Shown here: piece by piece, positions 1-64,000 of the stretch | Numbering within the stretch: position 1 is the stretch's first letter | How the letters are laid out: the number at the start of each line of letters is the position of its first letter | Source of the DNA: a virus | Direction: 5' to 3' (one strand) | Virus record (IMG/VR): IMGVR_UViG_3300047499_000113 | Coordinates: 1-64,000 of that record | Length of the DNA: 64,000 bases | The notes under the pieces: model-generated | Databases searched by the model: none | Told to the model about the DNA's origin: nothing | Seen by the model: only the letters and a program-made list of their open reading frames with translations | Translations under genes and position numbers: made by a program

Positions 1-435
1 GTAGACGCGTACGAGCAAATACTGGTTGCTCCGCAGGTTGTGGCCCTTGATGACCTTCGCCATCTGGCCAGGGAAGAGCGGGAAGGAGACCGGGCCAGGG
101 ATGTTGACCTTGCGGCCGACCAGGAGATCCGCTTGCGACGCCTTGCCCTGACCGCTCGGGTGCTTGTGGTCACCCTTGTCCGTGTACGCCGGGTTCTTCA
201 GGACGACGTAGTAAGCCTCCGGGGCCGTCACGTGGGTGTGAACGGCGCGCTCGACGGGCGCGTCCAAGAACTTCTTGGTCTTCGGATCGAAGACGACGAG
301 CTTGTCGCCGTCACCGAGCGTGACCTTGGTGGGTCCGACGTAGACGTTGACCTCGCCTTTCGTGTTGTCCCGAACGTGGATCCACTCGTTGGGTGCGAGG
401 ACGATGTCCCTGTTCCTGCGGTCTTCTTCGGCCAT
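1..435 (-). CDS. Major vault protein (MVP)-like protein, N-terminal part
   Basis: The gene runs off the left edge, so only the first 145 codons are visible. What is seen: HVRD (20-23), a VGPTKV strand (33-38), LVVFDP (46-51), YYVVLKNP (75-82), FPLFPGQ (118-124) and NQYLLVRV (137-144). In the same order, animal MVP has HVLD, VGPKTY, RVLFAP, HYCTVANP, FPLYPGE and ALHLKA (recalled, not aligned by program). MVP repeats build the shell of the vault ribonucleoprotein particle, whose function is unsettled; some bacteria are reported to carry homologues. The ATG at 435 is preceded by AAGGAG at a 6-base spacing. It lies 42 bases downstream of a small zinc-site gene and the replication genes. Whether the shoulder and cap-helix domains follow cannot be seen. 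Role in the phage unknown. Confidence 0.72.
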   Translation of the reverse strand, partial: MAEEDRRNRDIVLAPNEWIHVRDNTKGEVNVYVGPTKVTLGDGDKLVVFDPKTKKFLDAPVERAVHTHVTAPEAYYVVLKNPAYTDKGDHKHPSGQGKASQADLLVGRKVNIPGPVSFPLFPGQMAKVIKGHNLRSNQYLLVRVY

Positions 436-477
436 GTGCGCCTCCTTGGGGGCAGATGCTGGAGGTTACACCGGCGT

Positions 478-828
478 CTAGGTCAGCATGACCTGCTCGA
501 CGATACTGTAGGGGCAGCCGTTGTCCGGGTGGATTTTCAGATGGTGCCTGGGCATATAGCACTCAGGGCAACAATCCGCGCTGTGGACAATTGCAGTGGG
601 GCCTTTGCCGTCAGGCCGAACTTCTGTGGGCAGGACGTGGATTTTCAGCCTGGGCCCAGACTCCGTCTTTTCCACGGAGATGGAAGCTTTGCCCACGAGC
701 AGGTCCCACTTCTCGATCTCCGTGAAGGCTTCGGCCAACACCGGCTTCAGGATTTCGAAAGCGGGCTCCTCGATGAGCCAGTCAGGGTCGGCTTCTACTT
801 CGGCGTTCCAATGGCTGATGACTGCCAC
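478..828 (-). CDS. Hypothetical protein with C-terminal Cys/His cluster
   Basis: A 116-residue protein I do not recognise. The N-terminal 60 residues are acidic and helix-prone; the C-terminal third carries C86, C87, C90, H95, H96, H100 and C105, a spacing that could hold one zinc ion. The start is GTG at 828, 16 bases after the DnaB-like gene stops; the ATG at 848 is in another frame and terminates quickly. No convincing Shine-Dalgarno is visible, so translation may couple to the upstream gene. It sits between the replicative helicase and the MVP-like gene in one transcription direction. The antisense frame is an Arg/Asp/Val-rich shadow. Confidence 0.7.
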   Translation of the reverse strand: MAVISHWNAEVEADPDWLIEEPAFEILKPVLAEAFTEIEKWDLLVGKASISVEKTESGPRLKIHVLPTEVRPDGKGPTAIVHSADCCPECYMPRHHLKIHPDNGCPYSIVEQVMLT

Positions 829-844
829 GAAGAGACGCTACCGG

Positions 845-2371
845 TCATGAGCCAGTCATCAGCATGTCGTCCATCGTGAGCGTCGTCGCCCGAAGGAGTG
901 CCTGGTCCGTATTCTTGTCCAGAAGACCCGACTCGATGTGGCGCATGCGCTTGGACTGCCAGATGATCTTACCTATCATCCTGTCGAAGATGGCGTTGTC
1001 ACGGTTCTTCATGCAGCCGAGGTAGAACTTGCCATCTTTACGGAGCTGCGGGTTCAAGTATGTGTACGTGATGACGTCGGCGTCCTGCTCGATGCGGTTG
1101 GCGTACGAAATGGCCTCGAACCCGTAGCGACCGTCTTCTTTGTCCGCTTTGACCTTGCCTTGACGGTTGATCTGGTAGAGACCGAAGACCGGCACCGTGC
1201 GGCCTCGAGCGAAGGACAGTGCCATCATGCGGCACTCGGACACGACGTTGTTGACGGCGTCGACCGTGCTCGTGGTCCGCACCTTCGACCTGAGCCAGCC
1301 CATGTGGTCGAGGACGATGCCATCGCAGCCCCACTTGTTGTGGAACATCTCGGCGCGGCGGTAGACATCTTCGACCGGGGTGCCTGTGATGGCTGACGCC
1401 GGTCTCCAGATGTAGAGCCTGCCGGGACACGTGGCCTTGAAGTCCTGCGCGACTATCTTGAGGCGCTGCTCGCCGAGTTCGTCCAGCTCGTAGTCTCGGA
1501 CCTTCTGGTAGTCGAGTCCGACGTAGCATTGATCCGGGGGCAGCCCGCGGCGCCTGTCCTGCTCGTACCAATCGGTGACGAACTTGCCGTGGGACGAGTG
1601 CACAACGAACAGCTGCCGGCGAAGCTGCTTATACGGCATTTCGAAGATGCCGTAGAAGATGTTGCGGCCGAACAAATACGCGTTGTTGTAGGCGTAGTTG
1701 AGCGCGAGAGTTGTCTTCAGTTCACCCGGGGCGGCGCAGTGGACCCAAAACTCGCCTGACCGGTGACCCTTACACACGGCGTCGACAGGCTCGAGCCCGA
1801 TGATGTTGCGTCCCGCGAACTTGCTGGTGAGCTTGCCTTTGTCGTACTCCTCGAGGAATTCCTCGGCGTCCTCCGTGACGATGCCCTCGAGCTTCTCGCC
1901 GGACTCGACGCGCGAGAAGTCCGACATCTTTTCGTAGATGAAGTTGATGGCGTCGTTGACGCCTTTGAGGACTTTCTTGCCGTTGATCGGCTTCTCGAGA
2001 TTGCGGCCGTGCTCGGCAATCGCTGAAGCGTCGCGCGCTGCAAGGATGAACGACTTGACCTGCTGTTGCTCTTGCTCGGAGCGGACGACTGACAGGAAGT
2101 TGGTGCGGATGTAGGGCTGGGCTTTCTTGAGTTCCTCCAGCCTCGTGCAGACCTCGACCTCATCCTGCTTCTCGAAGTAGTCGCGCACCAGGGTGAAATC
2201 TGGCGGCGCCGACATTTGGTTGAAGAAGGTCTTGAGGTACTGGTAGATCTTGCGGTCTTCCTCGTGCGGGTACTCAAGCTCATACTCTTGCAGGCGCATC
2301 CAGTTCTGGAGCGCTTCATCCACCTCGGGATGACCACCCACCTGCATGAGACTGCGGAGTATTCTATCCAC
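845..2371 (-). CDS. DnaB-like replicative helicase
   Basis: A 508-aa RecA-fold ATPase of the DnaB helicase family, expected to unwind DNA at the phage fork. The N-terminal 180 residues are helical, as in the DnaB N-domain and linker. The C-terminal domain shows a P-loop-like APGELKTT (214-221), a Walker B strand GIVLDHMGWL (351-360), the YQIN sensor-like segment (399-402) and NRIEQDADVI (425-434), matching the IEQDADV signature of DnaB. Oddity: the P-loop has E-L before K-T-T instead of the usual G-K-T/S. The GTG start at 2371 overlaps the stop of the preceding gene by one base (TAGTG), with AGGTTC upstream. Next to a loader-like and a SNF2-like gene, it forms a replication block. Confidence 0.85.
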   Translation of the reverse strand: MDRILRSLMQVGGHPEVDEALQNWMRLQEYELEYPHEEDRKIYQYLKTFFNQMSAPPDFTLVRDYFEKQDEVEVCTRLEELKKAQPYIRTNFLSVVRSEQEQQQVKSFILAARDASAIAEHGRNLEKPINGKKVLKGVNDAINFIYEKMSDFSRVESGEKLEGIVTEDAEEFLEEYDKGKLTSKFAGRNIIGLEPVDAVCKGHRSGEFWVHCAAPGELKTTLALNYAYNNAYLFGRNIFYGIFEMPYKQLRRQLFVVHSSHGKFVTDWYEQDRRRGLPPDQCYVGLDYQKVRDYELDELGEQRLKIVAQDFKATCPGRLYIWRPASAITGTPVEDVYRRAEMFHNKWGCDGIVLDHMGWLRSKVRTTSTVDAVNNVVSECRMMALSFARGRTVPVFGLYQINRQGKVKADKEDGRYGFEAISYANRIEQDADVITYTYLNPQLRKDGKFYLGCMKNRDNAIFDRMIGKIIWQSKRMRHIESGLLDKNTDQALLRATTLTMDDMLMTGS

Positions 2372-3219
2372 TAGAACCTCTTGCTCGGCTTGACGCCCTT
2401 ACCGAAGTTTTCGAACCCTGACGGCATTTCATCGGGCGCATCGGGCACAGACCGGATTTGCCTGACTGGAGCCTTCGGCTTAGGCGAAGGAGACGCTACC
2501 GGTTCCTTTCTTGGGGTAGGGGCTGGACTCGGACTGGCATGTACAGGCTCTGGAGCGAGCGGGCTGCTCTCGAGCGATGTTGGCGGCGGAGGTACGTAAT
2601 TGTCCGGCAGAATCGCTTCGACCCGGACTTGAACGAGGGAGCGCAGGATGGCGCCAATGGTCTCGGACCAAGCGAAACTGCTATCGTGGAAAGGCTCGCG
2701 TTTGTCCGACACCATCCACAGGGGTTGCTTGCGGTCGAGCCTGTAGCACATCGCCTCTTCGAGAGCACCAGAGGCGGCCCGGTTCTTGGACTTGAGTTCG
2801 TTGAGCTTGATGAGGAGAAGGTCCGGGGATTTGACCAAGTCCTCGATGTTGTTGTAGACAGGCTCTTTGCTGAACTCACCACGAGCCTTGGACGACGTCG
2901 ACCCGACGTAAACGTCGCGGATTTCGCGGTCAGACGTGATGCGGACGAACTTGTTGCTATACTTGATCATGACGAGCTTGATGAAAGCTCGCATGTCAGC
3001 CTGGTAGGCCGTGATGTGCAGCGATCTGTTGATGGCGTCCATCAGGCGCGTCTTGCCGTCCGGAAGAAGCGCCCTGATATGGCCCTCGAGGACCGGGGCC
3101 GTGCGGATGAAGGCGGGCATGGCCGCAGCGATGCGCCGAAGCTCGGCGCACTCGCATTCGTAGAGCTTTCCCTCGCGCTCTACGACGCCTTGTCCTCCGC
3201 AAATCGCACAGGCAGCCAC
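2371..3219 (-). CDS. Probable helicase loader-like protein with zinc knuckle and degenerate ATPase fold
   Basis: A 282-aa protein starting with CAICGGQG followed by CEC, a zinc-knuckle-like cluster (residues 4-26). The middle (about 85-205) has the layout of a DnaC/IstB-type AAA+ domain: LLLIKLNEL stands where Walker B is expected, then a Glu/Arg-rich helix and WMVSDKREPF where DnaC has its sensor strand. No Walker A (GxxGxGKT) exists and the Walker B acid is replaced, so ATP hydrolysis is unlikely. The tail from about residue 215 is Pro/Ser-rich and disordered. Position directly before the DnaB-like gene, with a 1-base overlap, supports a loader or adaptor role; this is inference. The start is GTG at 3219, with TAAGG upstream provided by the stop of the SNF2 gene. 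Confidence 0.55.
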   Translation of the reverse strand: MAACAICGGQGVVEREGKLYECECAELRRIAAAMPAFIRTAPVLEGHIRALLPDGKTRLMDAINRSLHITAYQADMRAFIKLVMIKYSNKFVRITSDREIRDVYVGSTSSKARGEFSKEPVYNNIEDLVKSPDLLLIKLNELKSKNRAASGALEEAMCYRLDRKQPLWMVSDKREPFHDSSFAWSETIGAILRSLVQVRVEAILPDNYVPPPPTSLESSPLAPEPVHASPSPAPTPRKEPVASPSPKPKAPVRQIRSVPDAPDEMPSGFENFGKGVKPSKRF

Positions 3220-3230
3220 GGGCCGGGACC

Positions 3231-5303
3231 TTACACGTCCGAAAAGTCAATCGCGATGTCGGCGATCTTGTAGTTATCCTCAGCAACAGTTGTAAATGAC
3301 TGCTTGGCGGTTGACTTCTTGACTTTCTTGGCTTTGACGGGCGTCTTGGACTTGTCGGTGAGCAGACCCTGGAGAACGTCCTGCAGAGCGTTCTGCTCCA
3401 CGAACTTGAGGCCATCCTTGAGATTCTCGCCGGCGACTTTGTCCGCGAGCTTCTTCTTGGTCCGCAGGGCTTTGAGTACCTGGTGGTCGATGGTCTTGCT
3501 TTCATCACGCTTGCGGCCGAGGAAGTGATGGGCGACCACCATCTTGTGCAGCGAGCCGATGCGAAGCGCGCGTCCGATGAGCTGCAAGTAATCGCCCCAG
3601 CTCCACGGCAGGTCGAGCAAGCCGAAGTGCTCGGCTGAGTGCAGGTTGAGGCTTTCCGAGCCGGCGGTCGTGATGAGGATGACGTTCACGCCGGAGTTCA
3701 TGTCCTGGAACATCGCACGGTTCTTGTCGCGAACCTGTGCGTTGTTCTCTTTGCCCGTAATGCGCGTGCAGGCGATGTCCTTGTCCTTCAGGGCCTTCTC
3801 GACGAGCGAAATCATGCGCTCGAACTTCGAGAACACGATGACCTTCTGATCGGCCGCCTCGGTCTGCAGAAGCTCGATGAGTGCATCGATCTTGGACGAC
3901 GGGCCCTTGTACGGCTCGCCGTTCTCGTCCATCAGCAGCTCGGGCGAATCGCACGCCTGCTGGCACATCACCATCGCCGACAGAAGCTCGGAGTCGGACG
4001 TGTCCGGGTCGTTGTTCTTGTTGATGAGCCCGTTCTCGGCCAGGTCATACAGCTCTTCCTGCAGCTCGGTCAGCTCGCACTCGATCTCCATCGAGACAAG
4101 CTCCGGAAGCTCCTTGGCCACGTCGTGCTTTTTGCGCGACAGGTAGTAGGGCTCGATTATCTCGACAAACTTCTCGAGGTTCTTGTACCCGACGACCAGC
4201 AGGACGTTGCGCCCTCCGCCGATGGACTGCAATCTCGTGACGCAGAACTGCTCGTGGAAATGCGAGATCTTGGGGAAGAGCGACGGTTGCAGAATCCGGA
4301 AGAGGCTCCAGAATTCCATGAGTCGGTTCTTGACTGGCGTCGCCGTCAGGCCGTAGGCGCGCTGGGCCACCTTCGCCAGCATTGCCGTCTTCTCGTGGAA
4401 CTGGCTCTTGTGATTCTTGAGTTTGTGCATCTCATCCATGACGAGAAGGAACTTCAGATGCGGATGAGCCTTTCGCATCTTCTGCACGTAGTCGATGATC
4501 CCCGGAACCTTCTTCGGGGGAGCGAACTCGTCGCGCAGCGCCTTGAGCTTGGCCTCCGCGTCTACGGCTGACTGCCTCCGCTCGAGGTAAGCTGTGAAGA
4601 CCTGCGCGTCCGCTTCCGTGAACATGCTGGGCGGCTGCGGCTTCGTCTCGTAATTGACGAAATCCGCCAGGTATTGGTGCACCTGCCACGGGTGCTCACG
4701 GAAGTAGGCGTCGAACTTCTCCTTCTCAGCTTCGAAAAGGGTCGCCGCTTCTTTGCTCGCCGCTCGAGCGGCGTCCAATTCCTTCTGGAAGCCCTTGCGC
4801 GGTGACTTGCCCTTCTCCTTGATCACCGCCTCGTGCATGTCGTACATGATCATGTCGTACGACAAGATCAGCAGGCGTTTCTTGTCCGGGTCGTACGTGG
4901 AAAAGAACTGCTCGTAGATTTCGTGCCGGCGAAAGGGTGAGCCGTGGACTGTGACGGCCTCCATGCCCTGCATGAAGCGCTTCGTCTCGCCTTCCCACTG
5001 GAAGAGTGCCGACTTTGTGGTGATGATGATAGGAACGTATTCCGGCTCCTTCATCCAAATGTAGCCGATGGTCGACAGGACCTCGAGCGTCTTGCCGAGG
5101 CCGGTGTCGTCTCCGAGGAGCATGCGCTCGACTTGGAGCATGTTGAGGACGCCCTGCGCCTGGTAGACGCGCAGCTTGACGTCCCTCTCGTCGCCGTACT
5201 CATCCGTGTACTTTTCCCTAAGATAGGGAGACGGCTTGAGCGCCAGATCCGGCTTGGTCCGAATCTGTCGGATTTTGGCGAGAAGATCGGGTGAGATCAT
5301 CAC
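3231..5303 (-). CDS. SNF2-family DEAD/H ATPase (helicase/translocase)
   Basis: A 690-aa superfamily 2 translocase of the SNF2/RapA type, moving on double-stranded DNA and remodelling protein-DNA complexes. Visible motifs: YQAQGV (Q-like, 47-52), DDTGLGKT (65-72, Walker A), DEMH (290-293, Walker B), GLTATPVKN (318-326, motif III), VIVFSKFERM (about 480), TAGSESLNL (motif V) and QLIGRALRIG (motif VI, about 580). A charged helical insertion of about 130 residues separates motifs I and II. The last 60 residues are Lys-rich. The start may be GTG 5303 or the adjacent ATG 5300. Such enzymes are common in large phages for recombination-dependent replication or transcription. No nuclease domain is visible. 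Confidence 0.88.
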   Translation of the reverse strand: MMISPDLLAKIRQIRTKPDLALKPSPYLREKYTDEYGDERDVKLRVYQAQGVLNMLQVERMLLGDDTGLGKTLEVLSTIGYIWMKEPEYVPIIITTKSALFQWEGETKRFMQGMEAVTVHGSPFRRHEIYEQFFSTYDPDKKRLLILSYDMIMYDMHEAVIKEKGKSPRKGFQKELDAARAASKEAATLFEAEKEKFDAYFREHPWQVHQYLADFVNYETKPQPPSMFTEADAQVFTAYLERRQSAVDAEAKLKALRDEFAPPKKVPGIIDYVQKMRKAHPHLKFLLVMDEMHKLKNHKSQFHEKTAMLAKVAQRAYGLTATPVKNRLMEFWSLFRILQPSLFPKISHFHEQFCVTRLQSIGGGRNVLLVVGYKNLEKFVEIIEPYYLSRKKHDVAKELPELVSMEIECELTELQEELYDLAENGLINKNNDPDTSDSELLSAMVMCQQACDSPELLMDENGEPYKGPSSKIDALIELLQTEAADQKVIVFSKFERMISLVEKALKDKDIACTRITGKENNAQVRDKNRAMFQDMNSGVNVILITTAGSESLNLHSAEHFGLLDLPWSWGDYLQLIGRALRIGSLHKMVVAHHFLGRKRDESKTIDHQVLKALRTKKKLADKVAGENLKDGLKFVEQNALQDVLQGLLTDKSKTPVKAKKVKKSTAKQSFTTVAEDNYKIADIAIDFSDV

Positions 5304-5326
5304 CCGATCTTACAACTATCGAAGCG

Positions 5327-5767
5327 TCAGTGCTTGGAAGCGCCGCCGCAGTTCCAGCCCATTGCCTGCACGTCAGCCGAGGTCTTGGCACCGAGCAGAT
5401 CGTTGCAGGTGAGGCCCTGCTGGGTCTTGGGGTTGCGGATGACGCGGTTGGCCTGCGCGAGCGACAGAACCTTGGCGCAATCCGCCTGCTGGGCGCAGCC
5501 CATGGCGGCCATCTGAGCGCATGCCTTGGCGCACGGATCCGTGGGAGCCGGAGGAGCTGCATCCTGCGCCGGAGTCGGAGCGGGAGCTGCATCGACCGCA
5601 GGCGTCGGCGTGGGGGCCGAATCCATGGTCGGGACAGGCGGCGGAGGGCTTCCGTCGGGTCCTCCGTCCGGTGCCGGTGGGTTGGGCGGGGTCGGAGGGC
5701 ACCCCGCCATGCCGAGCGTCGACACGGCCAGGAAGAGCCCGAGAAGGGGGATCGCTGTCTTCTTCAT
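5327..5767 (-). CDS. Lipoprotein with Pro/Ala-rich linker and Cys-rich C-terminus
   Basis: A 146-aa lipoprotein: MKK start, hydrophobic core and lipobox LGMAGC, so mature Cys is about residue 22 and it would be lipid-anchored. Next comes a Pro/Asp/Gly/Ala linker (about 23-75) able to span periplasm, then a small domain with seven Cys, beginning CAKACAQMAAMGCAQQADC. Cys-rich domains after such linkers are typical of Myxococcota lipoproteins. The ATG at 5767 overlaps the protease stop by one base (TGATG); upstream ATG/GTG codons lie inside the protease gene and would spoil the signal peptide. As last gene of the membrane/protease cassette it could be an outer spanin or an envelope-modifying protein; both are guesses. 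Confidence 0.8.
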   Translation of the reverse strand: MKKTAIPLLGLFLAVSTLGMAGCPPTPPNPPAPDGGPDGSPPPPVPTMDSAPTPTPAVDAAPAPTPAQDAAPPAPTDPCAKACAQMAAMGCAQQADCAKVLSLAQANRVIRNPKTQQGLTCNDLLGAKTSADVQAMGWNCGGASKH

Positions 5768-6636
5768 CACGCAGCCGCCTTCTGGACCTGGACGTCCATC
5801 ACGTAAAGCTCCCAGGCCGCCTTGACCCACGCCTCGGAAACGAGGCAGCGACCGTTGTCACACCAGCCGGTACCCCAGCTGTTGGTGAGGATGAAGGTGC
5901 GGGTTCCGTCCGCGTTGGTGGTGTAGCCCGACAGGTAGATGGCGTGGCCACCGCCGTTCGGGTCGTTCGTGTTCGGAGGCTGCGCCACCTGGCCCGGCTG
6001 CAGCTGCTCGAACGCCGTGTCGACGAACGCCGCGACGTAGACCGGGAAACCGGCGGCGAGAGCCGCAGCCACCTGATCCGAAACGTTCGCTGCACTCGGG
6101 TCGATGGCGTACTCGCCCGTGACGATGGTGGTGCCAGCTGCCTGGAGCTGGTTGGCGTCCACCTCGTTGTTGACGTTCGCCGGCTGAGCCGTCGTGTCAG
6201 CATCCGACCAGATGTCGGAGTTGCGGCCGTCCGGAGTCGGGCCCTGCATCGGAGCAACGCCGAACTGCGCGCATGCCGTGAACACGTCCGCGGGCTCGGC
6301 GCCCGAGTCGGTGAGAAGCGGCAGGGGCTGACCCGCCGGCGTCTGCGCCGCGCGCTCGATTCCTCGAGTAGCGGCGTACGTCTCGCGCGGCGAAGGCTCG
6401 AACCCGATCTGGATGCCCGCCTTGCGGCAAGCTGTGGAGGTGCTGCCCGACAGCGAGTGCGCCGTGCAGGAGCCCGTCTGGCCCTGATCGAGCCGCGGGG
6501 GCTCCCACTGGGACAGGTCGACGGACGCCGGAACGGTGGCCGCAAGGAGTGCGGCAATCGCCGGGTGGGTGGCCGCCGCTTTCTTGGAGGCGACCTTCGA
6601 CGGATGACTGCGCTTTGCACCCTTTGCGAACGGCAT
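5767..6636 (-). CDS. Papain-like (C1A family) cysteine protease
   Basis: A 289-aa protein with the full papain arrangement: DQGQTGSC with the oxyanion Gln and nucleophile Cys57, GGGHAIYLSGY with His231, and TNSWGTGWC with Asn252. The spacing fits the C1A peptidase domain without a long pro-region. The N-terminus is Lys/Ala-rich and not an obvious signal peptide, so export would need a holin-like pore or host secretion. It abuts the upstream gene (TAA then ATG) and overlaps the downstream lipoprotein by one base, so the four genes are surely co-translated. In a lysis cassette it could cut envelope proteins or peptide crosslinks; alternatively it could process virion proteins. I see no muramidase, amidase or CHAP enzyme anywhere in the window. 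Confidence 0.87.
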   Translation of the reverse strand: MPFAKGAKRSHPSKVASKKAAATHPAIAALLAATVPASVDLSQWEPPRLDQGQTGSCTAHSLSGSTSTACRKAGIQIGFEPSPRETYAATRGIERAAQTPAGQPLPLLTDSGAEPADVFTACAQFGVAPMQGPTPDGRNSDIWSDADTTAQPANVNNEVDANQLQAAGTTIVTGEYAIDPSAANVSDQVAAALAAGFPVYVAAFVDTAFEQLQPGQVAQPPNTNDPNGGGHAIYLSGYTTNADGTRTFILTNSWGTGWCDNGRCLVSEAWVKAAWELYVMDVQVQKAAA

Positions 6637-7059
6637 TTACTTGGCTCCCGCTGCCTTCTGGGCTCGGACGTTGGACTGCAGCGTCTTGAAGTTCGCGAGG
6701 AGAGAGACCGACACGCAATTGGGCAGGCCGTACGCCGGCTTGCCGGAACCACATTTCATGTCGCTCGCCGCCACGGCCGCGCCAGCTTCCTGCGGCTGGT
6801 CGTAGTAATTGATGATGCTGGCGATGATCTGCTCGACATCAGCCAGGGTCGAGCCGATGCACGCGCCGGTGATCTTGAGCGGGTCGGTCACGCCTTGGAA
6901 CATCTCGGCGATGACGCAGCTGGCGATCTGGCCAACGTCCGTCGTCACCTGGCCGCTATTGCTGGCCCACCAGCCACAGCCAGTCTGCGTTGCTGTGGTG
7001 CCGCCGATAGCGACACCCATACCCACGATGATTGCGATTGGAGCCAGTTTGCGAATCAC
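6637..7059 (-). CDS. Small secreted or lipid-anchored protein in lysis-like cassette
   Basis: A 140-aa protein with an N-terminal hydrophobic segment (residues 5-25) followed by TQTGC. This resembles a lipobox but lacks the usual Leu at -3, so either lipid anchoring or ordinary signal-peptide processing is possible. The mature part has four or five Cys (CVIAE, GACIGS, MKCGSG, NCVS) and predicted amphipathic helices. The start is GTG at 7059 in a GTGA overlap with the upstream gene, backed by GGAGG about 6 bases ahead. The TAA abuts the ATG of the protease gene. I do not recognise the family. Its place between a multi-pass membrane protein and a protease is compatible with a spanin or pore accessory role. 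Confidence 0.7.
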   Translation of the reverse strand: MIRKLAPIAIIVGMGVAIGGTTATQTGCGWWASNSGQVTTDVGQIASCVIAEMFQGVTDPLKITGACIGSTLADVEQIIASIINYYDQPQEAGAAVAASDMKCGSGKPAYGLPNCVSVSLLANFKTLQSNVRAQKAAGAK

Positions 7060-7508
7060 TTGCCACCTCCATCAGCCGCCGGCGCAGCAGGTGCCGGGGT
7101 GGGCGTTTTGCCCTGGGAAGACTTGTGCGCGATGAGGTGGGCATGGCACGCAGCGCCCGCGCCAGCTGACGACAGCGCCATGACGCCAGCGATGATGGCG
7201 TTCAGAATGGACGAGCCGTTGACACCGGAAGCGCCCTGCAGCGACAGACCGAAGGCCGTCAGGAATGAACCAGCCAGAGTCAGGTAGGGGATCCACGCCT
7301 TAGGCGTGGTCGCGACCCCGAAGAGACTGCCAGTGTTGACGGCCTGTCCAATGAAGCCCGCGAGCAGAGCGACGATGGTCACGATCGCCGTCTGTGTCGA
7401 AATCGTGACAGCCGCAGCGGGGGCCGCAGTCTGCGCGAAAGCGAGGCTCGCGAAGGACATGACGACGCCGAAAGTGAGGGCGAACGTCAGGGTAGATCGG
7501 AACTTCAT
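7056..7508 (-). CDS. Multi-pass membrane protein, holin-like
   Basis: A 150-aa protein with a signal peptide ending in SLAFAQ (cleavage near residue 26), then three hydrophobic stretches: about 38-60, 70-90 and 100-128. The short tail is Lys/Pro/Ala/Gly-rich and likely cytoplasmic. Size, topology and charged tail fit a holin or a small channel, and it is first in the minus-strand membrane/protease cassette. A GAGG element lies about 10 bases before the ATG. Upstream is the only divergent intergenic region of the window, with an inverted repeat, so the cassette probably has its own promoter. Function is inferred from topology and context only; no sequence signature of a known holin family was recognised. 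Confidence 0.6.
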   Translation of the reverse strand: MKFRSTLTFALTFGVVMSFASLAFAQTAAPAAAVTISTQTAIVTIVALLAGFIGQAVNTGSLFGVATTPKAWIPYLTLAGSFLTAFGLSLQGASGVNGSSILNAIIAGVMALSSAGAGAACHAHLIAHKSSQGKTPTPAPAAPAADGGGK

Positions 7509-7551
7509 GGGAAATACCTCGCCCCAGGAGGCCCATGAAAGTTCTAGCCGC

Positions 7552-7570
7552 TTACGGGGTACAGCCGTAA
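7552..7570. promoter_or_regulatory. Inverted repeat in divergent intergenic region (possible operator)
   Basis: TTACGG (7552-7557) and CCGTAA (7565-7570) form a perfect 6-base inverted repeat around a 7-base centre. It lies within the 105-base gap between the minus-strand membrane/protease cassette (start 7508) and the plus-strand lipoprotein (start 7614). It is the only place where two genes diverge with room for promoters. No poly-T follows on either strand, so an operator is likelier than a terminator. I could not define -35/-10 boxes with confidence. Confidence 0.4.
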
Positions 7571-7613
7571 ATCCAGAAGGGGATTATGTAGCCAATTGGA
7601 GGAGATAGAACAA

Positions 7614-8222
7614 ATGAAGTCGCTGAAGGTTGTCTCGGTCAGTCTGGTGTTCGTTGCAGCGCTCGTGGGCTGCACTTCCGACGCGTTCACGTCGGGCGAC
7701 CTGCCGGACTCGGGAACCGACTCCGGAGACCCGACCGAAGGTTCGGTCGGAAACGACTCCGGCGGCGACAGCGCCAAGGTGGGAGATCCCGATACTGGCG
7801 TGGATGCGGGCCCAGGGATCGACACCGGCACGACGGACACCGGGACGCCCGACTCCGGCACCGACACGGGGACGACAGACTCCGGGACAGTGGATTCCGG
7901 CACCGACACGGGGACGACAGACTCCGGCGCCGACGCCGCCGACGCCGCCGACGCGAGCTGTTTCACGGTCCCCTCTGGCTCCACCGGAGTCACCTGCGAC
8001 TCCTGCATGAAGTCGTCGCCGTGCGCCAGTCAGCGAGACATCTGCATCGCTCAGTGCGGTCCCTCGGGATGCGCCGACGCCTGGGAGGGTTTCCTCGCCT
8101 GCATCGACCTGAACCCGGATGCCGGCGGGACTCTCTGCGCCAGCACCTGGCTCTCGGACAGCCCCGTGGAGGCCAACCTAGCCTCCTGCGGCAACACCTT
8201 CTGCAGCAGCCAGTGTCAGTAG
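7614..8222 (+). CDS. Asp/Thr/Gly/Ser-rich lipoprotein with Cys-rich domain
   Basis: A 202-aa lipoprotein on the plus strand. ATG 7614 follows GGAGGAG at about a 9-base spacing; an in-frame TTG further up would add six residues and bury the ribosome site, so I reject it. The signal peptide ends in the lipobox VAALVGC. A low-complexity linker of about 85 residues repeats motifs such as DSGTDTGTTDSG, with a 42-base DNA repeat beneath it. The last 85 residues hold ten Cys with a CDSC, CAS, CIAQCG, CADAW, CSSQC pattern. The architecture is a hallmark of Myxococcota (Polyangiales-type) surface lipoproteins, suggesting host origin. Its stop is one base from the stop of the convergent gene. It could be a lysogenic-conversion or superinfection-exclusion protein; speculative. 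Confidence 0.8.
   Translation: MKSLKVVSVSLVFVAALVGCTSDAFTSGDLPDSGTDSGDPTEGSVGNDSGGDSAKVGDPDTGVDAGPGIDTGTTDTGTPDSGTDTGTTDSGTVDSGTDTGTTDSGADAADAADASCFTVPSGSTGVTCDSCMKSSPCASQRDICIAQCGPSGCADAWEGFLACIDLNPDAGGTLCASTWLSDSPVEANLASCGNTFCSSQCQ
7854..7927 (+). repeat. 42-base direct repeat in lipoprotein linker
   Basis: A 32-base block starting TCCGGCACCGACACGGGGAC occurs at 7854-7885 and identically at 7896-7927, a period of 42 bases or 14 codons. It encodes the Asp/Thr/Gly/Ser linker, so it can expand or contract by slippage without breaking the frame. Confidence 0.85.
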
Positions 8223-8223
8223 G

Positions 8224-8850
8224 TCACTTGGGCTTCTGAACGAGGCCCATGCGCTCGGCAAGAGAGCGCATGACAGCATCACGCTCCTGGTCGTCCAGTT
8301 CATCCCAAGTCTTGCCGGCAGCGGAAGCCTTCGGCGAGGCGAGCTTCGCCTCGAGGCGAGCTTTACCGATCTGAGCCGCCGGGTGATGCTGGATAGCCGG
8401 AACGATGGTCACCGTAGGCTGGGCGGGCACCGTATCCGCAGGGGCGACCCCAGGAACGATGGAGCGATTCACCAGCAATTGGTTGCCGGACACGTTTGTC
8501 TTGGTGGCGACTTCGTACACGTGAGTGACGGTTTCGAAAACGACGGCGACACGCTTGCCGTAGTCGGCATACCAAAGATCACGAGTGGCCTGGTCCATGG
8601 CGTGGCTGATGTAAGCCGAGGGGAGCGCTGCCATCACCAAGGGCTGAGACGGGTCCTTGGACCAAAGACTACCCTGGATGGCATCTCCGAAATCGGAGAA
8701 CGACACATCATTCGGGAGCGTGTACTTGACGCCCGCCACGTAGAACACGCCGGCGCGAAGTATGTATTGCTGGCCAACAATATCGATGCGGTAGTTCAGA
8801 TCCAACTGACCGGCCGCGCCGACACCGTTATGGTAGTAGATCCCGAACAT
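8224..8850 (-). CDS. Tail-fibre-associated hypothetical protein
   Basis: A 208-aa protein I do not recognise. The first 130 residues look like a beta-rich domain. From about 130 follows a Pro/Thr/Val linker, then an Ala/Lys-rich helical tail (about 160-208) with a DELDDQERDAVMRSLAERMG helix. The ATG at 8850 overlaps the stop of the preceding fibre gene by one base (TAATG), so the two are translationally coupled. Small genes directly after a fibre gene are often fibre chaperones, assembly factors or capping proteins; that role is inference from position only. It ends one base from the stop of the plus-strand lipoprotein, with no room for a separate terminator. Confidence 0.7.
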   Translation of the reverse strand: MFGIYYHNGVGAAGQLDLNYRIDIVGQQYILRAGVFYVAGVKYTLPNDVSFSDFGDAIQGSLWSKDPSQPLVMAALPSAYISHAMDQATRDLWYADYGKRVAVVFETVTHVYEVATKTNVSGNQLLVNRSIVPGVAPADTVPAQPTVTIVPAIQHHPAAQIGKARLEAKLASPKASAAGKTWDELDDQERDAVMRSLAERMGLVQKPK

Positions 8851-11800
8851 TATTGTCTACCCGTAATGATGAAGGTGAAACCGCCGGACTGATTCGCGTT
8901 GTTGAAGTTAATGGACGTTGAGCTGATACCGCTCGATAGAACTGCCTGAGCCTGACTGAACGAAGACGTGTACATCGAGGCGAGCTGCAGGGACGGCCCC
9001 AGACCAGACACGAAGAAGAGCGGAGTGATTGCACAGGCAATCGATCCCTGACCGGCTCCAGTATCTGTGTTCGACGGGTTGGCATAGAAGTTAATAAGGA
9101 TCTGTCCGCCAAACCCTCCGCCACCGTTGAAAATGGCATAGCTGTGCACGTTCCAGGAGTCGTACTCCTGGAACGTGGGGTGTCCACCACTGTCAGTAGT
9201 GACAAAGATCGTGCCCCACGCCTTGATGACGTTTGCGCCGTTGACGGTGTTCTGAAGCGCCGCGGCGTTGTATGTGTCACCCAGGTGGGTGAGAGCGATG
9301 CCGTTGTCGCTGAATCCCTGGATGCAGGTCCAGCTCCCGTCCGACCAGTTTCCCCCGGGCTGGAAAACTGAGAAGTTGTACATGTACCCGGCCCCGTAGT
9401 TGCTACTCCCGAAGAGGAAGTTGCTTCCAGACCAGACGGTCATGAAGGCGTTCTGTCCAGGAACGTCAGGAACCCACACGCTTCCGTTCCAACTGGCGTT
9501 AGTTGTGATGGCATACCAGTCGTTGTTGCCGGGCCCGTATCCGCCGTTGCCGGAAAAATTCCAGCCTCGGTAGTGGCGAATACAGACTCCTTGGCCTTGA
9601 CCACCGAGAGCCCACGTGATGTGACCGTTATTCCCATCCGGAGCGACGGCGGCTGCGTTAGCAATTTGCACCGAAGTCCCAGAGATCACGTTGACGATCT
9701 GGAAATGCCCGTTGTTGTTGCCGTTGGCAGCTCCAGTGAAATACAGGTACATGCCCTGCATGTTGTTCGTCATACTGGCGAGGCCCGTGATCGTGGCGAG
9801 CCCGGCAGACACAGCCGAAATGGTGCAACCTCCGTTGCGGCCAGCAGCGAACAAATAATCCGAGCCCTGCGGCCCAGTGCCGTACTCCGCTACCAGGATG
9901 CGCATTCCGCTGTCCGGGTGTGCCGGAACTGAGATGCGCGCGGCCAACTCAGAGGCGAGAGTCGCGGGAGCCAGCTCTCCGAGACGGAGATTGTTCGCCG
10001 TAACGATCCCGGCGTTGCCCTGGTTTCCGTTGATGGAGAACGGGAGAATGCTGTTCGGAGCGCTCGCGGGACCGTTTGGGGCCCACGTCGCCCACGGCGT
10101 GTTGTCGGCGGCTCCGCGGTGCCAATGGAGGAATTGGCTGCCGAAACCGCCGCCCGCGAGCATTTGAACAGCGTTGGCAGCCACGCCGTTGACGTCTTTC
10201 GCCCACGCAACACCATTCCAGGCCGCGTTGATCGTGAACCAATAGTCCGTCTCGTTGGACGGATTCATCTGTGCGTAGATGCGGATGCTGGGGCTCGCGG
10301 TGGGGCTCTGAGCCTCCCAAATCAGAGTGAAGGTACTCGGCGCGGTCTGCGCGAGAAACCGCGGGATGAGATTCTCGTTGCTGGCGGTCGATTGCGTGCC
10401 GGCCAGGATGAAGGCCAGCGCTCCGTTGAGCGCTCCGGACGGGTCGAAACCAACGGGCGGCGTGCCCGTACCGAGCGGAGAACCAGCAAACGTGAACGGG
10501 CTGGCGACCGCGGGGCCCGCGTAGAGAAACTCCATTTTGGGCTGGCCCGTGACGGTGCTCTGCCCGATGTAAACGGCGGACGCCGATTGCCCGGCCGTAT
10601 CTTTCCTCCAGTTGATGGGGAACCCGACAGGACCGTTCCAATACGCGTTGCAGGTGACCCACAGTCCAGCTTGCGAGTCAGCGAAGAGCCGCATGATCTG
10701 CTGAGCATTGGAGCCGGTCAGACCAGCGACCGACACTCCCTCCCACAGGAGGGTCATGCCACTGCCTTGCGAACTCGAGAACGGCGTAACGATGCGCGGC
10801 GTCTGGTTCGCCTGCAGGTACCCGAGGTTACGCGCTCCGAGTGTGAGCGAGTCGATGCTCAGCACGTCGACGATCTTGCGCAGCAAGTCTGGATTGATCT
10901 TGCCGTCCGGACCGAGAAGCGCCGAGATGCCAAGATTTTCCGTGCCCGCCCCAGGCTGTGCCAGCTGCGGGTCGTCGGTGGCAAGGAACTTCTCGGTGGT
11001 GGTCTCGATGTTCTCCGGCACCTCCCCGAACTCCATCATCTCGGGGATCATCGCGTGCACGACGGGAGGCGTGACCGCCTCGATGCCGATTGCCGTAGTA
11101 CCCGTGACGCTGGTGCCTGACAGACCGAGCTTCGCCATCACGGCAGAAGAACCCGAGACCGTGATGCTCGCCGGAGTTCCGTACGGATCGTCGGTGGTGT
11201 GGTCGGGGCAAACGAAGGCGATTTCTTCGACCGTCGTCGCATTGCCGAATGGCTTGGCCACCACGGAGCCCGAATAAACTCCAGGCACAAGGCCGAGTTT
11301 GTCGAGGGTAGTCGTGAAGTTGTTGGTCGGCAGCGGGCTGGCGCCGAAGAGGTCACCCGCCATGATCTGCACGGTGGAACTCGGACCGCTCGTCAGATGG
11401 CTGGTGATTTGGAGAGTCCCGAAATTCGAAACCGCAGCCGATCCCTGGGCAGCCTGTCCGGCCGTGCTGATGGCGGCGTTGATGAAGTTCACTAGGTCGG
11501 ATGTCGAGTAGACGCCCGTGGTCGGATAGATCTGAATCGGCGTGTTGCCGTTCAGAACGATGAAGAACATGTCCTGGCCAGTGATGAACTGCCAGGGCCC
11601 AGCAACAGCACCGATGACGCCGCCACGACCGGCCTCGGTCCCCGCCGGGAATCCAGCTCCAGCGGCTGCCGCGTTCCAGGCCGCATTCACGGCGCTGATG
11701 ACGTCTTGCGCACCGGTCGGCGCCACGCCAAACGTGATAGTGAGGACGTAGGTCTGGATGCTGAAGTTGTGGGACGGATTCGGATAGAGCGCCGGATTGA

Positions 11801-12716
11801 CCGTATTGACCGTGACCGTGAAGCTGTCGCTCGTGGTCAGCGAAGAAAAGTTGCCGCCACTCGTGATGACCTTGCCGGGTACGGAGCCCTGACGGACGTA
11901 CGACACCACGAACTTCGGATTGTTCGAGATGCCCGGGATTTGCTGCAGCCGTCCGTAGATGGACTGGCCAGGCGGATAGAGCGGTATGTTTCCGAGGCCG
12001 CTGACGTTGATCTGAATGGGGGTCTGCGTGATCGCCGGCGACGAGTCCGGGTTGCGGAGCTGGATGAATCCGCCGAAACCATCCGTCGACTGCGTGATGA
12101 TGCCGCGCACCGGCGAAGAAATGCCCGTGACAGTGGCCGTGTTTCCTGGCGCCAATCCGAGCGCAGTGCACACGCCGACCGTGACGTCATTGACCGTCAG
12201 GAAGGCAGAAGAGCCAGTCGTGTAGCCCGAGGGACCCGCAGACTGGAGAACGAGCTGGCCGTTGATGTTTTGCGCGACCGGAGATGACGGGTTGACTCCG
12301 GCGACAGTGAGGGCCGCGTTGATACGCGCTGCCACCTTGGACGTCGTGATGTACGGATTGCCGCCGATGTTGACGACGTCGCTCGGTTGGAACGTGATGA
12401 GGACAGGGTTGCTCGAGTTGACGTTCGGGAGCGTGATGGTGAAAGACGCGCCCGCGACGACGGGCGACACGAACGGACCCTGCGCGCCGATGATGAACGC
12501 CGACGCATCCGACTCCGCGCCGCCGGGCGTCTGCGTGATGGTCTGCTGCAGGAATTCGTTGTAGTAGTTTTCCGAGATCGTGTTCTGGATGGTCTGAACA
12601 GTGCCGCCAGGAACGTCCGGCGTGCCGAACGGAATGGGCGTCGCCACACCGATCGTGTCGATCCGGGTGAAGTACGACCGCTGGTCCTTGATCTGTTCTT
12701 TGCGCGGCTGAGTCAT
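8850..12716 (-). CDS. Large tail fibre/adhesin with triple NAxWNG repeats
   Basis: A 1,288-aa virion protein. The N-terminal half (to about 600) is beta-rich and holds at least two units of a flagellar-hook-like pattern: a helix such as RINAALTVAG, then NGQLVLQS, then LGLAPG (about 95-190, again near 420). The C-terminal half has three copies of a sandwich-like unit marked by NAYWNG, NAAWNG and NASWNG (near residues 700, 835, 1078), each followed by a Trp/Asp strand. They look like carbohydrate-binding modules. The last 150 residues are Ser/Asn/Gly-rich, as at trimeric fibre tips. It starts with ATG 12716, with GGGAC upstream, 12 bases from the preceding giant gene. Likely a receptor-binding fibre; the family is not recognised. 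Confidence 0.75.
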   Translation of the reverse strand: MTQPRKEQIKDQRSYFTRIDTIGVATPIPFGTPDVPGGTVQTIQNTISENYYNEFLQQTITQTPGGAESDASAFIIGAQGPFVSPVVAGASFTITLPNVNSSNPVLITFQPSDVVNIGGNPYITTSKVAARINAALTVAGVNPSSPVAQNINGQLVLQSAGPSGYTTGSSAFLTVNDVTVGVCTALGLAPGNTATVTGISSPVRGIITQSTDGFGGFIQLRNPDSSPAITQTPIQINVSGLGNIPLYPPGQSIYGRLQQIPGISNNPKFVVSYVRQGSVPGKVITSGGNFSSLTTSDSFTVTVNTVNPALYPNPSHNFSIQTYVLTITFGVAPTGAQDVISAVNAAWNAAAAGAGFPAGTEAGRGGVIGAVAGPWQFITGQDMFFIVLNGNTPIQIYPTTGVYSTSDLVNFINAAISTAGQAAQGSAAVSNFGTLQITSHLTSGPSSTVQIMAGDLFGASPLPTNNFTTTLDKLGLVPGVYSGSVVAKPFGNATTVEEIAFVCPDHTTDDPYGTPASITVSGSSAVMAKLGLSGTSVTGTTAIGIEAVTPPVVHAMIPEMMEFGEVPENIETTTEKFLATDDPQLAQPGAGTENLGISALLGPDGKINPDLLRKIVDVLSIDSLTLGARNLGYLQANQTPRIVTPFSSSQGSGMTLLWEGVSVAGLTGSNAQQIMRLFADSQAGLWVTCNAYWNGPVGFPINWRKDTAGQSASAVYIGQSTVTGQPKMEFLYAGPAVASPFTFAGSPLGTGTPPVGFDPSGALNGALAFILAGTQSTASNENLIPRFLAQTAPSTFTLIWEAQSPTASPSIRIYAQMNPSNETDYWFTINAAWNGVAWAKDVNGVAANAVQMLAGGGFGSQFLHWHRGAADNTPWATWAPNGPASAPNSILPFSINGNQGNAGIVTANNLRLGELAPATLASELAARISVPAHPDSGMRILVAEYGTGPQGSDYLFAAGRNGGCTISAVSAGLATITGLASMTNNMQGMYLYFTGAANGNNNGHFQIVNVISGTSVQIANAAAVAPDGNNGHITWALGGQGQGVCIRHYRGWNFSGNGGYGPGNNDWYAITTNASWNGSVWVPDVPGQNAFMTVWSGSNFLFGSSNYGAGYMYNFSVFQPGGNWSDGSWTCIQGFSDNGIALTHLGDTYNAAALQNTVNGANVIKAWGTIFVTTDSGGHPTFQEYDSWNVHSYAIFNGGGGFGGQILINFYANPSNTDTGAGQGSIACAITPLFFVSGLGPSLQLASMYTSSFSQAQAVLSSGISSTSINFNNANQSGGFTFIITGRQ

Positions 12717-12728
12717 CGAATGTCCCTA

Positions 12729-15700
12729 TCAGAACAAGAGGTACCAGAATTCGACGATGTCGGTCGTCAGAAGAGCTGGATTGCTCCCGGAGACGATGTA
12801 TGTGACGGTTTGGTTGGTGGTGCCGCCAACTGTGTAGTTGAGCCCGTACTGGAGTTTGACGCCGTTGAGGAACATCTGCACGGCGGTCGGATCGAGCGGG
12901 CGGTTCGGAAGGGTGAAGGTGAGCTGCCCGTCCGAGGTGACCGGAAGGGTGATCTGCTCCTGCGAGTTGAGGGACACGTCCGACGACCCGAAGAACAGGG
13001 GGTTGTCGAAGATGTTCGTAACGAAAAGGGCCGGCGGAACCGGGAGAATGCCGGTGTTGACGTAGCCACGGCGCTTCTCCAAGGGCTTACCCAGGAGACG
13101 GTACCTGTCGACAGCGGTGAACCCTTCGTTGGTACCGGCAGCCGAGTGCGACACGTTCGTATCGCGGAAATAGGCCGGCACCGCCTGGGTGACGACGAAC
13201 ATCTGCAGCTCGTTGCCCATGTGGATCTCGGTGGAGCCCACAGACTCCGGCTGAGAACGCACAAGGAATGCGGAGCCGACGAGAAGCGACCCGGCGTTGA
13301 TGTTCGGGCGGACTTTCGGGAACCTCGAGGAGATCGGACCACCGACCCAAGGTGGCGTGACCGACCAGGCCGCACCTCCACGCGTCGTCTTGAACACCGT
13401 CGTACTGGCAGGATTCGCGGTGCCGTCGACTCGAATGACGGCTTCGGAACCAACGCCAGTCGTGCCCGATGTGTTGCCGCAGATGAACTCCGTGCCCTCC
13501 CAGGTCGATTCGCCAGGCGCGCTCGGGGCGAGCGACGCCTCGTAGTTCTGGAAGGTGAACGTGCCGACTGCGTTGGCGCCGACACCCGTGGAGTTGATCT
13601 GCTGGTAGAGGGTCTTGCCGACGAAGTCCTTGTCTCGGAAGTAGATGCCCATCGGCAGTTGCGAAGTGGCACCTGCGAATTCCGGCGGGACGAAGTTGTC
13701 GTAGACCGGATCCAAGCCACCGATCTTGGTCGGTGGGCGAGTCGCGACACCTGTGGGCGGAGTCGGTGAGTTAACGACCGGAAAGAGCTGGTCCGACCAG
13801 TCCTCGTAACCAACACGGTTCGCCGAGAAGCGACGTGCGAGATCGAGCAGGGTCCCGGCGTAATCCGGCGGGTTGTTCGGTGCCTCAAACGTGTCGAGGA
13901 GGGGTAGCGGCTGCGAACCCGAGAGACGACCCGTCCCGAGCGACATCACGAAGCTCGTGGACGCGAGCACCTCGAAACCGGTCTCGTTCGGGAGAGCCAG
14001 GCTCGAGATGGGACCCAGCGGGCTCGTGAAGATCGACGTGGCTTCTCCGACCGTCAGCGGTCCGAGCCTGTAGAGGTCGTCCGAATAGGCGTTCTGAGTT
14101 CCGAATGGATCGCCTTGGTACGGCTGGCGGCTGTAGTAGATCGTCAGCTCGTTGTTCGAAGCATTGCTCGAGAGCGGCGCCGGCGCGATGATGCCGATGG
14201 TGCCGTCCTGCGAGGTCGAGAACTGATCCTGCAGGATGACTCCGCCGCCCGTGTTCTTGGCGACGCAAACGCGTCCGTTGGTCTGCAGGAAGCCTCGATC
14301 GAATCCGAACAGGACGCACTCGACAACGAACTGGGCATTGTTGAAGTTCGTACCCGAAGGTGCCTTCGTGAAGTCCAGGCAATCGGCCGAGAGGATGAAG
14401 TATGGGTCTCCGTTGGCGTCCACGTTGAGCAGGACGGTCGGGCCGTCGTAGCTGTCGTGCAGGAGGTTGACGTCTGCTCCCGGCTGGCCAACGAACTGGC
14501 GATTGTTATTGAACGGGCTCGAGATGGGCTGCACCGCCGATCCCTGACGGAGATAGACGCCGGTGATGCGCGCCGGCGCGAGGAACGGCGGGAACTGAAT
14601 GCCCTGGAAGGGGCCGCCGTTGGCCGACTGGAGAGAGTTGTTCGTGTACTTGGTACCGAAGATGGAGAGAATACCCGCCTGCGTGCCGTAGGTCTCGCCA
14701 ACATTTGGCGTGACGATGTAGTAGCCCGGCGCGCTCGGATACGAGACGATATTCTCGTTGTAGCTCGAGTTGTTCAGGTTCGGGCCTTCTTGCGCCACGA
14801 ACATGAAATTCAGGCCGCTGGGAAACACGGCGTTGGTCGTCGCCTGCAGAGGGATGTGATGCAGACCCGGCCGCGGCAGATACTCCCACGGGATCTCGAA
14901 GTAGAGGCTGTTGACACCGTGGTAGAACAGGTTGAGGGCGTCGATGGTCGTCTGAGGCACGACCGGGTGCACGATATTGACGCCGTTCTGGTCCAGGCTC
15001 GGCATCGCGCCCTGGTACTGGATCGTCGGATTGAAGTACCAGTTGAGCTGCTGGCCGTTGCGCGCGAGAAGCTGCGGGACACGGACTTCGCGGTACGGAG
15101 CCGCGTAGACGGTCTTGCTGCCCGGGTCGACCATCACCTCGGAAGTCCGCGCGAGATTCCGGTTTACACCGGTCTGCACGTACGGCGAGTCGCCAAGATA
15201 CGTCGGGATCATGCGCGAAATGCCGGACAGGCCGCCGCGCAGAAGGGTCTGCGTCGTGTTGGACGCCGACCCGCGGTACCAAACCGTGTGGATGTAGTCC
15301 GGCTTGTGAGACAAGCCGCGACCAGCTCCGTAGACGACGGCGAAGTCGATGTGCATCACGACATTCGTGACGTAAGGAATCGCCGTGTTGCCCTGGAGAG
15401 CGTCCTTGAACTCCTGCAGTTCGGTGTCGACGCCACCGCTTTGGAAGCGGATGACGAGGTTTCCGTTCACATCGGTGGTGACGCTCAGGCCTTGACCGCT
15501 CTTGAGGACCTTGTTTCCCTGCGTCGGGAAGAGAAGATCCGGGTTGGAAGTCGTAGGCGCGGTCGTACCGGCCGACGTGACGACCTCGCCAGTCGTCATC
15601 GTGCCCGAACCGCCTGTGCACCCCGTGAAGCTCGAGCCGGAGATGGAGGTGTAGTTGACCGTCGAGCCGTTGATGTTGATGGTTCCGCCGCTCGAGGAGA

Positions 15701-17579
15701 AGCCCGAGGTCGAAGCCACGAAGATGGTTGCCTGAGGCAACGTCTGGCCGTTCGAACCTGCGGCGATCGTCGTCGATGGCAGCGATCCGTTGGGGTCCGA
15801 CGTCATTCCTTCGAATCGGATGACGACGGCGTCCGGGTCCTCGGAAGGCAACACGAACCTGACTTGATCCGAGTCCGAGCCCGGCATACCCGCGGCGAAT
15901 GGGGAGAGCTGGATGGTGATGGAGTCGCCGTTCCACCACGATGGGTAGAGGCCGCCCGACAGTCGGTTACCGGGCACGTGGATGGGCGGGGTGCCTGTCC
16001 ACAGAACCTCGACGTTGTAAGGGGCGACCGTGAACTGCAGCGGCGTGTCGATGAGCTGCGAGTTCGAAGGAACGACCACCGGGACGTTGAAGCGCTGCGT
16101 GGTCACCGCATCCGAGAACATGCGGCGGTTTCCATCCGGAGCATCGAGTCTCGTCAGCCCTCCGACGAACACTGAAGAATCGGTGATGCGGTCGCCGTAG
16201 AAGGTAACGGGTCCTGCCGAGTTCGTGCTTCCGAAACGCTTCCAGGTCGAGCGCAGGTTGCCCTTGAGAAGCTCGATGAAGTTCGTCTTGAGGATGCTGT
16301 CGTAGTCGAACTTGTCCGCCACCGAGTGGCGCATGTCGAGAATGTCAGTCGCCGCGATTTGGTCGGCGAACAGCCCGTCCGGGCGAATCGTGTACTCGAT
16401 GAGGGGAGTACCCGAGTTGTGCGCGCGGATCGTCGTCTGGAGCTGGCCGCGGTCGATGGTGCAGGTGAACGACGTCGGCGAGTTCTGCACGACGTTGTTG
16501 ATGCGGATGATCTCGTCGTTGAGGTAAAAATACGCCTCGCCAAACGAGTTCATCGTCTGCAGCACGGTGCCGGCGATGCTGTTGATGGTGAAAGACGTGT
16601 CGGTCAGCCCCATTGCGGATTGGAGCGCGAGAGAGGCCGTGTACATCGTCGCGTCGGAACGGGAGATGGCGACGCTATTGCGATTGAACGCGCCGGCGAG
16701 GTTGCCCGTGTCGGAAAACCCTGCTCCGTTGCGACGGAAAACGGTGCAGATGGGGATGGCATAAACGTAGCCGTCTGAGGTTCCGAAAGTCGCCGGGTCG
16801 CCGGTCCCCGCACGCCAAAGGCCCGGGTCGCCGAGCGTCTGGCGCATGTTGGTGAAGGGGACGCTCGAGGGCTGCAGCAGGAGGCCCTGCGCGAACACGA
16901 GACTCGGGTCGAACCCTTCTGGATACTGCGCGATGTTGATTCCCTGGACGACGCGGATGCGGTACTGGACCTGCACGCGCTTCGTGGTCGGGAAGTTCAT
17001 GTCCGGATCGATGAGGTCGTCCGGGATGTAGCTGAAACCGCCTTCGACGTTGCCGAATCTATAGATGAACCCGCGCTGCGGCTTGCCTGGTGCGACACCC
17101 GGAGGGGCGGGATCCACGTCGATGACTGCCTGCCACACCTCGAGGAACACGAACTCGGCGATGTTGCCGCCCGTCGAGGTCGACGGAGGATTGAGCAGGA
17201 TTTTGTTCCAGGTGTCGACGTCGTCGGCTGCCAGCGGGGGCTCGCCGGTCTCCGTCCCTGCCACAGGGATAGGCCACCCGTTGACGACAGCCCACGTGAG
17301 GTTACGGACCTCGCCCGGAGTGTTGCGACCGAAATAGAACAGGTTCGAGTTGTTGACGTTCGTGAAGAAGTCGGCCTTTGGATTGGCCTCGTTCATCAGC
17401 CATCCGGAAGGCATCTCGGCGCGGAGAGCCTCTGCACGCGATTCCCAGTCGACAAGCGAAACGAGGTTCAGCTCGGAGTCGAGCGGTGGCTTGTTCGCCT
17501 GGAATACAACGACAGCAAATTGCTTGTCGCGGTCGTCCGTGTACCGGGAGACTCCGGGGCCTAGGGGATTAGTCGGCAT
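12729..17579 (-). CDS. Giant baseplate-periphery/adhesin protein (paralogue of the 913-aa gene)
   Basis: A 1,616-aa virion protein. Residues 20-260 match the 913-aa protein at 26,891-29,632 in order: an NKPPLDSELN/NKPSADWEIN element, a PSGWL element, FLEVWQAV versus ILEVWRAL, GNVEGG versus GNVKSP, DDLIDP versus DDLVDP and RVQVQYRIRVV versus RVQIQYRYRVI. The middle has a linker common in phage fibres, TIFVASTSGFSSSGG with a TGCTGGSGT tail (about 610-660). The end (about 1,535-1,616) holds an NGVKLQYGLNYTV strand module. The N-terminal part probably docks to the baseplate; the rest is beta-rich adhesin. ATG 17579 follows a 75-base gap that may hold a promoter or leader. The exact role is unknown. 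Confidence 0.78.
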   Translation of the reverse strand: MPTNPLGPGVSRYTDDRDKQFAVVVFQANKPPLDSELNLVSLVDWESRAEALRAEMPSGWLMNEANPKADFFTNVNNSNLFYFGRNTPGEVRNLTWAVVNGWPIPVAGTETGEPPLAADDVDTWNKILLNPPSTSTGGNIAEFVFLEVWQAVIDVDPAPPGVAPGKPQRGFIYRFGNVEGGFSYIPDDLIDPDMNFPTTKRVQVQYRIRVVQGINIAQYPEGFDPSLVFAQGLLLQPSSVPFTNMRQTLGDPGLWRAGTGDPATFGTSDGYVYAIPICTVFRRNGAGFSDTGNLAGAFNRNSVAISRSDATMYTASLALQSAMGLTDTSFTINSIAGTVLQTMNSFGEAYFYLNDEIIRINNVVQNSPTSFTCTIDRGQLQTTIRAHNSGTPLIEYTIRPDGLFADQIAATDILDMRHSVADKFDYDSILKTNFIELLKGNLRSTWKRFGSTNSAGPVTFYGDRITDSSVFVGGLTRLDAPDGNRRMFSDAVTTQRFNVPVVVPSNSQLIDTPLQFTVAPYNVEVLWTGTPPIHVPGNRLSGGLYPSWWNGDSITIQLSPFAAGMPGSDSDQVRFVLPSEDPDAVVIRFEGMTSDPNGSLPSTTIAAGSNGQTLPQATIFVASTSGFSSSGGTININGSTVNYTSISGSSFTGCTGGSGTMTTGEVVTSAGTTAPTTSNPDLLFPTQGNKVLKSGQGLSVTTDVNGNLVIRFQSGGVDTELQEFKDALQGNTAIPYVTNVVMHIDFAVVYGAGRGLSHKPDYIHTVWYRGSASNTTQTLLRGGLSGISRMIPTYLGDSPYVQTGVNRNLARTSEVMVDPGSKTVYAAPYREVRVPQLLARNGQQLNWYFNPTIQYQGAMPSLDQNGVNIVHPVVPQTTIDALNLFYHGVNSLYFEIPWEYLPRPGLHHIPLQATTNAVFPSGLNFMFVAQEGPNLNNSSYNENIVSYPSAPGYYIVTPNVGETYGTQAGILSIFGTKYTNNSLQSANGGPFQGIQFPPFLAPARITGVYLRQGSAVQPISSPFNNNRQFVGQPGADVNLLHDSYDGPTVLLNVDANGDPYFILSADCLDFTKAPSGTNFNNAQFVVECVLFGFDRGFLQTNGRVCVAKNTGGGVILQDQFSTSQDGTIGIIAPAPLSSNASNNELTIYYSRQPYQGDPFGTQNAYSDDLYRLGPLTVGEATSIFTSPLGPISSLALPNETGFEVLASTSFVMSLGTGRLSGSQPLPLLDTFEAPNNPPDYAGTLLDLARRFSANRVGYEDWSDQLFPVVNSPTPPTGVATRPPTKIGGLDPVYDNFVPPEFAGATSQLPMGIYFRDKDFVGKTLYQQINSTGVGANAVGTFTFQNYEASLAPSAPGESTWEGTEFICGNTSGTTGVGSEAVIRVDGTANPASTTVFKTTRGGAAWSVTPPWVGGPISSRFPKVRPNINAGSLLVGSAFLVRSQPESVGSTEIHMGNELQMFVVTQAVPAYFRDTNVSHSAAGTNEGFTAVDRYRLLGKPLEKRRGYVNTGILPVPPALFVTNIFDNPLFFGSSDVSLNSQEQITLPVTSDGQLTFTLPNRPLDPTAVQMFLNGVKLQYGLNYTVGGTTNQTVTYIVSGSNPALLTTDIVEFWYLLF

Positions 17580-17654
17580 GTCCTAGCAGATCTCCGCTTC
17601 GAACCTTCAGGGTCTATGACCCCGGCAGCATAAGCGTCCTAGCCACACTACCGC

Positions 17655-18326
17655 CTATCCGTAGATCAGGTACCAGTCCGAGACGTGGTACGGGATGGTG
17701 GAGTTGTTGATGAACTTGAGCCGGAAAGTCGCGGGATATGTGATGTTTGTCGGCACCGCGGAATCCGGCGTCGGAGTCGCGATGTCTGCGAAAGGCCCGG
17801 TCGACTGGCAAACGCTGACCGAAAACGTCGCGTTGTCGAAGTTCTCGAATGAACTGGTGCTAGGGTTGTACCCATAGAGGAGCTTGCTGATCGGCGTCGG
17901 GGACGTCGGATTCTGAACATCAACCGGAGAACGGAAGAGGCTGAATCCGCCGTAGTGGAGGCACGTTTGGTGCGCACCTGCCGCAATGGAGATCGGGTTC
18001 GTGAGGAGGGTGCCTCCAGGATAGATAACCGTCCGCTTGTTCGGTCCTAGCTCGATACCTGAAGAATTCACCGAGTCGACGTTGGGACTCGAGATGAGTT
18101 CGTCGGAGATGACGTTCGGGAAAGGGATGTTCTGCGACGTGAAAAAGACCGCCCACGCGTTCGATTTCTGCGTGATGAGGTCCGAAATGCTGTTGTCCGT
18201 GTTCGGAGAAACGGTCCCTATCTGCGGAGGGATGTCGATGACGTAGTGGCCACTGATGTCGAACAGCAGCGGCTCTTCGTAGACGCCGTGGATCGTATTC
18301 GTGGCGGGGTCGATAAGGACCTTCAT
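17655..18326 (-). CDS. Hypothetical tail-associated beta-rich protein
   Basis: A 223-aa protein not recognised. It begins MKVLIDPATNTI and has no signal peptide. The sequence is polar and beta-rich, with only two Cys (near 120 and 173) and a C-terminus ending in DWYLIYG strands like the tip of a beta-sandwich. ATG 18326 is preceded by GAGG at 5-base spacing. It lies in the adhesin cluster between the 1,616-aa protein and three small jelly-roll-like proteins, with 65- to 75-base gaps on both sides, so it may be expressed separately. A small tail-fibre or decorating protein is the best guess. Confidence 0.68.
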   Translation of the reverse strand: MKVLIDPATNTIHGVYEEPLLFDISGHYVIDIPPQIGTVSPNTDNSISDLITQKSNAWAVFFTSQNIPFPNVISDELISSPNVDSVNSSGIELGPNKRTVIYPGGTLLTNPISIAAGAHQTCLHYGGFSLFRSPVDVQNPTSPTPISKLLYGYNPSTSSFENFDNATFSVSVCQSTGPFADIATPTPDSAVPTNITYPATFRLKFINNSTIPYHVSDWYLIYG

Positions 18327-18391
18327 TGAGACCTCAGCAACTGGTGTTCAGACACTACCAGCCCACGAGGTCCGACCGATGAAGCTCCTAA

Positions 18392-18811
18392 CTACCCGCT
18401 GGATGCGACGTCGTGAACAGTGAAGATTCCCTGATAAAAATAGACCGTGAGCGGGTAGACTGCGCTCAAAGGAGACACCTGCACCGAAATGCTTCCCGTG
18501 GAATTTATGACCCTGTGAATCCTGATGCTTCCGTGACCTGAAATGGTCTGGACCACTCCTCCGCCAGAGATGGGTTCCCCACCGAGAGCGAACTGGACGA
18601 GCAACTGTATCGGCTGTTCGACGAACACACTCAGTGCAACATGGGCGAGAAACGTGTTTCCAAGACTAGGCGAAATCCCAATCCCGTTGGTAGTGGCGTT
18701 GGAGAAGTCACCCTGGTTTTCCCATGCGATATTCTGAGGGGTCCCGTTCGTCCAGATGTACGCGGCGTCCGGATCAGTGAGTCGGAACAGGTTGGAAAGC
18801 TCGCCGTACAT
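18392..18811 (-). CDS. Small jelly-roll-like virion protein, copy 1 of 3
   Basis: A 139-aa protein, paralogous to the next two genes. Shared pattern: MYGEL at the N-terminus, an aromatic/Pro-W segment near 25-30, NGIGIS then an ALSVFVEQPIQLLVQF strand pair, a Gly-rich turn, and the C-terminal YFYQGIFTV. Strand order and the polar Ile/Leu pattern recall C1q/TNF-like jelly-roll trimers found at tips of collagen-like and fibre proteins; this fold is inference. No signal peptide. It is separated by 6 bases from copy 2. Probably a trimeric tip or exchangeable receptor-binding head. Confidence 0.72.
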   Translation of the reverse strand: MYGELSNLFRLTDPDAAYIWTNGTPQNIAWENQGDFSNATTNGIGISPSLGNTFLAHVALSVFVEQPIQLLVQFALGGEPISGGGVVQTISGHGSIRIHRVINSTGSISVQVSPLSAVYPLTVYFYQGIFTVHDVASSG

Positions 18812-18817
18812 GCTGCC

Positions 18818-19243
18818 TCACGTATCGAGGTCTTGGATGGTGAAGGCGCCTTGATAGAAAGACGCCGTGCACGGAAGCGAGGGCAGAGACACCAAGTTCA
18901 CCCCGAGTCTCACGGAATCGCCAGTCCTTAGGGCCACCATCTTTTGCAGGCTCACCACTCGAGACCCGCCGAAAACTGAGCATGTGATCCCAGCGATATT
19001 CCCTCCCGCTGTGGAGAGAAACTGGAAAAAGAGTTGTATCGGCTGGCCCGTGTAAACAGACACGCTGGCCTTGAGCAGAAACTCACCGGCACCGGACACA
19101 ACGAATCCATTGTTCGACACAGTGACACCCGACAGGTCACTGCTTGACGTCCACGGGACTGCTTGTGTCTTGTATCTTGTCCAGGTGAGAGTTACCTCGG
19201 CGGGGTACATCAAGCTGACGTCGTTGTAGAGCTGGCCGTACAT
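18818..19243 (-). CDS. Small jelly-roll-like virion protein, copy 2 of 3
   Basis: A 141-aa paralogue of its two neighbours: MYGQLYNDVSL start, VPWTSSSDLSGV, NNGFVVSGAGEFLL, SVSVYTGQPIQLFFQF, and C-terminal ASFYQGAFTIQD. Compared with copy 1 the termini and the QPIQL strand are conserved while loops differ in length and sequence, as expected if loops bind different ligands. The stop is 6 bases from copy 1 and the ATG overlaps the stop of copy 3 by one base. It has two Cys that copies 1 and 3 lack. Confidence 0.72.
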   Translation of the reverse strand: MYGQLYNDVSLMYPAEVTLTWTRYKTQAVPWTSSSDLSGVTVSNNGFVVSGAGEFLLKASVSVYTGQPIQLFFQFLSTAGGNIAGITCSVFGGSRVVSLQKMVALRTGDSVRLGVNLVSLPSLPCTASFYQGAFTIQDLDT

Positions 19244-19680
19244 CAGTTTATTCCTTCGACAGAAAAAGCTCCCTGGAAGAAATAGACTGTAATCGGACTA
19301 GGAATCGGATTCGCAATGTTCACTTGCACAATGGCGGTGTCTTCCCCCGCAAGATAGCCCAGTTGCTGCAAGGAGACAGTCGTGACGCCCGGAAAAGCGT
19401 TTACGGTCACACCTGCAACGGGCAGGACCACACCGTCCGTCTGAAATGAGAACACCAGTTCGACGGGCGTCGGCGAGTAGAAACTAATGCTCGCAGTGAG
19501 CGAATATTCGATCGTGGGACCGATTTGGAGACCGTTCCCATTCCGGTTTATCCCGTTGAACGAGCCGGAATTTCGCCACGGCACGATCTGAACCGCCGGA
19601 AGCGATACCCACGCGAGAGCTGCTCCCGGGTCGGTCATCGACCAGTCGCTGTACAACTCACCGAAAGTTCCGGGGTCCAC
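19243..19680 (-). CDS. Small jelly-roll-like virion protein, copy 3 of 3
   Basis: A 145-aa paralogue of the two downstream proteins: FGELYSDWSMTDPGAA, VPWRNSGSFNGI, NGLQIGPTIEYSL, FYSPTPVELVFSF and C-terminal VYFFQGAFSVEG. The TDPGAA segment matches TDPDAA of copy 1 closely, so copies 1 and 3 may be nearest relatives. The ATG at 19680 is 29 bases after the beta-propeller gene stops. Three tandem divergent copies suggest duplication followed by loop diversification. Confidence 0.72.
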   Translation of the reverse strand: MDPGTFGELYSDWSMTDPGAALAWVSLPAVQIVPWRNSGSFNGINRNGNGLQIGPTIEYSLTASISFYSPTPVELVFSFQTDGVVLPVAGVTVNAFPGVTTVSLQQLGYLAGEDTAIVQVNIANPIPSPITVYFFQGAFSVEGIN

Positions 19681-19709
19681 GCCCGGATGAGCGATAGGAG
19701 CGCTAGAGA

Positions 19710-21275
19710 CTAGAAGCCGGTGATCTGATACTGCAGCGTCTCGGACCCGACCGTGTGCGAGTACACGTTAATGTAGCTCTGGAACGGTGAATTCTGGAAC
19801 GCAGCCGCCCAAAGAGTTCCGGCAGCAGTCGATGATTTGACGGCGTTGATTTGTCCGGTGACGCCGGTGTAAATGGTCGAAACTAGCGTGGCCGAGGAGT
19901 TGTATCGAGCCACCCACTGATAGGTCGACAGTCCCGGCCCATTGATCTGCACGAACATCGTGTTGTCGATGGGATCGTAGTCCAACCGGCCCGTGATGAG
20001 AGTCGTCGCATACGGGGCTGGCGAAGTAGGCAGTGTGATGTATGGAGACCCGTCGGCAAAGATCTGAGCGGTTGATCCTCCGAAAGTCTGGTACGGGGAA
20101 TTCGGATTTCCGCCAATAGACCACATGACGTGGCCAAAAATGTAGTCCACCCAATAAGTAGTCGGGTACGTGTTGGCGCTGTTGTATTGAGTGGACGAAA
20201 CCGTGGCTAGGGTTGAGGCATTCACCTCGAATAGCACTTCATAGTCACCAAAGAAGAAGCTGATGTTGTCAGCTGTGCCTCCCCAAAGGTGACCAGTGCT
20301 GGAGTTGTACCCCATATGGCGGAGGTTCCAGTTGAACCCCGTGTACGTGTCGGTATTGGCTGCAACTGGAGTGACTGCAGTCGGAAACGCCGTGATAGCA
20401 GCTGCCGTATTGAACTGCAGGATGTTCGCGCCGGAAGTGGGGTGGATGTTTATGTCGCTGACGCAAGTATAGAGAGAGCCACCCGTGGCGACTGCTGAGT
20501 CCGGAAAAATGACAGCATATTGAACGCCACCATAGAGTGGATTCATGTACCCAACGACATTGAGCGTCGACTTGTCGATGACTAGGATGTACACGGTGCT
20601 ACCCTGGCCAGATGGTAGCGCATACACATAGTTCGCATCGGCTGCGAAGGCTGCCGCTCCGCGATTCGAACCAGTCCAACCGGCGGATACGGGCACGTTG
20701 ATCACCGCATGGGTGGCGCCCGTCGTCCCATCCAAAACTGGAATGACGGCAGTCGTTTGCTCGACATCAGCGACGTACATCAAGTTGTTGACTGAGTCGT
20801 AGTACAAGTCCTGGATGAATTTGAACGGCGTAAGTGGGAATGGCGTCGGTTGAACAGCCTTTGTGATGAAAACGTCTGCGGTGACGTTCACGACAGCCTG
20901 AGTGCTGCCGGTGTTGAACACCATCTGCAGGCGGTCAGGACTGGATGCTGCAGTCACTGTGAAGGTCCAGGAGGACGCGGAAGAACTTCCGAACTGATCA
21001 ACAGTATCCGAGGCACTAACTACCGTGACGCCGGCGATTCGACTTACCGCGAACCTCTGGACGAAGGACTGAGAGGCTGTCGAAGTGAGGATGTAACCGT
21101 TTGCGCTCACGCGGATTTCAATGGTTCCGCTGTAGCCACTCGGCAGGACAAAGTACGTGTTGATCGGCCCGACAGCACCAGAGGGACCGGCGTTGACCAG
21201 TGCAATAGACTCTCCGACCGCGTTGCCGGGTGTGGACCCGGTGAGAGTGACGTCGGGGAGAGGCTGGAAAGTCAT
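19710..21275 (-). CDS. Adhesin: shared N-terminal module plus beta-propeller
   Basis: A 521-aa protein with two parts. Residues 1-135 form a beta-rich module opening with LPDVTLTGSTPG and GESIAL, then SQSFVQRFAVSR, SSSASSWTFTV and SPDRLQMVFNTGSTQ. The same module starts the next two upstream genes. Residues 150-521 resemble a beta-propeller (NHL/YVTN-like): blades with LYYDSVNNLMYVAD, ANYVYALPSG, YILVIDKSTLNVVGY and later LDYDPIDNTMFVQ. The propeller is related to those at 21,278-22,735 and 24,732-26,891. No enzyme motif is seen. Probably binds glycans or protein receptors. The N-module likely mediates trimerisation or attachment, as it is the constant part. Confidence 0.75.
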   Translation of the reverse strand: MTFQPLPDVTLTGSTPGNAVGESIALVNAGPSGAVGPINTYFVLPSGYSGTIEIRVSANGYILTSTASQSFVQRFAVSRIAGVTVVSASDTVDQFGSSSASSWTFTVTAASSPDRLQMVFNTGSTQAVVNVTADVFITKAVQPTPFPLTPFKFIQDLYYDSVNNLMYVADVEQTTAVIPVLDGTTGATHAVINVPVSAGWTGSNRGAAAFAADANYVYALPSGQGSTVYILVIDKSTLNVVGYMNPLYGGVQYAVIFPDSAVATGGSLYTCVSDINIHPTSGANILQFNTAAAITAFPTAVTPVAANTDTYTGFNWNLRHMGYNSSTGHLWGGTADNISFFFGDYEVLFEVNASTLATVSSTQYNSANTYPTTYWVDYIFGHVMWSIGGNPNSPYQTFGGSTAQIFADGSPYITLPTSPAPYATTLITGRLDYDPIDNTMFVQINGPGLSTYQWVARYNSSATLVSTIYTGVTGQINAVKSSTAAGTLWAAAFQNSPFQSYINVYSHTVGSETLQYQITGF

Positions 21276-21277
21276 GG

Positions 21278-22735
21278 TCAGTATTGGGTGATGGTTGCCA
21301 GGAAGGATTCTGTCCCTATGCCTGTTGAATAGATATCGATGTGTCCTTTGGCGGGCGAAAAGTCGTACTGCCCGACCCAGAGCCCCAGGGGCTCAGCCGC
21401 AGCGACGTAAGCGCGGCCGTTCACGCCTGCATTACCGAAGATGGAGGCTTGCGTGTTGGAGCTTGCAGCAATGCGCCAGATGTTCTGAGCACCGTAGCTG
21501 TTACCATTGAGCATGGCTGCAAGCACGGTGTCATGGTATGGGTCGTACGAGATCGCCGTTGGTGCGGGAAGACCGGAGGCAGGTGCAGGAGCACTCGCGC
21601 TCAAGAAGATGAAAGTTGATAGGTCACGAAGCACCGAGCCTGGCGTGCTGTCGAAGTTGTAGTTCGGAGCGTTGAAATTACCGTGACCGATGCAGAACCA
21701 AACCGACGAGTCCGCGAAACAGCCGTGGTAGGTGAACACGCCTTCGGTTGTCGGATTGGTGTCGATCGAGTACGTGGTGACGGAGCTTTCAGACAGAGCA
21801 CTTGTGAGCTGCACCAAAACAGCCTGTGACGACGAGACGTAACATCCTGCCCACAGAAGGCTGTCGTTCGGGTCCCAAACAATCCCGCGGAAATCGCGGC
21901 TCACAGTCGTATTGGCATCCGGCGACGCGGGTGTCGGGTATGACGAGATGACCGACGAGATGGTAAACCGGTAGATGATGTTCCCGGACAACGAGATCGC
22001 GTACAAGTGCGTTCCGTCCGAAGCCAGGTCGTAACCACCGAACCCCGTGGAAAGGTTGGCGATGCCGATGATGGAGCAGTGCACAGGGTCGATGATGAGA
22101 ATGTGCTTCTGGAACCAATTGCTAGCGTAGATGTACGTGCCGTCACCAATGATCCGTGTGGCACCGGTCGTCCAGCTGGCACTGGTGGCGTTGACAACCG
22201 CTTTCGGGCTGCGAGTCGCGGCCTGGAAAACCGGGATATCTGGATTCGAGAGATTCGGGTCTCCAATCCACATATTGTCGTTGGTGGAATCGTAGAACAG
22301 ATCCCAAACCTGAACGAACGAGCGGACCGGCGGAGCAGTCCCAGGCTTGATGGACCTCGTGACCTGTATGTCGGCTCGCACGGATGTGTAAGCCTGGGTA
22401 CTGCCGGTCGTGAATGTGAGGGCGAATCTGTCCGGACTCGAGCCCACTGAAGCGGTCACCGTCCACGACGAGGCACCTGCATCGCCAAGCTGATCCAGCG
22501 TATTGGACGCGACGATTGTCGTCACACCTGAATCTCGGCGGACACAAAACCTACGAATGAAAGACTGGGAAACAAACGCTCCCGAGATGATGCCGCTGGC
22601 AGCTACCCGAACTTGGAGTGTGAAGCTCTCGTTGTCGGTTAGGGTGAAGTGAGGCAGCAACTCCACAGACTCGCCCGTCGCGAATCCAGGTGTGGACCCG
22701 GTGAGAGTGATGTCGGGAAGCGGTAGAAAGCTCAT
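21278..22735 (-). CDS. Adhesin: shared N-terminal module plus beta-propeller
   Basis: A 485-aa paralogue. The N-module (1-128) has LPDITLTGSTPG, GESVELLPHFT, SQSFIRRFCVRR, DAGASSWTV and SPDRFALTFTTGSTQ. The propeller (140-485) has LFYDSTNDNMWIGD, TRIIGDGTYIYASN, HILIIDPVHCSIIGI, HLYAISLSGNIIYRF and SSYPTPASP. The same landmarks occur in the propeller of the 719-aa protein (LFYDAPNDNVWVAD, SRVIGDSNYVYISN, LIIVNKTTGAIVGM, SSYPSAIGP), showing that propeller and N-module are inherited independently. The stop is 2 bases from the 521-aa gene start. Likely virion-attached receptor-binding protein. Confidence 0.76.
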   Translation of the reverse strand: MSFLPLPDITLTGSTPGFATGESVELLPHFTLTDNESFTLQVRVAASGIISGAFVSQSFIRRFCVRRDSGVTTIVASNTLDQLGDAGASSWTVTASVGSSPDRFALTFTTGSTQAYTSVRADIQVTRSIKPGTAPPVRSFVQVWDLFYDSTNDNMWIGDPNLSNPDIPVFQAATRSPKAVVNATSASWTTGATRIIGDGTYIYASNWFQKHILIIDPVHCSIIGIANLSTGFGGYDLASDGTHLYAISLSGNIIYRFTISSVISSYPTPASPDANTTVSRDFRGIVWDPNDSLLWAGCYVSSSQAVLVQLTSALSESSVTTYSIDTNPTTEGVFTYHGCFADSSVWFCIGHGNFNAPNYNFDSTPGSVLRDLSTFIFLSASAPAPASGLPAPTAISYDPYHDTVLAAMLNGNSYGAQNIWRIAASSNTQASIFGNAGVNGRAYVAAAEPLGLWVGQYDFSPAKGHIDIYSTGIGTESFLATITQY

Positions 22736-22737
22736 GA

Positions 22738-23790
22738 TTAGAACAACGCAATCTTGTAACGGGCGCTCGCGTAATTCATGTATTGCGCGATTTCAGCTGC
22801 ATTGATGACACGAGGCCACAGGATTTGCTCGGCGACATAAGACTGGTTGCTGCCAAGATTTTGATCGAGACTTGATGTGATGGTGGTTGGGGTCGTACCA
22901 CTCCCCGTCGCTCGAACAGCTGTCCCGTTCACGTAGAGACTGACCGCACCACCCGAGGTGAATGTGCCAATGATGATACCCGGCACAGCTCCGAGGGTCA
23001 CTCCAGTATACTCGACGACGCTACCTTCGTAGATGTATGGGTAGCAAGGAGACGACGAAACGCCTGTGCTTGGACCTGTGGTCTGCCAGACGAAGGTCCC
23101 TCCCGCCAGTCCGCCCCTATAAACCGAGGCAATCGTCCAGCCAACGGCTGAATTCAGGGAGAGCGCACCTGAGAACAGCTCTCCGAGAACGGCGGCCGGG
23201 GATCCGATTGAAGCTTGATGGTTGAATGTTGAATCGGACGCGTTCCATAGCGGCTGTTGCGAAGGCGTCGACTGTGACAGGTCTGTGTGGAAACTGGTCT
23301 GATCGGCCCAAAACGACACGTTGCCGGCGTTCAGAGTCACACCAAGATCGGCTCTGTGAGCTTCGATGGGGCCGACCGGGATCGAGAGCAGGAAGTTGTT
23401 CGGTTCGACGGTGACCCGAATGTCGGCCGTGACGTTGACGATGGACCTCGTGCTTCCAGTCGTAAACGTGAGTTTGAATCTGTCAGGGCTCGTCCCAACA
23501 GTCGCAGCCAACGTCCATGAGGAACCACCGGAATCTCCGAAAGCATCCTGGGAATCGCTGGCGACAATAGTAATCACCCCCAAGCTGCGTCTCACGGAGA
23601 ACCTCTGCACGAAGGATCGGATCGTCCTCGTGGCAGGATAGACATAGCCTGCAGCCACCACGCGCACTTCGAACGTCAAGCTATGATTGTCAGCGGGCGT
23701 GAAGTGCGGCAAAAGTTCGACAGATTCGCCCGTGACAGAACCCGGAGTGCTGCCCTTGAGAGAAATGTCGGGTAGCGGCAGGTAGCTCAT
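22738..23790 (-). CDS. Adhesin: shared N-terminal module plus LamG/lectin-like domain
   Basis: A 350-aa protein. I take ATG 23790, which overlaps the previous stop by one base; an upstream start would add ten residues read from inside that gene. The N-module (1-125) has LPDISLKGSTPG, GESVELLPHFT, SFVQRFSVRRS, GGSSWTLAATV and SPDRFKLTFTTGSTR, like the two downstream adhesins. The C-terminal 210 residues are different: a lectin-like sandwich (LamG/concanavalin type) with NVSFWADQTSFHTD, VSLYVNGTAVRATG, and the typical ending ILWPRVINAAEIAQYMNY seen in phage and bacterial LamG domains. One constant module thus carries two unrelated heads within 4 kb. Confidence 0.76.
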   Translation of the reverse strand: MSYLPLPDISLKGSTPGSVTGESVELLPHFTPADNHSLTFEVRVVAAGYVYPATRTIRSFVQRFSVRRSLGVITIVASDSQDAFGDSGGSSWTLAATVGTSPDRFKLTFTTGSTRSIVNVTADIRVTVEPNNFLLSIPVGPIEAHRADLGVTLNAGNVSFWADQTSFHTDLSQSTPSQQPLWNASDSTFNHQASIGSPAAVLGELFSGALSLNSAVGWTIASVYRGGLAGGTFVWQTTGPSTGVSSSPCYPYIYEGSVVEYTGVTLGAVPGIIIGTFTSGGAVSLYVNGTAVRATGSGTTPTTITSSLDQNLGSNQSYVAEQILWPRVINAAEIAQYMNYASARYKIALF

Positions 23791-24728
23791 CAGACGATCT
23801 TGTAGTGACTGCCCGTCCATTGCCAGTCGATAGACTGGCTGTTCACGGAGATTTGGACTGACGTCGCGAAATTCCCTTGATTGTTCGGATCCTCGATGGG
23901 ACGGCTGGCTTGACTCTGGACCGTGATCGGATAGGTCGCAGCGAATCCTGTGTCATCAGTCACTCGGAAGAGCTGCTGGGTTGTGGGCAGGGTGAGGTCC
24001 GGAGCGTTGACTGTCGTGGTAGCCACGCTCGTGTCTACGATGGCCTGCAAGTGAGAGGAGTCGAGAGTGCCGGTCGATGGGTTGGCGTTCCCAACATTGA
24101 TGAAGCCGACCGGAACACCGATAACAGTTCCTCCTCCACCAGAGGCATTGGAAGAGATGACCTTCCACTGGTCATAAGATTCCACGAACTCCCACGTAAC
24201 GACTTGCGAATTCGTGTGGATGGTAACGCTGGACGAATAGGTTCCAGGACTGTTCGGGTCCTCGATCTGGAATCCGTTGCCGTAGACCGTGATGTTGTTG
24301 GTTGCAGCGTTATTGTTTGCGTCAGCAACCGTGCAAACCCAGTCGATGGTCCCGTAAGTCGTCGCATCTATCAGGTTGACTGTCACCGGTCCTGACAGAG
24401 TGTCCACCATCGCTGTCAGCGACGTTGGCGTCAGCGTGATGGTGCTGGAGCTGAGAGTCTGACCTGCTTGACGGCCTCCATTCGAGAATCCGAGAGGCCG
24501 GTTCATATAGCGAATGCTATTGAAATTCCTGTCTTCCCATGCGCCAGTGTAGAGGGCAATGGTGTTGATACCGAGGCCCGACTGGTAAATCGGGACAACG
24601 ACAGTTCCGGAACTGTCAACTGCTATTCCTCGAGGAGATGCACCCAATCCCGGAGACTGTGTAGTAAACAGAATCTCCCCCGTCTCGGGATGTATGCGAT
24701 AGACTGTCGAGGGGCTTGCGGCAGGCAT
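23790..24728 (-). CDS. Tail protein with duplicated C-terminal tip domain
   Basis: A 312-aa protein. The first 65 residues look like one or two propeller blades (VYRIHPETGEILFTTQ, RGIAVDSSGTVVVP). Two copies of an approximately 95-residue beta domain follow: copy A has VDTLSGPVTVNL, ITVYGNGFQIEDP and VTWEFVESYDQWKVI; copy B has VDTSVATTTVNAP, ITVQSQASRPIEDP and IDWQWTGSHYKIV. Similar strands occur at tips of many phage fibres and in the last 100 residues of the collagen-like protein here. It is separated by 3 bases from the 719-aa propeller gene. Likely a small fibre or tip protein. Confidence 0.7.
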   Translation of the reverse strand: MPAASPSTVYRIHPETGEILFTTQSPGLGASPRGIAVDSSGTVVVPIYQSGLGINTIALYTGAWEDRNFNSIRYMNRPLGFSNGGRQAGQTLSSSTITLTPTSLTAMVDTLSGPVTVNLIDATTYGTIDWVCTVADANNNAATNNITVYGNGFQIEDPNSPGTYSSSVTIHTNSQVVTWEFVESYDQWKVISSNASGGGGTVIGVPVGFINVGNANPSTGTLDSSHLQAIVDTSVATTTVNAPDLTLPTTQQLFRVTDDTGFAATYPITVQSQASRPIEDPNNQGNFATSVQISVNSQSIDWQWTGSHYKIV

Positions 24729-24731
24729 GGT

Positions 24732-26891
24732 TTATGGATTCCCGATAGATGCGTAAATGGAAACCCCGTCCCACACCAATCGACCGCCGAACGGTGCAGG
24801 AATCGTCACTGACGAGATCTCAGATCCGATCTGAGTCTCCGTACCCACTCCTGTCGTGTAGCGGAATAGACCTCGAGTCGGGAAATCAGCGACGGTAACC
24901 CAAATGGCTGTGGGAGTTATGACCGCGGAACTGTTTCCACCAATAGGTGGAACCCACGTCGACACTTCAAGATTAGTCGATGTGCTAACGCGACTGACGC
25001 TCTCGCTCTCATCACCAACCAGAATAGTGCCGAACGTGGCATCGTAGCTCAAGGCGCTTGATGTGCTTGTAGAAGTGACGATGTTCGTGAATGCACCGCC
25101 AGCGGGGAACGCGGTCGGATCGACTCGGAAAAGATTCCCCGAGTACCCGCTAAAGACGGAGCCCGTGGACGCCCAGATAGACCCGGCCGCCGCAAGAACG
25201 AACTGGATGCACGGGTAGGCACTTCCTGTTCCCGGGAAATCGAAGTGAGAAATTTCGACCAGAGTGCTCGTGTTTAGCTTCACGAGTGACTCGGTGACTC
25301 CAGTTTCGTTTTGAGTACCTGCGAAAACGGTCCCCGTCACTGGGTCATAGGCACAAGCGTGGTATCCACGCTGTACGGGCGAAGTGACCGATGGTCCGAT
25401 AGCCGACGGATATGAGGACAACGCCGTGGCAATGGAATACTTCTGGATGTTGCTGCTTGTGAGGCTCGAGTAGTTACTCGCAACGATGTAGATGTTGCCA
25501 GCCCCGTCGAGGGTTTGGTCCTGCACGGTAAGACCGGCACCGGCATCCAGCATCCCAACGATAGCACCTGTCGTCTTGTTGACGATGATCAGGTACCTAT
25601 CGAATCCGAACCCGTTAGAGATGTAGACGTAGTTGGAGTCACCGATGACTCGACTGGCGCCGTTTCCAATGGCAGTAAGATCAACCGCTAGGTCTCCAGC
25701 TTGAGTAGCTGCCTTTATCGAGACGGCCGTGCCGAGCTTCTGGTCGGCCACCCACACATTGTCGTTGGGAGCGTCGTAGAACAGATCTCTGGGGCTAGAG
25801 AAACTGACTGTATCGCCAGACGCCGGCAGTGGAATCACTGGACCAGCGTTTCCAGACGTCAGGTCCCACGCGTAGATCGTCGGAATACCAGAATTGCTCG
25901 CAAGAATACGAGCAAACCGTCCATCCGAGATCATATCCAGGGCCGTCACACCGGTCGCGATTGTACTCACTTGAGTAAGCGAGTAGGTAGAGAAATTGAT
26001 AGAGAATTTGACTAGACTTTGGCTAGTGTTATATGCGACCCAAAGGAATCCGGCGTCATCGAGAAACATCGCGTTTGGCGCGTCGCCTGTTGTAAACGCA
26101 TCGTGAATGGTGCCAACAGAATCCACGATGTAGATGTGCCCGTTGGTCGCGCTGAAAGCGAATTGCGGGGTGGTGCTTAGAACTGGGTCACCACCACCGC
26201 CTCCAATGAAGCACGCACGCACGGGTGCTGACGTCGTCGCAGTGTGGTAACTCTGGACGTAATACATGTTCGGGGGCGTGCCATTGATTGTTCCGCATTC
26301 TACGAACAACCCGTCGGGAAAAGCCCCGAAAATGTTATCCTGAGGAGACGGGAACACCGTTCCCGTCTGGCCACGAATGCCGATCAAGTCGACCGGCGTG
26401 TCCCCATAATTGGTCAGCGAGCCACTCATCACTGATTGCGGAACGAACAGGTCGATACCAACGAGAGCACCCGGTGTTTTGGAATATCCAACATAGAAAA
26501 ACTTGTCACCGATGAAACATGTGGCGATTCCAGCCACCTGAGTTAGATAGTCGGTGAGTACGCTGATCCCGAGGTTGGCTGGAAAAATGTAGCCGGGGGA
26601 TATTGGCGTATTGGAAGCGAGCAAATCGTTCCTTCGCAGGAATGGCTGCTTCCTTGTGCGCAGAGTAGTCGCGTTATCCGTGAACCCACCGCCGCCTGTG
26701 ATGTTGATCGTAGCCACACCGCTGCCGGCGTCCGCCGCGGTCACACTCCCAGTGAGATTGAGGATGGTATGCGGGTTATTCGGGATGGGAGTGCCAGCCT
26801 GCTCGATGCTGACACCCGGAGTCCCACCACCAGCTCCCGATTCAACGGGAACGACGGGCTCTGGAGTAAGCTGTACGAACGGCCTGGGCAT
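24732..26891 (-). CDS. Large beta-propeller adhesin
   Basis: A 719-aa protein. Residues 1-70 hold a Pro/Gly-rich arm and the GVSIEQAG...NITGGGG element common as an N-terminal linker of phage fibre proteins. Residues 90-719 contain two runs of propeller-like blades: a first set (about 110-360) and a second set (about 365-719) that is paralogous to the propellers of the 485- and 521-aa adhesins (LFYDAPNDNVWVAD, SRVIGDSNYVYISN). No catalytic signature is evident. The ATG overlaps the TAA of the 913-aa gene by one base (TAATG), so their amounts are probably coupled, consistent with mounting on that protein. Confidence 0.73.
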   Translation of the reverse strand: MPRPFVQLTPEPVVPVESGAGGGTPGVSIEQAGTPIPNNPHTILNLTGSVTAADAGSGVATINITGGGGFTDNATTLRTRKQPFLRRNDLLASNTPISPGYIFPANLGISVLTDYLTQVAGIATCFIGDKFFYVGYSKTPGALVGIDLFVPQSVMSGSLTNYGDTPVDLIGIRGQTGTVFPSPQDNIFGAFPDGLFVECGTINGTPPNMYYVQSYHTATTSAPVRACFIGGGGGDPVLSTTPQFAFSATNGHIYIVDSVGTIHDAFTTGDAPNAMFLDDAGFLWVAYNTSQSLVKFSINFSTYSLTQVSTIATGVTALDMISDGRFARILASNSGIPTIYAWDLTSGNAGPVIPLPASGDTVSFSSPRDLFYDAPNDNVWVADQKLGTAVSIKAATQAGDLAVDLTAIGNGASRVIGDSNYVYISNGFGFDRYLIIVNKTTGAIVGMLDAGAGLTVQDQTLDGAGNIYIVASNYSSLTSSNIQKYSIATALSSYPSAIGPSVTSPVQRGYHACAYDPVTGTVFAGTQNETGVTESLVKLNTSTLVEISHFDFPGTGSAYPCIQFVLAAAGSIWASTGSVFSGYSGNLFRVDPTAFPAGGAFTNIVTSTSTSSALSYDATFGTILVGDESESVSRVSTSTNLEVSTWVPPIGGNSSAVITPTAIWVTVADFPTRGLFRYTTGVGTETQIGSEISSVTIPAPFGGRLVWDGVSIYASIGNP

Positions 26892-29632
26892 TAGTGCGCC
26901 ACCCTTCTCGGATTGAGCATGTTCCCGGGAACTCGATAGACCGCAGCAGCGCTGTCACTGAGACCGGGCTGCAATCCGATGTTCACGTTCTGGTCGAACT
27001 CACCCCAGCGACTAAAGACGACCATAACGAGAGTGCCCTTCCTCCCGATGCTTCCTACACCGATGCCTCCATTGAAATCGGCTCGCAGTTCCATGAGAAC
27101 GGGGAACGCCACTTTGTGCTGCTGCGCCAAAGACATCGACTGACCCCAAATGACGGGCGAGTAAATCGGAGGACTCCCGGAATCGGATCGCGGCCAGAAG
27201 TTCCGGTTGTCACCATCGATTGTCGTGTCTGGCGCGAGCTTGTAGAGCTGCACCTGGCCGGGATCGGGAGAGTATGGGATCATCGCCTGCAACTGCAGAT
27301 AGCCGGCGTTGATGCCGAATCCGACAACCGAAATTGCACTCGGGGAATCGAGCCGTGCCTCCGGGTAATCCGATGGTGGTAGCAAACCGATCGGAATTTG
27401 AGCGCTGGGAGAGACATACGGGAACGAATCGTCCGGGCTACCCGATCCTTGAGTGAGCAGGTGAATGGCTTTGGGGATCGCGCGAGCGTAGAGCGGCAAC
27501 GTGATCGGACCACCCGACGGGACCGGAATGGACTGAATCGCTGCAGTGTTGTACCAGATCTGGTACGAATCGTCCGGCGCGGCACCGACCGTAGGAAGAG
27601 GACGAAGCGCTACGAAGGTCGCCTGCACTGGCGTGTTGGCCGAGACAGCGGGGCTCAAAGTTACCTGCGTGTAGTTCGCGTTCACCACGTACGCAGTCGT
27701 CGTATACGGCGGGTTGATACCGTCGTTGATGGATACGGTTCCGGAGAGCTTCTCCGGGATCCAGATAGCCGCACCGGTGGAATCCGCGTAGTACATGTTC
27801 GGCCCCTGCGCAGTCGTGCGAAGACGCGCCGCGACCTCACGATGCCCTGGATTGGCCCACCAGAGGTTGGTCGTGTCAGTCGGAGACCCGGGATTCGTGA
27901 GTGCGAACCGTCCGCCGTCACTCGTTGGCGAAAGCTGAGTGGCGTCTACCCACACCGGTAGACTGGCTGCCGGTGGAGTCCAGAACGCCACCGAATTGAG
28001 CATGTTGCGTTTGGTGCCGTTGTCATTCAAGTATTCTATCCACAGCTCTGCTTGGATCGTGAAGCTCGAGCCAGGGGCTGTGTTGAGGTTGACTGTAACC
28101 GTGTCTATTGGGCCACCGAGCGTGCTGGCAGTCAGAACGACCGACTGCGCGAAGACCGTGTTGGTCAGATCCGTCAGGTCGAGGTCTGTACTCGAGACGA
28201 GCATCCGCAAGGATCCAACACCAGAGATGTTCGTCCCGGCGGGGGCCAAAGCGGCGAGATTCACAGTGCCGGGCGCCAGGTACACAGGTGACAACGCATT
28301 GAGGTGAAACACCACGGTAGTCGTGGAACCCGTCTGCGACCCGCTCGTGACAGCAATCGACTCGGTAATCGATCTGTCGCTGAAGTTGATACGAACGCCG
28401 TCAGAAGTCCCAATGTGACCAGGCGGGCTCGTGATGTCGTCCTTGTAAAGGAACGAGGTTCCGCCGATGACGTTCGAGATGCCGAAGTCTTGATTGTACT
28501 CGAGTTCGGTAGCGAGTGTGTTGTCGAGAAGGCGTTGGAACGTCTTGTCGAGGACTTCCGTCAGATCCCACGCCACGCCCTTGCGCAGATCGAGAACATC
28601 CGACACGACGATCTGATCGGCGTACAGGTTGTCGGGTCGACCGGAAACCGCCGATCCCATGAGCCCGGCACCATTGACGTTGGTCATCCTGTCGAACGGT
28701 GCGCTATTACGACGGAAGACCGCACAAATCGGAACGGCGTACATGTAGCCGTCGACTGTCCCGAGCAGCGCCGCAGAAGGAGAGTCTCCCGTACCAGCTA
28801 TCCAGAGCCCAGCGTCTCCGGGCGAAGGCATGTACTGAAACCCCGTGGGAGATCCATCGGGACCCGGAGAAGGGTAAGCGGGGATAGTGTTGGCGACTGC
28901 GACAGGGCAGTCGAGTCCGTCCGGAAAAGCCTGCAGCCATTTGTCCGGAAGATTCGAGATGACTCGATATCTGTACTGGATCTGGACTCGCCTCGCAGTT
29001 TCCTCAGCAAAGGTCGGATCCACGAGGTCGTCCGACAAATTCTGGTTGGGACTGACGTCGGGACTTTTGACGTTGCCGTAGCGCAAAATCTGCCCGGCCT
29101 GGCTTTTGTTCGTCGAGTCCGGGGCCGGCGACACCAAAGCCCTCCAGACCTCGAGAATGACCAGATCGGTGCGTTCTCCGCCAAGAGGCGGAGCCGGAAG
29201 AACAACGTAGTTCGTTCCTTGCACGCCGTAATTGGGCAGCGTCGTGTTGGCTTCGATGGCCGTGAGGTTGAAGTTCACGAGCCAGCCGTTGACGTTCACC
29301 GTCGAGGCGGATAGAGCGAACGTGTTGGCCGTGGTCGAAGACGTCGTGTCAGGCGCTAGAAACGTGTAGTCTCCCGTGACGTTCGAGCGCTCGAGGAAAT
29401 CTGCGTTGAGCCATCCCGAAGGGAGAAACTGCTGACTCAGGAGCCGAATGCCGGCCGCCCCAAGGATCGACTGCAGGAGGTTGATCTCCCAGTCGGCGGA
29501 CGGCTTGTTCTGCTGGATGACAAGCTGCTCCCACGAGTGGTCCTGGGACGTGTATGCGCCACTCCCGTTCGCAGGTTCCTGGACCTTCTGCGGGTTCTGA
29601 CTGACGTTCGGTCCGAGGTTCTCGAATCCCAT
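26891..29632 (-). CDS. Baseplate-periphery protein, paralogue of the 1,616-aa protein
   Basis: A 913-aa virion protein. Residues 30-260 match the N-terminal part of the 1,616-aa gene: QQNKPSADWEIN, LPSGWL, LVILEVWRAL, YGNVKSPDV, DDLVDP and RVQIQYRYRVI. Further matches are a GLWIAGTGD / GLWRAGTGD segment, YAVPICAVFRRNSAPF versus YAIPICTVFRRNGAGF (near 295-315), and a NLYADQIVVSDVLDLR versus LFADQIAATDILDMR segment. The remainder is beta-rich without recognisable enzyme motifs. The paralogy extends over about 400 residues, so this is the docking or core region, and the C-terminal parts have diverged. It probably sits at the baseplate rim and carries the propeller adhesin encoded next. Confidence 0.76.
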   Translation of the reverse strand: MGFENLGPNVSQNPQKVQEPANGSGAYTSQDHSWEQLVIQQNKPSADWEINLLQSILGAAGIRLLSQQFLPSGWLNADFLERSNVTGDYTFLAPDTTSSTTANTFALSASTVNVNGWLVNFNLTAIEANTTLPNYGVQGTNYVVLPAPPLGGERTDLVILEVWRALVSPAPDSTNKSQAGQILRYGNVKSPDVSPNQNLSDDLVDPTFAEETARRVQIQYRYRVISNLPDKWLQAFPDGLDCPVAVANTIPAYPSPGPDGSPTGFQYMPSPGDAGLWIAGTGDSPSAALLGTVDGYMYAVPICAVFRRNSAPFDRMTNVNGAGLMGSAVSGRPDNLYADQIVVSDVLDLRKGVAWDLTEVLDKTFQRLLDNTLATELEYNQDFGISNVIGGTSFLYKDDITSPPGHIGTSDGVRINFSDRSITESIAVTSGSQTGSTTTVVFHLNALSPVYLAPGTVNLAALAPAGTNISGVGSLRMLVSSTDLDLTDLTNTVFAQSVVLTASTLGGPIDTVTVNLNTAPGSSFTIQAELWIEYLNDNGTKRNMLNSVAFWTPPAASLPVWVDATQLSPTSDGGRFALTNPGSPTDTTNLWWANPGHREVAARLRTTAQGPNMYYADSTGAAIWIPEKLSGTVSINDGINPPYTTTAYVVNANYTQVTLSPAVSANTPVQATFVALRPLPTVGAAPDDSYQIWYNTAAIQSIPVPSGGPITLPLYARAIPKAIHLLTQGSGSPDDSFPYVSPSAQIPIGLLPPSDYPEARLDSPSAISVVGFGINAGYLQLQAMIPYSPDPGQVQLYKLAPDTTIDGDNRNFWPRSDSGSPPIYSPVIWGQSMSLAQQHKVAFPVLMELRADFNGGIGVGSIGRKGTLVMVVFSRWGEFDQNVNIGLQPGLSDSAAAVYRVPGNMLNPRRVAH

Positions 29633-29668
29633 TCAGGCGCCTACCGTTCAGAGGGAGTGACAAGGAAC

Positions 29669-30286
29669 CTATCGCCGGTACCCTGTCACCGGCATGTTGA
29701 TGACATCACTTTGCTTGTCAGATGTGGCCATGTCGACGAAGAAGACTTGAGCTTCGGTATCCATCGCTCGGGCGATCATCAGCCGGTCGTCCCCGGACAC
29801 GAGATGTGGTGTTCCGTCGCCTAGGATAAGAACAATAGGAGCTGCCACAGTCTGCCCCGTAGCGATGGTGTCGAGAGTCGGCTGCAAGTCCATGTCTCGC
29901 AGCGCGGCACGCTTTTCGGCCTCTTCCATTGACTCGATAGTCCAGGATTCCGAATTGGCGAGCATCGACCAAATCTGCGGCGACAGCTGGCACATGTGTC
30001 CGCGCCCAGCTTTCGACTGGATGTCGGACACGTCGAGTCCGAGGCTCTCGGCCACTTTCTGGAATTTCTCCTGCTCGGCCTCGAGGTCAGGAGTCTTCCA
30101 CTTGATAGTCGTCGCACGCTTCTCTTCCCAAATCTTGGCGTAGACGTCGGAGGGGATGTCCTCACGCCAGTATTTCGGTGCCTCTTCCGGAGGCGGCGGT
30201 TCGCGACCCGGCCACCACTGCAGCTCGCGTTTGATCTGCGTGGCAGCAACTCGAGCCGCAATCCTGAGAAGGCGGCTGAGTTCCAT
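29669..30286 (-). CDS. ParB/sulfiredoxin-like domain protein
   Basis: A 205-aa protein. The C-terminal part (about 145-190) reads as the ParB N-terminal/Srx-like fold: VAAPIVLILGDGTPHLVSGD, then DRLMIARAMDTEAQVFFVDM, matching the consensus of a strand with a Gly turn, L-x-x-G-x-x-R-L, a helix and a V-x-V strand. In ParB this domain binds CTP and acts on DNA; in phages similar domains appear in uncharacterised genes and some have nuclease activity. The GERRLRAA-type motif is present here as GDDRLMIA. The N-terminal 140 residues are helical and basic/acidic. Its place among tail genes is unusual. The ATG overlaps the previous stop by one base. Confidence 0.55.
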   Translation of the reverse strand: MELSRLLRIAARVAATQIKRELQWWPGREPPPPEEAPKYWREDIPSDVYAKIWEEKRATTIKWKTPDLEAEQEKFQKVAESLGLDVSDIQSKAGRGHMCQLSPQIWSMLANSESWTIESMEEAEKRAALRDMDLQPTLDTIATGQTVAAPIVLILGDGTPHLVSGDDRLMIARAMDTEAQVFFVDMATSDKQSDVINMPVTGYRR

Positions 30287-30942
30287 CAGAAAGTGAGCCT
30301 CCAGGTCCAGGCAAGAGTGCTGGTCGCGGGCTTGTTGATGACAGGAAAGGTCAGGTAGTTGACCAGCGTGTCGAGACCCACGAGGTCGACGGTCGGATCG
30401 TAAAGCCCGTTCGGCGGGAGCACCGGGTTACGGATCGACATGTTCGTCGAAATGTCGCCGCCGAGGAGGCCCATCTCGACGATGGGGCCTACGGCCTCCG
30501 ACTCGGCAAACGTAGTGGTGAAGTCCACGACGTTTGTCGGGACTCCGGCGATCGTTCCGTCCTGGTTGATGAAGTTCGTGTTCTGAATCGCCTTACGAGC
30601 CAGCTCGTTCCAGAGCGACCGCTGTGTGTTGTTGGCTGGCGGCGGGTTCATCGGATTCCAGGAAAGATCTCCTGTTCCGACAGCGAGCGCGAACACGCCG
30701 AACGAAGGTTCCGACTGATGGGCGATGGGAGTGCCGGTGCCCTTCATCAGGCGCGCGATGAGGACGGAGGCGTCCATCGTCACCACGTTCTTGAAATGAC
30801 CCTTCGTCACTTCCCCGGTCTGGGTGTTGCGAAGCTCCCAAAACACCTCGCCGCGGACGCCGCGATATTGGTCGTGTGCGCGGCCCTGGAGCGCGAACCT
30901 GGGCAGCGCATCCACGGCCTTTTTGACGATATCTCGAAGCAT
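30286..30942 (-). CDS. Tail-associated structural protein
   Basis: A 218-aa protein. I choose ATG 30942 because AAGGAG lies 6 bases upstream; a longer frame continues upstream but is Arg-rich, overlaps the neighbouring gene and looks non-coding. Recognisable phage-tail features are TGEVTKGHFKNVVT, FALAVGTGD, a SLWNELARKAI helix, VDFTTTFAESEAVGP, VEMGLLGGD and a C-terminal YLTFPVINK with a TWRLTF end. This strand order recurs in tail proteins of large myoviruses that hold fibres, but no exact family is named here. The stop overlaps the start of the ParB-like gene by one base. Confidence 0.65.
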   Translation of the reverse strand: MLRDIVKKAVDALPRFALQGRAHDQYRGVRGEVFWELRNTQTGEVTKGHFKNVVTMDASVLIARLMKGTGTPIAHQSEPSFGVFALAVGTGDLSWNPMNPPPANNTQRSLWNELARKAIQNTNFINQDGTIAGVPTNVVDFTTTFAESEAVGPIVEMGLLGGDISTNMSIRNPVLPPNGLYDPTVDLVGLDTLVNYLTFPVINKPATSTLAWTWRLTF

Positions 30943-30974
30943 TCCGGGCTCCTTGAACTTGGTGATCGTACCGG

Positions 30975-31802
30975 TCAGTAAAGGATGATTGTTTGCTTCC
31001 CGGTCGGCACGTCGGTGAGCACCCCCGTGGCGTCTGCCTGAGTCGTCTTGAGCTGAACGAAAGGTGCCTGCGAAGGGCCGGCGTTCCACGAATTCCAGAC
31101 AGGGAGGTAGCCTGGGTTGTTCATGTCGGGCGGATACGCGCGCCCGCTCGGGGTGGGAAGCGGAGGGCCCCACAGGAAAGGCCGGTAATTCGTGGTTTTC
31201 TTCGGATCAGGCTCATATTTGTCAGCTGCGTGGACGTTCACCTCCACCGAGTCCACATCGAGTTGGCTGCCTGCATTCGACTCTTGAAGCGCCGGCGAGA
31301 AAAAGACCTGTCCTTGACCGCCGGCGAGGATGCCGGACCGGACCTCTCCTGTAAACTCGGCGAGCGGAATGCTGGTCAGCGGGACTCCCAAAGGAGTCGG
31401 CGGATACTGGACATTCGGCTTGGCCTGGACCATGTACGACTGCGTGGTCGTACCGCCATCGGTGGTGCTCGCCTGGACGACAACAGAGACTGTGGCCGGA
31501 TAGTCAAAACCGGCTATGATGTTGAAAGAATAGCCGTTGTCCGGGATGCTATACTCGTAGCTCGAGCCCGTGAACTGCGGATCGAAACTCGCGGTGCTTC
31601 CATCGAAGCACGGCAAGGCAGCGATGCTGATCTGCACGGTCGACAGATCGATGAGTCCGCCCTGGACTCCGATCGTCAGCTGAATCGCGTTCGTGCCTGT
31701 GGGTATAAGGTCGCCGGGCTCCGGATTGAGCCCGGTCAAATATATGACACCACCACCGCCGTAGTTTGAGCCGAATTCTGCGCCCCAGCCAGGTGCGGGC
31801 AT
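30975..31802 (-). CDS. Hypothetical virion protein
   Basis: A 275-aa protein of unknown function. ATG 31802 is preceded by GGAGG at an 8-base spacing. The N-terminal half looks like one or two Ig-like sandwiches (TNAIQLTIGVQGG, STVQISIAALP, SFNIIAGFDYPATVSVVVQAS), the C-terminal half is Pro-rich with FLWGPPLPTPSGRAYPPD. It has no signal peptide. A 71-base leader separates it from the 2,080-aa gene and contains a short inverted repeat (GGTAT near 31,848 with ATACC near 31,863) and the palindrome TAGGCGCCTA (31,831-31,840). Confidence 0.66.
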   Translation of the reverse strand: MPAPGWGAEFGSNYGGGGVIYLTGLNPEPGDLIPTGTNAIQLTIGVQGGLIDLSTVQISIAALPCFDGSTASFDPQFTGSSYEYSIPDNGYSFNIIAGFDYPATVSVVVQASTTDGGTTTQSYMVQAKPNVQYPPTPLGVPLTSIPLAEFTGEVRSGILAGGQGQVFFSPALQESNAGSQLDVDSVEVNVHAADKYEPDPKKTTNYRPFLWGPPLPTPSGRAYPPDMNNPGYLPVWNSWNAGPSQAPFVQLKTTQADATGVLTDVPTGKQTIILY

Positions 31803-31873
31803 TCCGATGCCTCCACCGCACGTTACCCATTAGGCGCCTAGCTGCAGGGCTCGGTATTTAGTTACAGATACCC

Positions 31874-34800
31874 TCAGCTCAGCACAGCGATGGAGAACGA
31901 ATTGGTCGCTGCAGTGCGTATCAGCTTGTAAGTGTGGAAATTCCCGTCTGCCCAGTTGAAAGCTCGACGGAAAAGGCACTTGTTGGCGTTGAGGTCCTGG
32001 ATCTTGATGAAGTTCACGCTGTTGACGGTGTCGAAACCGATGGCTGCCGTGAACCCGGGACCCGCCATGCCGCTGATACCGATGTAGATATTCGTGTCGC
32101 CCGTGATGGGGTCTGGCACCGCCGCGTTGATGCGCACGCTGAAGGTCACGTCGAAATCCAGCGACGTGGCGTCGGGTAGTCCGGACGGGCTGATGTACAC
32201 GGTCTTGGTACCTGTGCCCGTCGTGCTGTAACGCAAGAAGTCGGTCACGCCCACGCTCAGGAGCTGGAGGGTGACCGCTCCCGGATTGTCCGCCGCCAGG
32301 ACGAACGGCGTGAACTGCGCCACGTCGAGTCCGAGCTTGATTGACGCCGGCCCGCCGACGAAGATTGAAGAGGGTGGACCGATGGTGGGACTGGTCAGGC
32401 GCAGCCTTCCGTCGCCATTATTTGACGCAAAGTTCGCCGGGATTCCCGGCGTTCCGTTGATACGAGACACGACCGCGCCGATGGTAGTGTCCGTCGCCTG
32501 GAACTGGACGATAATCGGTGGGTTTGTATCGATCGCAATACTCAGATTATCGCCGGCCTCGATGGAGAATGGTTGAACATTGGCTCCGACCAAGTTGACC
32601 TGTTCGGGGAACGAGCCGCCTTCGTACGAGAGCGTGTGATCGGTCTGGTACTTCAGACCGCCCATGTGAAGGGTTTCGTCATCCGAAAACGGAGCGACGA
32701 GTCCAGCCTCTCCCGTCGTTATGGGGAAGAACTTCAGATTCTCGTACAGGACGCCGGACGGCGGGTCGATGTGAATGAAGATGGAGTTGCCGTGGACGCC
32801 CGGCTGAGTCAGGTGCAAGTTGTACGCGAGGTTGATGGCATCGGCGAGGACTGCCATCGTTCCTTCGTCGACAGCATCTGGGGCAGTCACCACATTCACG
32901 GTGTCATTCATCACGTGGGCGGGAGCGTCCGAGTCGTTGACGACGGCCACTCTGTGCGCGTTGAAGTTGGCCTTGAGGGCGTTCGCCAAGGCGATACCGG
33001 TCGGCAAATCCACCGCCGGCGGCAGGAGCACGGCGTCGAACTGGTCGTTGGACAAGTGCACGCGGTACTGCACGACGTGCTTGTTGAACGCCGCGAGGAG
33101 GTTGTTCAGGACAACGAGAGTTCCGGCGAGGAATGGCTGTACGACGAACGCCGTGCCGAGATTGTAGCCCTCGAGGTCCACGATGAGGTGGGAATCCTGG
33201 ACCAGGATGTGCTGGTTGTAGTGGTTGGCGAGGTTGTTCGCGAAGGTGATTCCGGTGGGCAGGTCGACAGGCGGAGAATCGGAGTCGCTGTTGAAGCGGT
33301 CGATCCCTTTGTGCACGCCGGGCGCGTTCGGTCGATCGACGTTGACGATGTGCCGATTGAACTGAGTCTCGATGTCCGGCAGGAGGGCGAGAGCGCTCGG
33401 CAGGTCGAAGCAGGGCGGAGCTGTCGAAATGTCGACAGTGTCTGGCCGAACGTGCACTCCCACTTCCGACAAGTGGGCGTTGTAGAACGCCTGCAGGTCG
33501 TTGGACAGAGTGATGAGAGTCGGCAGATCCGATGCGGTGAGAGGCTCGAGGTTGATGATGTCGATGACGTTGTGAGGCCAGGTCCTTTCGACGTGCTCGA
33601 CGAAGACCTGTTGGAAATTCTGCACCAGAGTGGCCAGGCTGGGTGCATCCGTCGCCGGCGGAGCCGTAATGGCGAACAGAGTGTCCGCGATGACGTGGAC
33701 GCCGGCGGCCACGCGGTGAGCTTCGTAATTCGTGCGCACCTGATTCATCGCCGAGATGGCGTTGGGCAAGTTGAACATGCCCGGGATGGGAACGGTGTCT
33801 CCTGGATCGTTCGTCTGATGAACGCCTGGCGAAATGAGGTGATTGTTGAAGGTCGGAATGACCTGCGTGAAGACGATGGAAATGAGTTCCGTGATGGGCG
33901 TGTCGGACGACGTCGCGTTGGTGGTGTCGTCCTCGAGGTCTGAGAGGAACCCACTCTCATCGACGAACTGAAGGGCGGGGACGGCCTCTTGCAGAGTCGC
34001 GGTCTTGCTCAGCCCACCACGCGACTGCAAATCCTGCGTCATGGGCACCGGAGGAGTGCCCTCGCCCAGGTTTGTGAAGGCGGCCAGAGCCGGGTTCGAC
34101 AAGAAGTCGTCGGAAGGAGTCCCTCCCGAGTAAACCGTGAAACCTGCGTGCTCATGTGGCAGCTGAGTGTGCAGGTGCTCAGGAGAGACGACCGCGTTGG
34201 CCTGATTGAGCGTCTGGTGCGGCGGGATGAGGCGATTGGTCAGCGTCAGCTTGCCGATCGAATACTTGATCGGACCCCAAATGACGCGAGCGATTTCTTC
34301 GGGGTCGAAACACCCGAACGCGATGCATTCCCTGTTGCCAGTAATCGGCTGCAGGAAACTCGCCGCAACCCCTGGAAGCTTGATAGCGTCGTAGTTGATG
34401 GAGATGACGGGGATGTTACCGCCGTCGAGAAAGACGGACACATTCCCTGACGGGTCACGCACCACACGATAAGTGTGGGACTGAGTCCAATCGACCTGAG
34501 AGATGTAGTACGAGGCAAGAAGCGACGGATCTCCGCCCGAGTAGATACCGATGAATCTCCTGGAAGCCGCCGTAGGATCTGCGACCTTCAGGTCGCGGAA
34601 TCCGCAGACCGACCTCCAGTCGACCACGGACATCGCTGTACTCGGGTCGCCGTTGCCGACCGCCGTACCGCCAGACCCAAAAGTCATGGCTGGACCGACG
34701 ACACCAGGGTGGAGGCTGTTGTACGAGAAATTCCCGAGCGAGATGTTATCGCCCAGGACTATGCAGATCCCGGCTGTCTTGTTCGTGAACAGGTCGACTG

Positions 34801-37800
34801 AGTGGATCTGCCCATCATTCCAGGCGAACGGGAAAGCTGCTTGCTGATCGAGAAAGCCGGTTGTCGAATTGTACGACAGCACATTGATATATGTGCCGCC
34901 GAATTGGTCTACCGCGTACTGCAGCTCTACATTCTTGCCGGACGTGCCTTCATCGACGTTGACGAGGACTCCAGCGAATTGCAAATTGGTCCCCGAGACG
35001 ATCGGGTTCCCCGGAGTGAATGACACGACAGCGAGCCGGAAGTCGACCTTCCAGTCCACAGCGGGATTGAAGACGGGGCTCGTGTACAGAGTGTTGTTCA
35101 GAGTGTAGACAAGGAAGTCGCTGGTGCTCGAGTCCGTGATCCGCATCGTGCGGCCGAGCATCTCGGACGCCTGGCTTCCAGAAGCCACCCAGTCTGGCGT
35201 GTCCTGGTCCGGGAAAGTCGCGCCAAACCAAGAGACTTTGGGTTCAGGATTGGAGTCGCGTCCGAAGTATGTGCCCAGGGCCAGACCCAACTTCTCCAGT
35301 GCGTTTCCGCCGAGAAGTCGGAGCTGAGAATTCGCGCCGAGCGTCTGATCCGTCAGAACGATGGCGCCGGAGCCGTTGTCCGCGGCGAGCGCGAAGCCTA
35401 CCGCGGCGTTGATGACGGTCGAAACCTGCGCTGTGGTCGTCGCTGGTGAGGTGAAAGTGACGGTGATGGGCTCCGCCGAACCGATGCCAATAATGGCGGT
35501 GTCGTTGGTGGCGATGCCGAAAGGTTGCGTCGATGTCCCGGTGACAGTGGCCGCGCTCGGGGTGTCCTGCAGGAACAGAAGCCACGTCGAGAAGATGTCA
35601 TCGTCGATGAAGACGCCGGCGCCCTTGTTGTCCAGGCTGAATGTGTAGAATCCAAGGCTCGCCGTGAACTCCACGGTGCTGGCGGCCACTCGAGTGAGGA
35701 TAGGCTCGAGCCGCAAGAACCCGCGATACGCACCGGTTGTCATACCGAGCGCGGCAATGTCATCGAGCGGAGCGCTGGCAGTCGAATCCAGGACGAGCTT
35801 GTTGAGCGACAGTCGCTCGAAACCCGACTGCCCAATAGTGATCCACGGGGCGGTGGGGTCGAGTTCCGGGAGGACCGTGGGCTCGTAGTCGACCGCTTTG
35901 TTGTCGCCAATCTGGTCTTCGTCGATGGGCGTGACATCAACGCGGATGAAAGCCCACTTGCTGGTCGAAGTGCTTCGGCGCCACACAGCACCGAAGAACA
36001 CTTGCGACATCGGATTGAGCCGAATGTCGACGTCGGACGTTGCAGGAAGCTGCGCGTGGGTCACGCTTGCTGTGGGGACAACAGCGCCGCTGGTGTAGAG
36101 GGAAACGTTCCCCTCCGAGTCGCGGAAGATGCGGTAAGTCGCGTCGATGGACCAGTTGACTGCTCCACTGACCCAGCTGTCCTCGAACTCCGGGAAGCCA
36201 GAGTTGGTGAGAAACCCGATCTGCTGCACCAGACCCACCGAGTTGACGGTGTCGTTGTTGTAGTGGATGCCAGGAGCGGTCAGGTGCGTGTTGAGGTTGT
36301 CACGCAGCTGGTTGACCAGGGCGAGAGCGCTCGGGAGATCTGTCGAGTCCGGCGCCGTAATCTGGTCGGCCGAGTCAGCGAGCACGTGAATGTGACCGCC
36401 GCCGTAGGACATGTGCTGATTCATCAGCACTTTGAGGCGGTTCGCGAGGATGATGAGAGAGGTGAGATCCGTCGCGTTGACGATATCCACCGTGTCTATA
36501 GTGTCGTTCGGCCGATGCACACCCGTAAGGATAAGGTGAGCGTCGAAAGCGGCCGACAGATCGTTCACCATTGCAATGGCGGACGAAAGATTATTGGCGT
36601 CGGTGAGGAGCAAGCCGACCAGAGCGACTTTTTGACCATCCGCGAGGCCGAAGCCGACGCCCGTGAAGGTCCCATCCGGAACGGTCTGCGACACGCTCAC
36701 GCGGAAAGCTGCGGAGACTGTGCTGTCGAAAGTGAGGTCGATGGGATGCGTGTAGAAAGGAGGCTCGATTCCCGGACCTGGACTCGGGTTAGAGTCCACA
36801 ATGGTGAGCCCGGTCCCTCCAGGAGCCAAGCTCATCGTGCCTTGACCCTCGAGCGTCCAGGGGTCTGTCGCCTGATCGGGCAGAGCCGTCGGGTCGTACC
36901 TAATCACGACCTCGAACACTTCAGCGTTGAGGACCGGGAAGAAAACCCGGTTAGTTGGCACGTTCAGCAGCAGCGTGTTCGGATCGTTGAGGACAGCGCT
37001 GTAGCTGCGCTGGAGCATCTTGTACTTCCAGCCCGTGCGCAGCGGTTGATACGGAGACTTGATGGTGGGAAGCGCGTTCGTCGGGTCGACGAGGGTTGCT
37101 TTGGCCCGATACGTGTAACCCGGCACGCCCATGAATCCGCGGTTGCCGGATTCGTTGAGGACGAACTCTGGAGAGTTGAGCCTCTGAAACTGCGTCGGTG
37201 GATTTCCGAGAAAATCGTAGTTGATGGTGACGGTGTCGGTCGGTTGTGGTGTGTTCGTCAGCACCACTGCACCGAGGAGACCGAAGACAGCGTCGACACT
37301 GGTCTCGATGCCGTTGACGAAGACCTGCACATCTGCAGGGCTGTCAGCCACTTCCCCGATGCGCGGGTCCGAGAGAACCCAATTGAATGGACCGATGTTG
37401 ACGCCCGACTGGAAGGCGACTTGAGCGGATGGAACCGTGACCCTGTCGACCGTGTCTCTCTCGTAGTGGTAGACGCCGCTGTCACGGTGAAGTTCGTACG
37501 CTTGCCGGAGAGCGTTGGCCAGATAGAACGCGCTTGCCAGATTGCTCGCTGGCGGCAAGAGCACGACGTCTTGCGAGTCAGGATTGAGGTGAACGGGAGG
37601 AACGCCGCCGGTGAGCCCGATGTGGTTGAGGAACTTCGGCAGAAGCTCGTTGAGGAGAATGATCACACTCGACAAGTCCACCGAATTTTGCGCCAGAACC
37701 ACGTCTGCCGGGTCGATGGTGCCGTGCACATATGGCGGCGCTCCCGTCCCGCCATTGACCACGTGGGCGTTGAACTCAGCCTTGATGTTGTTGGCCAAGG

Positions 37801-38116
37801 CAACGACGGCCGCAAGCGTCACCTGAGGATCCGAAGCGTCTAGCGTCGCGTTGCCAAGTGCCAGAGTCGTCGAATTCGGCACCGCCGCGATGGGAAAAGT
37901 GCCATCATTGCGTCCGTGCGGACTGCCGGAGATGGTGATCGTCTTGCCGATGAAGGTCAGGTCGAACGATGCAGTCGGGATCTGCACCAGGTTCGGACCG
38001 ATGACCATGAGGTTGGAGCCTGTGAGCAGCGGGAGTGGCTGCTTGACGATCACACCCTTGTTGGTGAACAAGGTGCGGTCGCGCACAGACTGGAGGGCGG
38101 AGAGCGGGACAGTCAT
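31874..38116 (-). CDS. 2,080-aa virion protein with His/Asp helical repeats and LamG-like domains
   Basis: The largest gene in the window. It holds about 13 copies of a 50-60-residue helical repeat with core pattern DLPSAIALxNxLKxxFNxH, then 5-9 residues, VHxxxD and D-x-V-x-x-P. Examples are FNAHLSEVGVHVRPDTVD and FNNHLISPGVHQTNDPGDTV. They cluster at residues about 108-228, 508-628 and 1,408-1,782. Between them are beta-rich LamG-like domains (NWSIDATYRIFRDSEGNVSL; WTQSHTYRVVRDPSGNVSVF) and two hook-like units (STVINAAVGFALAADNG near 905; SRINGTPGIPANFASNNG near 1,888). Too beta-rich for a tape measure. Probably a long baseplate or fibre component. The conserved His and Asp suggest metal binding; untested. 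ATG 38116 overlaps the previous stop by one base. Confidence 0.75.
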   Translation of the reverse strand: MTVPLSALQSVRDRTLFTNKGVIVKQPLPLLTGSNLMVIGPNLVQIPTASFDLTFIGKTITISGSPHGRNDGTFPIAAVPNSTTLALGNATLDASDPQVTLAAVVALANNIKAEFNAHVVNGGTGAPPYVHGTIDPADVVLAQNSVDLSSVIILLNELLPKFLNHIGLTGGVPPVHLNPDSQDVVLLPPASNLASAFYLANALRQAYELHRDSGVYHYERDTVDRVTVPSAQVAFQSGVNIGPFNWVLSDPRIGEVADSPADVQVFVNGIETSVDAVFGLLGAVVLTNTPQPTDTVTINYDFLGNPPTQFQRLNSPEFVLNESGNRGFMGVPGYTYRAKATLVDPTNALPTIKSPYQPLRTGWKYKMLQRSYSAVLNDPNTLLLNVPTNRVFFPVLNAEVFEVVIRYDPTALPDQATDPWTLEGQGTMSLAPGGTGLTIVDSNPSPGPGIEPPFYTHPIDLTFDSTVSAAFRVSVSQTVPDGTFTGVGFGLADGQKVALVGLLLTDANNLSSAIAMVNDLSAAFDAHLILTGVHRPNDTIDTVDIVNATDLTSLIILANRLKVLMNQHMSYGGGHIHVLADSADQITAPDSTDLPSALALVNQLRDNLNTHLTAPGIHYNNDTVNSVGLVQQIGFLTNSGFPEFEDSWVSGAVNWSIDATYRIFRDSEGNVSLYTSGAVVPTASVTHAQLPATSDVDIRLNPMSQVFFGAVWRRSTSTSKWAFIRVDVTPIDEDQIGDNKAVDYEPTVLPELDPTAPWITIGQSGFERLSLNKLVLDSTASAPLDDIAALGMTTGAYRGFLRLEPILTRVAASTVEFTASLGFYTFSLDNKGAGVFIDDDIFSTWLLFLQDTPSAATVTGTSTQPFGIATNDTAIIGIGSAEPITVTFTSPATTTAQVSTVINAAVGFALAADNGSGAIVLTDQTLGANSQLRLLGGNALEKLGLALGTYFGRDSNPEPKVSWFGATFPDQDTPDWVASGSQASEMLGRTMRITDSSTSDFLVYTLNNTLYTSPVFNPAVDWKVDFRLAVVSFTPGNPIVSGTNLQFAGVLVNVDEGTSGKNVELQYAVDQFGGTYINVLSYNSTTGFLDQQAAFPFAWNDGQIHSVDLFTNKTAGICIVLGDNISLGNFSYNSLHPGVVGPAMTFGSGGTAVGNGDPSTAMSVVDWRSVCGFRDLKVADPTAASRRFIGIYSGGDPSLLASYYISQVDWTQSHTYRVVRDPSGNVSVFLDGGNIPVISINYDAIKLPGVAASFLQPITGNRECIAFGCFDPEEIARVIWGPIKYSIGKLTLTNRLIPPHQTLNQANAVVSPEHLHTQLPHEHAGFTVYSGGTPSDDFLSNPALAAFTNLGEGTPPVPMTQDLQSRGGLSKTATLQEAVPALQFVDESGFLSDLEDDTTNATSSDTPITELISIVFTQVIPTFNNHLISPGVHQTNDPGDTVPIPGMFNLPNAISAMNQVRTNYEAHRVAAGVHVIADTLFAITAPPATDAPSLATLVQNFQQVFVEHVERTWPHNVIDIINLEPLTASDLPTLITLSNDLQAFYNAHLSEVGVHVRPDTVDISTAPPCFDLPSALALLPDIETQFNRHIVNVDRPNAPGVHKGIDRFNSDSDSPPVDLPTGITFANNLANHYNQHILVQDSHLIVDLEGYNLGTAFVVQPFLAGTLVVLNNLLAAFNKHVVQYRVHLSNDQFDAVLLPPAVDLPTGIALANALKANFNAHRVAVVNDSDAPAHVMNDTVNVVTAPDAVDEGTMAVLADAINLAYNLHLTQPGVHGNSIFIHIDPPSGVLYENLKFFPITTGEAGLVAPFSDDETLHMGGLKYQTDHTLSYEGGSFPEQVNLVGANVQPFSIEAGDNLSIAIDTNPPIIVQFQATDTTIGAVVSRINGTPGIPANFASNNGDGRLRLTSPTIGPPSSIFVGGPASIKLGLDVAQFTPFVLAADNPGAVTLQLLSVGVTDFLRYSTTGTGTKTVYISPSGLPDATSLDFDVTFSVRINAAVPDPITGDTNIYIGISGMAGPGFTAAIGFDTVNSVNFIKIQDLNANKCLFRRAFNWADGNFHTYKLIRTAATNSFSIAVLS

Positions 38117-40158
38117 CAGGCGCTCACGATCTCGTTTCCGTAGAGGTCCTGCACTCCGTAGATATCAAGAGAGTATTGGGCTTTGGCCATTCCGATGACG
38201 TTGATGCTCAGAACTCTATCGTCGACCCACTCCGAGCCCTTCGTCAACAGTCCCGGTGGCCCAGTAATGACGATGTCCGCCGGCGTGAGTGCGGCCGGGC
38301 GGATGGGTTTAGAGAAGTAGACTTGCACGGCGTCCTGCTCCCAGCGAACACCATTGTTCGTATCGACTACGCCAATCTTCGGGATGGCCGACGCTACGAA
38401 TGGAGGCGGCTCCACACCGATGAAGGGAGCCTGGATCATGAACCTCCTCGGCACGGTGCCGTTCCTCACGTCGATGAAGGAATACTGCGATTGCGCCTTC
38501 ACCTGATAGGCCGCACCGTTGAGCATCCCGAGGTCGATCTGAAGAGTGTCGTAGAGTTTGGCCGAGTAGAGCGACACGCCAGCGGAATTGTGAACGCCCA
38601 CGTTCACGTTGTGCGCCGTGAACGAGTTGGTCAGCCGCTCGAGAAGCAGAACGGCGGAGGGGAGGTCCGTCGCGTACCGCATCCGGACCAAGTTCGGATC
38701 CGGATAGTTGTGGTAGACAGTCGAGCTGGCGTGGTCGAGGTAGATGTCGCGCACGCGGTTGACTGCGGCGATGGCCGAAGCGAGACTGGCTACCGGGAAT
38801 TCGCTCGGCAAGAAGTAGTTGATGAAGTCGGGTTGCACATGTCCCGCGCCGTACGGCGTCGTGATGTGCTGATTGTACGACTGCATCAGGTCGGTGACGG
38901 CCAGAACGAGAGCCTGGATGGAAGCGGTGACGTCGGCTCCGTCTGTAGGAACAGCGCTCGTTGGTCCAAGCACTGAAAGACTTTGGAGTGCCGGAAGCTG
39001 GATTCCCTGCGAGAATCGGAAACCCGCTTGTTGCGGGATCACCTGAGTGCCGACCACACGAGGCGGCGTCGCCAGAGGAAGAACTGAAATGCTGCCTGTG
39101 TAATCACCAGGATTCGTTGTACGAGCGAGATCTTCGCTTTGAATTTGCGCAGTCAGCTGGTACGACGGATTCGGGCTCGTCGCCGCGACCTCCACCTGGG
39201 CGAAATACGTGCAGGTATCCACCGCCGGGAACGCGAGGCCGTCCTGTGCCGAACTCCAATCGCGCACCGACTTGATGACCACGGGCGAACCGTTGGACGT
39301 CACCGTCCAGTTCGCGGTGTTGATGACCTCAGCATGGGCCATCGTGCAGCTGAAGAACACGTTGATGAAGGCGCGGTTGTACCCGCTGGGTGCGTCGGAA
39401 ACGCTGTCGACCCATGCATCGATGATCTGCGGCTGGCTGAGGACAGCGTATGTGTAAGGCTGCGGTGCCCGCAAAGTCAGTGACAGAGGGATAGTAGCCT
39501 GCACTTGATTGTACGACCCGTCGACCACGTCCGCGAACGAGATGGTGTAGCTCGAGGCTGTGTCCATCGCCGGATTCAGCTCGAACCGAAGGACGTTGGC
39601 CGGGAACGATCCATCCCACGGAATGCGGGTCATGGGTTGAGGTGTCCCTCCCATTGCCGCCTGGATGGTCGCTGTGCACGCTGGAGAACTCGGACCTACG
39701 GACCGGTCGAAATAGATGTCGACCATATTCCGGAGCGAGAGAAACGCTCCGATGGCCAGAGGAGGGTTCGGCACGTTTGCCCGAAAGTTTCCAGCACTCG
39801 GAGTCACACTGTTGCCATCTGGACTCGTGACGCCGACGATGGAGAGCGCGTAGACCGTCTGGAATGTGAGCGACTGATTGAGCGTGAGGGCGACGGACCT
39901 ATGGTCCGCGTCGTAGAAAGAGACGGTGACTACGACCGGGACGTAGTTCGGGACCGGGCCGCTGACGGCGAGCATCGAGTAAGCGCCCGGTTGAAGGGCG
40001 GACTCGTCAACTTGGTCGTCGAACTGAACTCGAATAGTTCGCTGATCAAGCACGTGCGGTGTGAACCCGAACGGCAGAGGCGGAAACTGGCCGATACCGC
40101 CAAGAACGATCTTGCCTAGCTGGCTACCGGCGCCTCCGAGCTGTCCAGTGAACGGCAT
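38116..40158 (-). CDS. Ig-like-domain virion protein sharing the His/Asp repeat
   Basis: A 680-aa protein. Residues 30-135 and 590-680 look like SbsA/Big_5-type Ig domains: RTIRVQFDDQVDESALQPG with YALSIVGVTSPDGN, and VQVYFSKPIRPAALTPADI with YSLDIYGVQDLYGN. More Ig-like sandwiches lie between. Residues about 419-524 carry two units of the helical His/Asp repeat that dominates the next gene (LMQSYNQHITTPYGAGHVQ; LTNSFTAHNVNVGVH). The N-terminus has a Gly-rich arm. Sharing of that repeat and the 1-base gene overlap suggest that both proteins occupy the same structure. Likely a baseplate-to-fibre connector. Confidence 0.72.
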   Translation of the reverse strand: MPFTGQLGGAGSQLGKIVLGGIGQFPPLPFGFTPHVLDQRTIRVQFDDQVDESALQPGAYSMLAVSGPVPNYVPVVVTVSFYDADHRSVALTLNQSLTFQTVYALSIVGVTSPDGNSVTPSAGNFRANVPNPPLAIGAFLSLRNMVDIYFDRSVGPSSPACTATIQAAMGGTPQPMTRIPWDGSFPANVLRFELNPAMDTASSYTISFADVVDGSYNQVQATIPLSLTLRAPQPYTYAVLSQPQIIDAWVDSVSDAPSGYNRAFINVFFSCTMAHAEVINTANWTVTSNGSPVVIKSVRDWSSAQDGLAFPAVDTCTYFAQVEVAATSPNPSYQLTAQIQSEDLARTTNPGDYTGSISVLPLATPPRVVGTQVIPQQAGFRFSQGIQLPALQSLSVLGPTSAVPTDGADVTASIQALVLAVTDLMQSYNQHITTPYGAGHVQPDFINYFLPSEFPVASLASAIAAVNRVRDIYLDHASSTVYHNYPDPNLVRMRYATDLPSAVLLLERLTNSFTAHNVNVGVHNSAGVSLYSAKLYDTLQIDLGMLNGAAYQVKAQSQYSFIDVRNGTVPRRFMIQAPFIGVEPPPFVASAIPKIGVVDTNNGVRWEQDAVQVYFSKPIRPAALTPADIVITGPPGLLTKGSEWVDDRVLSINVIGMAKAQYSLDIYGVQDLYGNEIVSA

Positions 40159-40169
40159 AAGGCACCTTA

Positions 40170-41795
40170 CTAGAAGGTAGCGATCAGCATCCAGTCATTT
40201 TGCCCGTCGCTGACAAACATGTAGGAGGTGCGTGAACTGACGGGTGTGAACGAGAGCCCAGTCTGCCCGTCCATTGTGTCCGCCCCGGTTGGAACCAAGC
40301 CGACTGCATTCGTCGAGGTCGCGATGGCCTTGACCACGATGGGAATGCCGTAGTAGAGAGCGGCCTCAGGGAAGAGGACGTTGACCGGCTGGTGCGTGGA
40401 ATTCACGCGCACGATCTGTCCGGGCTCCGCAAGGACAGTGATCGCCGATTGCTCAGGCGTGGGGGAATAGCTGGTGTTGATGGGCCCGGTGACGCCTTGC
40501 GGTCCCTGAATACCCGTAGCACCGATGGGCCCTTGAGGACCTGTGGCGCCTTGCGGTCCAGTCGGTCCGATGGCACCCTGAGGACCAATATCGCCGGTCG
40601 GGCCCTGTACACCAGTGGCTCCCGGGGGCCCGCCAAAAGGACCAGTTGGTCCTTGATCTCCCTGCGGCCCCGTGGCACCCGCAGGTCCGGTCGGACCCGT
40701 CGCGCCCGTGAGACCCTGGTTTCCTTGGGGGCCCTGGACGCCGGTCGCGCCTTGCGGGCCGGTCGCCCCAACAGGGCCAGTTGGCCCGAGAGGGCCGGTG
40801 AATCCGATAGGCCCGGGAGTCCCTTCGATACCCTGGACGCCGGTCGCTCCTTGGGGTCCCGTCGCACCTTGCGGGCCGACTGCACCCGTAGGGCCGGGCG
40901 GACCACCGAATGGGCCGGTGGGTCCTTGCGGACCAGCGGAGCCCGTTGGTCCGGCAGGCCCTGCAGGGCCTGTTGCACCAGCTTGACCGGTTCCCTCGAG
41001 CGCAATGGCTGAAAGGTTGCCCGCGTCGAACTGGATTTGGTTGCCACCTACGCTTCGCCACTGGACTTTGACGGTATACGTCCCGGCGGGAAGTTGAGTG
41101 CTAACAAAGTTGTTCGAGACAATTGCGGCTTCGTTAGTGTTCACCTCATTGCGCCGAATCTCCGAGCTAAGTTGCCCGTCGATGTAGAGAATGATGCCGA
41201 TGGACTCCGTGGTGCTAATCTGCTCCCACTGGATATCGGTTTGAGCGTAAATAGCGCAAGTTGCGCTGGTCGTAATAGTCGTGCCGAGCCCAGGAACATC
41301 GACAAACGACGTCGACGTAGTTGTGGCGGGCCCGACTGCAGATGCGTAGGCAGAATCGATCGGGTTGTTCGGACCTGCAGGCCCTGTAGCGCCATCAGCC
41401 CCGGTGGCTCCCGGGATACCCTGCGGCCCCTGGATTCCCTGCGGACCCTGAGGGCCAGTGGAGCCCTGCGGACCGATTGCCCCGGTTGGTCCCTGGACAC
41501 CGGTGGGCCCGATGGTGCCCTCGACGAAATTGGTCAGAGCGCCAGCAGTCAAAACGTGAGTGACAGTCGCTCCCGGGAGGTGCTGAGCCGGAGGCGTGTT
41601 CTCGATGCCGCGGATGACAGAGAAGACGCTGCCCTGAATACCCGTCACCAGCATCAACTCGTTGTCGATGCGGATGCGGAACTGCGGCGCCGGCGGGAAC
41701 TGGGTGACGTTCGTCGTCTGGACGTAGTTCGTCACTGCGTCCAGCGGCAGCTGCAGAGTCCCCTGGGCTGTGTTGGCAAATTGCTCTTGGGCCAT
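40170..41795 (-). CDS. Collagen-like tail fibre protein
   Basis: A 541-aa fibre. Residues 31-90 match the phage fibre docking domain ([41 protein letters not shown]). Residues 93-142 and 273-439 are Gly-X-Y collagen-like repeats rich in [10 protein letters not shown], with short GG interruptions (PFGGPP at 295-300 and 386-391). Residues 144-271 form a beta domain ([16 protein letters not shown]). Residues 440-541 form a tip domain ([43 protein letters not shown]) seen on many fibres. It should trimerise through the collagen helix and bind a surface receptor. The ribosome site lies in a strong predicted hairpin (41,797-41,831). Confidence 0.88.
40479..40979 (-). repeat. Collagen-like Gly-X-Y repeat, segment 2
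   Basis: About 165 codons of Gly-X-Y triplets, giving a strongly repetitive DNA tract (GGXCCN-rich) inside the fibre gene. Repeated [10 protein letters not shown] units could recombine and change fibre length in frame. Confidence 0.9.
41369..41519 (-). repeat. Collagen-like Gly-X-Y repeat, segment 1
   Basis: About 50 codons of Gly-X-Y triplets between the N-terminal docking domain and the central beta domain of the fibre protein. Confidence 0.88.
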
Positions 41796-41796
41796 T

Positions 41797-41831
41797 TTGC
41801 ACCCGCGCAGGGCGGTTATTCACAGGTGCAA
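41797..41831 (-). promoter_or_regulatory. Hairpin covering the collagen-fibre ribosome site
   Basis: Read on the minus strand, TTGCACC (41,831-41,825) pairs perfectly with GGTGCAA (41,803-41,797). The inner TGTG/CGCG adds four pairs, two of them G-U, for an 11-pair stem with a 13-base loop. The 3' arm contains the CGGGTG segment just before ATG 41795, so the folded RNA should hide the ribosome-binding region. There is no U-tract, which speaks against a terminator. Confidence 0.5.
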
Positions 41832-41844
41832 TAAGAGCCCCAGA

Positions 41845-42690
41845 CTAGAAATCGCTGCTGTGATCTTCTCCGACCACTTGCTTGGCCCGTTTGAAGCCCG
41901 CGGTGTCCAACCCGGCGATCCCCTCGACGAACTTCCGGAAGTCCTCGTAGCTGTAGTTCGAGAGCGCGAAGGTGAACGAATCCGTCACCTTGGCTGGCTG
42001 CGGAGAGACCCCGTTCGGCCCGGGAGGTTGCTGCTGGCCGATGTAGGTATCTTGCAGGATATACTTGAGTCTGTAGAGCGTGTGCGCCGGACGGATGATC
42101 CCGAGCAGAAGTCGGATGTTCTTGTCGGCCAGGAAAATGTCGACGTTTTGGTTGGCGAACGGCAAGAAGATATCGACCTCGAAGCCGAACTCATCCGAGA
42201 TGTCGAGACCTGACGCCGGATTGCGCGCCTCGAGGAAGTTCTCCCGCACGATGACTGTGCCGCCAGTCACCAGTTCGACAGCCTTCTGAATGGACGCTGG
42301 AATGGAGCCCTTGAAGTAGATGGAGACGAGCTGCTGCAAGAACGCGCGAAATTGCAAATCAGTCTGGTCGATGGTCGGCATTTGGCCGGCGCCGTAGCCG
42401 AACGACTTCGGGAAAAGCATGACAGTGAGGACCTGCCACAGATACTCGCCGCGCGTCGCCGAGAAGTATGTGTCGTTCTGGATGTCCGAGAGCATGAGGC
42501 GGACTCGAGCCAGAGCGATAGCCATCGCCTTTAGCTCGCGCGCATAGTTCGGGCCGTCGATCTTCGAGGTGAAGTATGACGACAGAAGCGAAATGAGAAT
42601 GGTGAACTCGCGCTGAGTTTCCTGCAGGAGACGGTTGTTGTACTCCTCACCACTCTCGAAGACGTTCTGGTTAACCCGAACGATGGCCAT
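41845..42690 (-). CDS. Baseplate wedge/tail-periphery protein
   Basis: A 281-aa protein. It starts with a long helical region (residues 10-75, LLQETQREFTILISLLSSYF) and continues with an alpha/beta domain that ends in a HTLYRLKYILQDTY strand. That resembles the RPAHT-x-Y-x-L segment near the end of P2 gpI/Mu gp48-type baseplate proteins. Its position directly after the baseplate J-like gene also matches the J-I gene order of contractile tails. I therefore call it a baseplate wedge partner, gpI-like in position. The ATG overlaps the J-like stop by one base. Confidence 0.62.
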   Translation of the reverse strand: MAIVRVNQNVFESGEEYNNRLLQETQREFTILISLLSSYFTSKIDGPNYARELKAMAIALARVRLMLSDIQNDTYFSATRGEYLWQVLTVMLFPKSFGYGAGQMPTIDQTDLQFRAFLQQLVSIYFKGSIPASIQKAVELVTGGTVIVRENFLEARNPASGLDISDEFGFEVDIFLPFANQNVDIFLADKNIRLLLGIIRPAHTLYRLKYILQDTYIGQQQPPGPNGVSPQPAKVTDSFTFALSNYSYEDFRKFVEGIAGLDTAGFKRAKQVVGEDHSSDF

Positions 42691-45600
42691 CAGCTACCCG
42701 TTGCTGCTCGGTACGTGATGGTGAGGCTCCCCGGCGTGAGGTACTCGACCGACGAAGTCGAGATGTCCTTCGACCCAGTGTCCTTGTTGACGATGTAGGT
42801 CGCCGAGAACGTGTGGTTTCCCGGAACGTCAGGCGGCTGGATGCCATTGTTGAGCGAGATGACCACGTGATTGGCCGTCAAAGCGATTCTCGCCGCGGCG
42901 ATGGCAGACGGAGTGACGTATGTCGGGGCGAGCGTCGCATCGTCCGAGTAACCTTGGATGATGGCGCCCTGTGCGCCGATAATCCAAGCCTGTCCGACGG
43001 CGGAACCAACAGTTGCCAGTGACATCGCCGGCGTCATCTGCAGGTTGTCCATGAAGACGCCGTGGAAGATGGTCGCGGGACCGCCGCCGTCTGTCGTGTT
43101 GAACGGAAGAGCCTGCTGCAGAATGTAGACCGCATTGTTGAATTGAGACAGAGACGACAGGAAGATTCCGTCCGGAGGAATCGAATCACGCAGCCGCATG
43201 GCGCCCGTCGCCAAGGTAAGCTGCGTGAACGGCTGCACGATGAACTGCACGCCCGTGTCCGAGTCTTTGACCGTTTGGGTCATATCGGACTGATAGATCG
43301 TGCCGCCAACCGGCTTCGAGTCCGTGAGCACGGTGACTGCTGTACGGATGTTGCTATCGACCGATACCTGGTTAGCGTTGGGGTTGAGCTGCACGGTCAT
43401 CTCGGTCGACAGTGGATTTTCGACTGCCTGCTTGACCAAGACGTCGGCCGTCGCGTGCCGCATCGTCGCGTACTGCGACTGGAGCTGCTGCAGAACGTCG
43501 TTGATGACGTACGTAACGGCAAAGTTCTCGTCGTGTTCGTAGTCGACCGAGACCGTGGCTCCCGTAGGAATCGTGGAGCTGCTCGAACGCACGATTTGCA
43601 ACGGCGTGGTCTGCGTTCCAGGAATGATGAGATAATCGGCGTTCGGCGAACTCGGGCCGTTGTATTGGATGGTCCTGTCTTGCGAGTACACGTTCAAACT
43701 GAACGTGTTGACGCCGACCGAATCGAGCGGCTCGTTGATCTCTCCGATGAGAACGTGCAGCTCGTTGTTGACCGCGATGGATGCGCCAGAAGGAACCGAC
43801 CCGATTTGGTTGATCTCGATGTAGTCGGTCGCGATGGTGCTCTCTCCATCGATGAGAGGATCCTGCAGCTTGTACAGGGTGTACCCGTTGACCGAGTCGA
43901 GAGCGCCAGAAACCTGTCCGACGACTGACGTGACCCGCAAGATAGGCTGCAGAGTCGCCGTGAACTGGTTGTTGCTTCGGTACCGATAGTCGCCCTCGAT
44001 GAAGTCGTCGATGTTGGTGGTCGGCTGCGGAATGAGCGTCGAGAGCTGGATGGTGTTGTAGTTCAGGATGACGACGCCAGTCAGGTCGTATGCAGCGGTT
44101 GGCAGGATCGAGTGGTTGTAGAGCCCGAGGTCTTGCGACGGGTTGAAGAGCATCTGCTCTATCGGGTTGTTCTGCGAAAGCCGCGAGTCCTGCGCTTGGA
44201 AGATGAGATTGACGGCGTCGATGACGGTGAATTTGACGTTGTTCGCTTCCTGGAACTGGAAAGCGAAAGTCTCGGTCACCGTGCGCTCGTTGGTTCCCTT
44301 GACGTAGACATCGACTTTGCCGCCGATGTGCTTCATGCGCACTGGGTCCCAGTCGCGCTCCATGAACGGATCACCGGCCTGGATGACCGCCACTTGCAGG
44401 ACGCCGGGCGTCGCCAGAGCGGTCTTTTGGTAACCTCCGGGAGTGCCTGTGTCGAGCGACGACAAGGCATTCATCGACAGCTCGGCCACATCCAGGTTGC
44501 TGCCTTGGTCTTGGCCGAAGTTTGCTGACACCTCGTTGATCGTCTGCAGTCCGGTGGCTCCGGAGCTGACCGTGTCGAGAGATCCCGCCGGCACGTTCCC
44601 CGCGGAACCCGGCGTCTGTGCGATCATCTGAACGGTGATTTCGTACCGCTTGGTCTGCGGATTGTAGTACGCCTGCGCGTTGGCAGCCGAGAGCGTGACC
44701 TGTCCCTTGGTCACGAACGTCGGCGCCGCGGTATTCGTCGACGAGCTGACAATGGCTCCCTGGATGACGATGAGGTCCTTCGTCGGCAGAGCCGTCGTGT
44801 AGAAAGTCTGCGTCACCTGCGCCGGCAAAGGCCCGGGACGAGTCACACCGTAGTTCTGCGCGAGAGAATCGAACGCAGAGTTGATGATGGTCTGGACCGT
44901 CGCATCGTCGAAAACCGTGAGCGCCGTCTTGAGGTTCTGCTTGTACTGCGACTGCGCAACCGGGATGGAAATTCCAGTCAGGCCCGGGTCGTCGATGGCA
45001 AGAAGCGCCGGGAACGACTTGCTCCTCGAGACGAAGTCCGCCAGAAAGTAGGCTTTCTGGATTTCGTTCGAGAACGGCTCGATGTGAACCTCGCGGACGG
45101 TGCTGCCCGGGATGAGGCTCAGGGTCGGATTGGTCTTTTGGATCTCGCCGATGTAGTCCTGGGCGACCGAGCTTTGATCCCGGATGCGGATGCCGCGTAC
45201 TTGAGTATTGAGCGGCAGCGGCGCTCCCGTCAACTCCGCCGAGTAGCGACTCTCCTGAAGGACTCCTGTAGTCGTGTCGAAGTACACAGCCGTGATGACG
45301 TAATAGAGCGGCTGCGAGTTGTCGACCACCGAGAAGGTGTCGTTGTTCAGGATGCCGGATCCGAGGCTCGCCGTCCTGTCGTGGTTGAACAGGAAGTTGT
45401 TGACCTGCAGGAGCTTGGTGACCGTGACCTCGTACCTGTAGGCGTCAGCCGTGATTAGCGGGATGAAGTTCACCGCCTGCGTAGCGATGGTCTCCTGGGT
45501 CACGGGGTCTGTGGTCGTGGCCACGACCTTGAGCTGCGCCGTGTTGAAGTTGGCGACCGCCGGATTCGGGAAGTCGTAGCTGACGTCCGAGAGCGGGAGC

Positions 45601-46142
45601 AGAGTTGTGTCTGTACTGATGGCCGCGCTATATGGAATGAGGTCTTGGTTGAGCTTCAGGTACCCGGAGCCTGTCCCTTGGGAGCCCGTCGAGCAGTAGA
45701 CGTTGAAGCCGACAGGTGCGATGGGCGAAGAGTCGGACCAAACGATGTCGACGCTCGTCGCGTGCCTGTTCAGCGAGATTCCAGTCGGTGGCGACTGGAC
45801 GGTGAGCAGGTCGACATCCGTGACCACCGTCACAGTGATAGTCGAGGTTGGGCTCACGCTGCCATTGAGGTCGATGGCACGGAGCTGGATGGTATTGATC
45901 CCGAGGTTCAGCTGCAGGCCGGACGGAATGCTCGCCGGATTGGGGATCGTGAAATTCGGCAGCACGAGCTGCACGAGCGTTGGATCCGATACGAACCCCG
46001 CGCCGTTGACGTTGATCTGGACGTCGATCGTCGACGAATCGACCGAGCCCGAAAAGAACAACGCGAACAAGTTCGTGGTCATCACCAGGTTGATGGTGGT
46101 GCCAGAACCGTCAGGGAAGTTGATCAGGGGCGCGGTCGCCAT
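42690..46142 (-). CDS. Baseplate J/gp6-like wedge protein with N-terminal Ig/FN3 domains
   Basis: About 1,150 residues. ATG 46142 is preferred; an in-frame TTG 12 bases upstream is possible. Residues 1-220 are Ig/FN3-like sandwiches (FNVYCSTGSQGTGSGYLKL). The middle (about 500-620) carries the Baseplate_J pattern: GSAGNVPAGSLDTV, then NEVSANFGQDQGSN, LDTGTPGGYQKTAL, and a VLQVAVIQAGDPFMERD strand followed by GGKVDVYVKG. In contractile tails this protein links wedges around the hub and drives the sheath-contraction switch. At more than twice the length of P2 gpJ or Mu gp47, it has extra beta domains at both ends. It is preceded by the gp25-like gene and followed by the gpI-like gene, as in the W-J-I order of phage P2. 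Confidence 0.78.
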   Translation of the reverse strand: MATAPLINFPDGSGTTINLVMTTNLFALFFSGSVDSSTIDVQINVNGAGFVSDPTLVQLVLPNFTIPNPASIPSGLQLNLGINTIQLRAIDLNGSVSPTSTITVTVVTDVDLLTVQSPPTGISLNRHATSVDIVWSDSSPIAPVGFNVYCSTGSQGTGSGYLKLNQDLIPYSAAISTDTTLLPLSDVSYDFPNPAVANFNTAQLKVVATTTDPVTQETIATQAVNFIPLITADAYRYEVTVTKLLQVNNFLFNHDRTASLGSGILNNDTFSVVDNSQPLYYVITAVYFDTTTGVLQESRYSAELTGAPLPLNTQVRGIRIRDQSSVAQDYIGEIQKTNPTLSLIPGSTVREVHIEPFSNEIQKAYFLADFVSRSKSFPALLAIDDPGLTGISIPVAQSQYKQNLKTALTVFDDATVQTIINSAFDSLAQNYGVTRPGPLPAQVTQTFYTTALPTKDLIVIQGAIVSSSTNTAAPTFVTKGQVTLSAANAQAYYNPQTKRYEITVQMIAQTPGSAGNVPAGSLDTVSSGATGLQTINEVSANFGQDQGSNLDVAELSMNALSSLDTGTPGGYQKTALATPGVLQVAVIQAGDPFMERDWDPVRMKHIGGKVDVYVKGTNERTVTETFAFQFQEANNVKFTVIDAVNLIFQAQDSRLSQNNPIEQMLFNPSQDLGLYNHSILPTAAYDLTGVVILNYNTIQLSTLIPQPTTNIDDFIEGDYRYRSNNQFTATLQPILRVTSVVGQVSGALDSVNGYTLYKLQDPLIDGESTIATDYIEINQIGSVPSGASIAVNNELHVLIGEINEPLDSVGVNTFSLNVYSQDRTIQYNGPSSPNADYLIIPGTQTTPLQIVRSSSSTIPTGATVSVDYEHDENFAVTYVINDVLQQLQSQYATMRHATADVLVKQAVENPLSTEMTVQLNPNANQVSVDSNIRTAVTVLTDSKPVGGTIYQSDMTQTVKDSDTGVQFIVQPFTQLTLATGAMRLRDSIPPDGIFLSSLSQFNNAVYILQQALPFNTTDGGGPATIFHGVFMDNLQMTPAMSLATVGSAVGQAWIIGAQGAIIQGYSDDATLAPTYVTPSAIAAARIALTANHVVISLNNGIQPPDVPGNHTFSATYIVNKDTGSKDISTSSVEYLTPGSLTITYRAATGS

Positions 46143-46175
46143 GCCTACCCACAATACGGGGATAAGAACTGGATG

Positions 46176-47363
46176 CTAACCGCGCAGCAGAAAGCCCGGG
46201 TTGCCTGCGAAGAGGAGATTCTGCTGCGGATTTCCCTGGTTCAGGACGGTCAGGGGGTTCGGCAGGCCGATGATCCGTGTCAGCTGGACGGGGGTGCGAC
46301 TTCTCGACACCACCGAAGCGGACACGAGGAACGTCGTCGGGTCGTCTTGCGCCTGCTGCGCCGACACGTTCGTGAGCTGGAGGGGGTATTCGGCGTCGGA
46401 CACCTGCTGGAACGGGAAGTTGGCGTCCTGGCGCTGCTTGATGTTCTGGTACGTAGCGAAAGCTGACGTAACATCCGACGTGAGCAGGGCACTCACGTTG
46501 ACCAAGCCAGTCGTCCCCTTTCCGCCGACGCGGTTGATGAGGTTCGACCCGAGCCAAGGCCACTTCCAGTGGGATCCTATCTGAGTGAACAGGAACTTGT
46601 CGAATTCCTGCGCCAGTAGATCTGCGTTCTCGACCGTTTCGTATGTGCTGTTGACGATGTTGTAATCGAACTCGATGCGGATGCCGAAGCACCTGCGGCA
46701 TTGAGAGGCCGTCGTCTGGTAATTCGCTTGGACGATGGGCTGGTTACCGCGCAGGGGCTCGGACAGCTGAATGATGCGATCGGTCTCGAGGGGCGAGAGG
46801 GGATCCCTGGCTAGACCCCAGCTCGGGAAAAGCTTGTACCCCGACACGACACGCCCAGGAATGATTCCGAGCGCGCTGTAGGCCCCGAGCGTCCTTGCCG
46901 TCGTGATGAGGGAGCTGGTTTTGTCCGACCATCTCGGGTCGACGAACGTGAAAGCCCGGCCGTTGATTGGCGTCGGAGTGCTCACGATGACACGGTTGTT
47001 CTGAACCGCGGCCAGGAGACCGCCCGGGAGCTTTCCGTTCAAATCCGCGGCCAGGTCGTTAGCGCTGACCGAAACTCCCGGGTTGAGCTGGATGAAGAAC
47101 GGAGTCTCCTGTCCGAGCTGGAAGTAGAACATGTCGCTCTGGCCGGAGATGATGCGATACGGCGCCGGGTTGGAGAACGGAAGGCTCGCCGTCGAATAGA
47201 GACCAGTCTGCGGAACTTGGACCCCGTTGATATACAGGGTCACGAGCTGACTGAACGGCGGCCTCTGGAACCGAATAGTAGTCTGGAACGTCGGATCGAG
47301 CGTGACCGTCTCGAACAGCACTTGGTGAGGACAGGGCTTCTCGAGAGCGAAGTCGAAGCTCAT
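46176..47363 (-). CDS. Baseplate protein with gp25-like C-terminal domain
   Basis: A 395-aa protein. The N-terminal half has a phage strand module (VTLYINGVQV) and a hook-like unit (SANDLAADLNGKLPGG, then LGIIPG). The C-terminal half (about 240-375) has the layout of gp25/gpW-like wedge proteins: EFDKFLFTQIGSHWKW, then GSNLINRVGG, LTSDVTSAFATYQNIKQRQ and a QDDPTTFLVSASVVSRSRTPVQ segment. In T4 gp25 the conserved EPR-type core initiates sheath assembly; an EPR triad is not evident here, so the assignment is moderate. Overlap by one base with the upstream gene and position just before the J-like gene support it. Confidence 0.6.
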   Translation of the reverse strand: MSFDFALEKPCPHQVLFETVTLDPTFQTTIRFQRPPFSQLVTLYINGVQVPQTGLYSTASLPFSNPAPYRIISGQSDMFYFQLGQETPFFIQLNPGVSVSANDLAADLNGKLPGGLLAAVQNNRVIVSTPTPINGRAFTFVDPRWSDKTSSLITTARTLGAYSALGIIPGRVVSGYKLFPSWGLARDPLSPLETDRIIQLSEPLRGNQPIVQANYQTTASQCRRCFGIRIEFDYNIVNSTYETVENADLLAQEFDKFLFTQIGSHWKWPWLGSNLINRVGGKGTTGLVNVSALLTSDVTSAFATYQNIKQRQDANFPFQQVSDAEYPLQLTNVSAQQAQDDPTTFLVSASVVSRSRTPVQLTRIIGLPNPLTVLNQGNPQQNLLFAGNPGFLLRG

Positions 47364-48142
47364 TAGAACAACCTCTGGTTGTCGGCGTCAGCTTCCACGA
47401 TCGTGTTCGGAGCGGAAGTATCGCCTGGCCTGCCGATGTTGAATCCGAAAATGTCGGCCAGGTCCTCCAGGACGTTCATGGCTCCCGGGCGGTGGAACAG
47501 AGTTACCAGATTGGCGATCTGGCCCTGCACGTCGTTCGTCGTGCCCGGAGCGATCATTGCAGTGAGCAGGTCAATCTCTATCTGCAGCTGGTCCGAGTAA
47601 TCGAGGGCGCGCTTGATCTTGAACTCGATGTGCTCGCGCTTCCTCTTGATGGACTCGAGCTGCCACTTCTTGAACTGCTCCATCGGGTAACCGAGGTCTC
47701 GGTCGAACCTCTGGTTGCCTCGGTACTGCTTACCGTTGGAGAAAGAGTCGGAGAACCCGAGCTGCGCAATCCCTGATGCGTCATCGGTGTCGATGGGCGG
47801 ACCCGGCATGAGATACACAGGGTCGTCGGACGTACGCAGTAGAAAGTCGCGCTCCGGGAAACCACCCAACGCCCGGTACGCCTGCAGGAGCTTCGCGCCG
47901 TGACTCGTCGCGGGCGTCACCGTGAAAGACAACGGCGTGTTGTCGGAGTTGTACTGGGTACTGAAGAGTCCGACCGTGGCCTGCTCCCGTTGAAGCCACG
48001 CGATGCGCGCACCAATGTCCGGGGCTTGGATAAGTGCGTATTGTCGCAGCTCTTCCCACTGGCCAGTCGTAAAAGTCCCGTAGAAAGTTAAAAGCCATCG
48101 AGCTACTACCCCACCTGTCCCTTTCTTCTCTGGTGGATGCAT
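47363..48142 (-). CDS. Baseplate-region protein with start disturbed by HNH insertion
   Basis: About 259 residues if ATG 48142 is used; the frame stays open further up but there it is the reverse reading of HNH codons. ATG 48142 has GGAGG only 3 bases upstream and lies inside the HNH gene by 37 bases. A second candidate, ATG 48098, has GGTGGGG about 10 bases upstream and encodes MAFNFLRDFYDWP, but in another frame, and would need a -1 shift to join GQWEELRQYALIQ. Coding in the downstream frame is clear from there on: DIGARIAWLQREQ, FPERDFLLRTSDDP, then a basic helical segment (175-215) and a short C-terminal domain. Function unknown; its neighbours suggest a baseplate. Confidence 0.6.
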   Translation of the reverse strand: MHPPEKKGTGGVVARWLLTFYGTFTTGQWEELRQYALIQAPDIGARIAWLQREQATVGLFSTQYNSDNTPLSFTVTPATSHGAKLLQAYRALGGFPERDFLLRTSDDPVYLMPGPPIDTDDASGIAQLGFSDSFSNGKQYRGNQRFDRDLGYPMEQFKKWQLESIKRKREHIEFKIKRALDYSDQLQIEIDLLTAMIAPGTTNDVQGQIANLVTLFHRPGAMNVLEDLADIFGFNIGRPGDTSAPNTIVEADADNQRLF

Positions 48143-48798
48143 AAGCCTCCACCAAGATGTTTGCTGAAATTGCAGTTCCAGCAAAGCAGTTGGAATAAAG
48201 AGACGGTGACCGTCCCGTTTAAAATTTTCAAGTAAAGGTCTGTACTTCCACGTGGAAGACTAGTTTGAATGTTACCATCATTGGCAACATGATCTACTGT
48301 TAGCTTCAACAAATTAGGTTCTGAACAACAAGTGCATACTCCACCAAGAAGCTCAATGACTTCTTTTTTGAGTCGGGCCCGCCTGAGTCGACGATTTTGG
48401 TTTCGGATACTTTTGCTAAAGAAAGACCTGTTAATTAGGTCATCAGAGTCATTACAACTGCGACAGAGGATTCGATATCGGGCTTTATCTGCAGTACCAT
48501 TTAGAATAGCTCTTTTGATCTGATCGGGGTGGCGAGTCGCCCTCTCTACATGGCCATCATTATGTACATGATCGATGGTCAAGAATTCTAGCTCATACTC
48601 TCCACAATCAGTACATGACCCGCCCAAGAGAGCGAAGCATTCGGCTCTCATAGTAGCATTTAACTCACGGATTTGACGAGCTGAGCACGGAGCACAAACC
48701 CGTCGAGTTATGGCAGCTTTCCGACTATGCCTAAAAAACCCATTGGGGGGCTCTGGCGCCCCACAATATCGGCAAGTTTTTTGAGCTAATAAGGCCAT
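48106..48798 (-). CDS. HNH homing endonuclease with duplicated HNH unit
   Basis: A 230-aa protein. An N-terminal CRYC...CAPC zinc pair (9-38) is followed by two HNH units: unit 1 with GGSCTDC, LTIDHVHNDG, ILNGTADKARYRILCRSCND; unit 2 with GGVCTCC, LTVDHVANDG, ILNGTVTVSLFQLLCWNCN and FSKH. HNH enzymes of this type cut DNA and mobilise their own gene. Base composition differs: about 40% GC in a sampled 60-base line (48,241) against about 55% in the flank (47,641), pointing to recent transfer. GGAG sits 5 bases before ATG 48798. No intron borders are apparent, so it is probably free-standing, squeezed between two baseplate genes. Confidence 0.85.
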   Translation of the reverse strand: MALLAQKTCRYCGAPEPPNGFFRHSRKAAITRRVCAPCSARQIRELNATMRAECFALLGGSCTDCGEYELEFLTIDHVHNDGHVERATRHPDQIKRAILNGTADKARYRILCRSCNDSDDLINRSFFSKSIRNQNRRLRRARLKKEVIELLGGVCTCCSEPNLLKLTVDHVANDGNIQTSLPRGSTDLYLKILNGTVTVSLFQLLCWNCNFSKHLGGGLCIHQRRKGQVG

Positions 48799-48814
48799 CT
48801 CTACTCCACACTAC

Positions 48815-51151
48815 TCATAGCTGGCCAGCGCTCATGATGAAGGCGAGTGCCTGGAAGGCAGCGATGAATCCCTGGCCCGGACCTCCGAACGTCATCACCA
48901 ATCCTGAGTGAAGCCCGAACGGAGAAGTTCCGGGCTTGCTTCCCGAGGCAATGAGAGCTTGAGCCAAGTCGTCGGCCGAGCCGTTGACGTTACTATATCC
49001 CAGGATGGATAGATTTAGCGTGATGTCGAGCAGCTCCAGAAGTTGCAGGATCGTATTCAGAAGGTCCTCGATCTGCTGAATCTTCTGAATAATGGTTTGG
49101 ATGATGGCTTCGATCTCGGCGATGATGCTTTGAAGCGCCTTCATCAGAGCGAGCAAGAACTGCTCGAGGTCGTAGATGAATGGGATGAAGGCAGGGAACA
49201 TGTCCCCCAGCGTGACCGAGTACCACGACAGATACCCGACGCCAGCTGTGGCGCTCACACAAGTCGTCAGGAACTGGGCGAGTGCAGTGCGCTCTTCGGC
49301 GGAGACCGAGATGTCGCCCGAATTGCCAAAGGTGTAGCTTGTGCCTACAGGCAACGGGCCAGTGAGTGGTTTGCCAGACGCATAAGTCTGCTCCTGCGCC
49401 AGGTACGTCGCAATGGCTGCCTGGGACGTGGGGCTGTAGCCGTTGACGATGCCTGGGAATTTCCAGGAGACGGCCGGACCGGGACGGTTACTCGCCCCGG
49501 CCGGCGAAATCTTGGCCAGAACGGTTGTGGTCGCGTTTGGATTTGTTCCGCCCTGCACGCCAAGGATTTTGTCGATGGTGTGCGAGAGAGGCTGCTGCGA
49601 ACCGTCGTTGTTCTGGACTTTGGTGTTCCACTGCTTGGCCAGAACGTTCTGCAGCTGGACGTTCATGTTGGCAAGTGCCGAATTCGACAGACGCCGACAA
49701 GTTGACTGGAAGATGATGTTCCCGAAGATGGCTTGGGAGTCATTGACCGCCTTCTTGAGCGGTCCCATCTGGCCGGCGAGCTGGCCGATTGTGCCCCAGC
49801 CGGTCTTCTGCTGCTGCGTGAAAGGACTGTCGCCCGACTGCGCCGGCGGAAGCTCGAAGTTGAGCAGAACCGCTGCCTGGACTGCGTCGTTGATATTCGT
49901 GTACGGGTTGAAGTTCCCGGAGTCAGGCCAACCCGGAGGGACCATGCCTTTGACCACAGGACTTGGCAGTCCCATGATGACGCCATCGCCGTACCGGATG
50001 AATACCTTGTTGCCGGAGTCCTTGCGCAGAGTCGGGTCGTTAGCGACCGCCTGCACGGCCGACATGATCGCTTCTTGCTCGAGAAAGGCGTTGGACGGGT
50101 CGCCTGTGACGAGGGTGCTCGTGGCCAACCAAGCGCTCGGAGTTCCGAAGTACGCGCGGACTCTGTAGTAGTAGACCACGCCGGCGACGAGATTCGGGTC
50201 CTTGTCGACGTAGCGATATGTGCCAGTTGCGAACCCGGACGCCAGCTCTGCACCACTGACAACAACCTTCGTCGCGAAGTTGCGATAGACGTTGCCATTT
50301 TCTTCCCGCATGTCCACCATGCCGGTGGGCGTCGGGAAGTTGTACTTCTGCATCAGCGGGGTGAGCTGCGTATTGCTGATGCCGTTCTTCGGCTCCACCA
50401 TGACGTTTTCGCCGGTCGGAGTCGTGCTGCGCTCGACGACGAATTGTGGGAACCGGAAAGCGTTGACGAAACTCGTCAGGTGCGAGATGAAGCTCGGTTG
50501 GTTGACGCCGAGAGGAGCATTAGGCATTCTCCACTCGAGAACCAACTGCTTGGCGTAACTCTGCGGACCCGAGCCGATGCTCGAGAACAAATCGGCGAAC
50601 TGCTGCACAGCATCGCCGCTCTGGAAGACCGGCTTGACCGTCAGCTCCACCGGCGCAGGTAGCGCCATCAAGAAGTTCGGGTGCTTGAAGAAGTTCAGCA
50701 GCGCCAGGAGCTGCGTCATCAAGTCGCCTGGCGAGTCCTCCCCAATGTAGAGGATGAGCATCGCCACCGCGGACCCCGGCGGATACCTCGGCCGGAAGAT
50801 GTCCGACGAATCGTAGAACTTCGCGAAGACCTTCGACTGAAACGCTGGATACGAGCCACTAACCGACTGGAACACCGCCCCAATGTCTTGTGCTCCAAAG
50901 TTTGGATGCACGAGCAATATGGCGAAGCCTGTGGCTTGTAGCTGATTGATTATCGCTCGGACCGCGGCAAGCAGCAGAGCGATCAGGGCCAGAATCGGAT
51001 TGAGCAGGTCGAGAAGGAACGCCTTGATAAGGTCCAGCAGAGCCTCGAGGATGGCCTGCACAGTCTCCAGGATCTGCAGCGCCGCTTGAATAGGCGGGCG
51101 GAGCGGCGCAAACGGATCGAAGTGGATACTGAGTGTGGACCAGTCAGCCAT
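48815..51151 (-). CDS. Virion protein with hydrophobic helices at both ends
   Basis: A 778-aa protein. Residues 20-75 form very hydrophobic or amphipathic helices (ILETVQAILEALLDLIKAFL), as do residues 665-715 (LQSIIAEIEAIIQTIIQKIQ). The middle is alpha/beta with an FN3-like part near 320-360 (YYYRVRAYFGTPSAWLA). The ending (about 740-778) is Gly-rich and hydrophobic. No signal peptide or lysis motif is seen. The pattern would suit a tail component whose helices bundle around the tube or contact a membrane on infection; this is speculative. The ATG overlaps the stop of a 55-aa gene by one base (TAATG). Confidence 0.7.
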   Translation of the reverse strand: MADWSTLSIHFDPFAPLRPPIQAALQILETVQAILEALLDLIKAFLLDLLNPILALIALLLAAVRAIINQLQATGFAILLVHPNFGAQDIGAVFQSVSGSYPAFQSKVFAKFYDSSDIFRPRYPPGSAVAMLILYIGEDSPGDLMTQLLALLNFFKHPNFLMALPAPVELTVKPVFQSGDAVQQFADLFSSIGSGPQSYAKQLVLEWRMPNAPLGVNQPSFISHLTSFVNAFRFPQFVVERSTTPTGENVMVEPKNGISNTQLTPLMQKYNFPTPTGMVDMREENGNVYRNFATKVVVSGAELASGFATGTYRYVDKDPNLVAGVVYYYRVRAYFGTPSAWLATSTLVTGDPSNAFLEQEAIMSAVQAVANDPTLRKDSGNKVFIRYGDGVIMGLPSPVVKGMVPPGWPDSGNFNPYTNINDAVQAAVLLNFELPPAQSGDSPFTQQQKTGWGTIGQLAGQMGPLKKAVNDSQAIFGNIIFQSTCRRLSNSALANMNVQLQNVLAKQWNTKVQNNDGSQQPLSHTIDKILGVQGGTNPNATTTVLAKISPAGASNRPGPAVSWKFPGIVNGYSPTSQAAIATYLAQEQTYASGKPLTGPLPVGTSYTFGNSGDISVSAEERTALAQFLTTCVSATAGVGYLSWYSVTLGDMFPAFIPFIYDLEQFLLALMKALQSIIAEIEAIIQTIIQKIQQIEDLLNTILQLLELLDITLNLSILGYSNVNGSADDLAQALIASGSKPGTSPFGLHSGLVMTFGGPGQGFIAAFQALAFIMSAGQL

Positions 51152-51318
51152 TACTTCCTCAAGCTATCGCGAGCGCCGACCATGCGCTGCAACTCGGCCT
51201 TCTTCTCCTTGAGCATGTCATCGAGTCTGTCCTTAACCACCGTCAAAAGTTCTCGAACACCCTTGAACGAGACCTCTTGGTTGTGTTTCCACTCGGGCGG
51301 CTTGGGTGCTTCAGGCAT
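51151..51318 (-). CDS. 55-aa coiled-coil protein
   Basis: A small gene starting MPEAPKPPEWKHNQEV and ending DSLRK, with a charged helix (VKDRLDDMLKEKKAELQRM) likely to form a coiled coil. AGGAG lies 7 bases before ATG 51318, and the TAA overlaps the next ATG (TAATG), which strongly supports translation. It lies between the 1,789-aa and the 778-aa baseplate-region genes. It may be a small assembly factor or structural clamp; no family is recognised. Confidence 0.75.
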   Translation of the reverse strand: MPEAPKPPEWKHNQEVSFKGVRELLTVVKDRLDDMLKEKKAELQRMVGARDSLRK

Positions 51319-51327
51319 GACTGACTC

Positions 51328-54300
51328 CTAGGTTGGCAGCGATTGAATGATGAGGAGTTTCTGCTGATTTGCCACGAGGTTCGCCGTGTTGACGATGCGC
51401 TGAGCCATGGCTTGAACCTGCTGCACAAGCAAGCCGCTCTGCTTGTCGGTGCGTTGCTGGATCCACAGATATCGGGCGTTGTAGAGATTATCTCCAGATC
51501 CGAGCAAGCTCTCCAGGGCTTGGATGAAGCCTGTGAGGGCCGTCTGCCTTGTCTGGACGATAGGGAGTCTGTTCTGCGCGTTCGCAGCAGTGATGGTGGT
51601 TTGCCAAGCTTGCGTCTGCTGATAGAACTGCAGCGTCGACGCAAGGAAACTCGAGGCGAACTGGAACTCCGGAGACGACAAGAACGACCAGGGCTGGAAA
51701 ATGATGTACGGGGAGTTCGCCGACAGAGACGGGAACGCAGCAGGGAACGGGGACCCGGGGTTTATCGTGACCGTGGTGTTGGTCAGCGAGGCAATGGCGT
51801 AGAGCCCTTGGTTGGGACCCGATGTGACGTACAGGTAGCTCCCGCTCGTAATGGGCGGCTCCGCCGTGGAGAAGTTAGCACTTGGGTCGCTCAGCACCGT
51901 GGCGCTCGAGGGCGTCGCAGTGGAGCTTGCCGCTTGCTGCTGACCGTAGGACCGGATGGCGATGTCGATGGAGACAAGCTCCGAGTTGATGGTGCCGATG
52001 AGCTGCGGCGGGACGGGCTGCAGCTCGGTGTTGACGTTCAGGACCTTCAACTCTCCGTCGACGATCTTGTTGATGTCGCCCGCCACGAAATCGATGGCGT
52101 AGTAATCGTGGCCTATGGCGTCGCTCAGAGGGAAAGCGGGGCTCACGGTGAACGACGTCGGACCGATGATGGTAGCGACGACACTCTGCTGGCCAGCGTT
52201 CGGACCGTCGATGAAGATGATGGTCTGACCCACTGTGGGTTGCGCGTATGGATTGGGAGCGATGGCGAATATGGTGGTGCCGCCAGCTACGCCGCCGAAC
52301 CCAATCAGAGCCAGAGTCGTGATCTCGTAGCTGAGATAGTCGGCTTCTCCGATGCGGTTGACTGGAGGATTTGGGAGTCGACCGTCATCGTTCGTGAGTT
52401 TGCCGTCGAGCACAGGGATGCGACGAGGAGTCGTATCCGAGTTCACGAAAGTCACGCTGCAGTCGACCAGCTCGTTGCCGTTGACGGTCGTCTGGCCCGA
52501 ATTGAAGGGCGGAGGCAGGGCTGAGTTGTGGAACGTGCCATCGTCATTGTTGACGCTGAAGTCGCGTCCAGGAACGTAGTATGGCCCGGACTGACCGGTG
52601 TCGATAGACACGCCACCCTTCTGCATCGTGACGGAGGTGCCGGACACGACGAGCGTCCAGTGATTATTCGTGTCTGGGCCCGAGATGCTCGAGATGGTAC
52701 CTTCCGCTCCGTTGGGAGAGCCGTCCGGATTGTAGAACTGGACTTTCTTGCCCGTGGCAAACATGGGGATGAGGTTCGACGTGTCGCCATTGGTCGTAAC
52801 GACAGCCGTGGTATTACCGCCACTCCCCACAGCCGACACAACCGGCGAGTACGCGGCCGAACCCTTCGTCGTCGAGACCGACGTGAGGTTGTTGATGTTC
52901 GTGCTACCGATGGTCGTCCCGAAATAGAACGGAACGAGAGAGAACTGTGTTTGACCGTTCAGAGCCACAGTAACGAACGGATCAGCTGTCGGATAGATCC
53001 GTGACAGGCTGTTGGGCTCGTACATGTAGCCGTAGACGGGCACTTCCTGGAAGACGAGCGGAGGTCCGAAACTCGTCAGCTGCAGATTGCTGTAGAGGAC
53101 GATCTTGTCGTCGATGTCGTTGGTGATCTGCGCGTACGTCGTGACGACGTTGCTCTCTCCGCTGTAGCGGAATTTGCCACTGAGGCCGCCCACCACGCGG
53201 CCGTCGAGGTCACCCAGGATGTCCTCATAGTTGTTGATGAGGGTGTTGTAGAAGAAGAGGAGCCTCTGGACAACGATGTCTTCGTTGCCGAGATGCTGCT
53301 CGAGCCAATAGAGGCTCTGCGTTCCCTGGTCCTTCGTGGCAGGAGAGGACTGGCTTTGAATGTTCGGGCCAGAACTGCTTGTGGCGGTCTGTTGGAGCAG
53401 AGCCGTGACGATCGGAATGTACGAGACGATCGTCTCCACGTTGTAGAAGAACGTGTCGGGAGAATAGAGATCGTAACTTTCGGCCAGATTTTGGCCGAGC
53501 ATTCCGTTCGATTGACTCGGAACTATGAGGCACGCGTAGTTGAATGAGAACTGAGTCCCGGTGGGTTGCGACGAGCGAGCCACGTAGAGAACGCTCAGAG
53601 TCGACCCATATCCGATGGCCTTGTTGAGCGTGATGGTGCCGCCGTCCGCAACCGTGTAATCGATTCCTTGACGGAGGACAGCCGGAGATGCTCCTCCCTG
53701 CACGAGCGTGAGCGGGAAGGTCAAAGTCGCGGTCTCCGACGTCTGAAACGCCGTCCCGGCCTGGCCCACGGGCCGCACAGTGTGCTGCAGAGTGGAAATG
53801 ATGTAGTTTCGGAGCGCTTTGTCCGCGAGAGTCACGGACGAAACATTTTGCGTCGGATCGTAGGTCGAACTCAGGATGAGATACGGGTCCCCATCGATAA
53901 GAACAATCGTGTTTTGTTGGTAGCTCGCCGTGACGTCGTCGCTGATGCTCAGCACGTTGGTGTTGTTCGCCAACATGTCGACCGCGTTAGTCTCGGTCAC
54001 CATGTACGTCGGCGCATTCGATCCGGCGATCGGAGCGCAGAACTGGACGGCGGTGGGCGCGCTCCCGGGCTGCCCATTCGTGTAGTTGCATGGAGCGAAG
54101 TTGAACTGCACGGTCGTCGTATCGGACGACGCGTTGTAGGTGACATCGCCGATCATGACGATGTCTATCTTGTTGATCAGAAAGGCTCCTCCCTTTTGCA
54201 GGATGGAGGTCTGGTTCCCGTTGAACGTTGCCGATGTGGCGCCCGCAGAAATTTGCGGGTAGTCGACTGAAATCGGACTGTTGACCAGTGAGAAGTTGGT

Positions 54301-56697
54301 GTTGCCTCCTGGAGCCTCAGCGACGTAGTAGTCGAGGACCACCACGTTCGACGACGTCAGTATCTGGTTGTAGCTGAGGGTACTGGGAGCGATGAAGTTG
54401 AAGGATGTAGGATCCTGCGTGACGCCATCGATGTAGAGCGTGATGCCCTGGCCCGTCTGGACAGTGTTCCCGTTGGGGTTGAACGTGATGACGCTCGTCC
54501 CGGGAACGAAAGTCGCCGTCTCTTGCCGGATCTTGAAGGCCGCAAGTTCGGTGACGGGAGTCGGAGTGACAGTGACCCCATTGTCTGGCGACTGTTGCCA
54601 GATATAGGAGATCTTGTAGACGTCGCCAGGCTGCGCCGGCGTCGTCAGGTTGACTTGCCCAGTGTTGATGAAAACGGAGAACTGCGATGGGTCGAGCGCA
54701 GTGAACAAACCGTTGACGCTCTTGGCCTTCGACAAGGTGAAGGTTCGAAGCGGCGGATTGAATGCGGCGAAGAATCTGTCCGCGATGATCTCACGGTTGG
54801 CGCGTACGTCAGCGTTGGTCGCGCCGACGGACACAAACGGAGGGTCTACCAGCAGGGTGTGCGAGTTCTGAACGCCAATGATGGAGTAGAGATTGACGTT
54901 CGGGCCCTGCGCCACCAATAGAAACATCCCGACATTGGAAGAGGTGAAGTTCGCTGTCGGGGCCACAAAGGTGTTGGGCAGCGTGACTGTCCCAGCGATG
55001 TTCAGGATGTTGCTCGGGTCATCTTCACCGACCGGCTGCAGGAAATCGAGAGTGCCGGCGTTCGGATCGAAATTGAAATCGATATTGGGCGTGAGAGGAA
55101 CGGGACTGGTCTGACCAGGGAGTTGTCTGGTGACTTCGAATCCATCGGCCAGGACTGCGGAGTCTGCCAGCTTGATCGACGATGTGGCTGCCTCGAGCGT
55201 CTGCGTGACAGTCTTCCGGATGGTGAATTTAACCTGCTTGTTGTCGAGGTCGAGAGCATATCCGAGGGCCTGCTGAGTCGGATCGGTCGCGTCCACGAGA
55301 GGGCCAGTAAACGTGCCTCCTCCAGTCGCCTGCTGGACCGCGAAAGCGAGCTGCGAGTCCTGAAGCGGAATGGTTGGCAGCATCACGAATGGAGAGGCTG
55401 TCATCCCGGCTTGAATTACTTGGTTCTGCACCAAGTACAGATTCGTGAAATCCGGCGTCTGCTCCGGTCCTCCGCCGTTGACTCCGCTTCGATAGAACTG
55501 CACGGCCACGCCGCGCTCCATGTTGAGCACGCCGTCGATGAACCAGAAAATGAGACCGTTCAGATTCTGCGCGTCAGTCTGGTTGATGTAAATGTTGCCG
55601 TTCGAGACGTCGATGAGGACTTGTCCCTGCGATGGGCCCGACAAACCTCCTTGCGACGAATTCCCGAGCACCACTATGAAGTAGTATCTCGGAGCGTTTG
55701 CCGGTTCGGCGAAGAAGATGTAACGAGATGAGTCGAGCGACGTGTTGGCGAAGAGCGGGTTGATGCCTATCGGATTGGGGTAGAAGGTCGACGTGCCGTT
55801 GATGATGCCAACGAGCGTCCGGGTGAAGGTGAGTTGACCGAGAGTGACTCCGTCGTAGTAGGCGCTCCTGCCCGGATTGGCGACTATGTCCGCCGCTGCG
55901 AACAAGACTCGTCCGGTATCCTGCGCCCAAGCGACAGAACCCGCAGGAGGCGCGACCATGCTCGCCTCGGTTGCGTACGGGATCGGAGTCAGGTACGGCT
56001 CGTACCTGATGCGAATGCGCGGGATTTGTCCAGTGCCGGGAATCGGATTGAGGTAAAGAAAATAACTCTCCGATCCCGAGAGCGGGAGCTGGCCGATTAT
56101 TCCCTTGGATTGACTCCTCGGAAAGAACGCTTGCTGAGAAACGTAGACCGACTGGCCTTTGTACGACGCGTTGGCCAGGTCCACGGTCCCGAAATTCAGG
56201 TTGCCGGTGCTGAGAGCGAGCTGAACAGTGCCAGCCGGAGGATTTGTGAAATCAGCATTCGACTCAACTATCTGAACTGTGAAGACAGTCTGTCGCGGAA
56301 TGCCGATGAAGATGTAGTAAGGAGCCTCTGCCGGCGAAACCGTTTGATCGGGAATGGGCGCGACGAGAGCTGGCGAATTGCCAAACGTGCCGATGTTGAA
56401 CGGCGGCCCTCCCGGCAGCGTGTTCCAGCGCCGAGAAAACATGTCGTAGTCGAACCTAGTGACGGTCGCATTGTTGCGGCACCAGAGAATGGAAAGATTC
56501 GGATCGGCGATCTCGATGCCCTTCGTCCCGGCAGTCTGCCCAGCCACGAAGAGCATGTACTCAGCACGGCCCAACGATTCGGAGTTGTCCAGAGCAGTCT
56601 GATCCGTCACATACGTCCGTGGCGGAAACGTAAACGGACTGTTGCCACTGGCGACGCGGATACCCTCGAGAAGGCAGCCGCTCGTGTCCAAACTCAT
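51328..56697 (-). CDS. 1,789-aa baseplate-region structural protein
   Basis: A giant virion protein, mostly beta-rich and polar. Repeating strand modules of the type VxLYIDGVTQDPTSFNF and VLRQGIDYTVADGGTITLNK (about 775 and 1,035) recall the NG-Y-V modules in the fibre genes. The central part has a Tyr/Asn-rich stretch and a FFYNTLINNYEDILGDLDG helix (about 1,160). The last 130 residues are helical and Gln-rich (FQFASSFLASTLQFYQQTQ; LVQQVQAMAQRIVNTANL), likely an oligomerising coil. No known enzyme motif. It lies 15 bases after the Gly-rich protein gene in the hub-spike block. Probably a baseplate wedge or intermediate-ring protein. The ATG at 56697 has AGGGT upstream. Confidence 0.7.
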   Translation of the reverse strand: MSLDTSGCLLEGIRVASGNSPFTFPPRTYVTDQTALDNSESLGRAEYMLFVAGQTAGTKGIEIADPNLSILWCRNNATVTRFDYDMFSRRWNTLPGGPPFNIGTFGNSPALVAPIPDQTVSPAEAPYYIFIGIPRQTVFTVQIVESNADFTNPPAGTVQLALSTGNLNFGTVDLANASYKGQSVYVSQQAFFPRSQSKGIIGQLPLSGSESYFLYLNPIPGTGQIPRIRIRYEPYLTPIPYATEASMVAPPAGSVAWAQDTGRVLFAAADIVANPGRSAYYDGVTLGQLTFTRTLVGIINGTSTFYPNPIGINPLFANTSLDSSRYIFFAEPANAPRYYFIVVLGNSSQGGLSGPSQGQVLIDVSNGNIYINQTDAQNLNGLIFWFIDGVLNMERGVAVQFYRSGVNGGGPEQTPDFTNLYLVQNQVIQAGMTASPFVMLPTIPLQDSQLAFAVQQATGGGTFTGPLVDATDPTQQALGYALDLDNKQVKFTIRKTVTQTLEAATSSIKLADSAVLADGFEVTRQLPGQTSPVPLTPNIDFNFDPNAGTLDFLQPVGEDDPSNILNIAGTVTLPNTFVAPTANFTSSNVGMFLLVAQGPNVNLYSIIGVQNSHTLLVDPPFVSVGATNADVRANREIIADRFFAAFNPPLRTFTLSKAKSVNGLFTALDPSQFSVFINTGQVNLTTPAQPGDVYKISYIWQQSPDNGVTVTPTPVTELAAFKIRQETATFVPGTSVITFNPNGNTVQTGQGITLYIDGVTQDPTSFNFIAPSTLSYNQILTSSNVVVLDYYVAEAPGGNTNFSLVNSPISVDYPQISAGATSATFNGNQTSILQKGGAFLINKIDIVMIGDVTYNASSDTTTVQFNFAPCNYTNGQPGSAPTAVQFCAPIAGSNAPTYMVTETNAVDMLANNTNVLSISDDVTASYQQNTIVLIDGDPYLILSSTYDPTQNVSSVTLADKALRNYIISTLQHTVRPVGQAGTAFQTSETATLTFPLTLVQGGASPAVLRQGIDYTVADGGTITLNKAIGYGSTLSVLYVARSSQPTGTQFSFNYACLIVPSQSNGMLGQNLAESYDLYSPDTFFYNVETIVSYIPIVTALLQQTATSSSGPNIQSQSSPATKDQGTQSLYWLEQHLGNEDIVVQRLLFFYNTLINNYEDILGDLDGRVVGGLSGKFRYSGESNVVTTYAQITNDIDDKIVLYSNLQLTSFGPPLVFQEVPVYGYMYEPNSLSRIYPTADPFVTVALNGQTQFSLVPFYFGTTIGSTNINNLTSVSTTKGSAAYSPVVSAVGSGGNTTAVVTTNGDTSNLIPMFATGKKVQFYNPDGSPNGAEGTISSISGPDTNNHWTLVVSGTSVTMQKGGVSIDTGQSGPYYVPGRDFSVNNDDGTFHNSALPPPFNSGQTTVNGNELVDCSVTFVNSDTTPRRIPVLDGKLTNDDGRLPNPPVNRIGEADYLSYEITTLALIGFGGVAGGTTIFAIAPNPYAQPTVGQTIIFIDGPNAGQQSVVATIIGPTSFTVSPAFPLSDAIGHDYYAIDFVAGDINKIVDGELKVLNVNTELQPVPPQLIGTINSELVSIDIAIRSYGQQQAASSTATPSSATVLSDPSANFSTAEPPITSGSYLYVTSGPNQGLYAIASLTNTTVTINPGSPFPAAFPSLSANSPYIIFQPWSFLSSPEFQFASSFLASTLQFYQQTQAWQTTITAANAQNRLPIVQTRQTALTGFIQALESLLGSGDNLYNARYLWIQQRTDKQSGLLVQQVQAMAQRIVNTANLVANQQKLLIIQSLPT

Positions 56698-56712
56698 GCG
56701 GAGACCCTACCT

Positions 56713-57291
56713 TCAGACAATCTTCCCAATACCTGGGCCAGCAGAAGCTACGATATTCGGCGTTCCAACCAAAGCGGTAACTCCGATAGCTGAAGCGATC
56801 ACGGCGTCAAGGCCAAGACCGACCGCCAAACCCAGATTGGTTGACATGGTTCCCATCATACCGGCTGTTTTGAACGCCGCAGCAAATAGACCGCCTCCGG
56901 AACCGTTCGGAATGAGCTGCAGTTTTCCCACGCCGATGCCGACCAGAGGATTCGTGAGTTGGACCTGAGCGGCCACGAGTGAAACCGATATCCCAAGGGA
57001 GATGGCATTCGCCTGCGCAGGCATCATTGGGCCGATGATCCCGTGTCCAGCAAGACTTGCGGTCATGGCTGGGAGGAGCAAGCCTTCCGAGAGCACAATG
57101 GTTGGACAGATTCCTTGTCCGACGCCCAGGGTTCCTGCATCGATGGAAGTGACGGTTATCCCTGCCTGCAGATACTGAAGGAGCCCCAACGCCAGGCCAG
57201 TAGCGAATTGCGTGACGCTTGGGCCAATCTGCGCATTGGCCTCGAGCGTATCTAGAAAGATGGCTGTAACAGAGCCCGGAGTGAGTGCCAT
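56713..57291 (-). CDS. Gly/Ala-rich hydrophobic hub-associated protein
   Basis: A 192-aa protein, nearly free of charged residues: long Gly/Ala/Leu/Ile stretches (FATGLALGLLQYLQAGITV; LSEGLLLPAMTASLAGHGII) interrupted by turns. It has two roughly similar halves (helix-rich start, then GxGVGxGxxxxxxP turns near 55 and 120). It is separated by one base from the OB-fold spike gene. Such small hydrophobic proteins next to the spike are known in large myoviruses, but their function is not known to me. A membrane role or an internal part of the spike are both possible. Confidence 0.65.
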   Translation of the reverse strand: MALTPGSVTAIFLDTLEANAQIGPSVTQFATGLALGLLQYLQAGITVTSIDAGTLGVGQGICPTIVLSEGLLLPAMTASLAGHGIIGPMMPAQANAISLGISVSLVAAQVQLTNPLVGIGVGKLQLIPNGSGGGLFAAAFKTAGMMGTMSTNLGLAVGLGLDAVIASAIGVTALVGTPNIVASAGPGIGKIV

Positions 57292-57292
57292 T

Positions 57293-59680
57293 TCAACCCA
57301 AGGAGATGTTGGGAACGCCGAGCAGAGGAATACCGACTATGTAGTCCAGCATCGGCGAAGGCGGACCCGGGATACCCGCCACTGCGAATCCAACTGCGCC
57401 AGCTCCGATGGCGACCACAGGCGCTACGATGGAAGCCAGGACGCCGCTCGTGAGCGTCGCAGCAAGAGATGAGGTCAAAGACATCGGACCAGCGCCGGCG
57501 GTCAGGGCTAGGTTACCCGCTCCGACCGTGACCGCGAAGTTTCCCGTTCCGACGTTCTGCAGAAGATTACCCGCCGCCACCGTGGAGATGAAGTTGCCGG
57601 CGGTGCACGTATCGGTGATTCCTGTGCCCGCGACCACCGTCCGAGCGAATCCGCCGACAAGAGCGGTGCTGCTGTCGATGCCGGTCAGAAGGGTCTTGAT
57701 GTGTCCAAGTGCGTAGGACGTCATCACGGGCTGCGTGCCCACATACTGCTTCTGCGTGTTGCCGAGGACGGTCTCTCCGAGGTCACCCATGCAGGTCGTC
57801 GCCTGTCCACCGGGACCGGCGGCGAGAGTGATTTTCTGACCCGACTGCGCGTTCTCGCCGCCGGCATTGTTGATGATGCTGCCCTGCCAGGTCACCATCT
57901 TGGTCCCGGTGCCCGCTTCGAGAACGGAACCTAGGTATCGACTATCATCGGCGACGCCCGTGCCTGGGTCAGCATTGTGATTCTTGACGATGCCGCCCTG
58001 CAGATTCAGGACGATGGAAGCGCCCGAGTAGGTACCTCCCGTGAGTCTTCCGATATCGAGGTTCACACCACCCGTCATGCGAATGTCGACGCTGGTGTTG
58101 TTATTGTTCTCGTCAGCACCAATGATCGCCTTGACGAGCCCGAGAATGTTGAGGTCGACCGACTTTCCCTTCTCCTCGGGCTCGCCGGCCTGCGTCTTCG
58201 GGATATGGCAGAGGACTTTGCCTTCCTTGGTGATTCCGAAGACGTACTGATTGGTGCTGCCCGGGTAGGGCGAGTAGAGACGAAAGAGACGCGCGAGACC
58301 CACGGCGTCCATCACGCCGAGACGGTTCACGGTATCGACAGGTTCGAATGCTGGTCCGCTACTTGGGATTCCCTGATCCGGATTGTTGAATACGCGCATG
58401 CCGAGCACGCGCTTGTAAAGCGGCCTACCGGAATCTGTGAAGAAATCGTTGCCGACTACTGTGCCGAGGACGTCCTCGATGTAGACCGGAGCCGGCGAGT
58501 CGATCTGAAACCCGTCTCCTTCCTCGGTGACAGCCATGGTGCCGTCCGAGAGGTGCTGTATCTCTCTGCGATCCTCCGTGTAAGCGAGAGTCGTCTGAGC
58601 GAAGCTGTTGGCGGGTTCACCCTGGACGATGTATGAGACGTGCTGGCCGTCCGGCATGACGACCGGCGGATAGAAGACGAGAGTGTTCGTGTCTCCCGGC
58701 TGGGTCTTGGAAGTGTTCTCCGGGTTGATGCTGTAACCCGCCGGCGTCGTTTGGTCTTGGAAGTTGAGGGTTCCGTCCGCGTTGATGAGTCCGAATCCGA
58801 GCAGAGTGTCGTACGCCGGATTTCGGTCGATGGGCTCGCCGTTGGCGTCGAGCGTGGTGGACGTCCCTGGCGAGATGACCTGCGCGGGCTGGTCATTATT
58901 GTCCAGAGGGTAAAGATCCGGCAGGAATGCGAAGGCGTTGCGCTTGATGAGCCCGCGGCGATAGTAGCCCGCGGCGTTGGCCGTGAATTCGTTGCGGACT
59001 TGAAGGATGGCGCTCTGGTCCGAATCGCGTAGCCGGATCTCGTTGCCAGCCCGGTTCGTCAGGAGCACATCCCTGTCGAGGATCATGTCCGAGCCGCCGC
59101 TCGAGGAAGCGATATAATCTCCTGGATAACCCTTCCTCGCCTTGAGTCGAATGACTCCAAGATTCTGCCGCGGGTCGTCGGCGAGAGTCGGGTCTATCTG
59201 AAGGACTGCCGCAGCGTCAGCGGGGTTCGCCGAGGAGAACGGCTCGTAATCCCGAGCGATGAACGTGCCGGGAGAGAGAAAAGTCAGGATGTATGGCCTG
59301 AAGCCGCGACCGTGAGCGTCGAACTTCTTCCACCCGATGATGACCTTGGAGCCGGGCTCCGGGATGTTTCCTGACCAGCTCCTTGGACCTGCGCCGCCGG
59401 AGCCGGGGATGGGAACGTCGTGGTACTCGCCCTGCATCGAGTCCACGCGAACCGAGCAAACCATCGTCTCGGTGTCGACGTGGATGATGTGTCCAGCGTG
59501 AAGGTAGGCATACTGCTCGCGACCGACGTTCGTCGCTTGCTTGGCGCCGCCCGGGTATCGTCCAGGGTCACGGCTCGGTATGACGGGGCCATGCGGCCTG
59601 TCCGGCAGATCCGCGGGACCTCTCCTGCTTCCAGTACCACCACCAGTCGGACCGGCCATGTTCAACGGTACGATCACCAA
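57293..59680 (-). CDS. Baseplate central spike (gp5/gpV-like OB fold)
   Basis: A 795-aa spike. After a Gly/Pro/Arg-rich arm, residues about 62-135 form the OB-fold typical of gp5/gpV/VgrG: AGHIIHVDTETMVCSVRVD, HDVPIPGSGGA, PEPGSKVIIGWKKFD, then FRPYILTFL. The centre (140-560) is beta-rich. The last 180 residues have short repeats such as AGNFISTVAAGNLLQNVGTG that should form a beta-prism or helix, ending in a Pro/Gly-rich tip (VAGIPGPPSP). No lysozyme domain as in T4 gp5 is visible. The start is uncertain: TTG 59680, GTG 59677 or ATG 59659, none with a strong ribosome site. Neighbours are the hub-like gene and the Gly-rich gene. Confidence 0.72.
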   Translation of the reverse strand: MVIVPLNMAGPTGGGTGSRRGPADLPDRPHGPVIPSRDPGRYPGGAKQATNVGREQYAYLHAGHIIHVDTETMVCSVRVDSMQGEYHDVPIPGSGGAGPRSWSGNIPEPGSKVIIGWKKFDAHGRGFRPYILTFLSPGTFIARDYEPFSSANPADAAAVLQIDPTLADDPRQNLGVIRLKARKGYPGDYIASSSGGSDMILDRDVLLTNRAGNEIRLRDSDQSAILQVRNEFTANAAGYYRRGLIKRNAFAFLPDLYPLDNNDQPAQVISPGTSTTLDANGEPIDRNPAYDTLLGFGLINADGTLNFQDQTTPAGYSINPENTSKTQPGDTNTLVFYPPVVMPDGQHVSYIVQGEPANSFAQTTLAYTEDRREIQHLSDGTMAVTEEGDGFQIDSPAPVYIEDVLGTVVGNDFFTDSGRPLYKRVLGMRVFNNPDQGIPSSGPAFEPVDTVNRLGVMDAVGLARLFRLYSPYPGSTNQYVFGITKEGKVLCHIPKTQAGEPEEKGKSVDLNILGLVKAIIGADENNNNTSVDIRMTGGVNLDIGRLTGGTYSGASIVLNLQGGIVKNHNADPGTGVADDSRYLGSVLEAGTGTKMVTWQGSIINNAGGENAQSGQKITLAAGPGGQATTCMGDLGETVLGNTQKQYVGTQPVMTSYALGHIKTLLTGIDSSTALVGGFARTVVAGTGITDTCTAGNFISTVAAGNLLQNVGTGNFAVTVGAGNLALTAGAGPMSLTSSLAATLTSGVLASIVAPVVAIGAGAVGFAVAGIPGPPSPMLDYIVGIPLLGVPNISLG

Positions 59681-59691
59681 AAGGTTTAGGC

Positions 59692-60093
59692 ATGGCGAAG
59701 GTACTCATTCAGGTCTGCACGATGGCTGGGGCGCTGATCGATAACGGCAAGTGGATGGTCGATTTCCCGGCCTCGCTTCAGCAGGACCAAACGGTGTCCT
59801 TCAGCATGCCGATCAAGGACGCCGCGCTGATCGGATACCTCGGCAAGGTCCAGCAGCGGAGCTGCATCGTCGACAAGGAAGGCAACGATTACGTTGTCTC
59901 CGTGTCCTGCAAGGTCATGCGGATCCGCCACATGGTCAACACGACGAGCCACACGGCGGAGTCGATGGCGTACGCCACACCTGAAGACCGGCTCGCCGAA
60001 CACGTAATGCTCTATATGCTCATTCCGAGCAAGTGCGATCCGAAGTTCGTGCGCGTCGTGCGAGGAGCTGCCGCAGCTCCGCCGGCGGCCTAA
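59692..60093 (+). CDS. Plus-strand hypothetical protein within the baseplate block
   Basis: A 133-aa protein starting at ATG 59692 after AAAGG, on the opposite strand from its neighbours. It has five Cys (CTMAG, SCIVD, SCKVM, KCDPK) and a compact alpha/beta look, with an acidic helix (ESMAYATPEDRLAEHVMLYM) and an Ala/Pro tail. No signal peptide. Its codons look real, while the antisense frame gives a His/Asp/Val/Arg-rich shadow. It starts 11 bases from the diverging spike gene, so any promoter must lie inside that gene. The TAA shares two bases with the TAG of the converging hub gene. Function unknown; a late-inserted or regulatory gene is possible. Confidence 0.72.
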   Translation: MAKVLIQVCTMAGALIDNGKWMVDFPASLQQDQTVSFSMPIKDAALIGYLGKVQQRSCIVDKEGNDYVVSVSCKVMRIRHMVNTTSHTAESMAYATPEDRLAEHVMLYMLIPSKCDPKFVRVVRGAAAAPPAA

Positions 60094-63000
60094 GCACTAC
60101 CTTTAACCGTGCCCGGGTAGTAGCCCGACGTGTCAGTGCTCGGAAGAGAATCCGCCTGCTGCTGCGCGAGTTGCTGATTCGTCGTCGGGTTGAGAATCGC
60201 GCTACGGATGTTCGGCGTCGGCTGAACAATGGTGGCTTGCACCTGGGGAGCCGGCTGGGTGATGGTCACGTCAGACACAGGCGCAGGGACAGGGACTTGC
60301 GGAGTCTGCTGAGTGACCACGCCGGATGGCGGATTCGTAGTGACCGAGAACTGCGGCGCTCCGGGCGTGGCTTGCGCCAGGCTCTGATTGATTGAAGTCT
60401 CGCCGTTGTTCCATGCTTGACTGAAGGCCGCCACCGCGTTGCCTGTCTGATTGAAGTTGAAGTTGACCTGGCTTTGGAGTTGTTGAAGGGCGCTCGGGTT
60501 CCCGAGCGCCGCTTGACTGAACATCGGGAACTGAGTCGGGTCTCCGAGCACGTTCCCTTGCGTATCGGCATTGAATAGGTTGTTGACGACGCCAAGGCTC
60601 TGGCCCGTATCCTGAAGCTCACGCTGCGCGTTGCCCTGCTGGTACTGCTGCGAGAACTGTTGACCGAGATAGATGCCCAGCTGGGTGAAAAAGTCCGACG
60701 GGCTCGCGGCGCCAATGATAGCACCGGTCGGATTCGTCACCTGGAATCCGTCGCCCGCGCCAGCACCGAGCACGTCGTTGATCTGCTGGTTGGAAAAGGC
60801 TGTGCCTGTGGGCACGAGCTGAGAGCCTCCTTGGAGAACTGCCTGGATGAGACTTTGCGGAAGGATCGTCAGCCACTCGGCTCGATCGAGACCGCAAGCA
60901 CAGTTCGGTGCCGCGTTATCCAGGCCCTGAATGCTCACCTGAGGAGAAAGCTCTCCAAGCGTAGTTGCATCTCGTATCTGATCGGCCTCAATCCACACGC
61001 CTTGGCCAGTGTTCTGCGCCATATTGGTCGTGTACGTGGCCTGGCTCGTGAACTGGATCTGGCTGACCTGGCCGGTCGGAGAGCCCGTTCCCTGAAAGCT
61101 CGCTCCTGTGACCCAATCTTCGGGCTGCATCGTCTCGAACTGCGCCGCGAAGTTGACAGAAGAAGCCATTCCGGGCTGCACAGGCGTGGCGTCGGACAAG
61201 ATTCCGGCCGTGGCCGCGAACTGAATGTTGAGCTGGTTGACTGTTTGACCCGGAGTGGTGGCAGTCGGGCCCGCGGAGATCTGCACGCCACCTTGATCGA
61301 TGAAGGCTCCTCGTCCGTACCTGTAGTGTCCGACCACTTCGAATCCGAACTCGTCCGAGACAGGCCGGATGATGATGTTGAGAGAAGGAAGAATCCGGAG
61401 GTTGCCGTAACCCTGTTGGATCTGTGCGAGCTTCTGCTGCGCGGCCGTGAGAGTTGCCGTCGCCATCATCACCGTCTGCTGGGCGGCGGTCACAGCGTCA
61501 GATTGGGCAGTAGACTGCGTGTTGGTGGCAGTCGCCGCGGTCCCGGTGCCGGTCGGGTTAGTGGTGTTGCCTGTATTTGTAGTGCTGTTGCCTGCAGCAG
61601 CGGCATTTTTCGCCTTCTGCGCAGCGACAAGCGCCGTGTTCGCAGCGGTGACCTGAGCCTGCGCGGCCTTCACTGCGGCCTGCGCTGCCGCGATGTTCTG
61701 CGCTATTTGCTGCTGGTTCTGCTGCTGAAGTTGCTGATAGCTTGCAGTATTTGTACTGCCGCCGAGGATCTGCAGAATCGGTTGCGGCGTATTGGGGTCG
61801 ACGGTGCCAGCACCCCACGTGATAGAAGTGGCAGGAATAACCGCAATATCCTTGAAAACACTGCCTTGGTCCCACGCGTAGTCGTAGGCACCGGCATTCG
61901 TCATCCCAGCTTCATACCTATGCGCGCGCAGACGTTGCAGAAGCTGACCTTTCTGATCATCCTGCAAGTGCTTGAGGATGTCGAGCTGGATCGTGTTGTA
62001 GGACAGCTGCGTTCCGGTCGTCGAAGTAGACCCGGGAACCTTATGCTGCTGATTCTGGTTGGGCGCTGACTGCGTAGATCCGAACGATTGGATAATCTTC
62101 TGCAGGTTGTCGCCGTTGAGCTGCGACCGGAACACCATCACCACATTCGGGAACCCGAGCAACTGACCGCTCTTCGGGTCACGAATGGCAACGGGTTGCC
62201 CTGCGGTAACCTGGTTTCCTTGCGTCTGTGCGAGACCAGAACTCGCCCCAGCCTGGTCGGGGAACGTGATGGAGTACGTGTTCTCCGTTCCTTGGACGGT
62301 CTTGTTCGGGCTCGTCGTATTGAAATTCTTGACCGTGACCGACTTCGTGCCCGATTGCTTGATGACGCCGATGTTGTTCGGCGCAATGAACGGTTGGCGC
62401 CTCGCGATGAGGGTCAGAGTGGTCGTAGCTTGGCCACCAACCGAGAACTGGTGCGCGATTCCCTGGATGTAAAAGAACGAGTTGTAGTAGGGAACCCAAA
62501 CAGGGAATCCCAGGCGCAGTTCCGGGCGCATCGGGATGGTGATGGTCCCGTTCTGACGTTTGGCGTTGGTCCGGTCGAGATAGTCCATCAAGTGGAAGAA
62601 GAGCTTGCGAGGGTCGCCAGCCCACTCAGTGGAGTAGTCGAGACGTCGGAAACCATAACGCCTCAGCAGGTGGAAATCGAAGACGCCGGTGCGCGGAGTC
62701 GTGATTTCGTCGTTCAGACCCCAATCCATCACGCCACCGAACGCATTGCCGCTCGAGGTGATGTGCGTGTAGACTTCTTGCTCGGTGTCAGTCAGGCTGT
62801 CGTCGATGATCTCGAAGTCGTTGATCCACGACACCGGCTTGTTCGGGATGACGTTCAGATTGTAGAACGGCGGCTTGAAGACGATGTCGCCACACGGGTC
62901 GCAGAAGAACTCGTAAGCGATCTGGTCGCGAGCCTGGAGAGCGACGGAGAGTTTCGTCTGGATCTCGTTTTGGAACAACTCGACGTCGCCGGCTTTCACG

Positions 63001-63884
63001 AGTTCCTTCTTGAACGTCGCGATTTCTGACGGCTGAATGGTGAAAAGCTGCGTCTCCTGGTTTTGGTTGGCCAGCTTCTGCTCGTTCTGGAGCATCGGCT
63101 CAAAGAGTTGGACCGGGGAGACCGTGCCGCCGCCACCCGTGAACTGATACGATTGTCCCGAGGACCCGTAAAGGACGAGACTGTTCCAGATATTCGAGAA
63201 TTTGTACTGCCAATAGGTCATGATGTCTTTAGCGTAGGAGCCAATGACACCCTTCTCCGGACCTTTCTCGGGCAGGAATGAAGTGAAGGAGCCCGTACTG
63301 AGCGAGAAGTCGCCCATCGCCTCCTTCGCGAGCTGGATGATGGTCGTATAGGGGTTGAGCCCGGCGAACTGGTTTTGCCAGAGCTGGTAACCGCCGGCGC
63401 TCGATCCGAAGCTCTCGAGGAATGCAGGGTTGATGGTGACGTTGGTGACTTCCCACCAACGCAGAATATCCTTGCATTGGATCTGGATAGTCGTGCTTCC
63501 GCCCGACCAGTCCTTCGTCACGCTCGAGACGACACCCCAAAAGATGCGGTAATATTGGGGAAATCCGCCAATGAGGTAGTAGCCCTTGGCGTAGATTTCG
63601 ACCTCCATCATCGGAATGACGACGAACTGTCCGTTGACGTAGAACGTGTTGACGTCGTTGTCCGGGATGGTCAACGTGATGGTGGCCGAACCTGGCGGCG
63701 AATCGACGCTGGCCTCTGTGGAGATGCCCGTGATGTAGTCGTTGAAGTTGATCGGTTGTTGGCATTCGCCGCACGCGATGATGGACGTCTCGCCCTGGAG
63801 GGCGACATACACGTCCGGCGCGATCGTCACATACGGACGAGTATTGGGTGCCCACGTACCGCGGAAGCCAGAGATCCTAGGCAT
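60090..63884 (-). CDS. Baseplate hub-like protein with coiled-coil insert
   Basis: A 1,264-aa protein. The N-terminal third has hub (gp27/gpD-type) features: SATITLTIPDND near 68-79, YYRIFWGVVSSVTKDW, then QIQCKDILRWWEV, plus a second barrel with RLGFPVWVPYYNSFFYIQGI and QATTTLTLIARRQ (about 455-500). A CGEC pair at 36-39 and CDPCG near 325 could bind zinc. Residues 708-831 form an Ala/Gln-rich coiled coil (IAAAQAAVKAAQAQVTAAN) broken by a Thr/Asn/Gly spacer. The last 250 residues are Gln/Asn/Pro-rich and likely disordered. T4 gp27 has 391 residues, so this is a much enlarged hub or a fusion. The ATG overlaps the stop of the upstream gene. Confidence 0.68.
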   Translation of the reverse strand: MPRISGFRGTWAPNTRPYVTIAPDVYVALQGETSIIACGECQQPINFNDYITGISTEASVDSPPGSATITLTIPDNDVNTFYVNGQFVVIPMMEVEIYAKGYYLIGGFPQYYRIFWGVVSSVTKDWSGGSTTIQIQCKDILRWWEVTNVTINPAFLESFGSSAGGYQLWQNQFAGLNPYTTIIQLAKEAMGDFSLSTGSFTSFLPEKGPEKGVIGSYAKDIMTYWQYKFSNIWNSLVLYGSSGQSYQFTGGGGTVSPVQLFEPMLQNEQKLANQNQETQLFTIQPSEIATFKKELVKAGDVELFQNEIQTKLSVALQARDQIAYEFFCDPCGDIVFKPPFYNLNVIPNKPVSWINDFEIIDDSLTDTEQEVYTHITSSGNAFGGVMDWGLNDEITTPRTGVFDFHLLRRYGFRRLDYSTEWAGDPRKLFFHLMDYLDRTNAKRQNGTITIPMRPELRLGFPVWVPYYNSFFYIQGIAHQFSVGGQATTTLTLIARRQPFIAPNNIGVIKQSGTKSVTVKNFNTTSPNKTVQGTENTYSITFPDQAGASSGLAQTQGNQVTAGQPVAIRDPKSGQLLGFPNVVMVFRSQLNGDNLQKIIQSFGSTQSAPNQNQQHKVPGSTSTTGTQLSYNTIQLDILKHLQDDQKGQLLQRLRAHRYEAGMTNAGAYDYAWDQGSVFKDIAVIPATSITWGAGTVDPNTPQPILQILGGSTNTASYQQLQQQNQQQIAQNIAAAQAAVKAAQAQVTAANTALVAAQKAKNAAAAGNSTTNTGNTTNPTGTGTAATATNTQSTAQSDAVTAAQQTVMMATATLTAAQQKLAQIQQGYGNLRILPSLNIIIRPVSDEFGFEVVGHYRYGRGAFIDQGGVQISAGPTATTPGQTVNQLNIQFAATAGILSDATPVQPGMASSVNFAAQFETMQPEDWVTGASFQGTGSPTGQVSQIQFTSQATYTTNMAQNTGQGVWIEADQIRDATTLGELSPQVSIQGLDNAAPNCACGLDRAEWLTILPQSLIQAVLQGGSQLVPTGTAFSNQQINDVLGAGAGDGFQVTNPTGAIIGAASPSDFFTQLGIYLGQQFSQQYQQGNAQRELQDTGQSLGVVNNLFNADTQGNVLGDPTQFPMFSQAALGNPSALQQLQSQVNFNFNQTGNAVAAFSQAWNNGETSINQSLAQATPGAPQFSVTTNPPSGVVTQQTPQVPVPAPVSDVTITQPAPQVQATIVQPTPNIRSAILNPTTNQQLAQQQADSLPSTDTSGYYPGTVKGSA

Positions 63885-64000
63885 CAGAACCCCGGCCCAA
63901 AATTACCGCTGTTGGGGCTGTTGATGCCCGGCGGAACAGCTCCAGCCGGAGTGAACCCAGAGCCCGGTTGGCCGTACGTCGAGATGAAGGTGTCCGACAC
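63884..64000 (-). CDS. C-terminal end of an upstream gene, partial
   Basis: The last 38 codons and TGA of a gene that continues beyond the right edge. Visible sequence is Pro/Gly/Ser/Asn-rich (FISTYGQPGSGFTPAGAV and SPNSGNFGPGF) and low complexity, so no family can be named. The stop overlaps the ATG of the hub-like gene by one base (TGATG), placing it in the same operon. A tail or hub-adjacent protein is likely. Confidence 0.6.
   Translation of the reverse strand: MSDTFISTYGQPGSGFTPAGAVPPGINSPNSGNFGPGF

What the first reader, a model, noticed from the sequence alone, without database searches (positions are those of the whole stretch)
1..435. Phage-borne major-vault-protein-like gene
The translated N-terminus shows the ordered MVP landmarks (HV-D, VGP, VFDP, Y-V-NP, FPLFPG, L-V) over 145 residues. 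Vault particles are eukaryotic, with scattered bacterial homologues. A copy in a phage replication region could mean a vault-like shell, compartment or scaffold made during infection, or transfer between phage and gliding bacteria. The motif match is seen in sequence; the particle idea is inference.
Basis: partly seen in the sequence, partly recalled or inferred. Interest (0 to 1): 0.9.

Follow-up and report, generated by a model that had tools for sequence, protein, structure and literature searches.

The report
Vault protein encoded by huge phages
The gene at the left edge of this phage genome is the start of a real relative of the protein that builds the barrel-shaped vault particle of animal cells; whole copies sit in many very large phages and in many bacteria, so phages probably make vault-like shells, although nobody has yet looked for one.

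Summary
Confirmed. Window 1-435 (minus strand) is the first 145 codons of a major vault protein (MVP) homologue. The window edge is the edge of a 240,015-bp linear phage contig, so the rest of this copy is lost. Against a profile of 62 bacterial MVPs the fragment scores 194 bits (E 1.6e-58), collinear with positions 2-140. Its closest relative (L005, 76% identical) is a complete 900-aa phage protein. Pfam MVP_shoulder, Vault_3, solved vault structures (profile E 3e-38) and Foldseek (top 16 hits all vault) agree. The AlphaFold model is a stack of beta repeats, then a shoulder, a 136-residue helix and C-terminal helices.
One scan found 184 viral stretches encoding MVP, and the 735-kb and 462-kb uncultured huge phages carry it too; one bacterial scan found 190. 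The window contig has terminase and portal genes. Phage copies are intact, usually single and under purifying selection.
Cage assembly and function are inferred. Ro-like RNA-binding, RNA-ligase and NAD-salvage genes lie near MVP in some phages, but Ro-like genes are also common in other phages and the window's contig has none. No report of phage MVP was found in the open-access papers searched; a vault protein is reported in archaeal Borgs.

The parts
1..435 (-). 5' 145 codons of an MVP-family gene (repeats R1 and R2), cut by the end of the contig
   Evidence: 194 bits to bacterial MVP profile; 75-76% identical to complete phage MVP L005; purifying selection against L005: dN 0.21, dS 0.93
436..449 (-). 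Shine-Dalgarno-like AAGGAGG just upstream of the start codon
   Evidence: sequence printed
478..828 (-). 116-aa ORF upstream of the MVP gene, no Pfam match; not known to belong to the MVP system
845..2371 (-). DnaB-like replicative helicase (context only)
   Evidence: PF03796 E 2e-12; phrog_19 E 5e-25
3231..5303 (-). SNF2-type helicase (context only)
   Evidence: PF00176 E 5e-37

Best explanation
The fragment is the N-terminus of a phage-encoded major vault protein whose intact relatives are complete and under selection. SHOWN: homology over the whole chain in intact relatives, the MVP domain order, and selection for the protein. INFERRED: the soluble product assembles in the infected cell through the repeat wall, SPFH-type shoulder and long helix into half-barrels that pair at their N-termini, giving a vault-like cage made by the phage rather than borrowed from the host. 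With about seven repeats by my reading of the model, against nine in animal MVP, and a long low-confidence linker before the last repeat, the barrel should differ somewhat in shape from the animal vault. WEAKEST STEP: what it does. My best guess is that the cage holds or shields RNA-protein cargo (Ro-like proteins, RNA and tRNA repair enzymes, NAD-salvage enzymes) against host defences that cut RNA or drain NAD. Confidence by step: MVP homologue 0.97; closed or half cage 0.6; RNA/NAD cargo role 0.2. The score given is for homologue plus cage.
For: Profile match of the window fragment. Full-length relatives hit MVP_shoulder at 69-101 bits (cut-off 25) and Vault_3 above its cut-off in three of four; family profile hits solved MVP chains at E 3e-38. 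AlphaFold model of L005: beta repeats and shoulder at pLDDT about 90, 136-residue helix, C-terminal helices; Foldseek's first 16 hits are all vault/MVP, including the R1-R7 crystal structures (E 4e-14), ahead of flotillin/prohibitin at E 1e-7 and weaker. 39 of 40 MVP-bearing phage records carry the shoulder domain above cut-off without internal stops; the exception is the window's own cut contig. dN far below dS in four comparisons. No stretch hydrophobic enough for a membrane anchor. Window contig has terminase large subunit and portal. Cargo hint: Ro-like proteins (fold match to Ro60/Rsr) within 25 kb of MVP in 10 of 18 contigs that have one (4.2 expected); true TROVE plus NAD synthase and nicotinamidase near MVP in G037.
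Against: No particle has been seen, and self-assembly cannot be computed here. Sequence homology to animal MVP is strong only for the last repeat, shoulder and helix; the N-terminal repeats rest on fold and sub-threshold matches. The cargo idea is weak: the window's contig has no Ro-like gene, Ro-like genes occur in 681 phage records while only 3 have MVP, NADAR genes are not nearer to MVP than chance, contigs are related so the permutation p-values are optimistic, and the vault partner domain DUF4062 of TEP1 is absent from all 40 records.
Confidence: 0.6

Rival explanations
1. It is an SPFH-type scaffold (stomatin/prohibitin/flotillin-like) that forms a half-cage on the membrane, with MVP repeats as a skirt, rather than a closed soluble vault.
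For: The shoulder is an SPFH fold; Band_7 is hit in L006 (24.7 bits) and L180 (29.2 bits), and prohibitin/flotillin/HflK-C are the next Foldseek hits. Vaults were reported to bind membranes in Dictyostelium (PMC13100048). A separate flotillin-like gene lies near MVP in 6 phage loci.
Against: MVP_shoulder beats Band_7 by about 70 bits; the vault repeats precede the SPFH domain where canonical members have a membrane anchor (PMC13100048); no anchor-like stretch in 91 phage sequences (maximum 19-residue hydropathy 1.47).
Confidence: 0.2
2. It is a virion or tail component with repeated beta domains.
For: It is in a phage genome whose long minus-strand ORFs include tail-fibre-like repeats.
Against: The full-length relatives are MVP from end to end by profile and fold; no PHROG virion family matches them; no virion gene was found among the recurrent neighbours that were annotated; in the window's contig terminase and portal are about 170 kb away.
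Confidence: 0.06
3. It is a bacterial host gene picked up as passenger cargo, or a bacterial contig misfiled as viral.
For: 190 bacterial stretches encode close relatives, 42-51% identical to L005.
Against: Contig has terminase and portal; the nearest full-length relative groups with phage sequences only, on supported branches; bacterial MVP loci share almost no neighbours with phage loci; purifying selection.
Confidence: 0.04
4. Counter-defence role tied to NAD: the shoulder binds NAD or ADP-ribose as in human vaults and the cage buffers or senses them.
For: Human vault shoulder holds ADP-ribose and related nucleotides (PMC13174449). NAPRTase-family genes lie within 25 kb of MVP in 7 of 15 contigs that have one (2.7 expected); NAD synthase and nicotinamidase sit near MVP in G037.
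Against: The pocket residues could not be checked (source paper not held); NADAR not enriched; related contigs are not independent; the window's contig has a NADAR gene but at least 26 kb away and no NAPRTase.
Confidence: 0.15

Closest known systems
Bacterial MVP homologues (Nannocystis exedens, Plesiocystis pacifica, Saprospira grandis, Thermoflexibacter and others)
   Same: Same length (median 828 vs 827 aa), same domain order, 42-51% identity to L005 over nearly the full chain, conserved N-terminal RxRDLVLAPNE block.
   Different: Core bacterial sequences form their own branch; their neighbourhoods share almost nothing with the phage ones.
Eukaryotic major vault protein (rat, human, rabbit vault; Pfam PF11978, PF17794, PF17795, PF01505)
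   Same: Repeats, shoulder, long helix and C-terminal helices in the same order; significant sequence match over last repeat, shoulder and helix; whole-chain Foldseek match.
   Different: About seven repeats instead of nine by my reading of the model; long low-confidence linker before the last repeat; N-terminal repeats barely recognisable by sequence; no TEP1-type DUF4062 in the same genomes; no Rfam family hit in the window, so no recognisable vault RNA there.
SPFH proteins (stomatin, prohibitin, flotillin, HflK/C)
   Same: Shared SPFH fold of the shoulder and following helix.
   Different: No membrane anchor seen; vault repeats in front; Foldseek E about 1e-7 against 1e-34 for vault.
Predicted vault protein of archaeal Borgs (PMC12660748)
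   Same: A vault-type protein on a giant non-chromosomal element, reported from structure prediction.
   Different: Borgs are not phages; their sequences were not compared here.

Membership tests
Major vault protein family | MVP shoulder domain (PF11978) | tested here: met
   Full-length relatives: 69-101 bits against cut-off 25; 39 of 40 phage records. The window's own copy is cut before this domain.
Major vault protein family | Tandem MVP repeats before the shoulder | tested here: met
   Model of L005 is a run of beta repeats matching MVP R1-R7 crystals, Foldseek E 4e-14; Vault_3 above cut-off in three of four; repeat count about seven, not nine.
Major vault protein family | The window fragment itself belongs to the family | tested here: met
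   194 bits, collinear with the first 140 positions of a bacterial MVP profile; Pfam alone is below its cut-off.
Major vault protein family | Long cap helix and C-terminal cap region after the shoulder | tested here: met
   Helix 693-828 and short helices to 883 in the model; PDB profile match extends through the helix. Helix confidence is only moderate to low.
Vault particle | Assembly into a 78-subunit barrel | not testable with these tools
   Needs expression and electron microscopy.
Vault particle | Vault RNA | tested here: inconclusive
   No Rfam hit in the window; phage-specific RNAs would not be in Rfam.
Vault particle | TEP1-type partner | tested here: not met
   DUF4062 in 0 of 40 records; TROVE in 3 of 46 and Ro-like DUF2828 in 17 of 46, neither in the window's contig.
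SPFH membrane proteins | N-terminal membrane anchor before the SPFH domain | tested here: not met
   No strongly hydrophobic 19-residue stretch in any of 91 phage sequences; lipidation was not tested.

The most novel reading that the evidence does not exclude
Huge phages build their own vault particles inside infected bacteria, as a phage-made compartment distinct from the known phage nucleus, which gathers Ro-type RNA-protein complexes and RNA-repair or NAD-salvage enzymes to withstand host defences. Vaults would then be an ancient prokaryote and virus invention rather than a eukaryotic one.
Probability: 0.2. Interest if true: 0.95.

Novelty: new variant of a known kind. Interest (0 to 1): 0.8.

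Why it matters
The function of vaults has been an open question for decades, and papers in the library still call them exclusively eukaryotic or absent from prokaryotes (PMC11855390, PMC9778704). A phage family that has kept an intact MVP under purifying selection gives that question a tractable setting: a fast life cycle, deletable genes, and hosts with known defences. It also adds a possible new kind of protein compartment to jumbo-phage biology and extends the vault fold firmly into bacteria and phages.

Tried and rejected
Recovering the missing 3' part: no terminal repeat, the other contig end has no MVP reading frame, and no overlapping viral contig has the edge sequence. A conserved operon: the window's neighbours are not beside MVP in related phages, so no dedicated partner is claimed. 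Ro-like protein as an obligate partner: rejected, because it occurs in 681 phage records against 3 with MVP, and in only 17 of 46 MVP records. NADAR proximity: not above chance. Multiple phage/bacteria transfers: the AU test rejects a single phage clade with all bacterial rows in but not once eight basal or phage-embedded rows from uncultured MAGs are left out; some of these may be misbinned phage contigs, so no transfer count is claimed. A DUF4062 (TEP1-like NADase) partner: absent. A hit among plasmids: none. PHROGs and NCBIfam have no matching MVP model. Reading of the NAD pocket residues: source paper not held.

Full report
WHAT IS THERE. The window is bases 1-64000 of a linear 240,015-bp IMG/VR virus record. 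On the minus strand an open frame starts at ATG 435, has AAGGAGG just upstream and runs off the first base of the contig after 145 codons. There is no terminal repeat and no matching frame at the other end, so the rest of this copy is not available.

IS IT MVP. The fragment alone gives only a sub-threshold Vault_2 match and no PDB hit. Its relatives settle the matter. A viral scan returned complete proteins; the closest, L005, is 900 aa and 76% identical over the shared part. These hit MVP_shoulder at 69-101 bits (cut-off 25), with Vault_3 above cut-off in three of four. A 46-sequence profile finds solved MVP chains at E 3e-38 over the last repeat, shoulder and helix. A profile made only from 62 bacterial homologues scores the window fragment 194 bits, E 1.6e-58, collinear with positions 2-140, while 500 shuffles and all other ORFs of the contig give nothing significant.

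FOLD. AlphaFold on L005 with 51 sequences (mean pLDDT 75; repeats and shoulder about 90) gives beta repeats 28-390, a low-confidence stretch to 510, a last repeat about 515-576, shoulder about 577-690, a helix 693-828 and short C-terminal helices. I count about seven repeats against nine in animal MVP; that count is my reading of the strand pattern, not a tool output. Foldseek's first 16 hits are all vault/MVP (E 1e-34 to 2e-13), followed by SPFH proteins at E 1e-7 and weaker. The low TM-scores are expected for a long hinged chain; the E-values and the R1-R7 match carry the claim. Conservation is high in the repeats and shoulder, and low in the linker and the helix.

IS IT A PHAGE GENE. The contig has a terminase large subunit (170758-172740) and a portal protein (168178-169971). 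Other carriers include LR756501 (735 kb) and LR756500 (462 kb) in the phage collection; the 735-kb size matches the largest genome of the huge-phage study PMC7162821, whose main text does not contain the word vault. A further scan found 184 viral stretches encoding relatives. Of 46 long MVP-bearing records, 13 have a Terminase_6N match at E 0.001 or better (this one model misses divergent terminases, the window's own included). In 40 records tested, 39 carry the shoulder domain above cut-off, nearly always once. dN is well below dS in four pairs, including window against L005 (0.21 against 0.93).

DISTRIBUTION AND HISTORY. A scan of bacterial genomes found 190 stretches with relatives (80 kept) across Myxococcota, Bacteroidota and many candidate phyla, including isolates such as Nannocystis exedens and Saprospira grandis. 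In trees, phage sequences form several deep branches and most bacterial ones a branch of their own. The window's nearest relative sits in an all-phage clade with L055, L051, L060 and others. With every bacterial row included a single phage clade is rejected; with eight basal or phage-embedded rows from uncultured MAGs removed it is not (p 0.25). The number and direction of transfers therefore stay open. Animal MVP was used only as a partial, long-branched outgroup, so the root is unsure.

CONTEXT. The window's neighbours (116-aa ORF, DnaB-like helicase, SNF2 helicase) are not beside MVP in related phages. In the largest phage clade (L011-L074), recurrent same-strand neighbours within 10 kb are metallophosphatases, a polynucleotide-kinase-like AAA protein, Thg1, two RNA ligase families, a Ro-like DUF2828/DUF7788 protein, NADAR, isochorismatase and flotillin-like genes. 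The DUF2828 protein's model matches Ro60 and Rsr best (E 2e-4; model confidence moderate). Ro-like genes lie nearer to MVP than random placement predicts (10 of 18 within 25 kb, 4.2 expected), but the contigs are related, and such genes are common in phages without MVP. In G037 a true TROVE protein, NAD synthase and nicotinamidase lie within about 13 kb of MVP. These are leads, not evidence of a complex.

MECHANISM. Shown: a conserved, selected, full-length MVP family protein in phages. Inferred from the known vault architecture: soluble assembly into a barrel or half-barrel. The lack of any anchor-like stretch favours this over a membrane-bound SPFH half-cage. Function in infection is unknown; a cage for RNA-protein or NAD-related cargo is my best guess at about 0.2.

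PRIOR KNOWLEDGE. Eight paper searches were made; none found a report of phage MVP. Archaeal Borgs are reported to encode a predicted vault protein. That bacterial MVP homologues exist is, from memory, already in the databases and in earlier evolutionary work; I could not cite it from the library. Only open-access papers are held, so novelty is provisional.

Noticed in passing
L026, L027, L028, L029, L032, L033, L034, L038, L041, L043, L046, L047, L061, L062, L063 (e.g. L041:6587-8152): Ro60-like protein (DUF2828 plus vWA-type DUF7788) close to the MVP gene on the same strand; fold match to Ro60/Rsr.
   Followed up: partly
L249:11-6551 (G037:250510-257050): Nicotinamidase, NAD synthase, deaminase and TROVE/Ro protein in a row near MVP in a 323-kb phage, with a NAPRTase about 5 kb further on.
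   Followed up: partly
L054:9488-9976 and L071:9497-9985: The MVP reading frame extends about 160 codons upstream with CxxCxGxG zinc-finger-like motifs; possibly an N-terminal fusion in this sub-clade.
   Followed up: no
G018:C1:183655-184005 and 396671-397024: Two MVP shoulder copies in one 402-kb record; Ro-like, NADAR and NAPRTase matches are doubled too, so the record may join two phages.
   Followed up: no
L130, L146 (Parcubacteria and Yanofskybacteria MAG contigs): MVP genes filed under CPR bacteria that branch inside phage clades; possibly phage contigs misbinned into MAGs.
   Followed up: partly
window 40170-41795 (-): 541-aa protein with many collagen-like tail-fibre PHROG matches; probably repeat-driven.
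   Followed up: no
window 5767-6636 (-): Papain-family cysteine protease in the phage genome, a few genes from the MVP gene.
   Followed up: no
G000:C1:213140-213499 (+): NADAR-domain gene in the window's own contig, about 26.5 kb from the other end.
   Followed up: no

Follow-up and report, generated by a model that had tools for sequence, protein, structure and literature searches.

A histidine- and aspartate-bearing phage repeat organized in threes: a candidate accessory virion domain

Two neighbouring genes of an environmental phage encode large proteins in which a helical segment with two histidines and an aspartate recurs many times, and the question raised by this locus is what such a repeat builds and what it might do in the phage particle. 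The stretch of DNA analysed, referred to here as the window, comprises 64,000 nucleotides (positions 1 to 64,000 of IMG/VR record IMGVR_UViG_3300047499_000113) and belongs to a 240-kb phage record. The two genes, encoding proteins A and B, adjoin those of a baseplate J protein and a collagen-like fibre (Table 1). A sequence-only reading of the window had suggested that the repeat forms metal-coordinated helical hairpins bearing conserved His, His and Asp residues and had placed it in two adjacent proteins at positions 31874–40158; our analysis confirms the coordinates, with both open reading frames on the minus strand (Table 1).

Table 1. Features of the window (positions are those of the window; His, first histidine of each unit)
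Feature	Position	Strand	Basis
Protein A, 2,080 aa, tail-fibre-like carrier, 15 units = 5 triplets	31874..38116	-	ORF; HMM units; homologues
A triplet 1, aa 99-231, His 118/165/210	37424..37822	-	HMM units
A triplet 2, aa 503-636, His 527/568/611 (used for modelling)	36209..36610	-	HMM; AlphaFold2
A triplet 3, His 1426/1467/1508	33515..33886	-	HMM units
A triplet 4, His 1548/1589/1636	33155..33547	-	HMM units
A triplet 5, His 1680/1721/1768; both His but not the Asp kept in the final unit	32741..33139	-	HMM units
Lectin-like jelly roll predicted in A, ~aa 1017-1201, flanked by triplet 2 and the 9-unit array	34514..35068	-	AlphaFold2; Foldseek; VIA-align
Protein B, 680 aa, Ig-like (Big_5) carrier, one triplet	38116..40158	-	PF13205 E 5.8e-12, two stretches; units
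B triplet, His 431/476/516	38554..38934	-	HMM units
Collagen-like tail fibre protein, upstream of B	40170..41795	-	PF01391 E 7.2e-31; phrog_6320 tail fiber E 2.9e-57
Baseplate J / wedge protein, baseplate-fibre gene cluster	42690..46154	-	PF04865 E 1.9e-10; phrog_6 baseplate wedge E 4.1e-19

An HMM made from the window copies of the repeat recovered all 15 units of protein A (per-unit E 1e-19 to 4e-10), in groups of 3, 3 and 9, together with three units in protein B; the earlier tally of about 13 and two copies was thus an undercount. Taken by itself, the pattern H-x5..15-H-x3-D is found 15 times in A, compared with a mean of 0.77 and a maximum of 6 in 1,000 shuffles. Although A is a long protein and 33 of its 47 histidines sit in the repeat arrays, a chance or compositional artefact of a histidine-rich protein can be dismissed, since the HMM found no match in 50 shuffled copies of A or in A reversed, and relatives were recovered independently from more than 20 other phage contigs, mostly via helix peptides that do not include the His and Asp residues.

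Each unit consists of a helix of ~19 residues with a terminal histidine (DLxxAIxLxNxLKxxYNxH), a loop whose length varies, a second histidine opening the rigid segment H-x3-D-x2-[N/D], and then the next helix, with a period of ~41 aa in arrays. Both histidines are invariant in the 16 aligned window units and the aspartate is present in at least 90%; it is absent from the A units at array ends. The wider set of 272 units, drawn from 39 carrier proteins, gave 98% for His22, 100% for His29 and 90% for Asp33, with Asn (68%) or Asp (21%) at position 36, together 89%, and a conserved Asn13 (77%). Across carriers, the spacing between the two histidines varies from 6 to 17 (modal 7), while the spacing from the second histidine to the aspartate is 4 in 213 of 226 units, and that from the aspartate to position 36 is 3 in 204 of 212. 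Identity between adjacent units at the DNA level is just 23–43%, which indicates that conservation of the repeat is maintained at the level of the protein. The helical repeat is genuine, and its His, His and Asp are near-invariant.

The earlier reading knew of no named family for the repeat, and indeed the repeat falls within no sequence family of Pfam, NCBIfam or the PDB; searches with A, B, the consensus and 38 triplets returned no Pfam or NCBIfam family above its curated cut-off over the repeat. Matches to lumazine synthase, Vp25 and SPOR fell below cut-off and were judged to be due to chance, as were PDB profile matches to triosephosphate isomerase (E 0.007) and xylanase (E 0.23). Two phage families match parts of several units weakly, at only 11–18 bits in the genome search. 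One, phrog_37030 (unknown), matched 12 of 38 triplets at E ≤0.01 (best 3.2e-6), but at 11–15 bits in genomes, and may contain one degenerate copy of the repeat. The other, phrog_6994 ("head fiber protein"; best E 6.6e-6), was rejected, its alignments covering mostly the helix alone (~25–28 of 67 positions). The relatives noted above are all IMG/VR phage contigs, belonging to very large phages that have not been cultivated. A tblastn search of INPHARED with the A array as a single-protein query found nothing, and queries with a tandem consensus and with an array closer to the canonical form recovered MW202476.1 alone, a weak relative; pattern- or tblastn-limited searches detected no relative in bacterial and archaeal genomes (two scans of 84,980) or in plasmids. 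Judging from these sequence searches, the domain is unnamed and apparently undescribed.

What, then, is the unit that is being copied? Thirty-seven of the 39 surveyed carriers resolve to 3, 6, 9, 15, 18 or 27 units, counts for which half or split units were read manually in six to seven proteins and among which orthologues are not independent. As for the remaining two, the third unit of one (L045) scores at background, and the other (L083) is a contig fragment with 12 units, resolved by eye. Homologues of A with 9 to 27 units are present in at least six other phage records, A-like proteins of different phages having 9, 15, 15, 15, 18, 27 and 27, and tail sheaths carry 3, 6 or 9. In addition, the order half (H..D..N), full, full, half (helix-H) was read from the sequence of the first arrays of B-like proteins in five other phages and of proteins in L012 and L076, and one B-like protein has a half, five full units and a half, amounting to six units. 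Such circular permutation of several triplets fits the expectation for a domain that is closed and roughly threefold.

The second triplet of A, when modelled alone with AlphaFold2, gave a high-confidence prediction (pLDDT 96.2) with three helices (residues 8–26, 49–67 and 92–110) linked by long ordered loops. Each unit is modelled as one helix followed by an ordered, irregular loop of 22–24 residues, and three units as one domain, which does not bear out the helical hairpins proposed earlier. Foldseek found no match to the triplet in the PDB (best E 0.6, query-normalised TM ≤0.23) or BFVD (best E 1.6, query-normalised TM ≤0.37), and among PDB four-helix folds the best VIA-align match, TssK, had a Z of 5.1 (3.7 Å over 104 residues); the missing PDB and BFVD matches do not by themselves prove a new fold.

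An open helical solenoid, in which the single 41-residue repeat is the unit and multiples of three stem from shared ancestry with no closed domain, would suit the regular period and the long unbroken arrays, of 9 and 18 units. It would also suit the lack of phase memory among unrelated carriers: comparison across carrier classes gave no phase relation among their triplets (rank 9,606 of 19,683), so the triplets may have separate origins instead of a common ancestral one. (Phase signal within families is expected from orthology and was excluded as evidence.) We nevertheless consider the solenoid unlikely, because the isolated triplet is the commonest form in unrelated carriers, the counts in orthologues shift by threes (9, 15, 18, 27), permuted triplets occur, and a lone triplet was modelled at a pTM of 0.89. 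The real unit is thus the triplet and not the single repeat.

Both adjacent proteins carry the repeat, as the sequence-only reading held, but its confinement to them was too narrow a view: the repeat domain is an insertion in several unrelated virion proteins, namely tail sheaths, A/B fibres and a gp6-like head-tail connector, and occurs in other phage proteins. The third repeat protein of the window phage, encoded outside the window (positions 86833–92763 of the record), is a tail sheath of 1,977 aa with six units. Sheath carriers matched phrog_2839 at E 1.8e-25 and 4.5e-23, the former value being that of the C-terminal 340 aa of this protein, where the conserved sheath core is thus present; against PF17482 it scored 23.1 bits, below the cut-off of 26.9. 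One of its units is split, with ~75 residues, including a nested beta domain, between the histidines. The connector matched PF05135 above cut-off and phrog_40 (E 1.2e-22). Another carrier, L038, gave a match to an "internal virion protein" family, and hence not every copy of the repeat need be external. Within A, the model of residues 637–1405 was poor overall (pLDDT 39), and only residues ~1017–1201 (pLDDT up to ~84) were used further. This region resembled CBM40 in Foldseek (E 3.3e-4) and, in VIA-align, a sialidase lectin domain, galectins, CBM66, laminin LG and pentraxin (Z 8.4–10.7), and is predicted to be a lectin-like jelly roll.

Type 3 multi-domain sheaths likewise have a conserved N- and C-terminal core with extra domains in mid-protein, larger in jumbo phages (PMC9230969). 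In that study, the additions were mostly Ig-like, those of AR9/PBS1 were mainly helical, and two-domain sheaths reached a maximum of 713 aa; the repeat-bearing sheaths differ in measuring 1,566–1,977 aa where complete and in their 3–9 units. The extra domains of sheaths are positioned away from the tail tube, with a proposed role in adhesion or stability (PMC9230969). The Ig-like accessory domains that tailed phages carry (T4 Hoc, PMC10385173; Fraser et al., 2006, cited in PMC9230969) are similarly non-essential-looking modules found across several kinds of virion protein, including the sheath additions, with weak adhesion or stabilisation as the proposed role, and the triplet sits even within an Ig-like protein, B. 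Yet the model of the triplet is all-helical, with ordered loops, three His/His/Asp repeats and no beta sandwich, and no Ig family profile matched the triplets (Big_5 lies elsewhere in B). By analogy, the triplet would work like the phage Ig-like domains without being a member.

The explanation that we favour, with modest confidence, is a new accessory virion domain. Three repeats, each contributing one third, would close into a compact, roughly threefold body, and such closure would lead to copy numbers in multiples of three and allow the chain to begin mid-unit. The domain would be a detachable module, inserted as 1–9 triplets into the sheath, the head-tail connector and the baseplate-adjacent A/B fibres, in the last beside Ig-like and lectin-like domains, adding protein mostly to the outside of the particle. 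The His/His/Asp set of each unit would most likely coordinate a divalent metal such as Zn or Fe, fixing otherwise irregular loops which, once displayed, could bind weakly and multivalently, either to the surface of the host or to adjacent sheath subunits.

Fixed spacing between the second His, Asp and Asn, invariant histidines flanking variable loops, and the order of those loops in the model are consistent with a metal site but fall short of proving it. A parallel exists in the HxH iron-binding tail fibres of T4 (gp37) and Alteromonas phage R22Y (PMC11705849), where paired histidines, suggestive of metal, recur along tail proteins in a threefold arrangement. However, the repeat has H-x6-H-x3-D and no His-x-His, and those fibres are intertwined trimers, whereas the triplet is one chain of helix plus loop with internal threefold repetition. 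Alternatively, the triplet could be purely structural, with His, Asp and Asn forming networks of buried hydrogen bonds to cap helices and keep loops in place without metal; the domain would then act as spacer or cement, making fibres longer and the sheath thicker. Asn13 and Asn/Asp36 could join such a network, orthologous A proteins vary as freely in copy number as spacers would, and sheath extra domains have been proposed as disk cement (PMC9230969). Near-invariance of two histidines in very divergent units exceeds the usual demands of capping, however, and both are kept however long the loop between them, even in the split unit; we regard this alternative as possible rather than probable. 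Our preferred metal-holding accessory domain has a bolder form, which we put forward only tentatively: a new fold confined to uncultivated phages, in which one chain forms a pseudo-threefold metal domain of the "three-histidine-pair" kind. Copies of it, permuted in places, would be spread over sheath, fibre and neck proteins, giving many hundreds of ordered metal sites per virion tail.

If the favoured reading is right, large environmental phages would possess a second, unrelated and apparently undescribed module doing the same modular job as the interchangeable Ig-like domains known to decorate phage surfaces, and one that would account for much of the very large size of their sheath and fibre proteins. 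It would also be a natural case of the evolution of a closed threefold domain by triplication of a repeat and circular permutation, and, at ~134 aa, the triplet is simple enough for expression and structure solution. Should the repeat bind metal, the tail would be a dense metal carrier, which is relevant to proposals of marine phages as iron ligands.

The helical repeat marked by two His and an Asp is indeed present in both adjacent giant proteins, protein A (2,080 aa) and protein B (680 aa), and an ORF check bore out the positions of their minus-strand genes. The copy numbers proposed in the sequence-only reading (about 13 and two) were too low, however: we found 15 units in A, in three clusters (3+3+9), and three in B. 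An HMM built from the copies recovered every unit of both proteins and gave zero matches to shuffled or reversed A. A search of the remaining phage record (240 kb, of which the window is the initial 64 kb) identified a third carrier, a tail sheath of 1,977 aa (phrog_2839, E 1.8e-25; Pfam sheath C-terminal domain slightly under the cut-off). Small PF16190-like beta domains (E 1.7e-8; 60-75 aa) are nested between and inside the six units of this sheath, one unit being split between its two His by ~65 residues of such a domain.

Coordinates of features in the phage record and in related contigs
Feature	Coordinates	Strand	Remark
Protein A	31874-38116	-	
Predicted lectin-like jelly roll	34514-35068	-	inside A, flanked by triplet 2 and the nine-unit array
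Protein B	38116-40158	-	
Collagen-like (GPQGPTG) tail fibre protein, 541 aa	40170-41795	-	directly upstream of B
Baseplate J/wedge	42690-46154	-	same cluster as A and B
Very large ORF	51328-56697		no match in Pfam + PHROG scan
Very large ORF	12729-17579		
Very large ORF	8850-12716		
Very large ORF	26891-29632		no match in Pfam + PHROG scan
Tail sheath	86833-92763 (L002:2833-8763)		outside the window
258-aa gene with its own triplet	L081:10904-11677		182-kb relative, downstream of A homologue
Fragment of distant A-like protein	L083:1-4854		88-kb phage contig

Across 272 units from 39 carriers, the marker residues are H22 (98%), H29 (100%), D33 (90%), and N/D36 (89%), with further conservation at A2 (86%), L5 (67%), L11 (68%), N13 (77%), and N20 (61%). 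The His-His distance varies from 6 to 17 (modal 7), while H29-D33 and D33-36 are spaced by 4 and 3 nearly without exception. As first supposed, this is not a named family: searches of Pfam, NCBIfam and PDB sequences found no family that spans it, and two PHROGs give weak, partial matches.

Carriers hold 3, 6, 9, 15, 18 or 27 units, and between orthologous A proteins the number changes by threes, a reading that involves judgement and in which orthologues are not independent. Apparent exceptions were resolved on by-eye reading, and no complete array among the carriers surveyed contradicted it. At L045 the third unit reaches only background score. The L083 fragment has 12 units (3+4+5), including one that the HMM did not pick up, and an insertion separates its groups of 4 and 5, as also seen in an 18-unit A protein from a different phage (3+3+4+5+3). 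A half unit (H..D..N), two full units and a second half unit (helix-H) follow one another in B-like proteins from five other phages and in proteins from two more contigs, an order that makes a circularly permuted triplet. In one B-like protein the order is half + 5 + half. A phase shared between triplets of unrelated carriers was tested and gave no signal, so the triplets may stem either from one ancestral triplet that spread or from recurrent triplication.

We modelled one triplet (A residues 503-636, with 34 aligned triplets; pLDDT 96.2, pTM 0.89). Helices at 8-26, 49-67, and 92-110 are joined by loops of 22-24 residues that lack regular secondary structure (mean pLDDT 96-99). Short strands (2-3 and 128-129) possibly draw the two ends of the chain close to each other, an arrangement that would suit insertion into loops. 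Triplet counts, the permutation and this stand-alone model suggest that the triplet closes with a threefold arrangement. Foldseek searches of PDB and BFVD gave no match; the best VIA-align match, TssK, had a middling Z of 5.1, which by that program's guidance is possibly just a common helical arrangement. The fold is possibly new.

A 241-kb phage encodes homologues of A (46% identity, best segment) and B, and a sheath carrying three units. With a sheath array as query, 24 loci were found; the peptide patterns were mostly helix peptides without His or Asp, so His/Asp conservation there was not built in by this step, and tblastn confirmation biases the set toward similar sequences. Repeat-bearing A-like proteins occur on phage contigs of 436, 274, 182, 134, and 69 kb, several of which also encode B-like proteins and repeat-bearing sheaths. 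The genes downstream of A carry no triplet in the window phage, unlike the 258-aa gene downstream of the A homologue in the 182-kb relative. Smaller contigs have single triplets within other proteins, including a gp6-like head-tail connector (L043) whose two halves flank the triplet. Only one of 50,697 INPHARED records, the metagenomic phage MW202476.1 (Manatee Spring), has the repeat, which was not detected in the GTDB species genomes or plasmids searched.

A and B belong to a baseplate/fibre cluster. There the collagen-like fibre gene has baseplate J on one side and the His/Asp carriers on the other; similar Gly-X-Y fibres are common. B contains Big_5 Ig-like domains, and these collagen-like and Ig-like neighbours of A fit a host-touching fibre. 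The jelly roll of A, without a Pfam match, has a predicted fold resembling that of CBM40, galectins, laminin LG and pentraxins, all of them lectin-like (Foldseek E 3e-4, Z up to 10.7), in a model that is poor elsewhere and by a shared fold that does not establish function. Four very large ORFs (913-1,789 aa) lie in the same strand block, and one may be the tape measure.

The repeat recalls HxH iron-binding fibres (PMC11705849), yet lacks the HxH motif and differs from the intertwined trimeric fibre that they form. The triplet would work like phage Ig-like accessory domains, although it is not one of them, and we rate it a new domain family among accessory virion modules, a known kind. Because the His/His/Asp residues persist even where the loop between them changes greatly, their best explanation is a metal, which would pin the loops. 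Extra phage sheath domains are located at a distance from the tail tube, and a role in adhesion or in stabilising the tail has been proposed for them (PMC9230969). We infer that triplets may similarly be displayed outward and serve adhesion, although one carrier (L038) resembles an internal virion protein family, so not all copies need be external. As accessory modules, triplets would add length, bulk and weak multivalent contacts to the virion.
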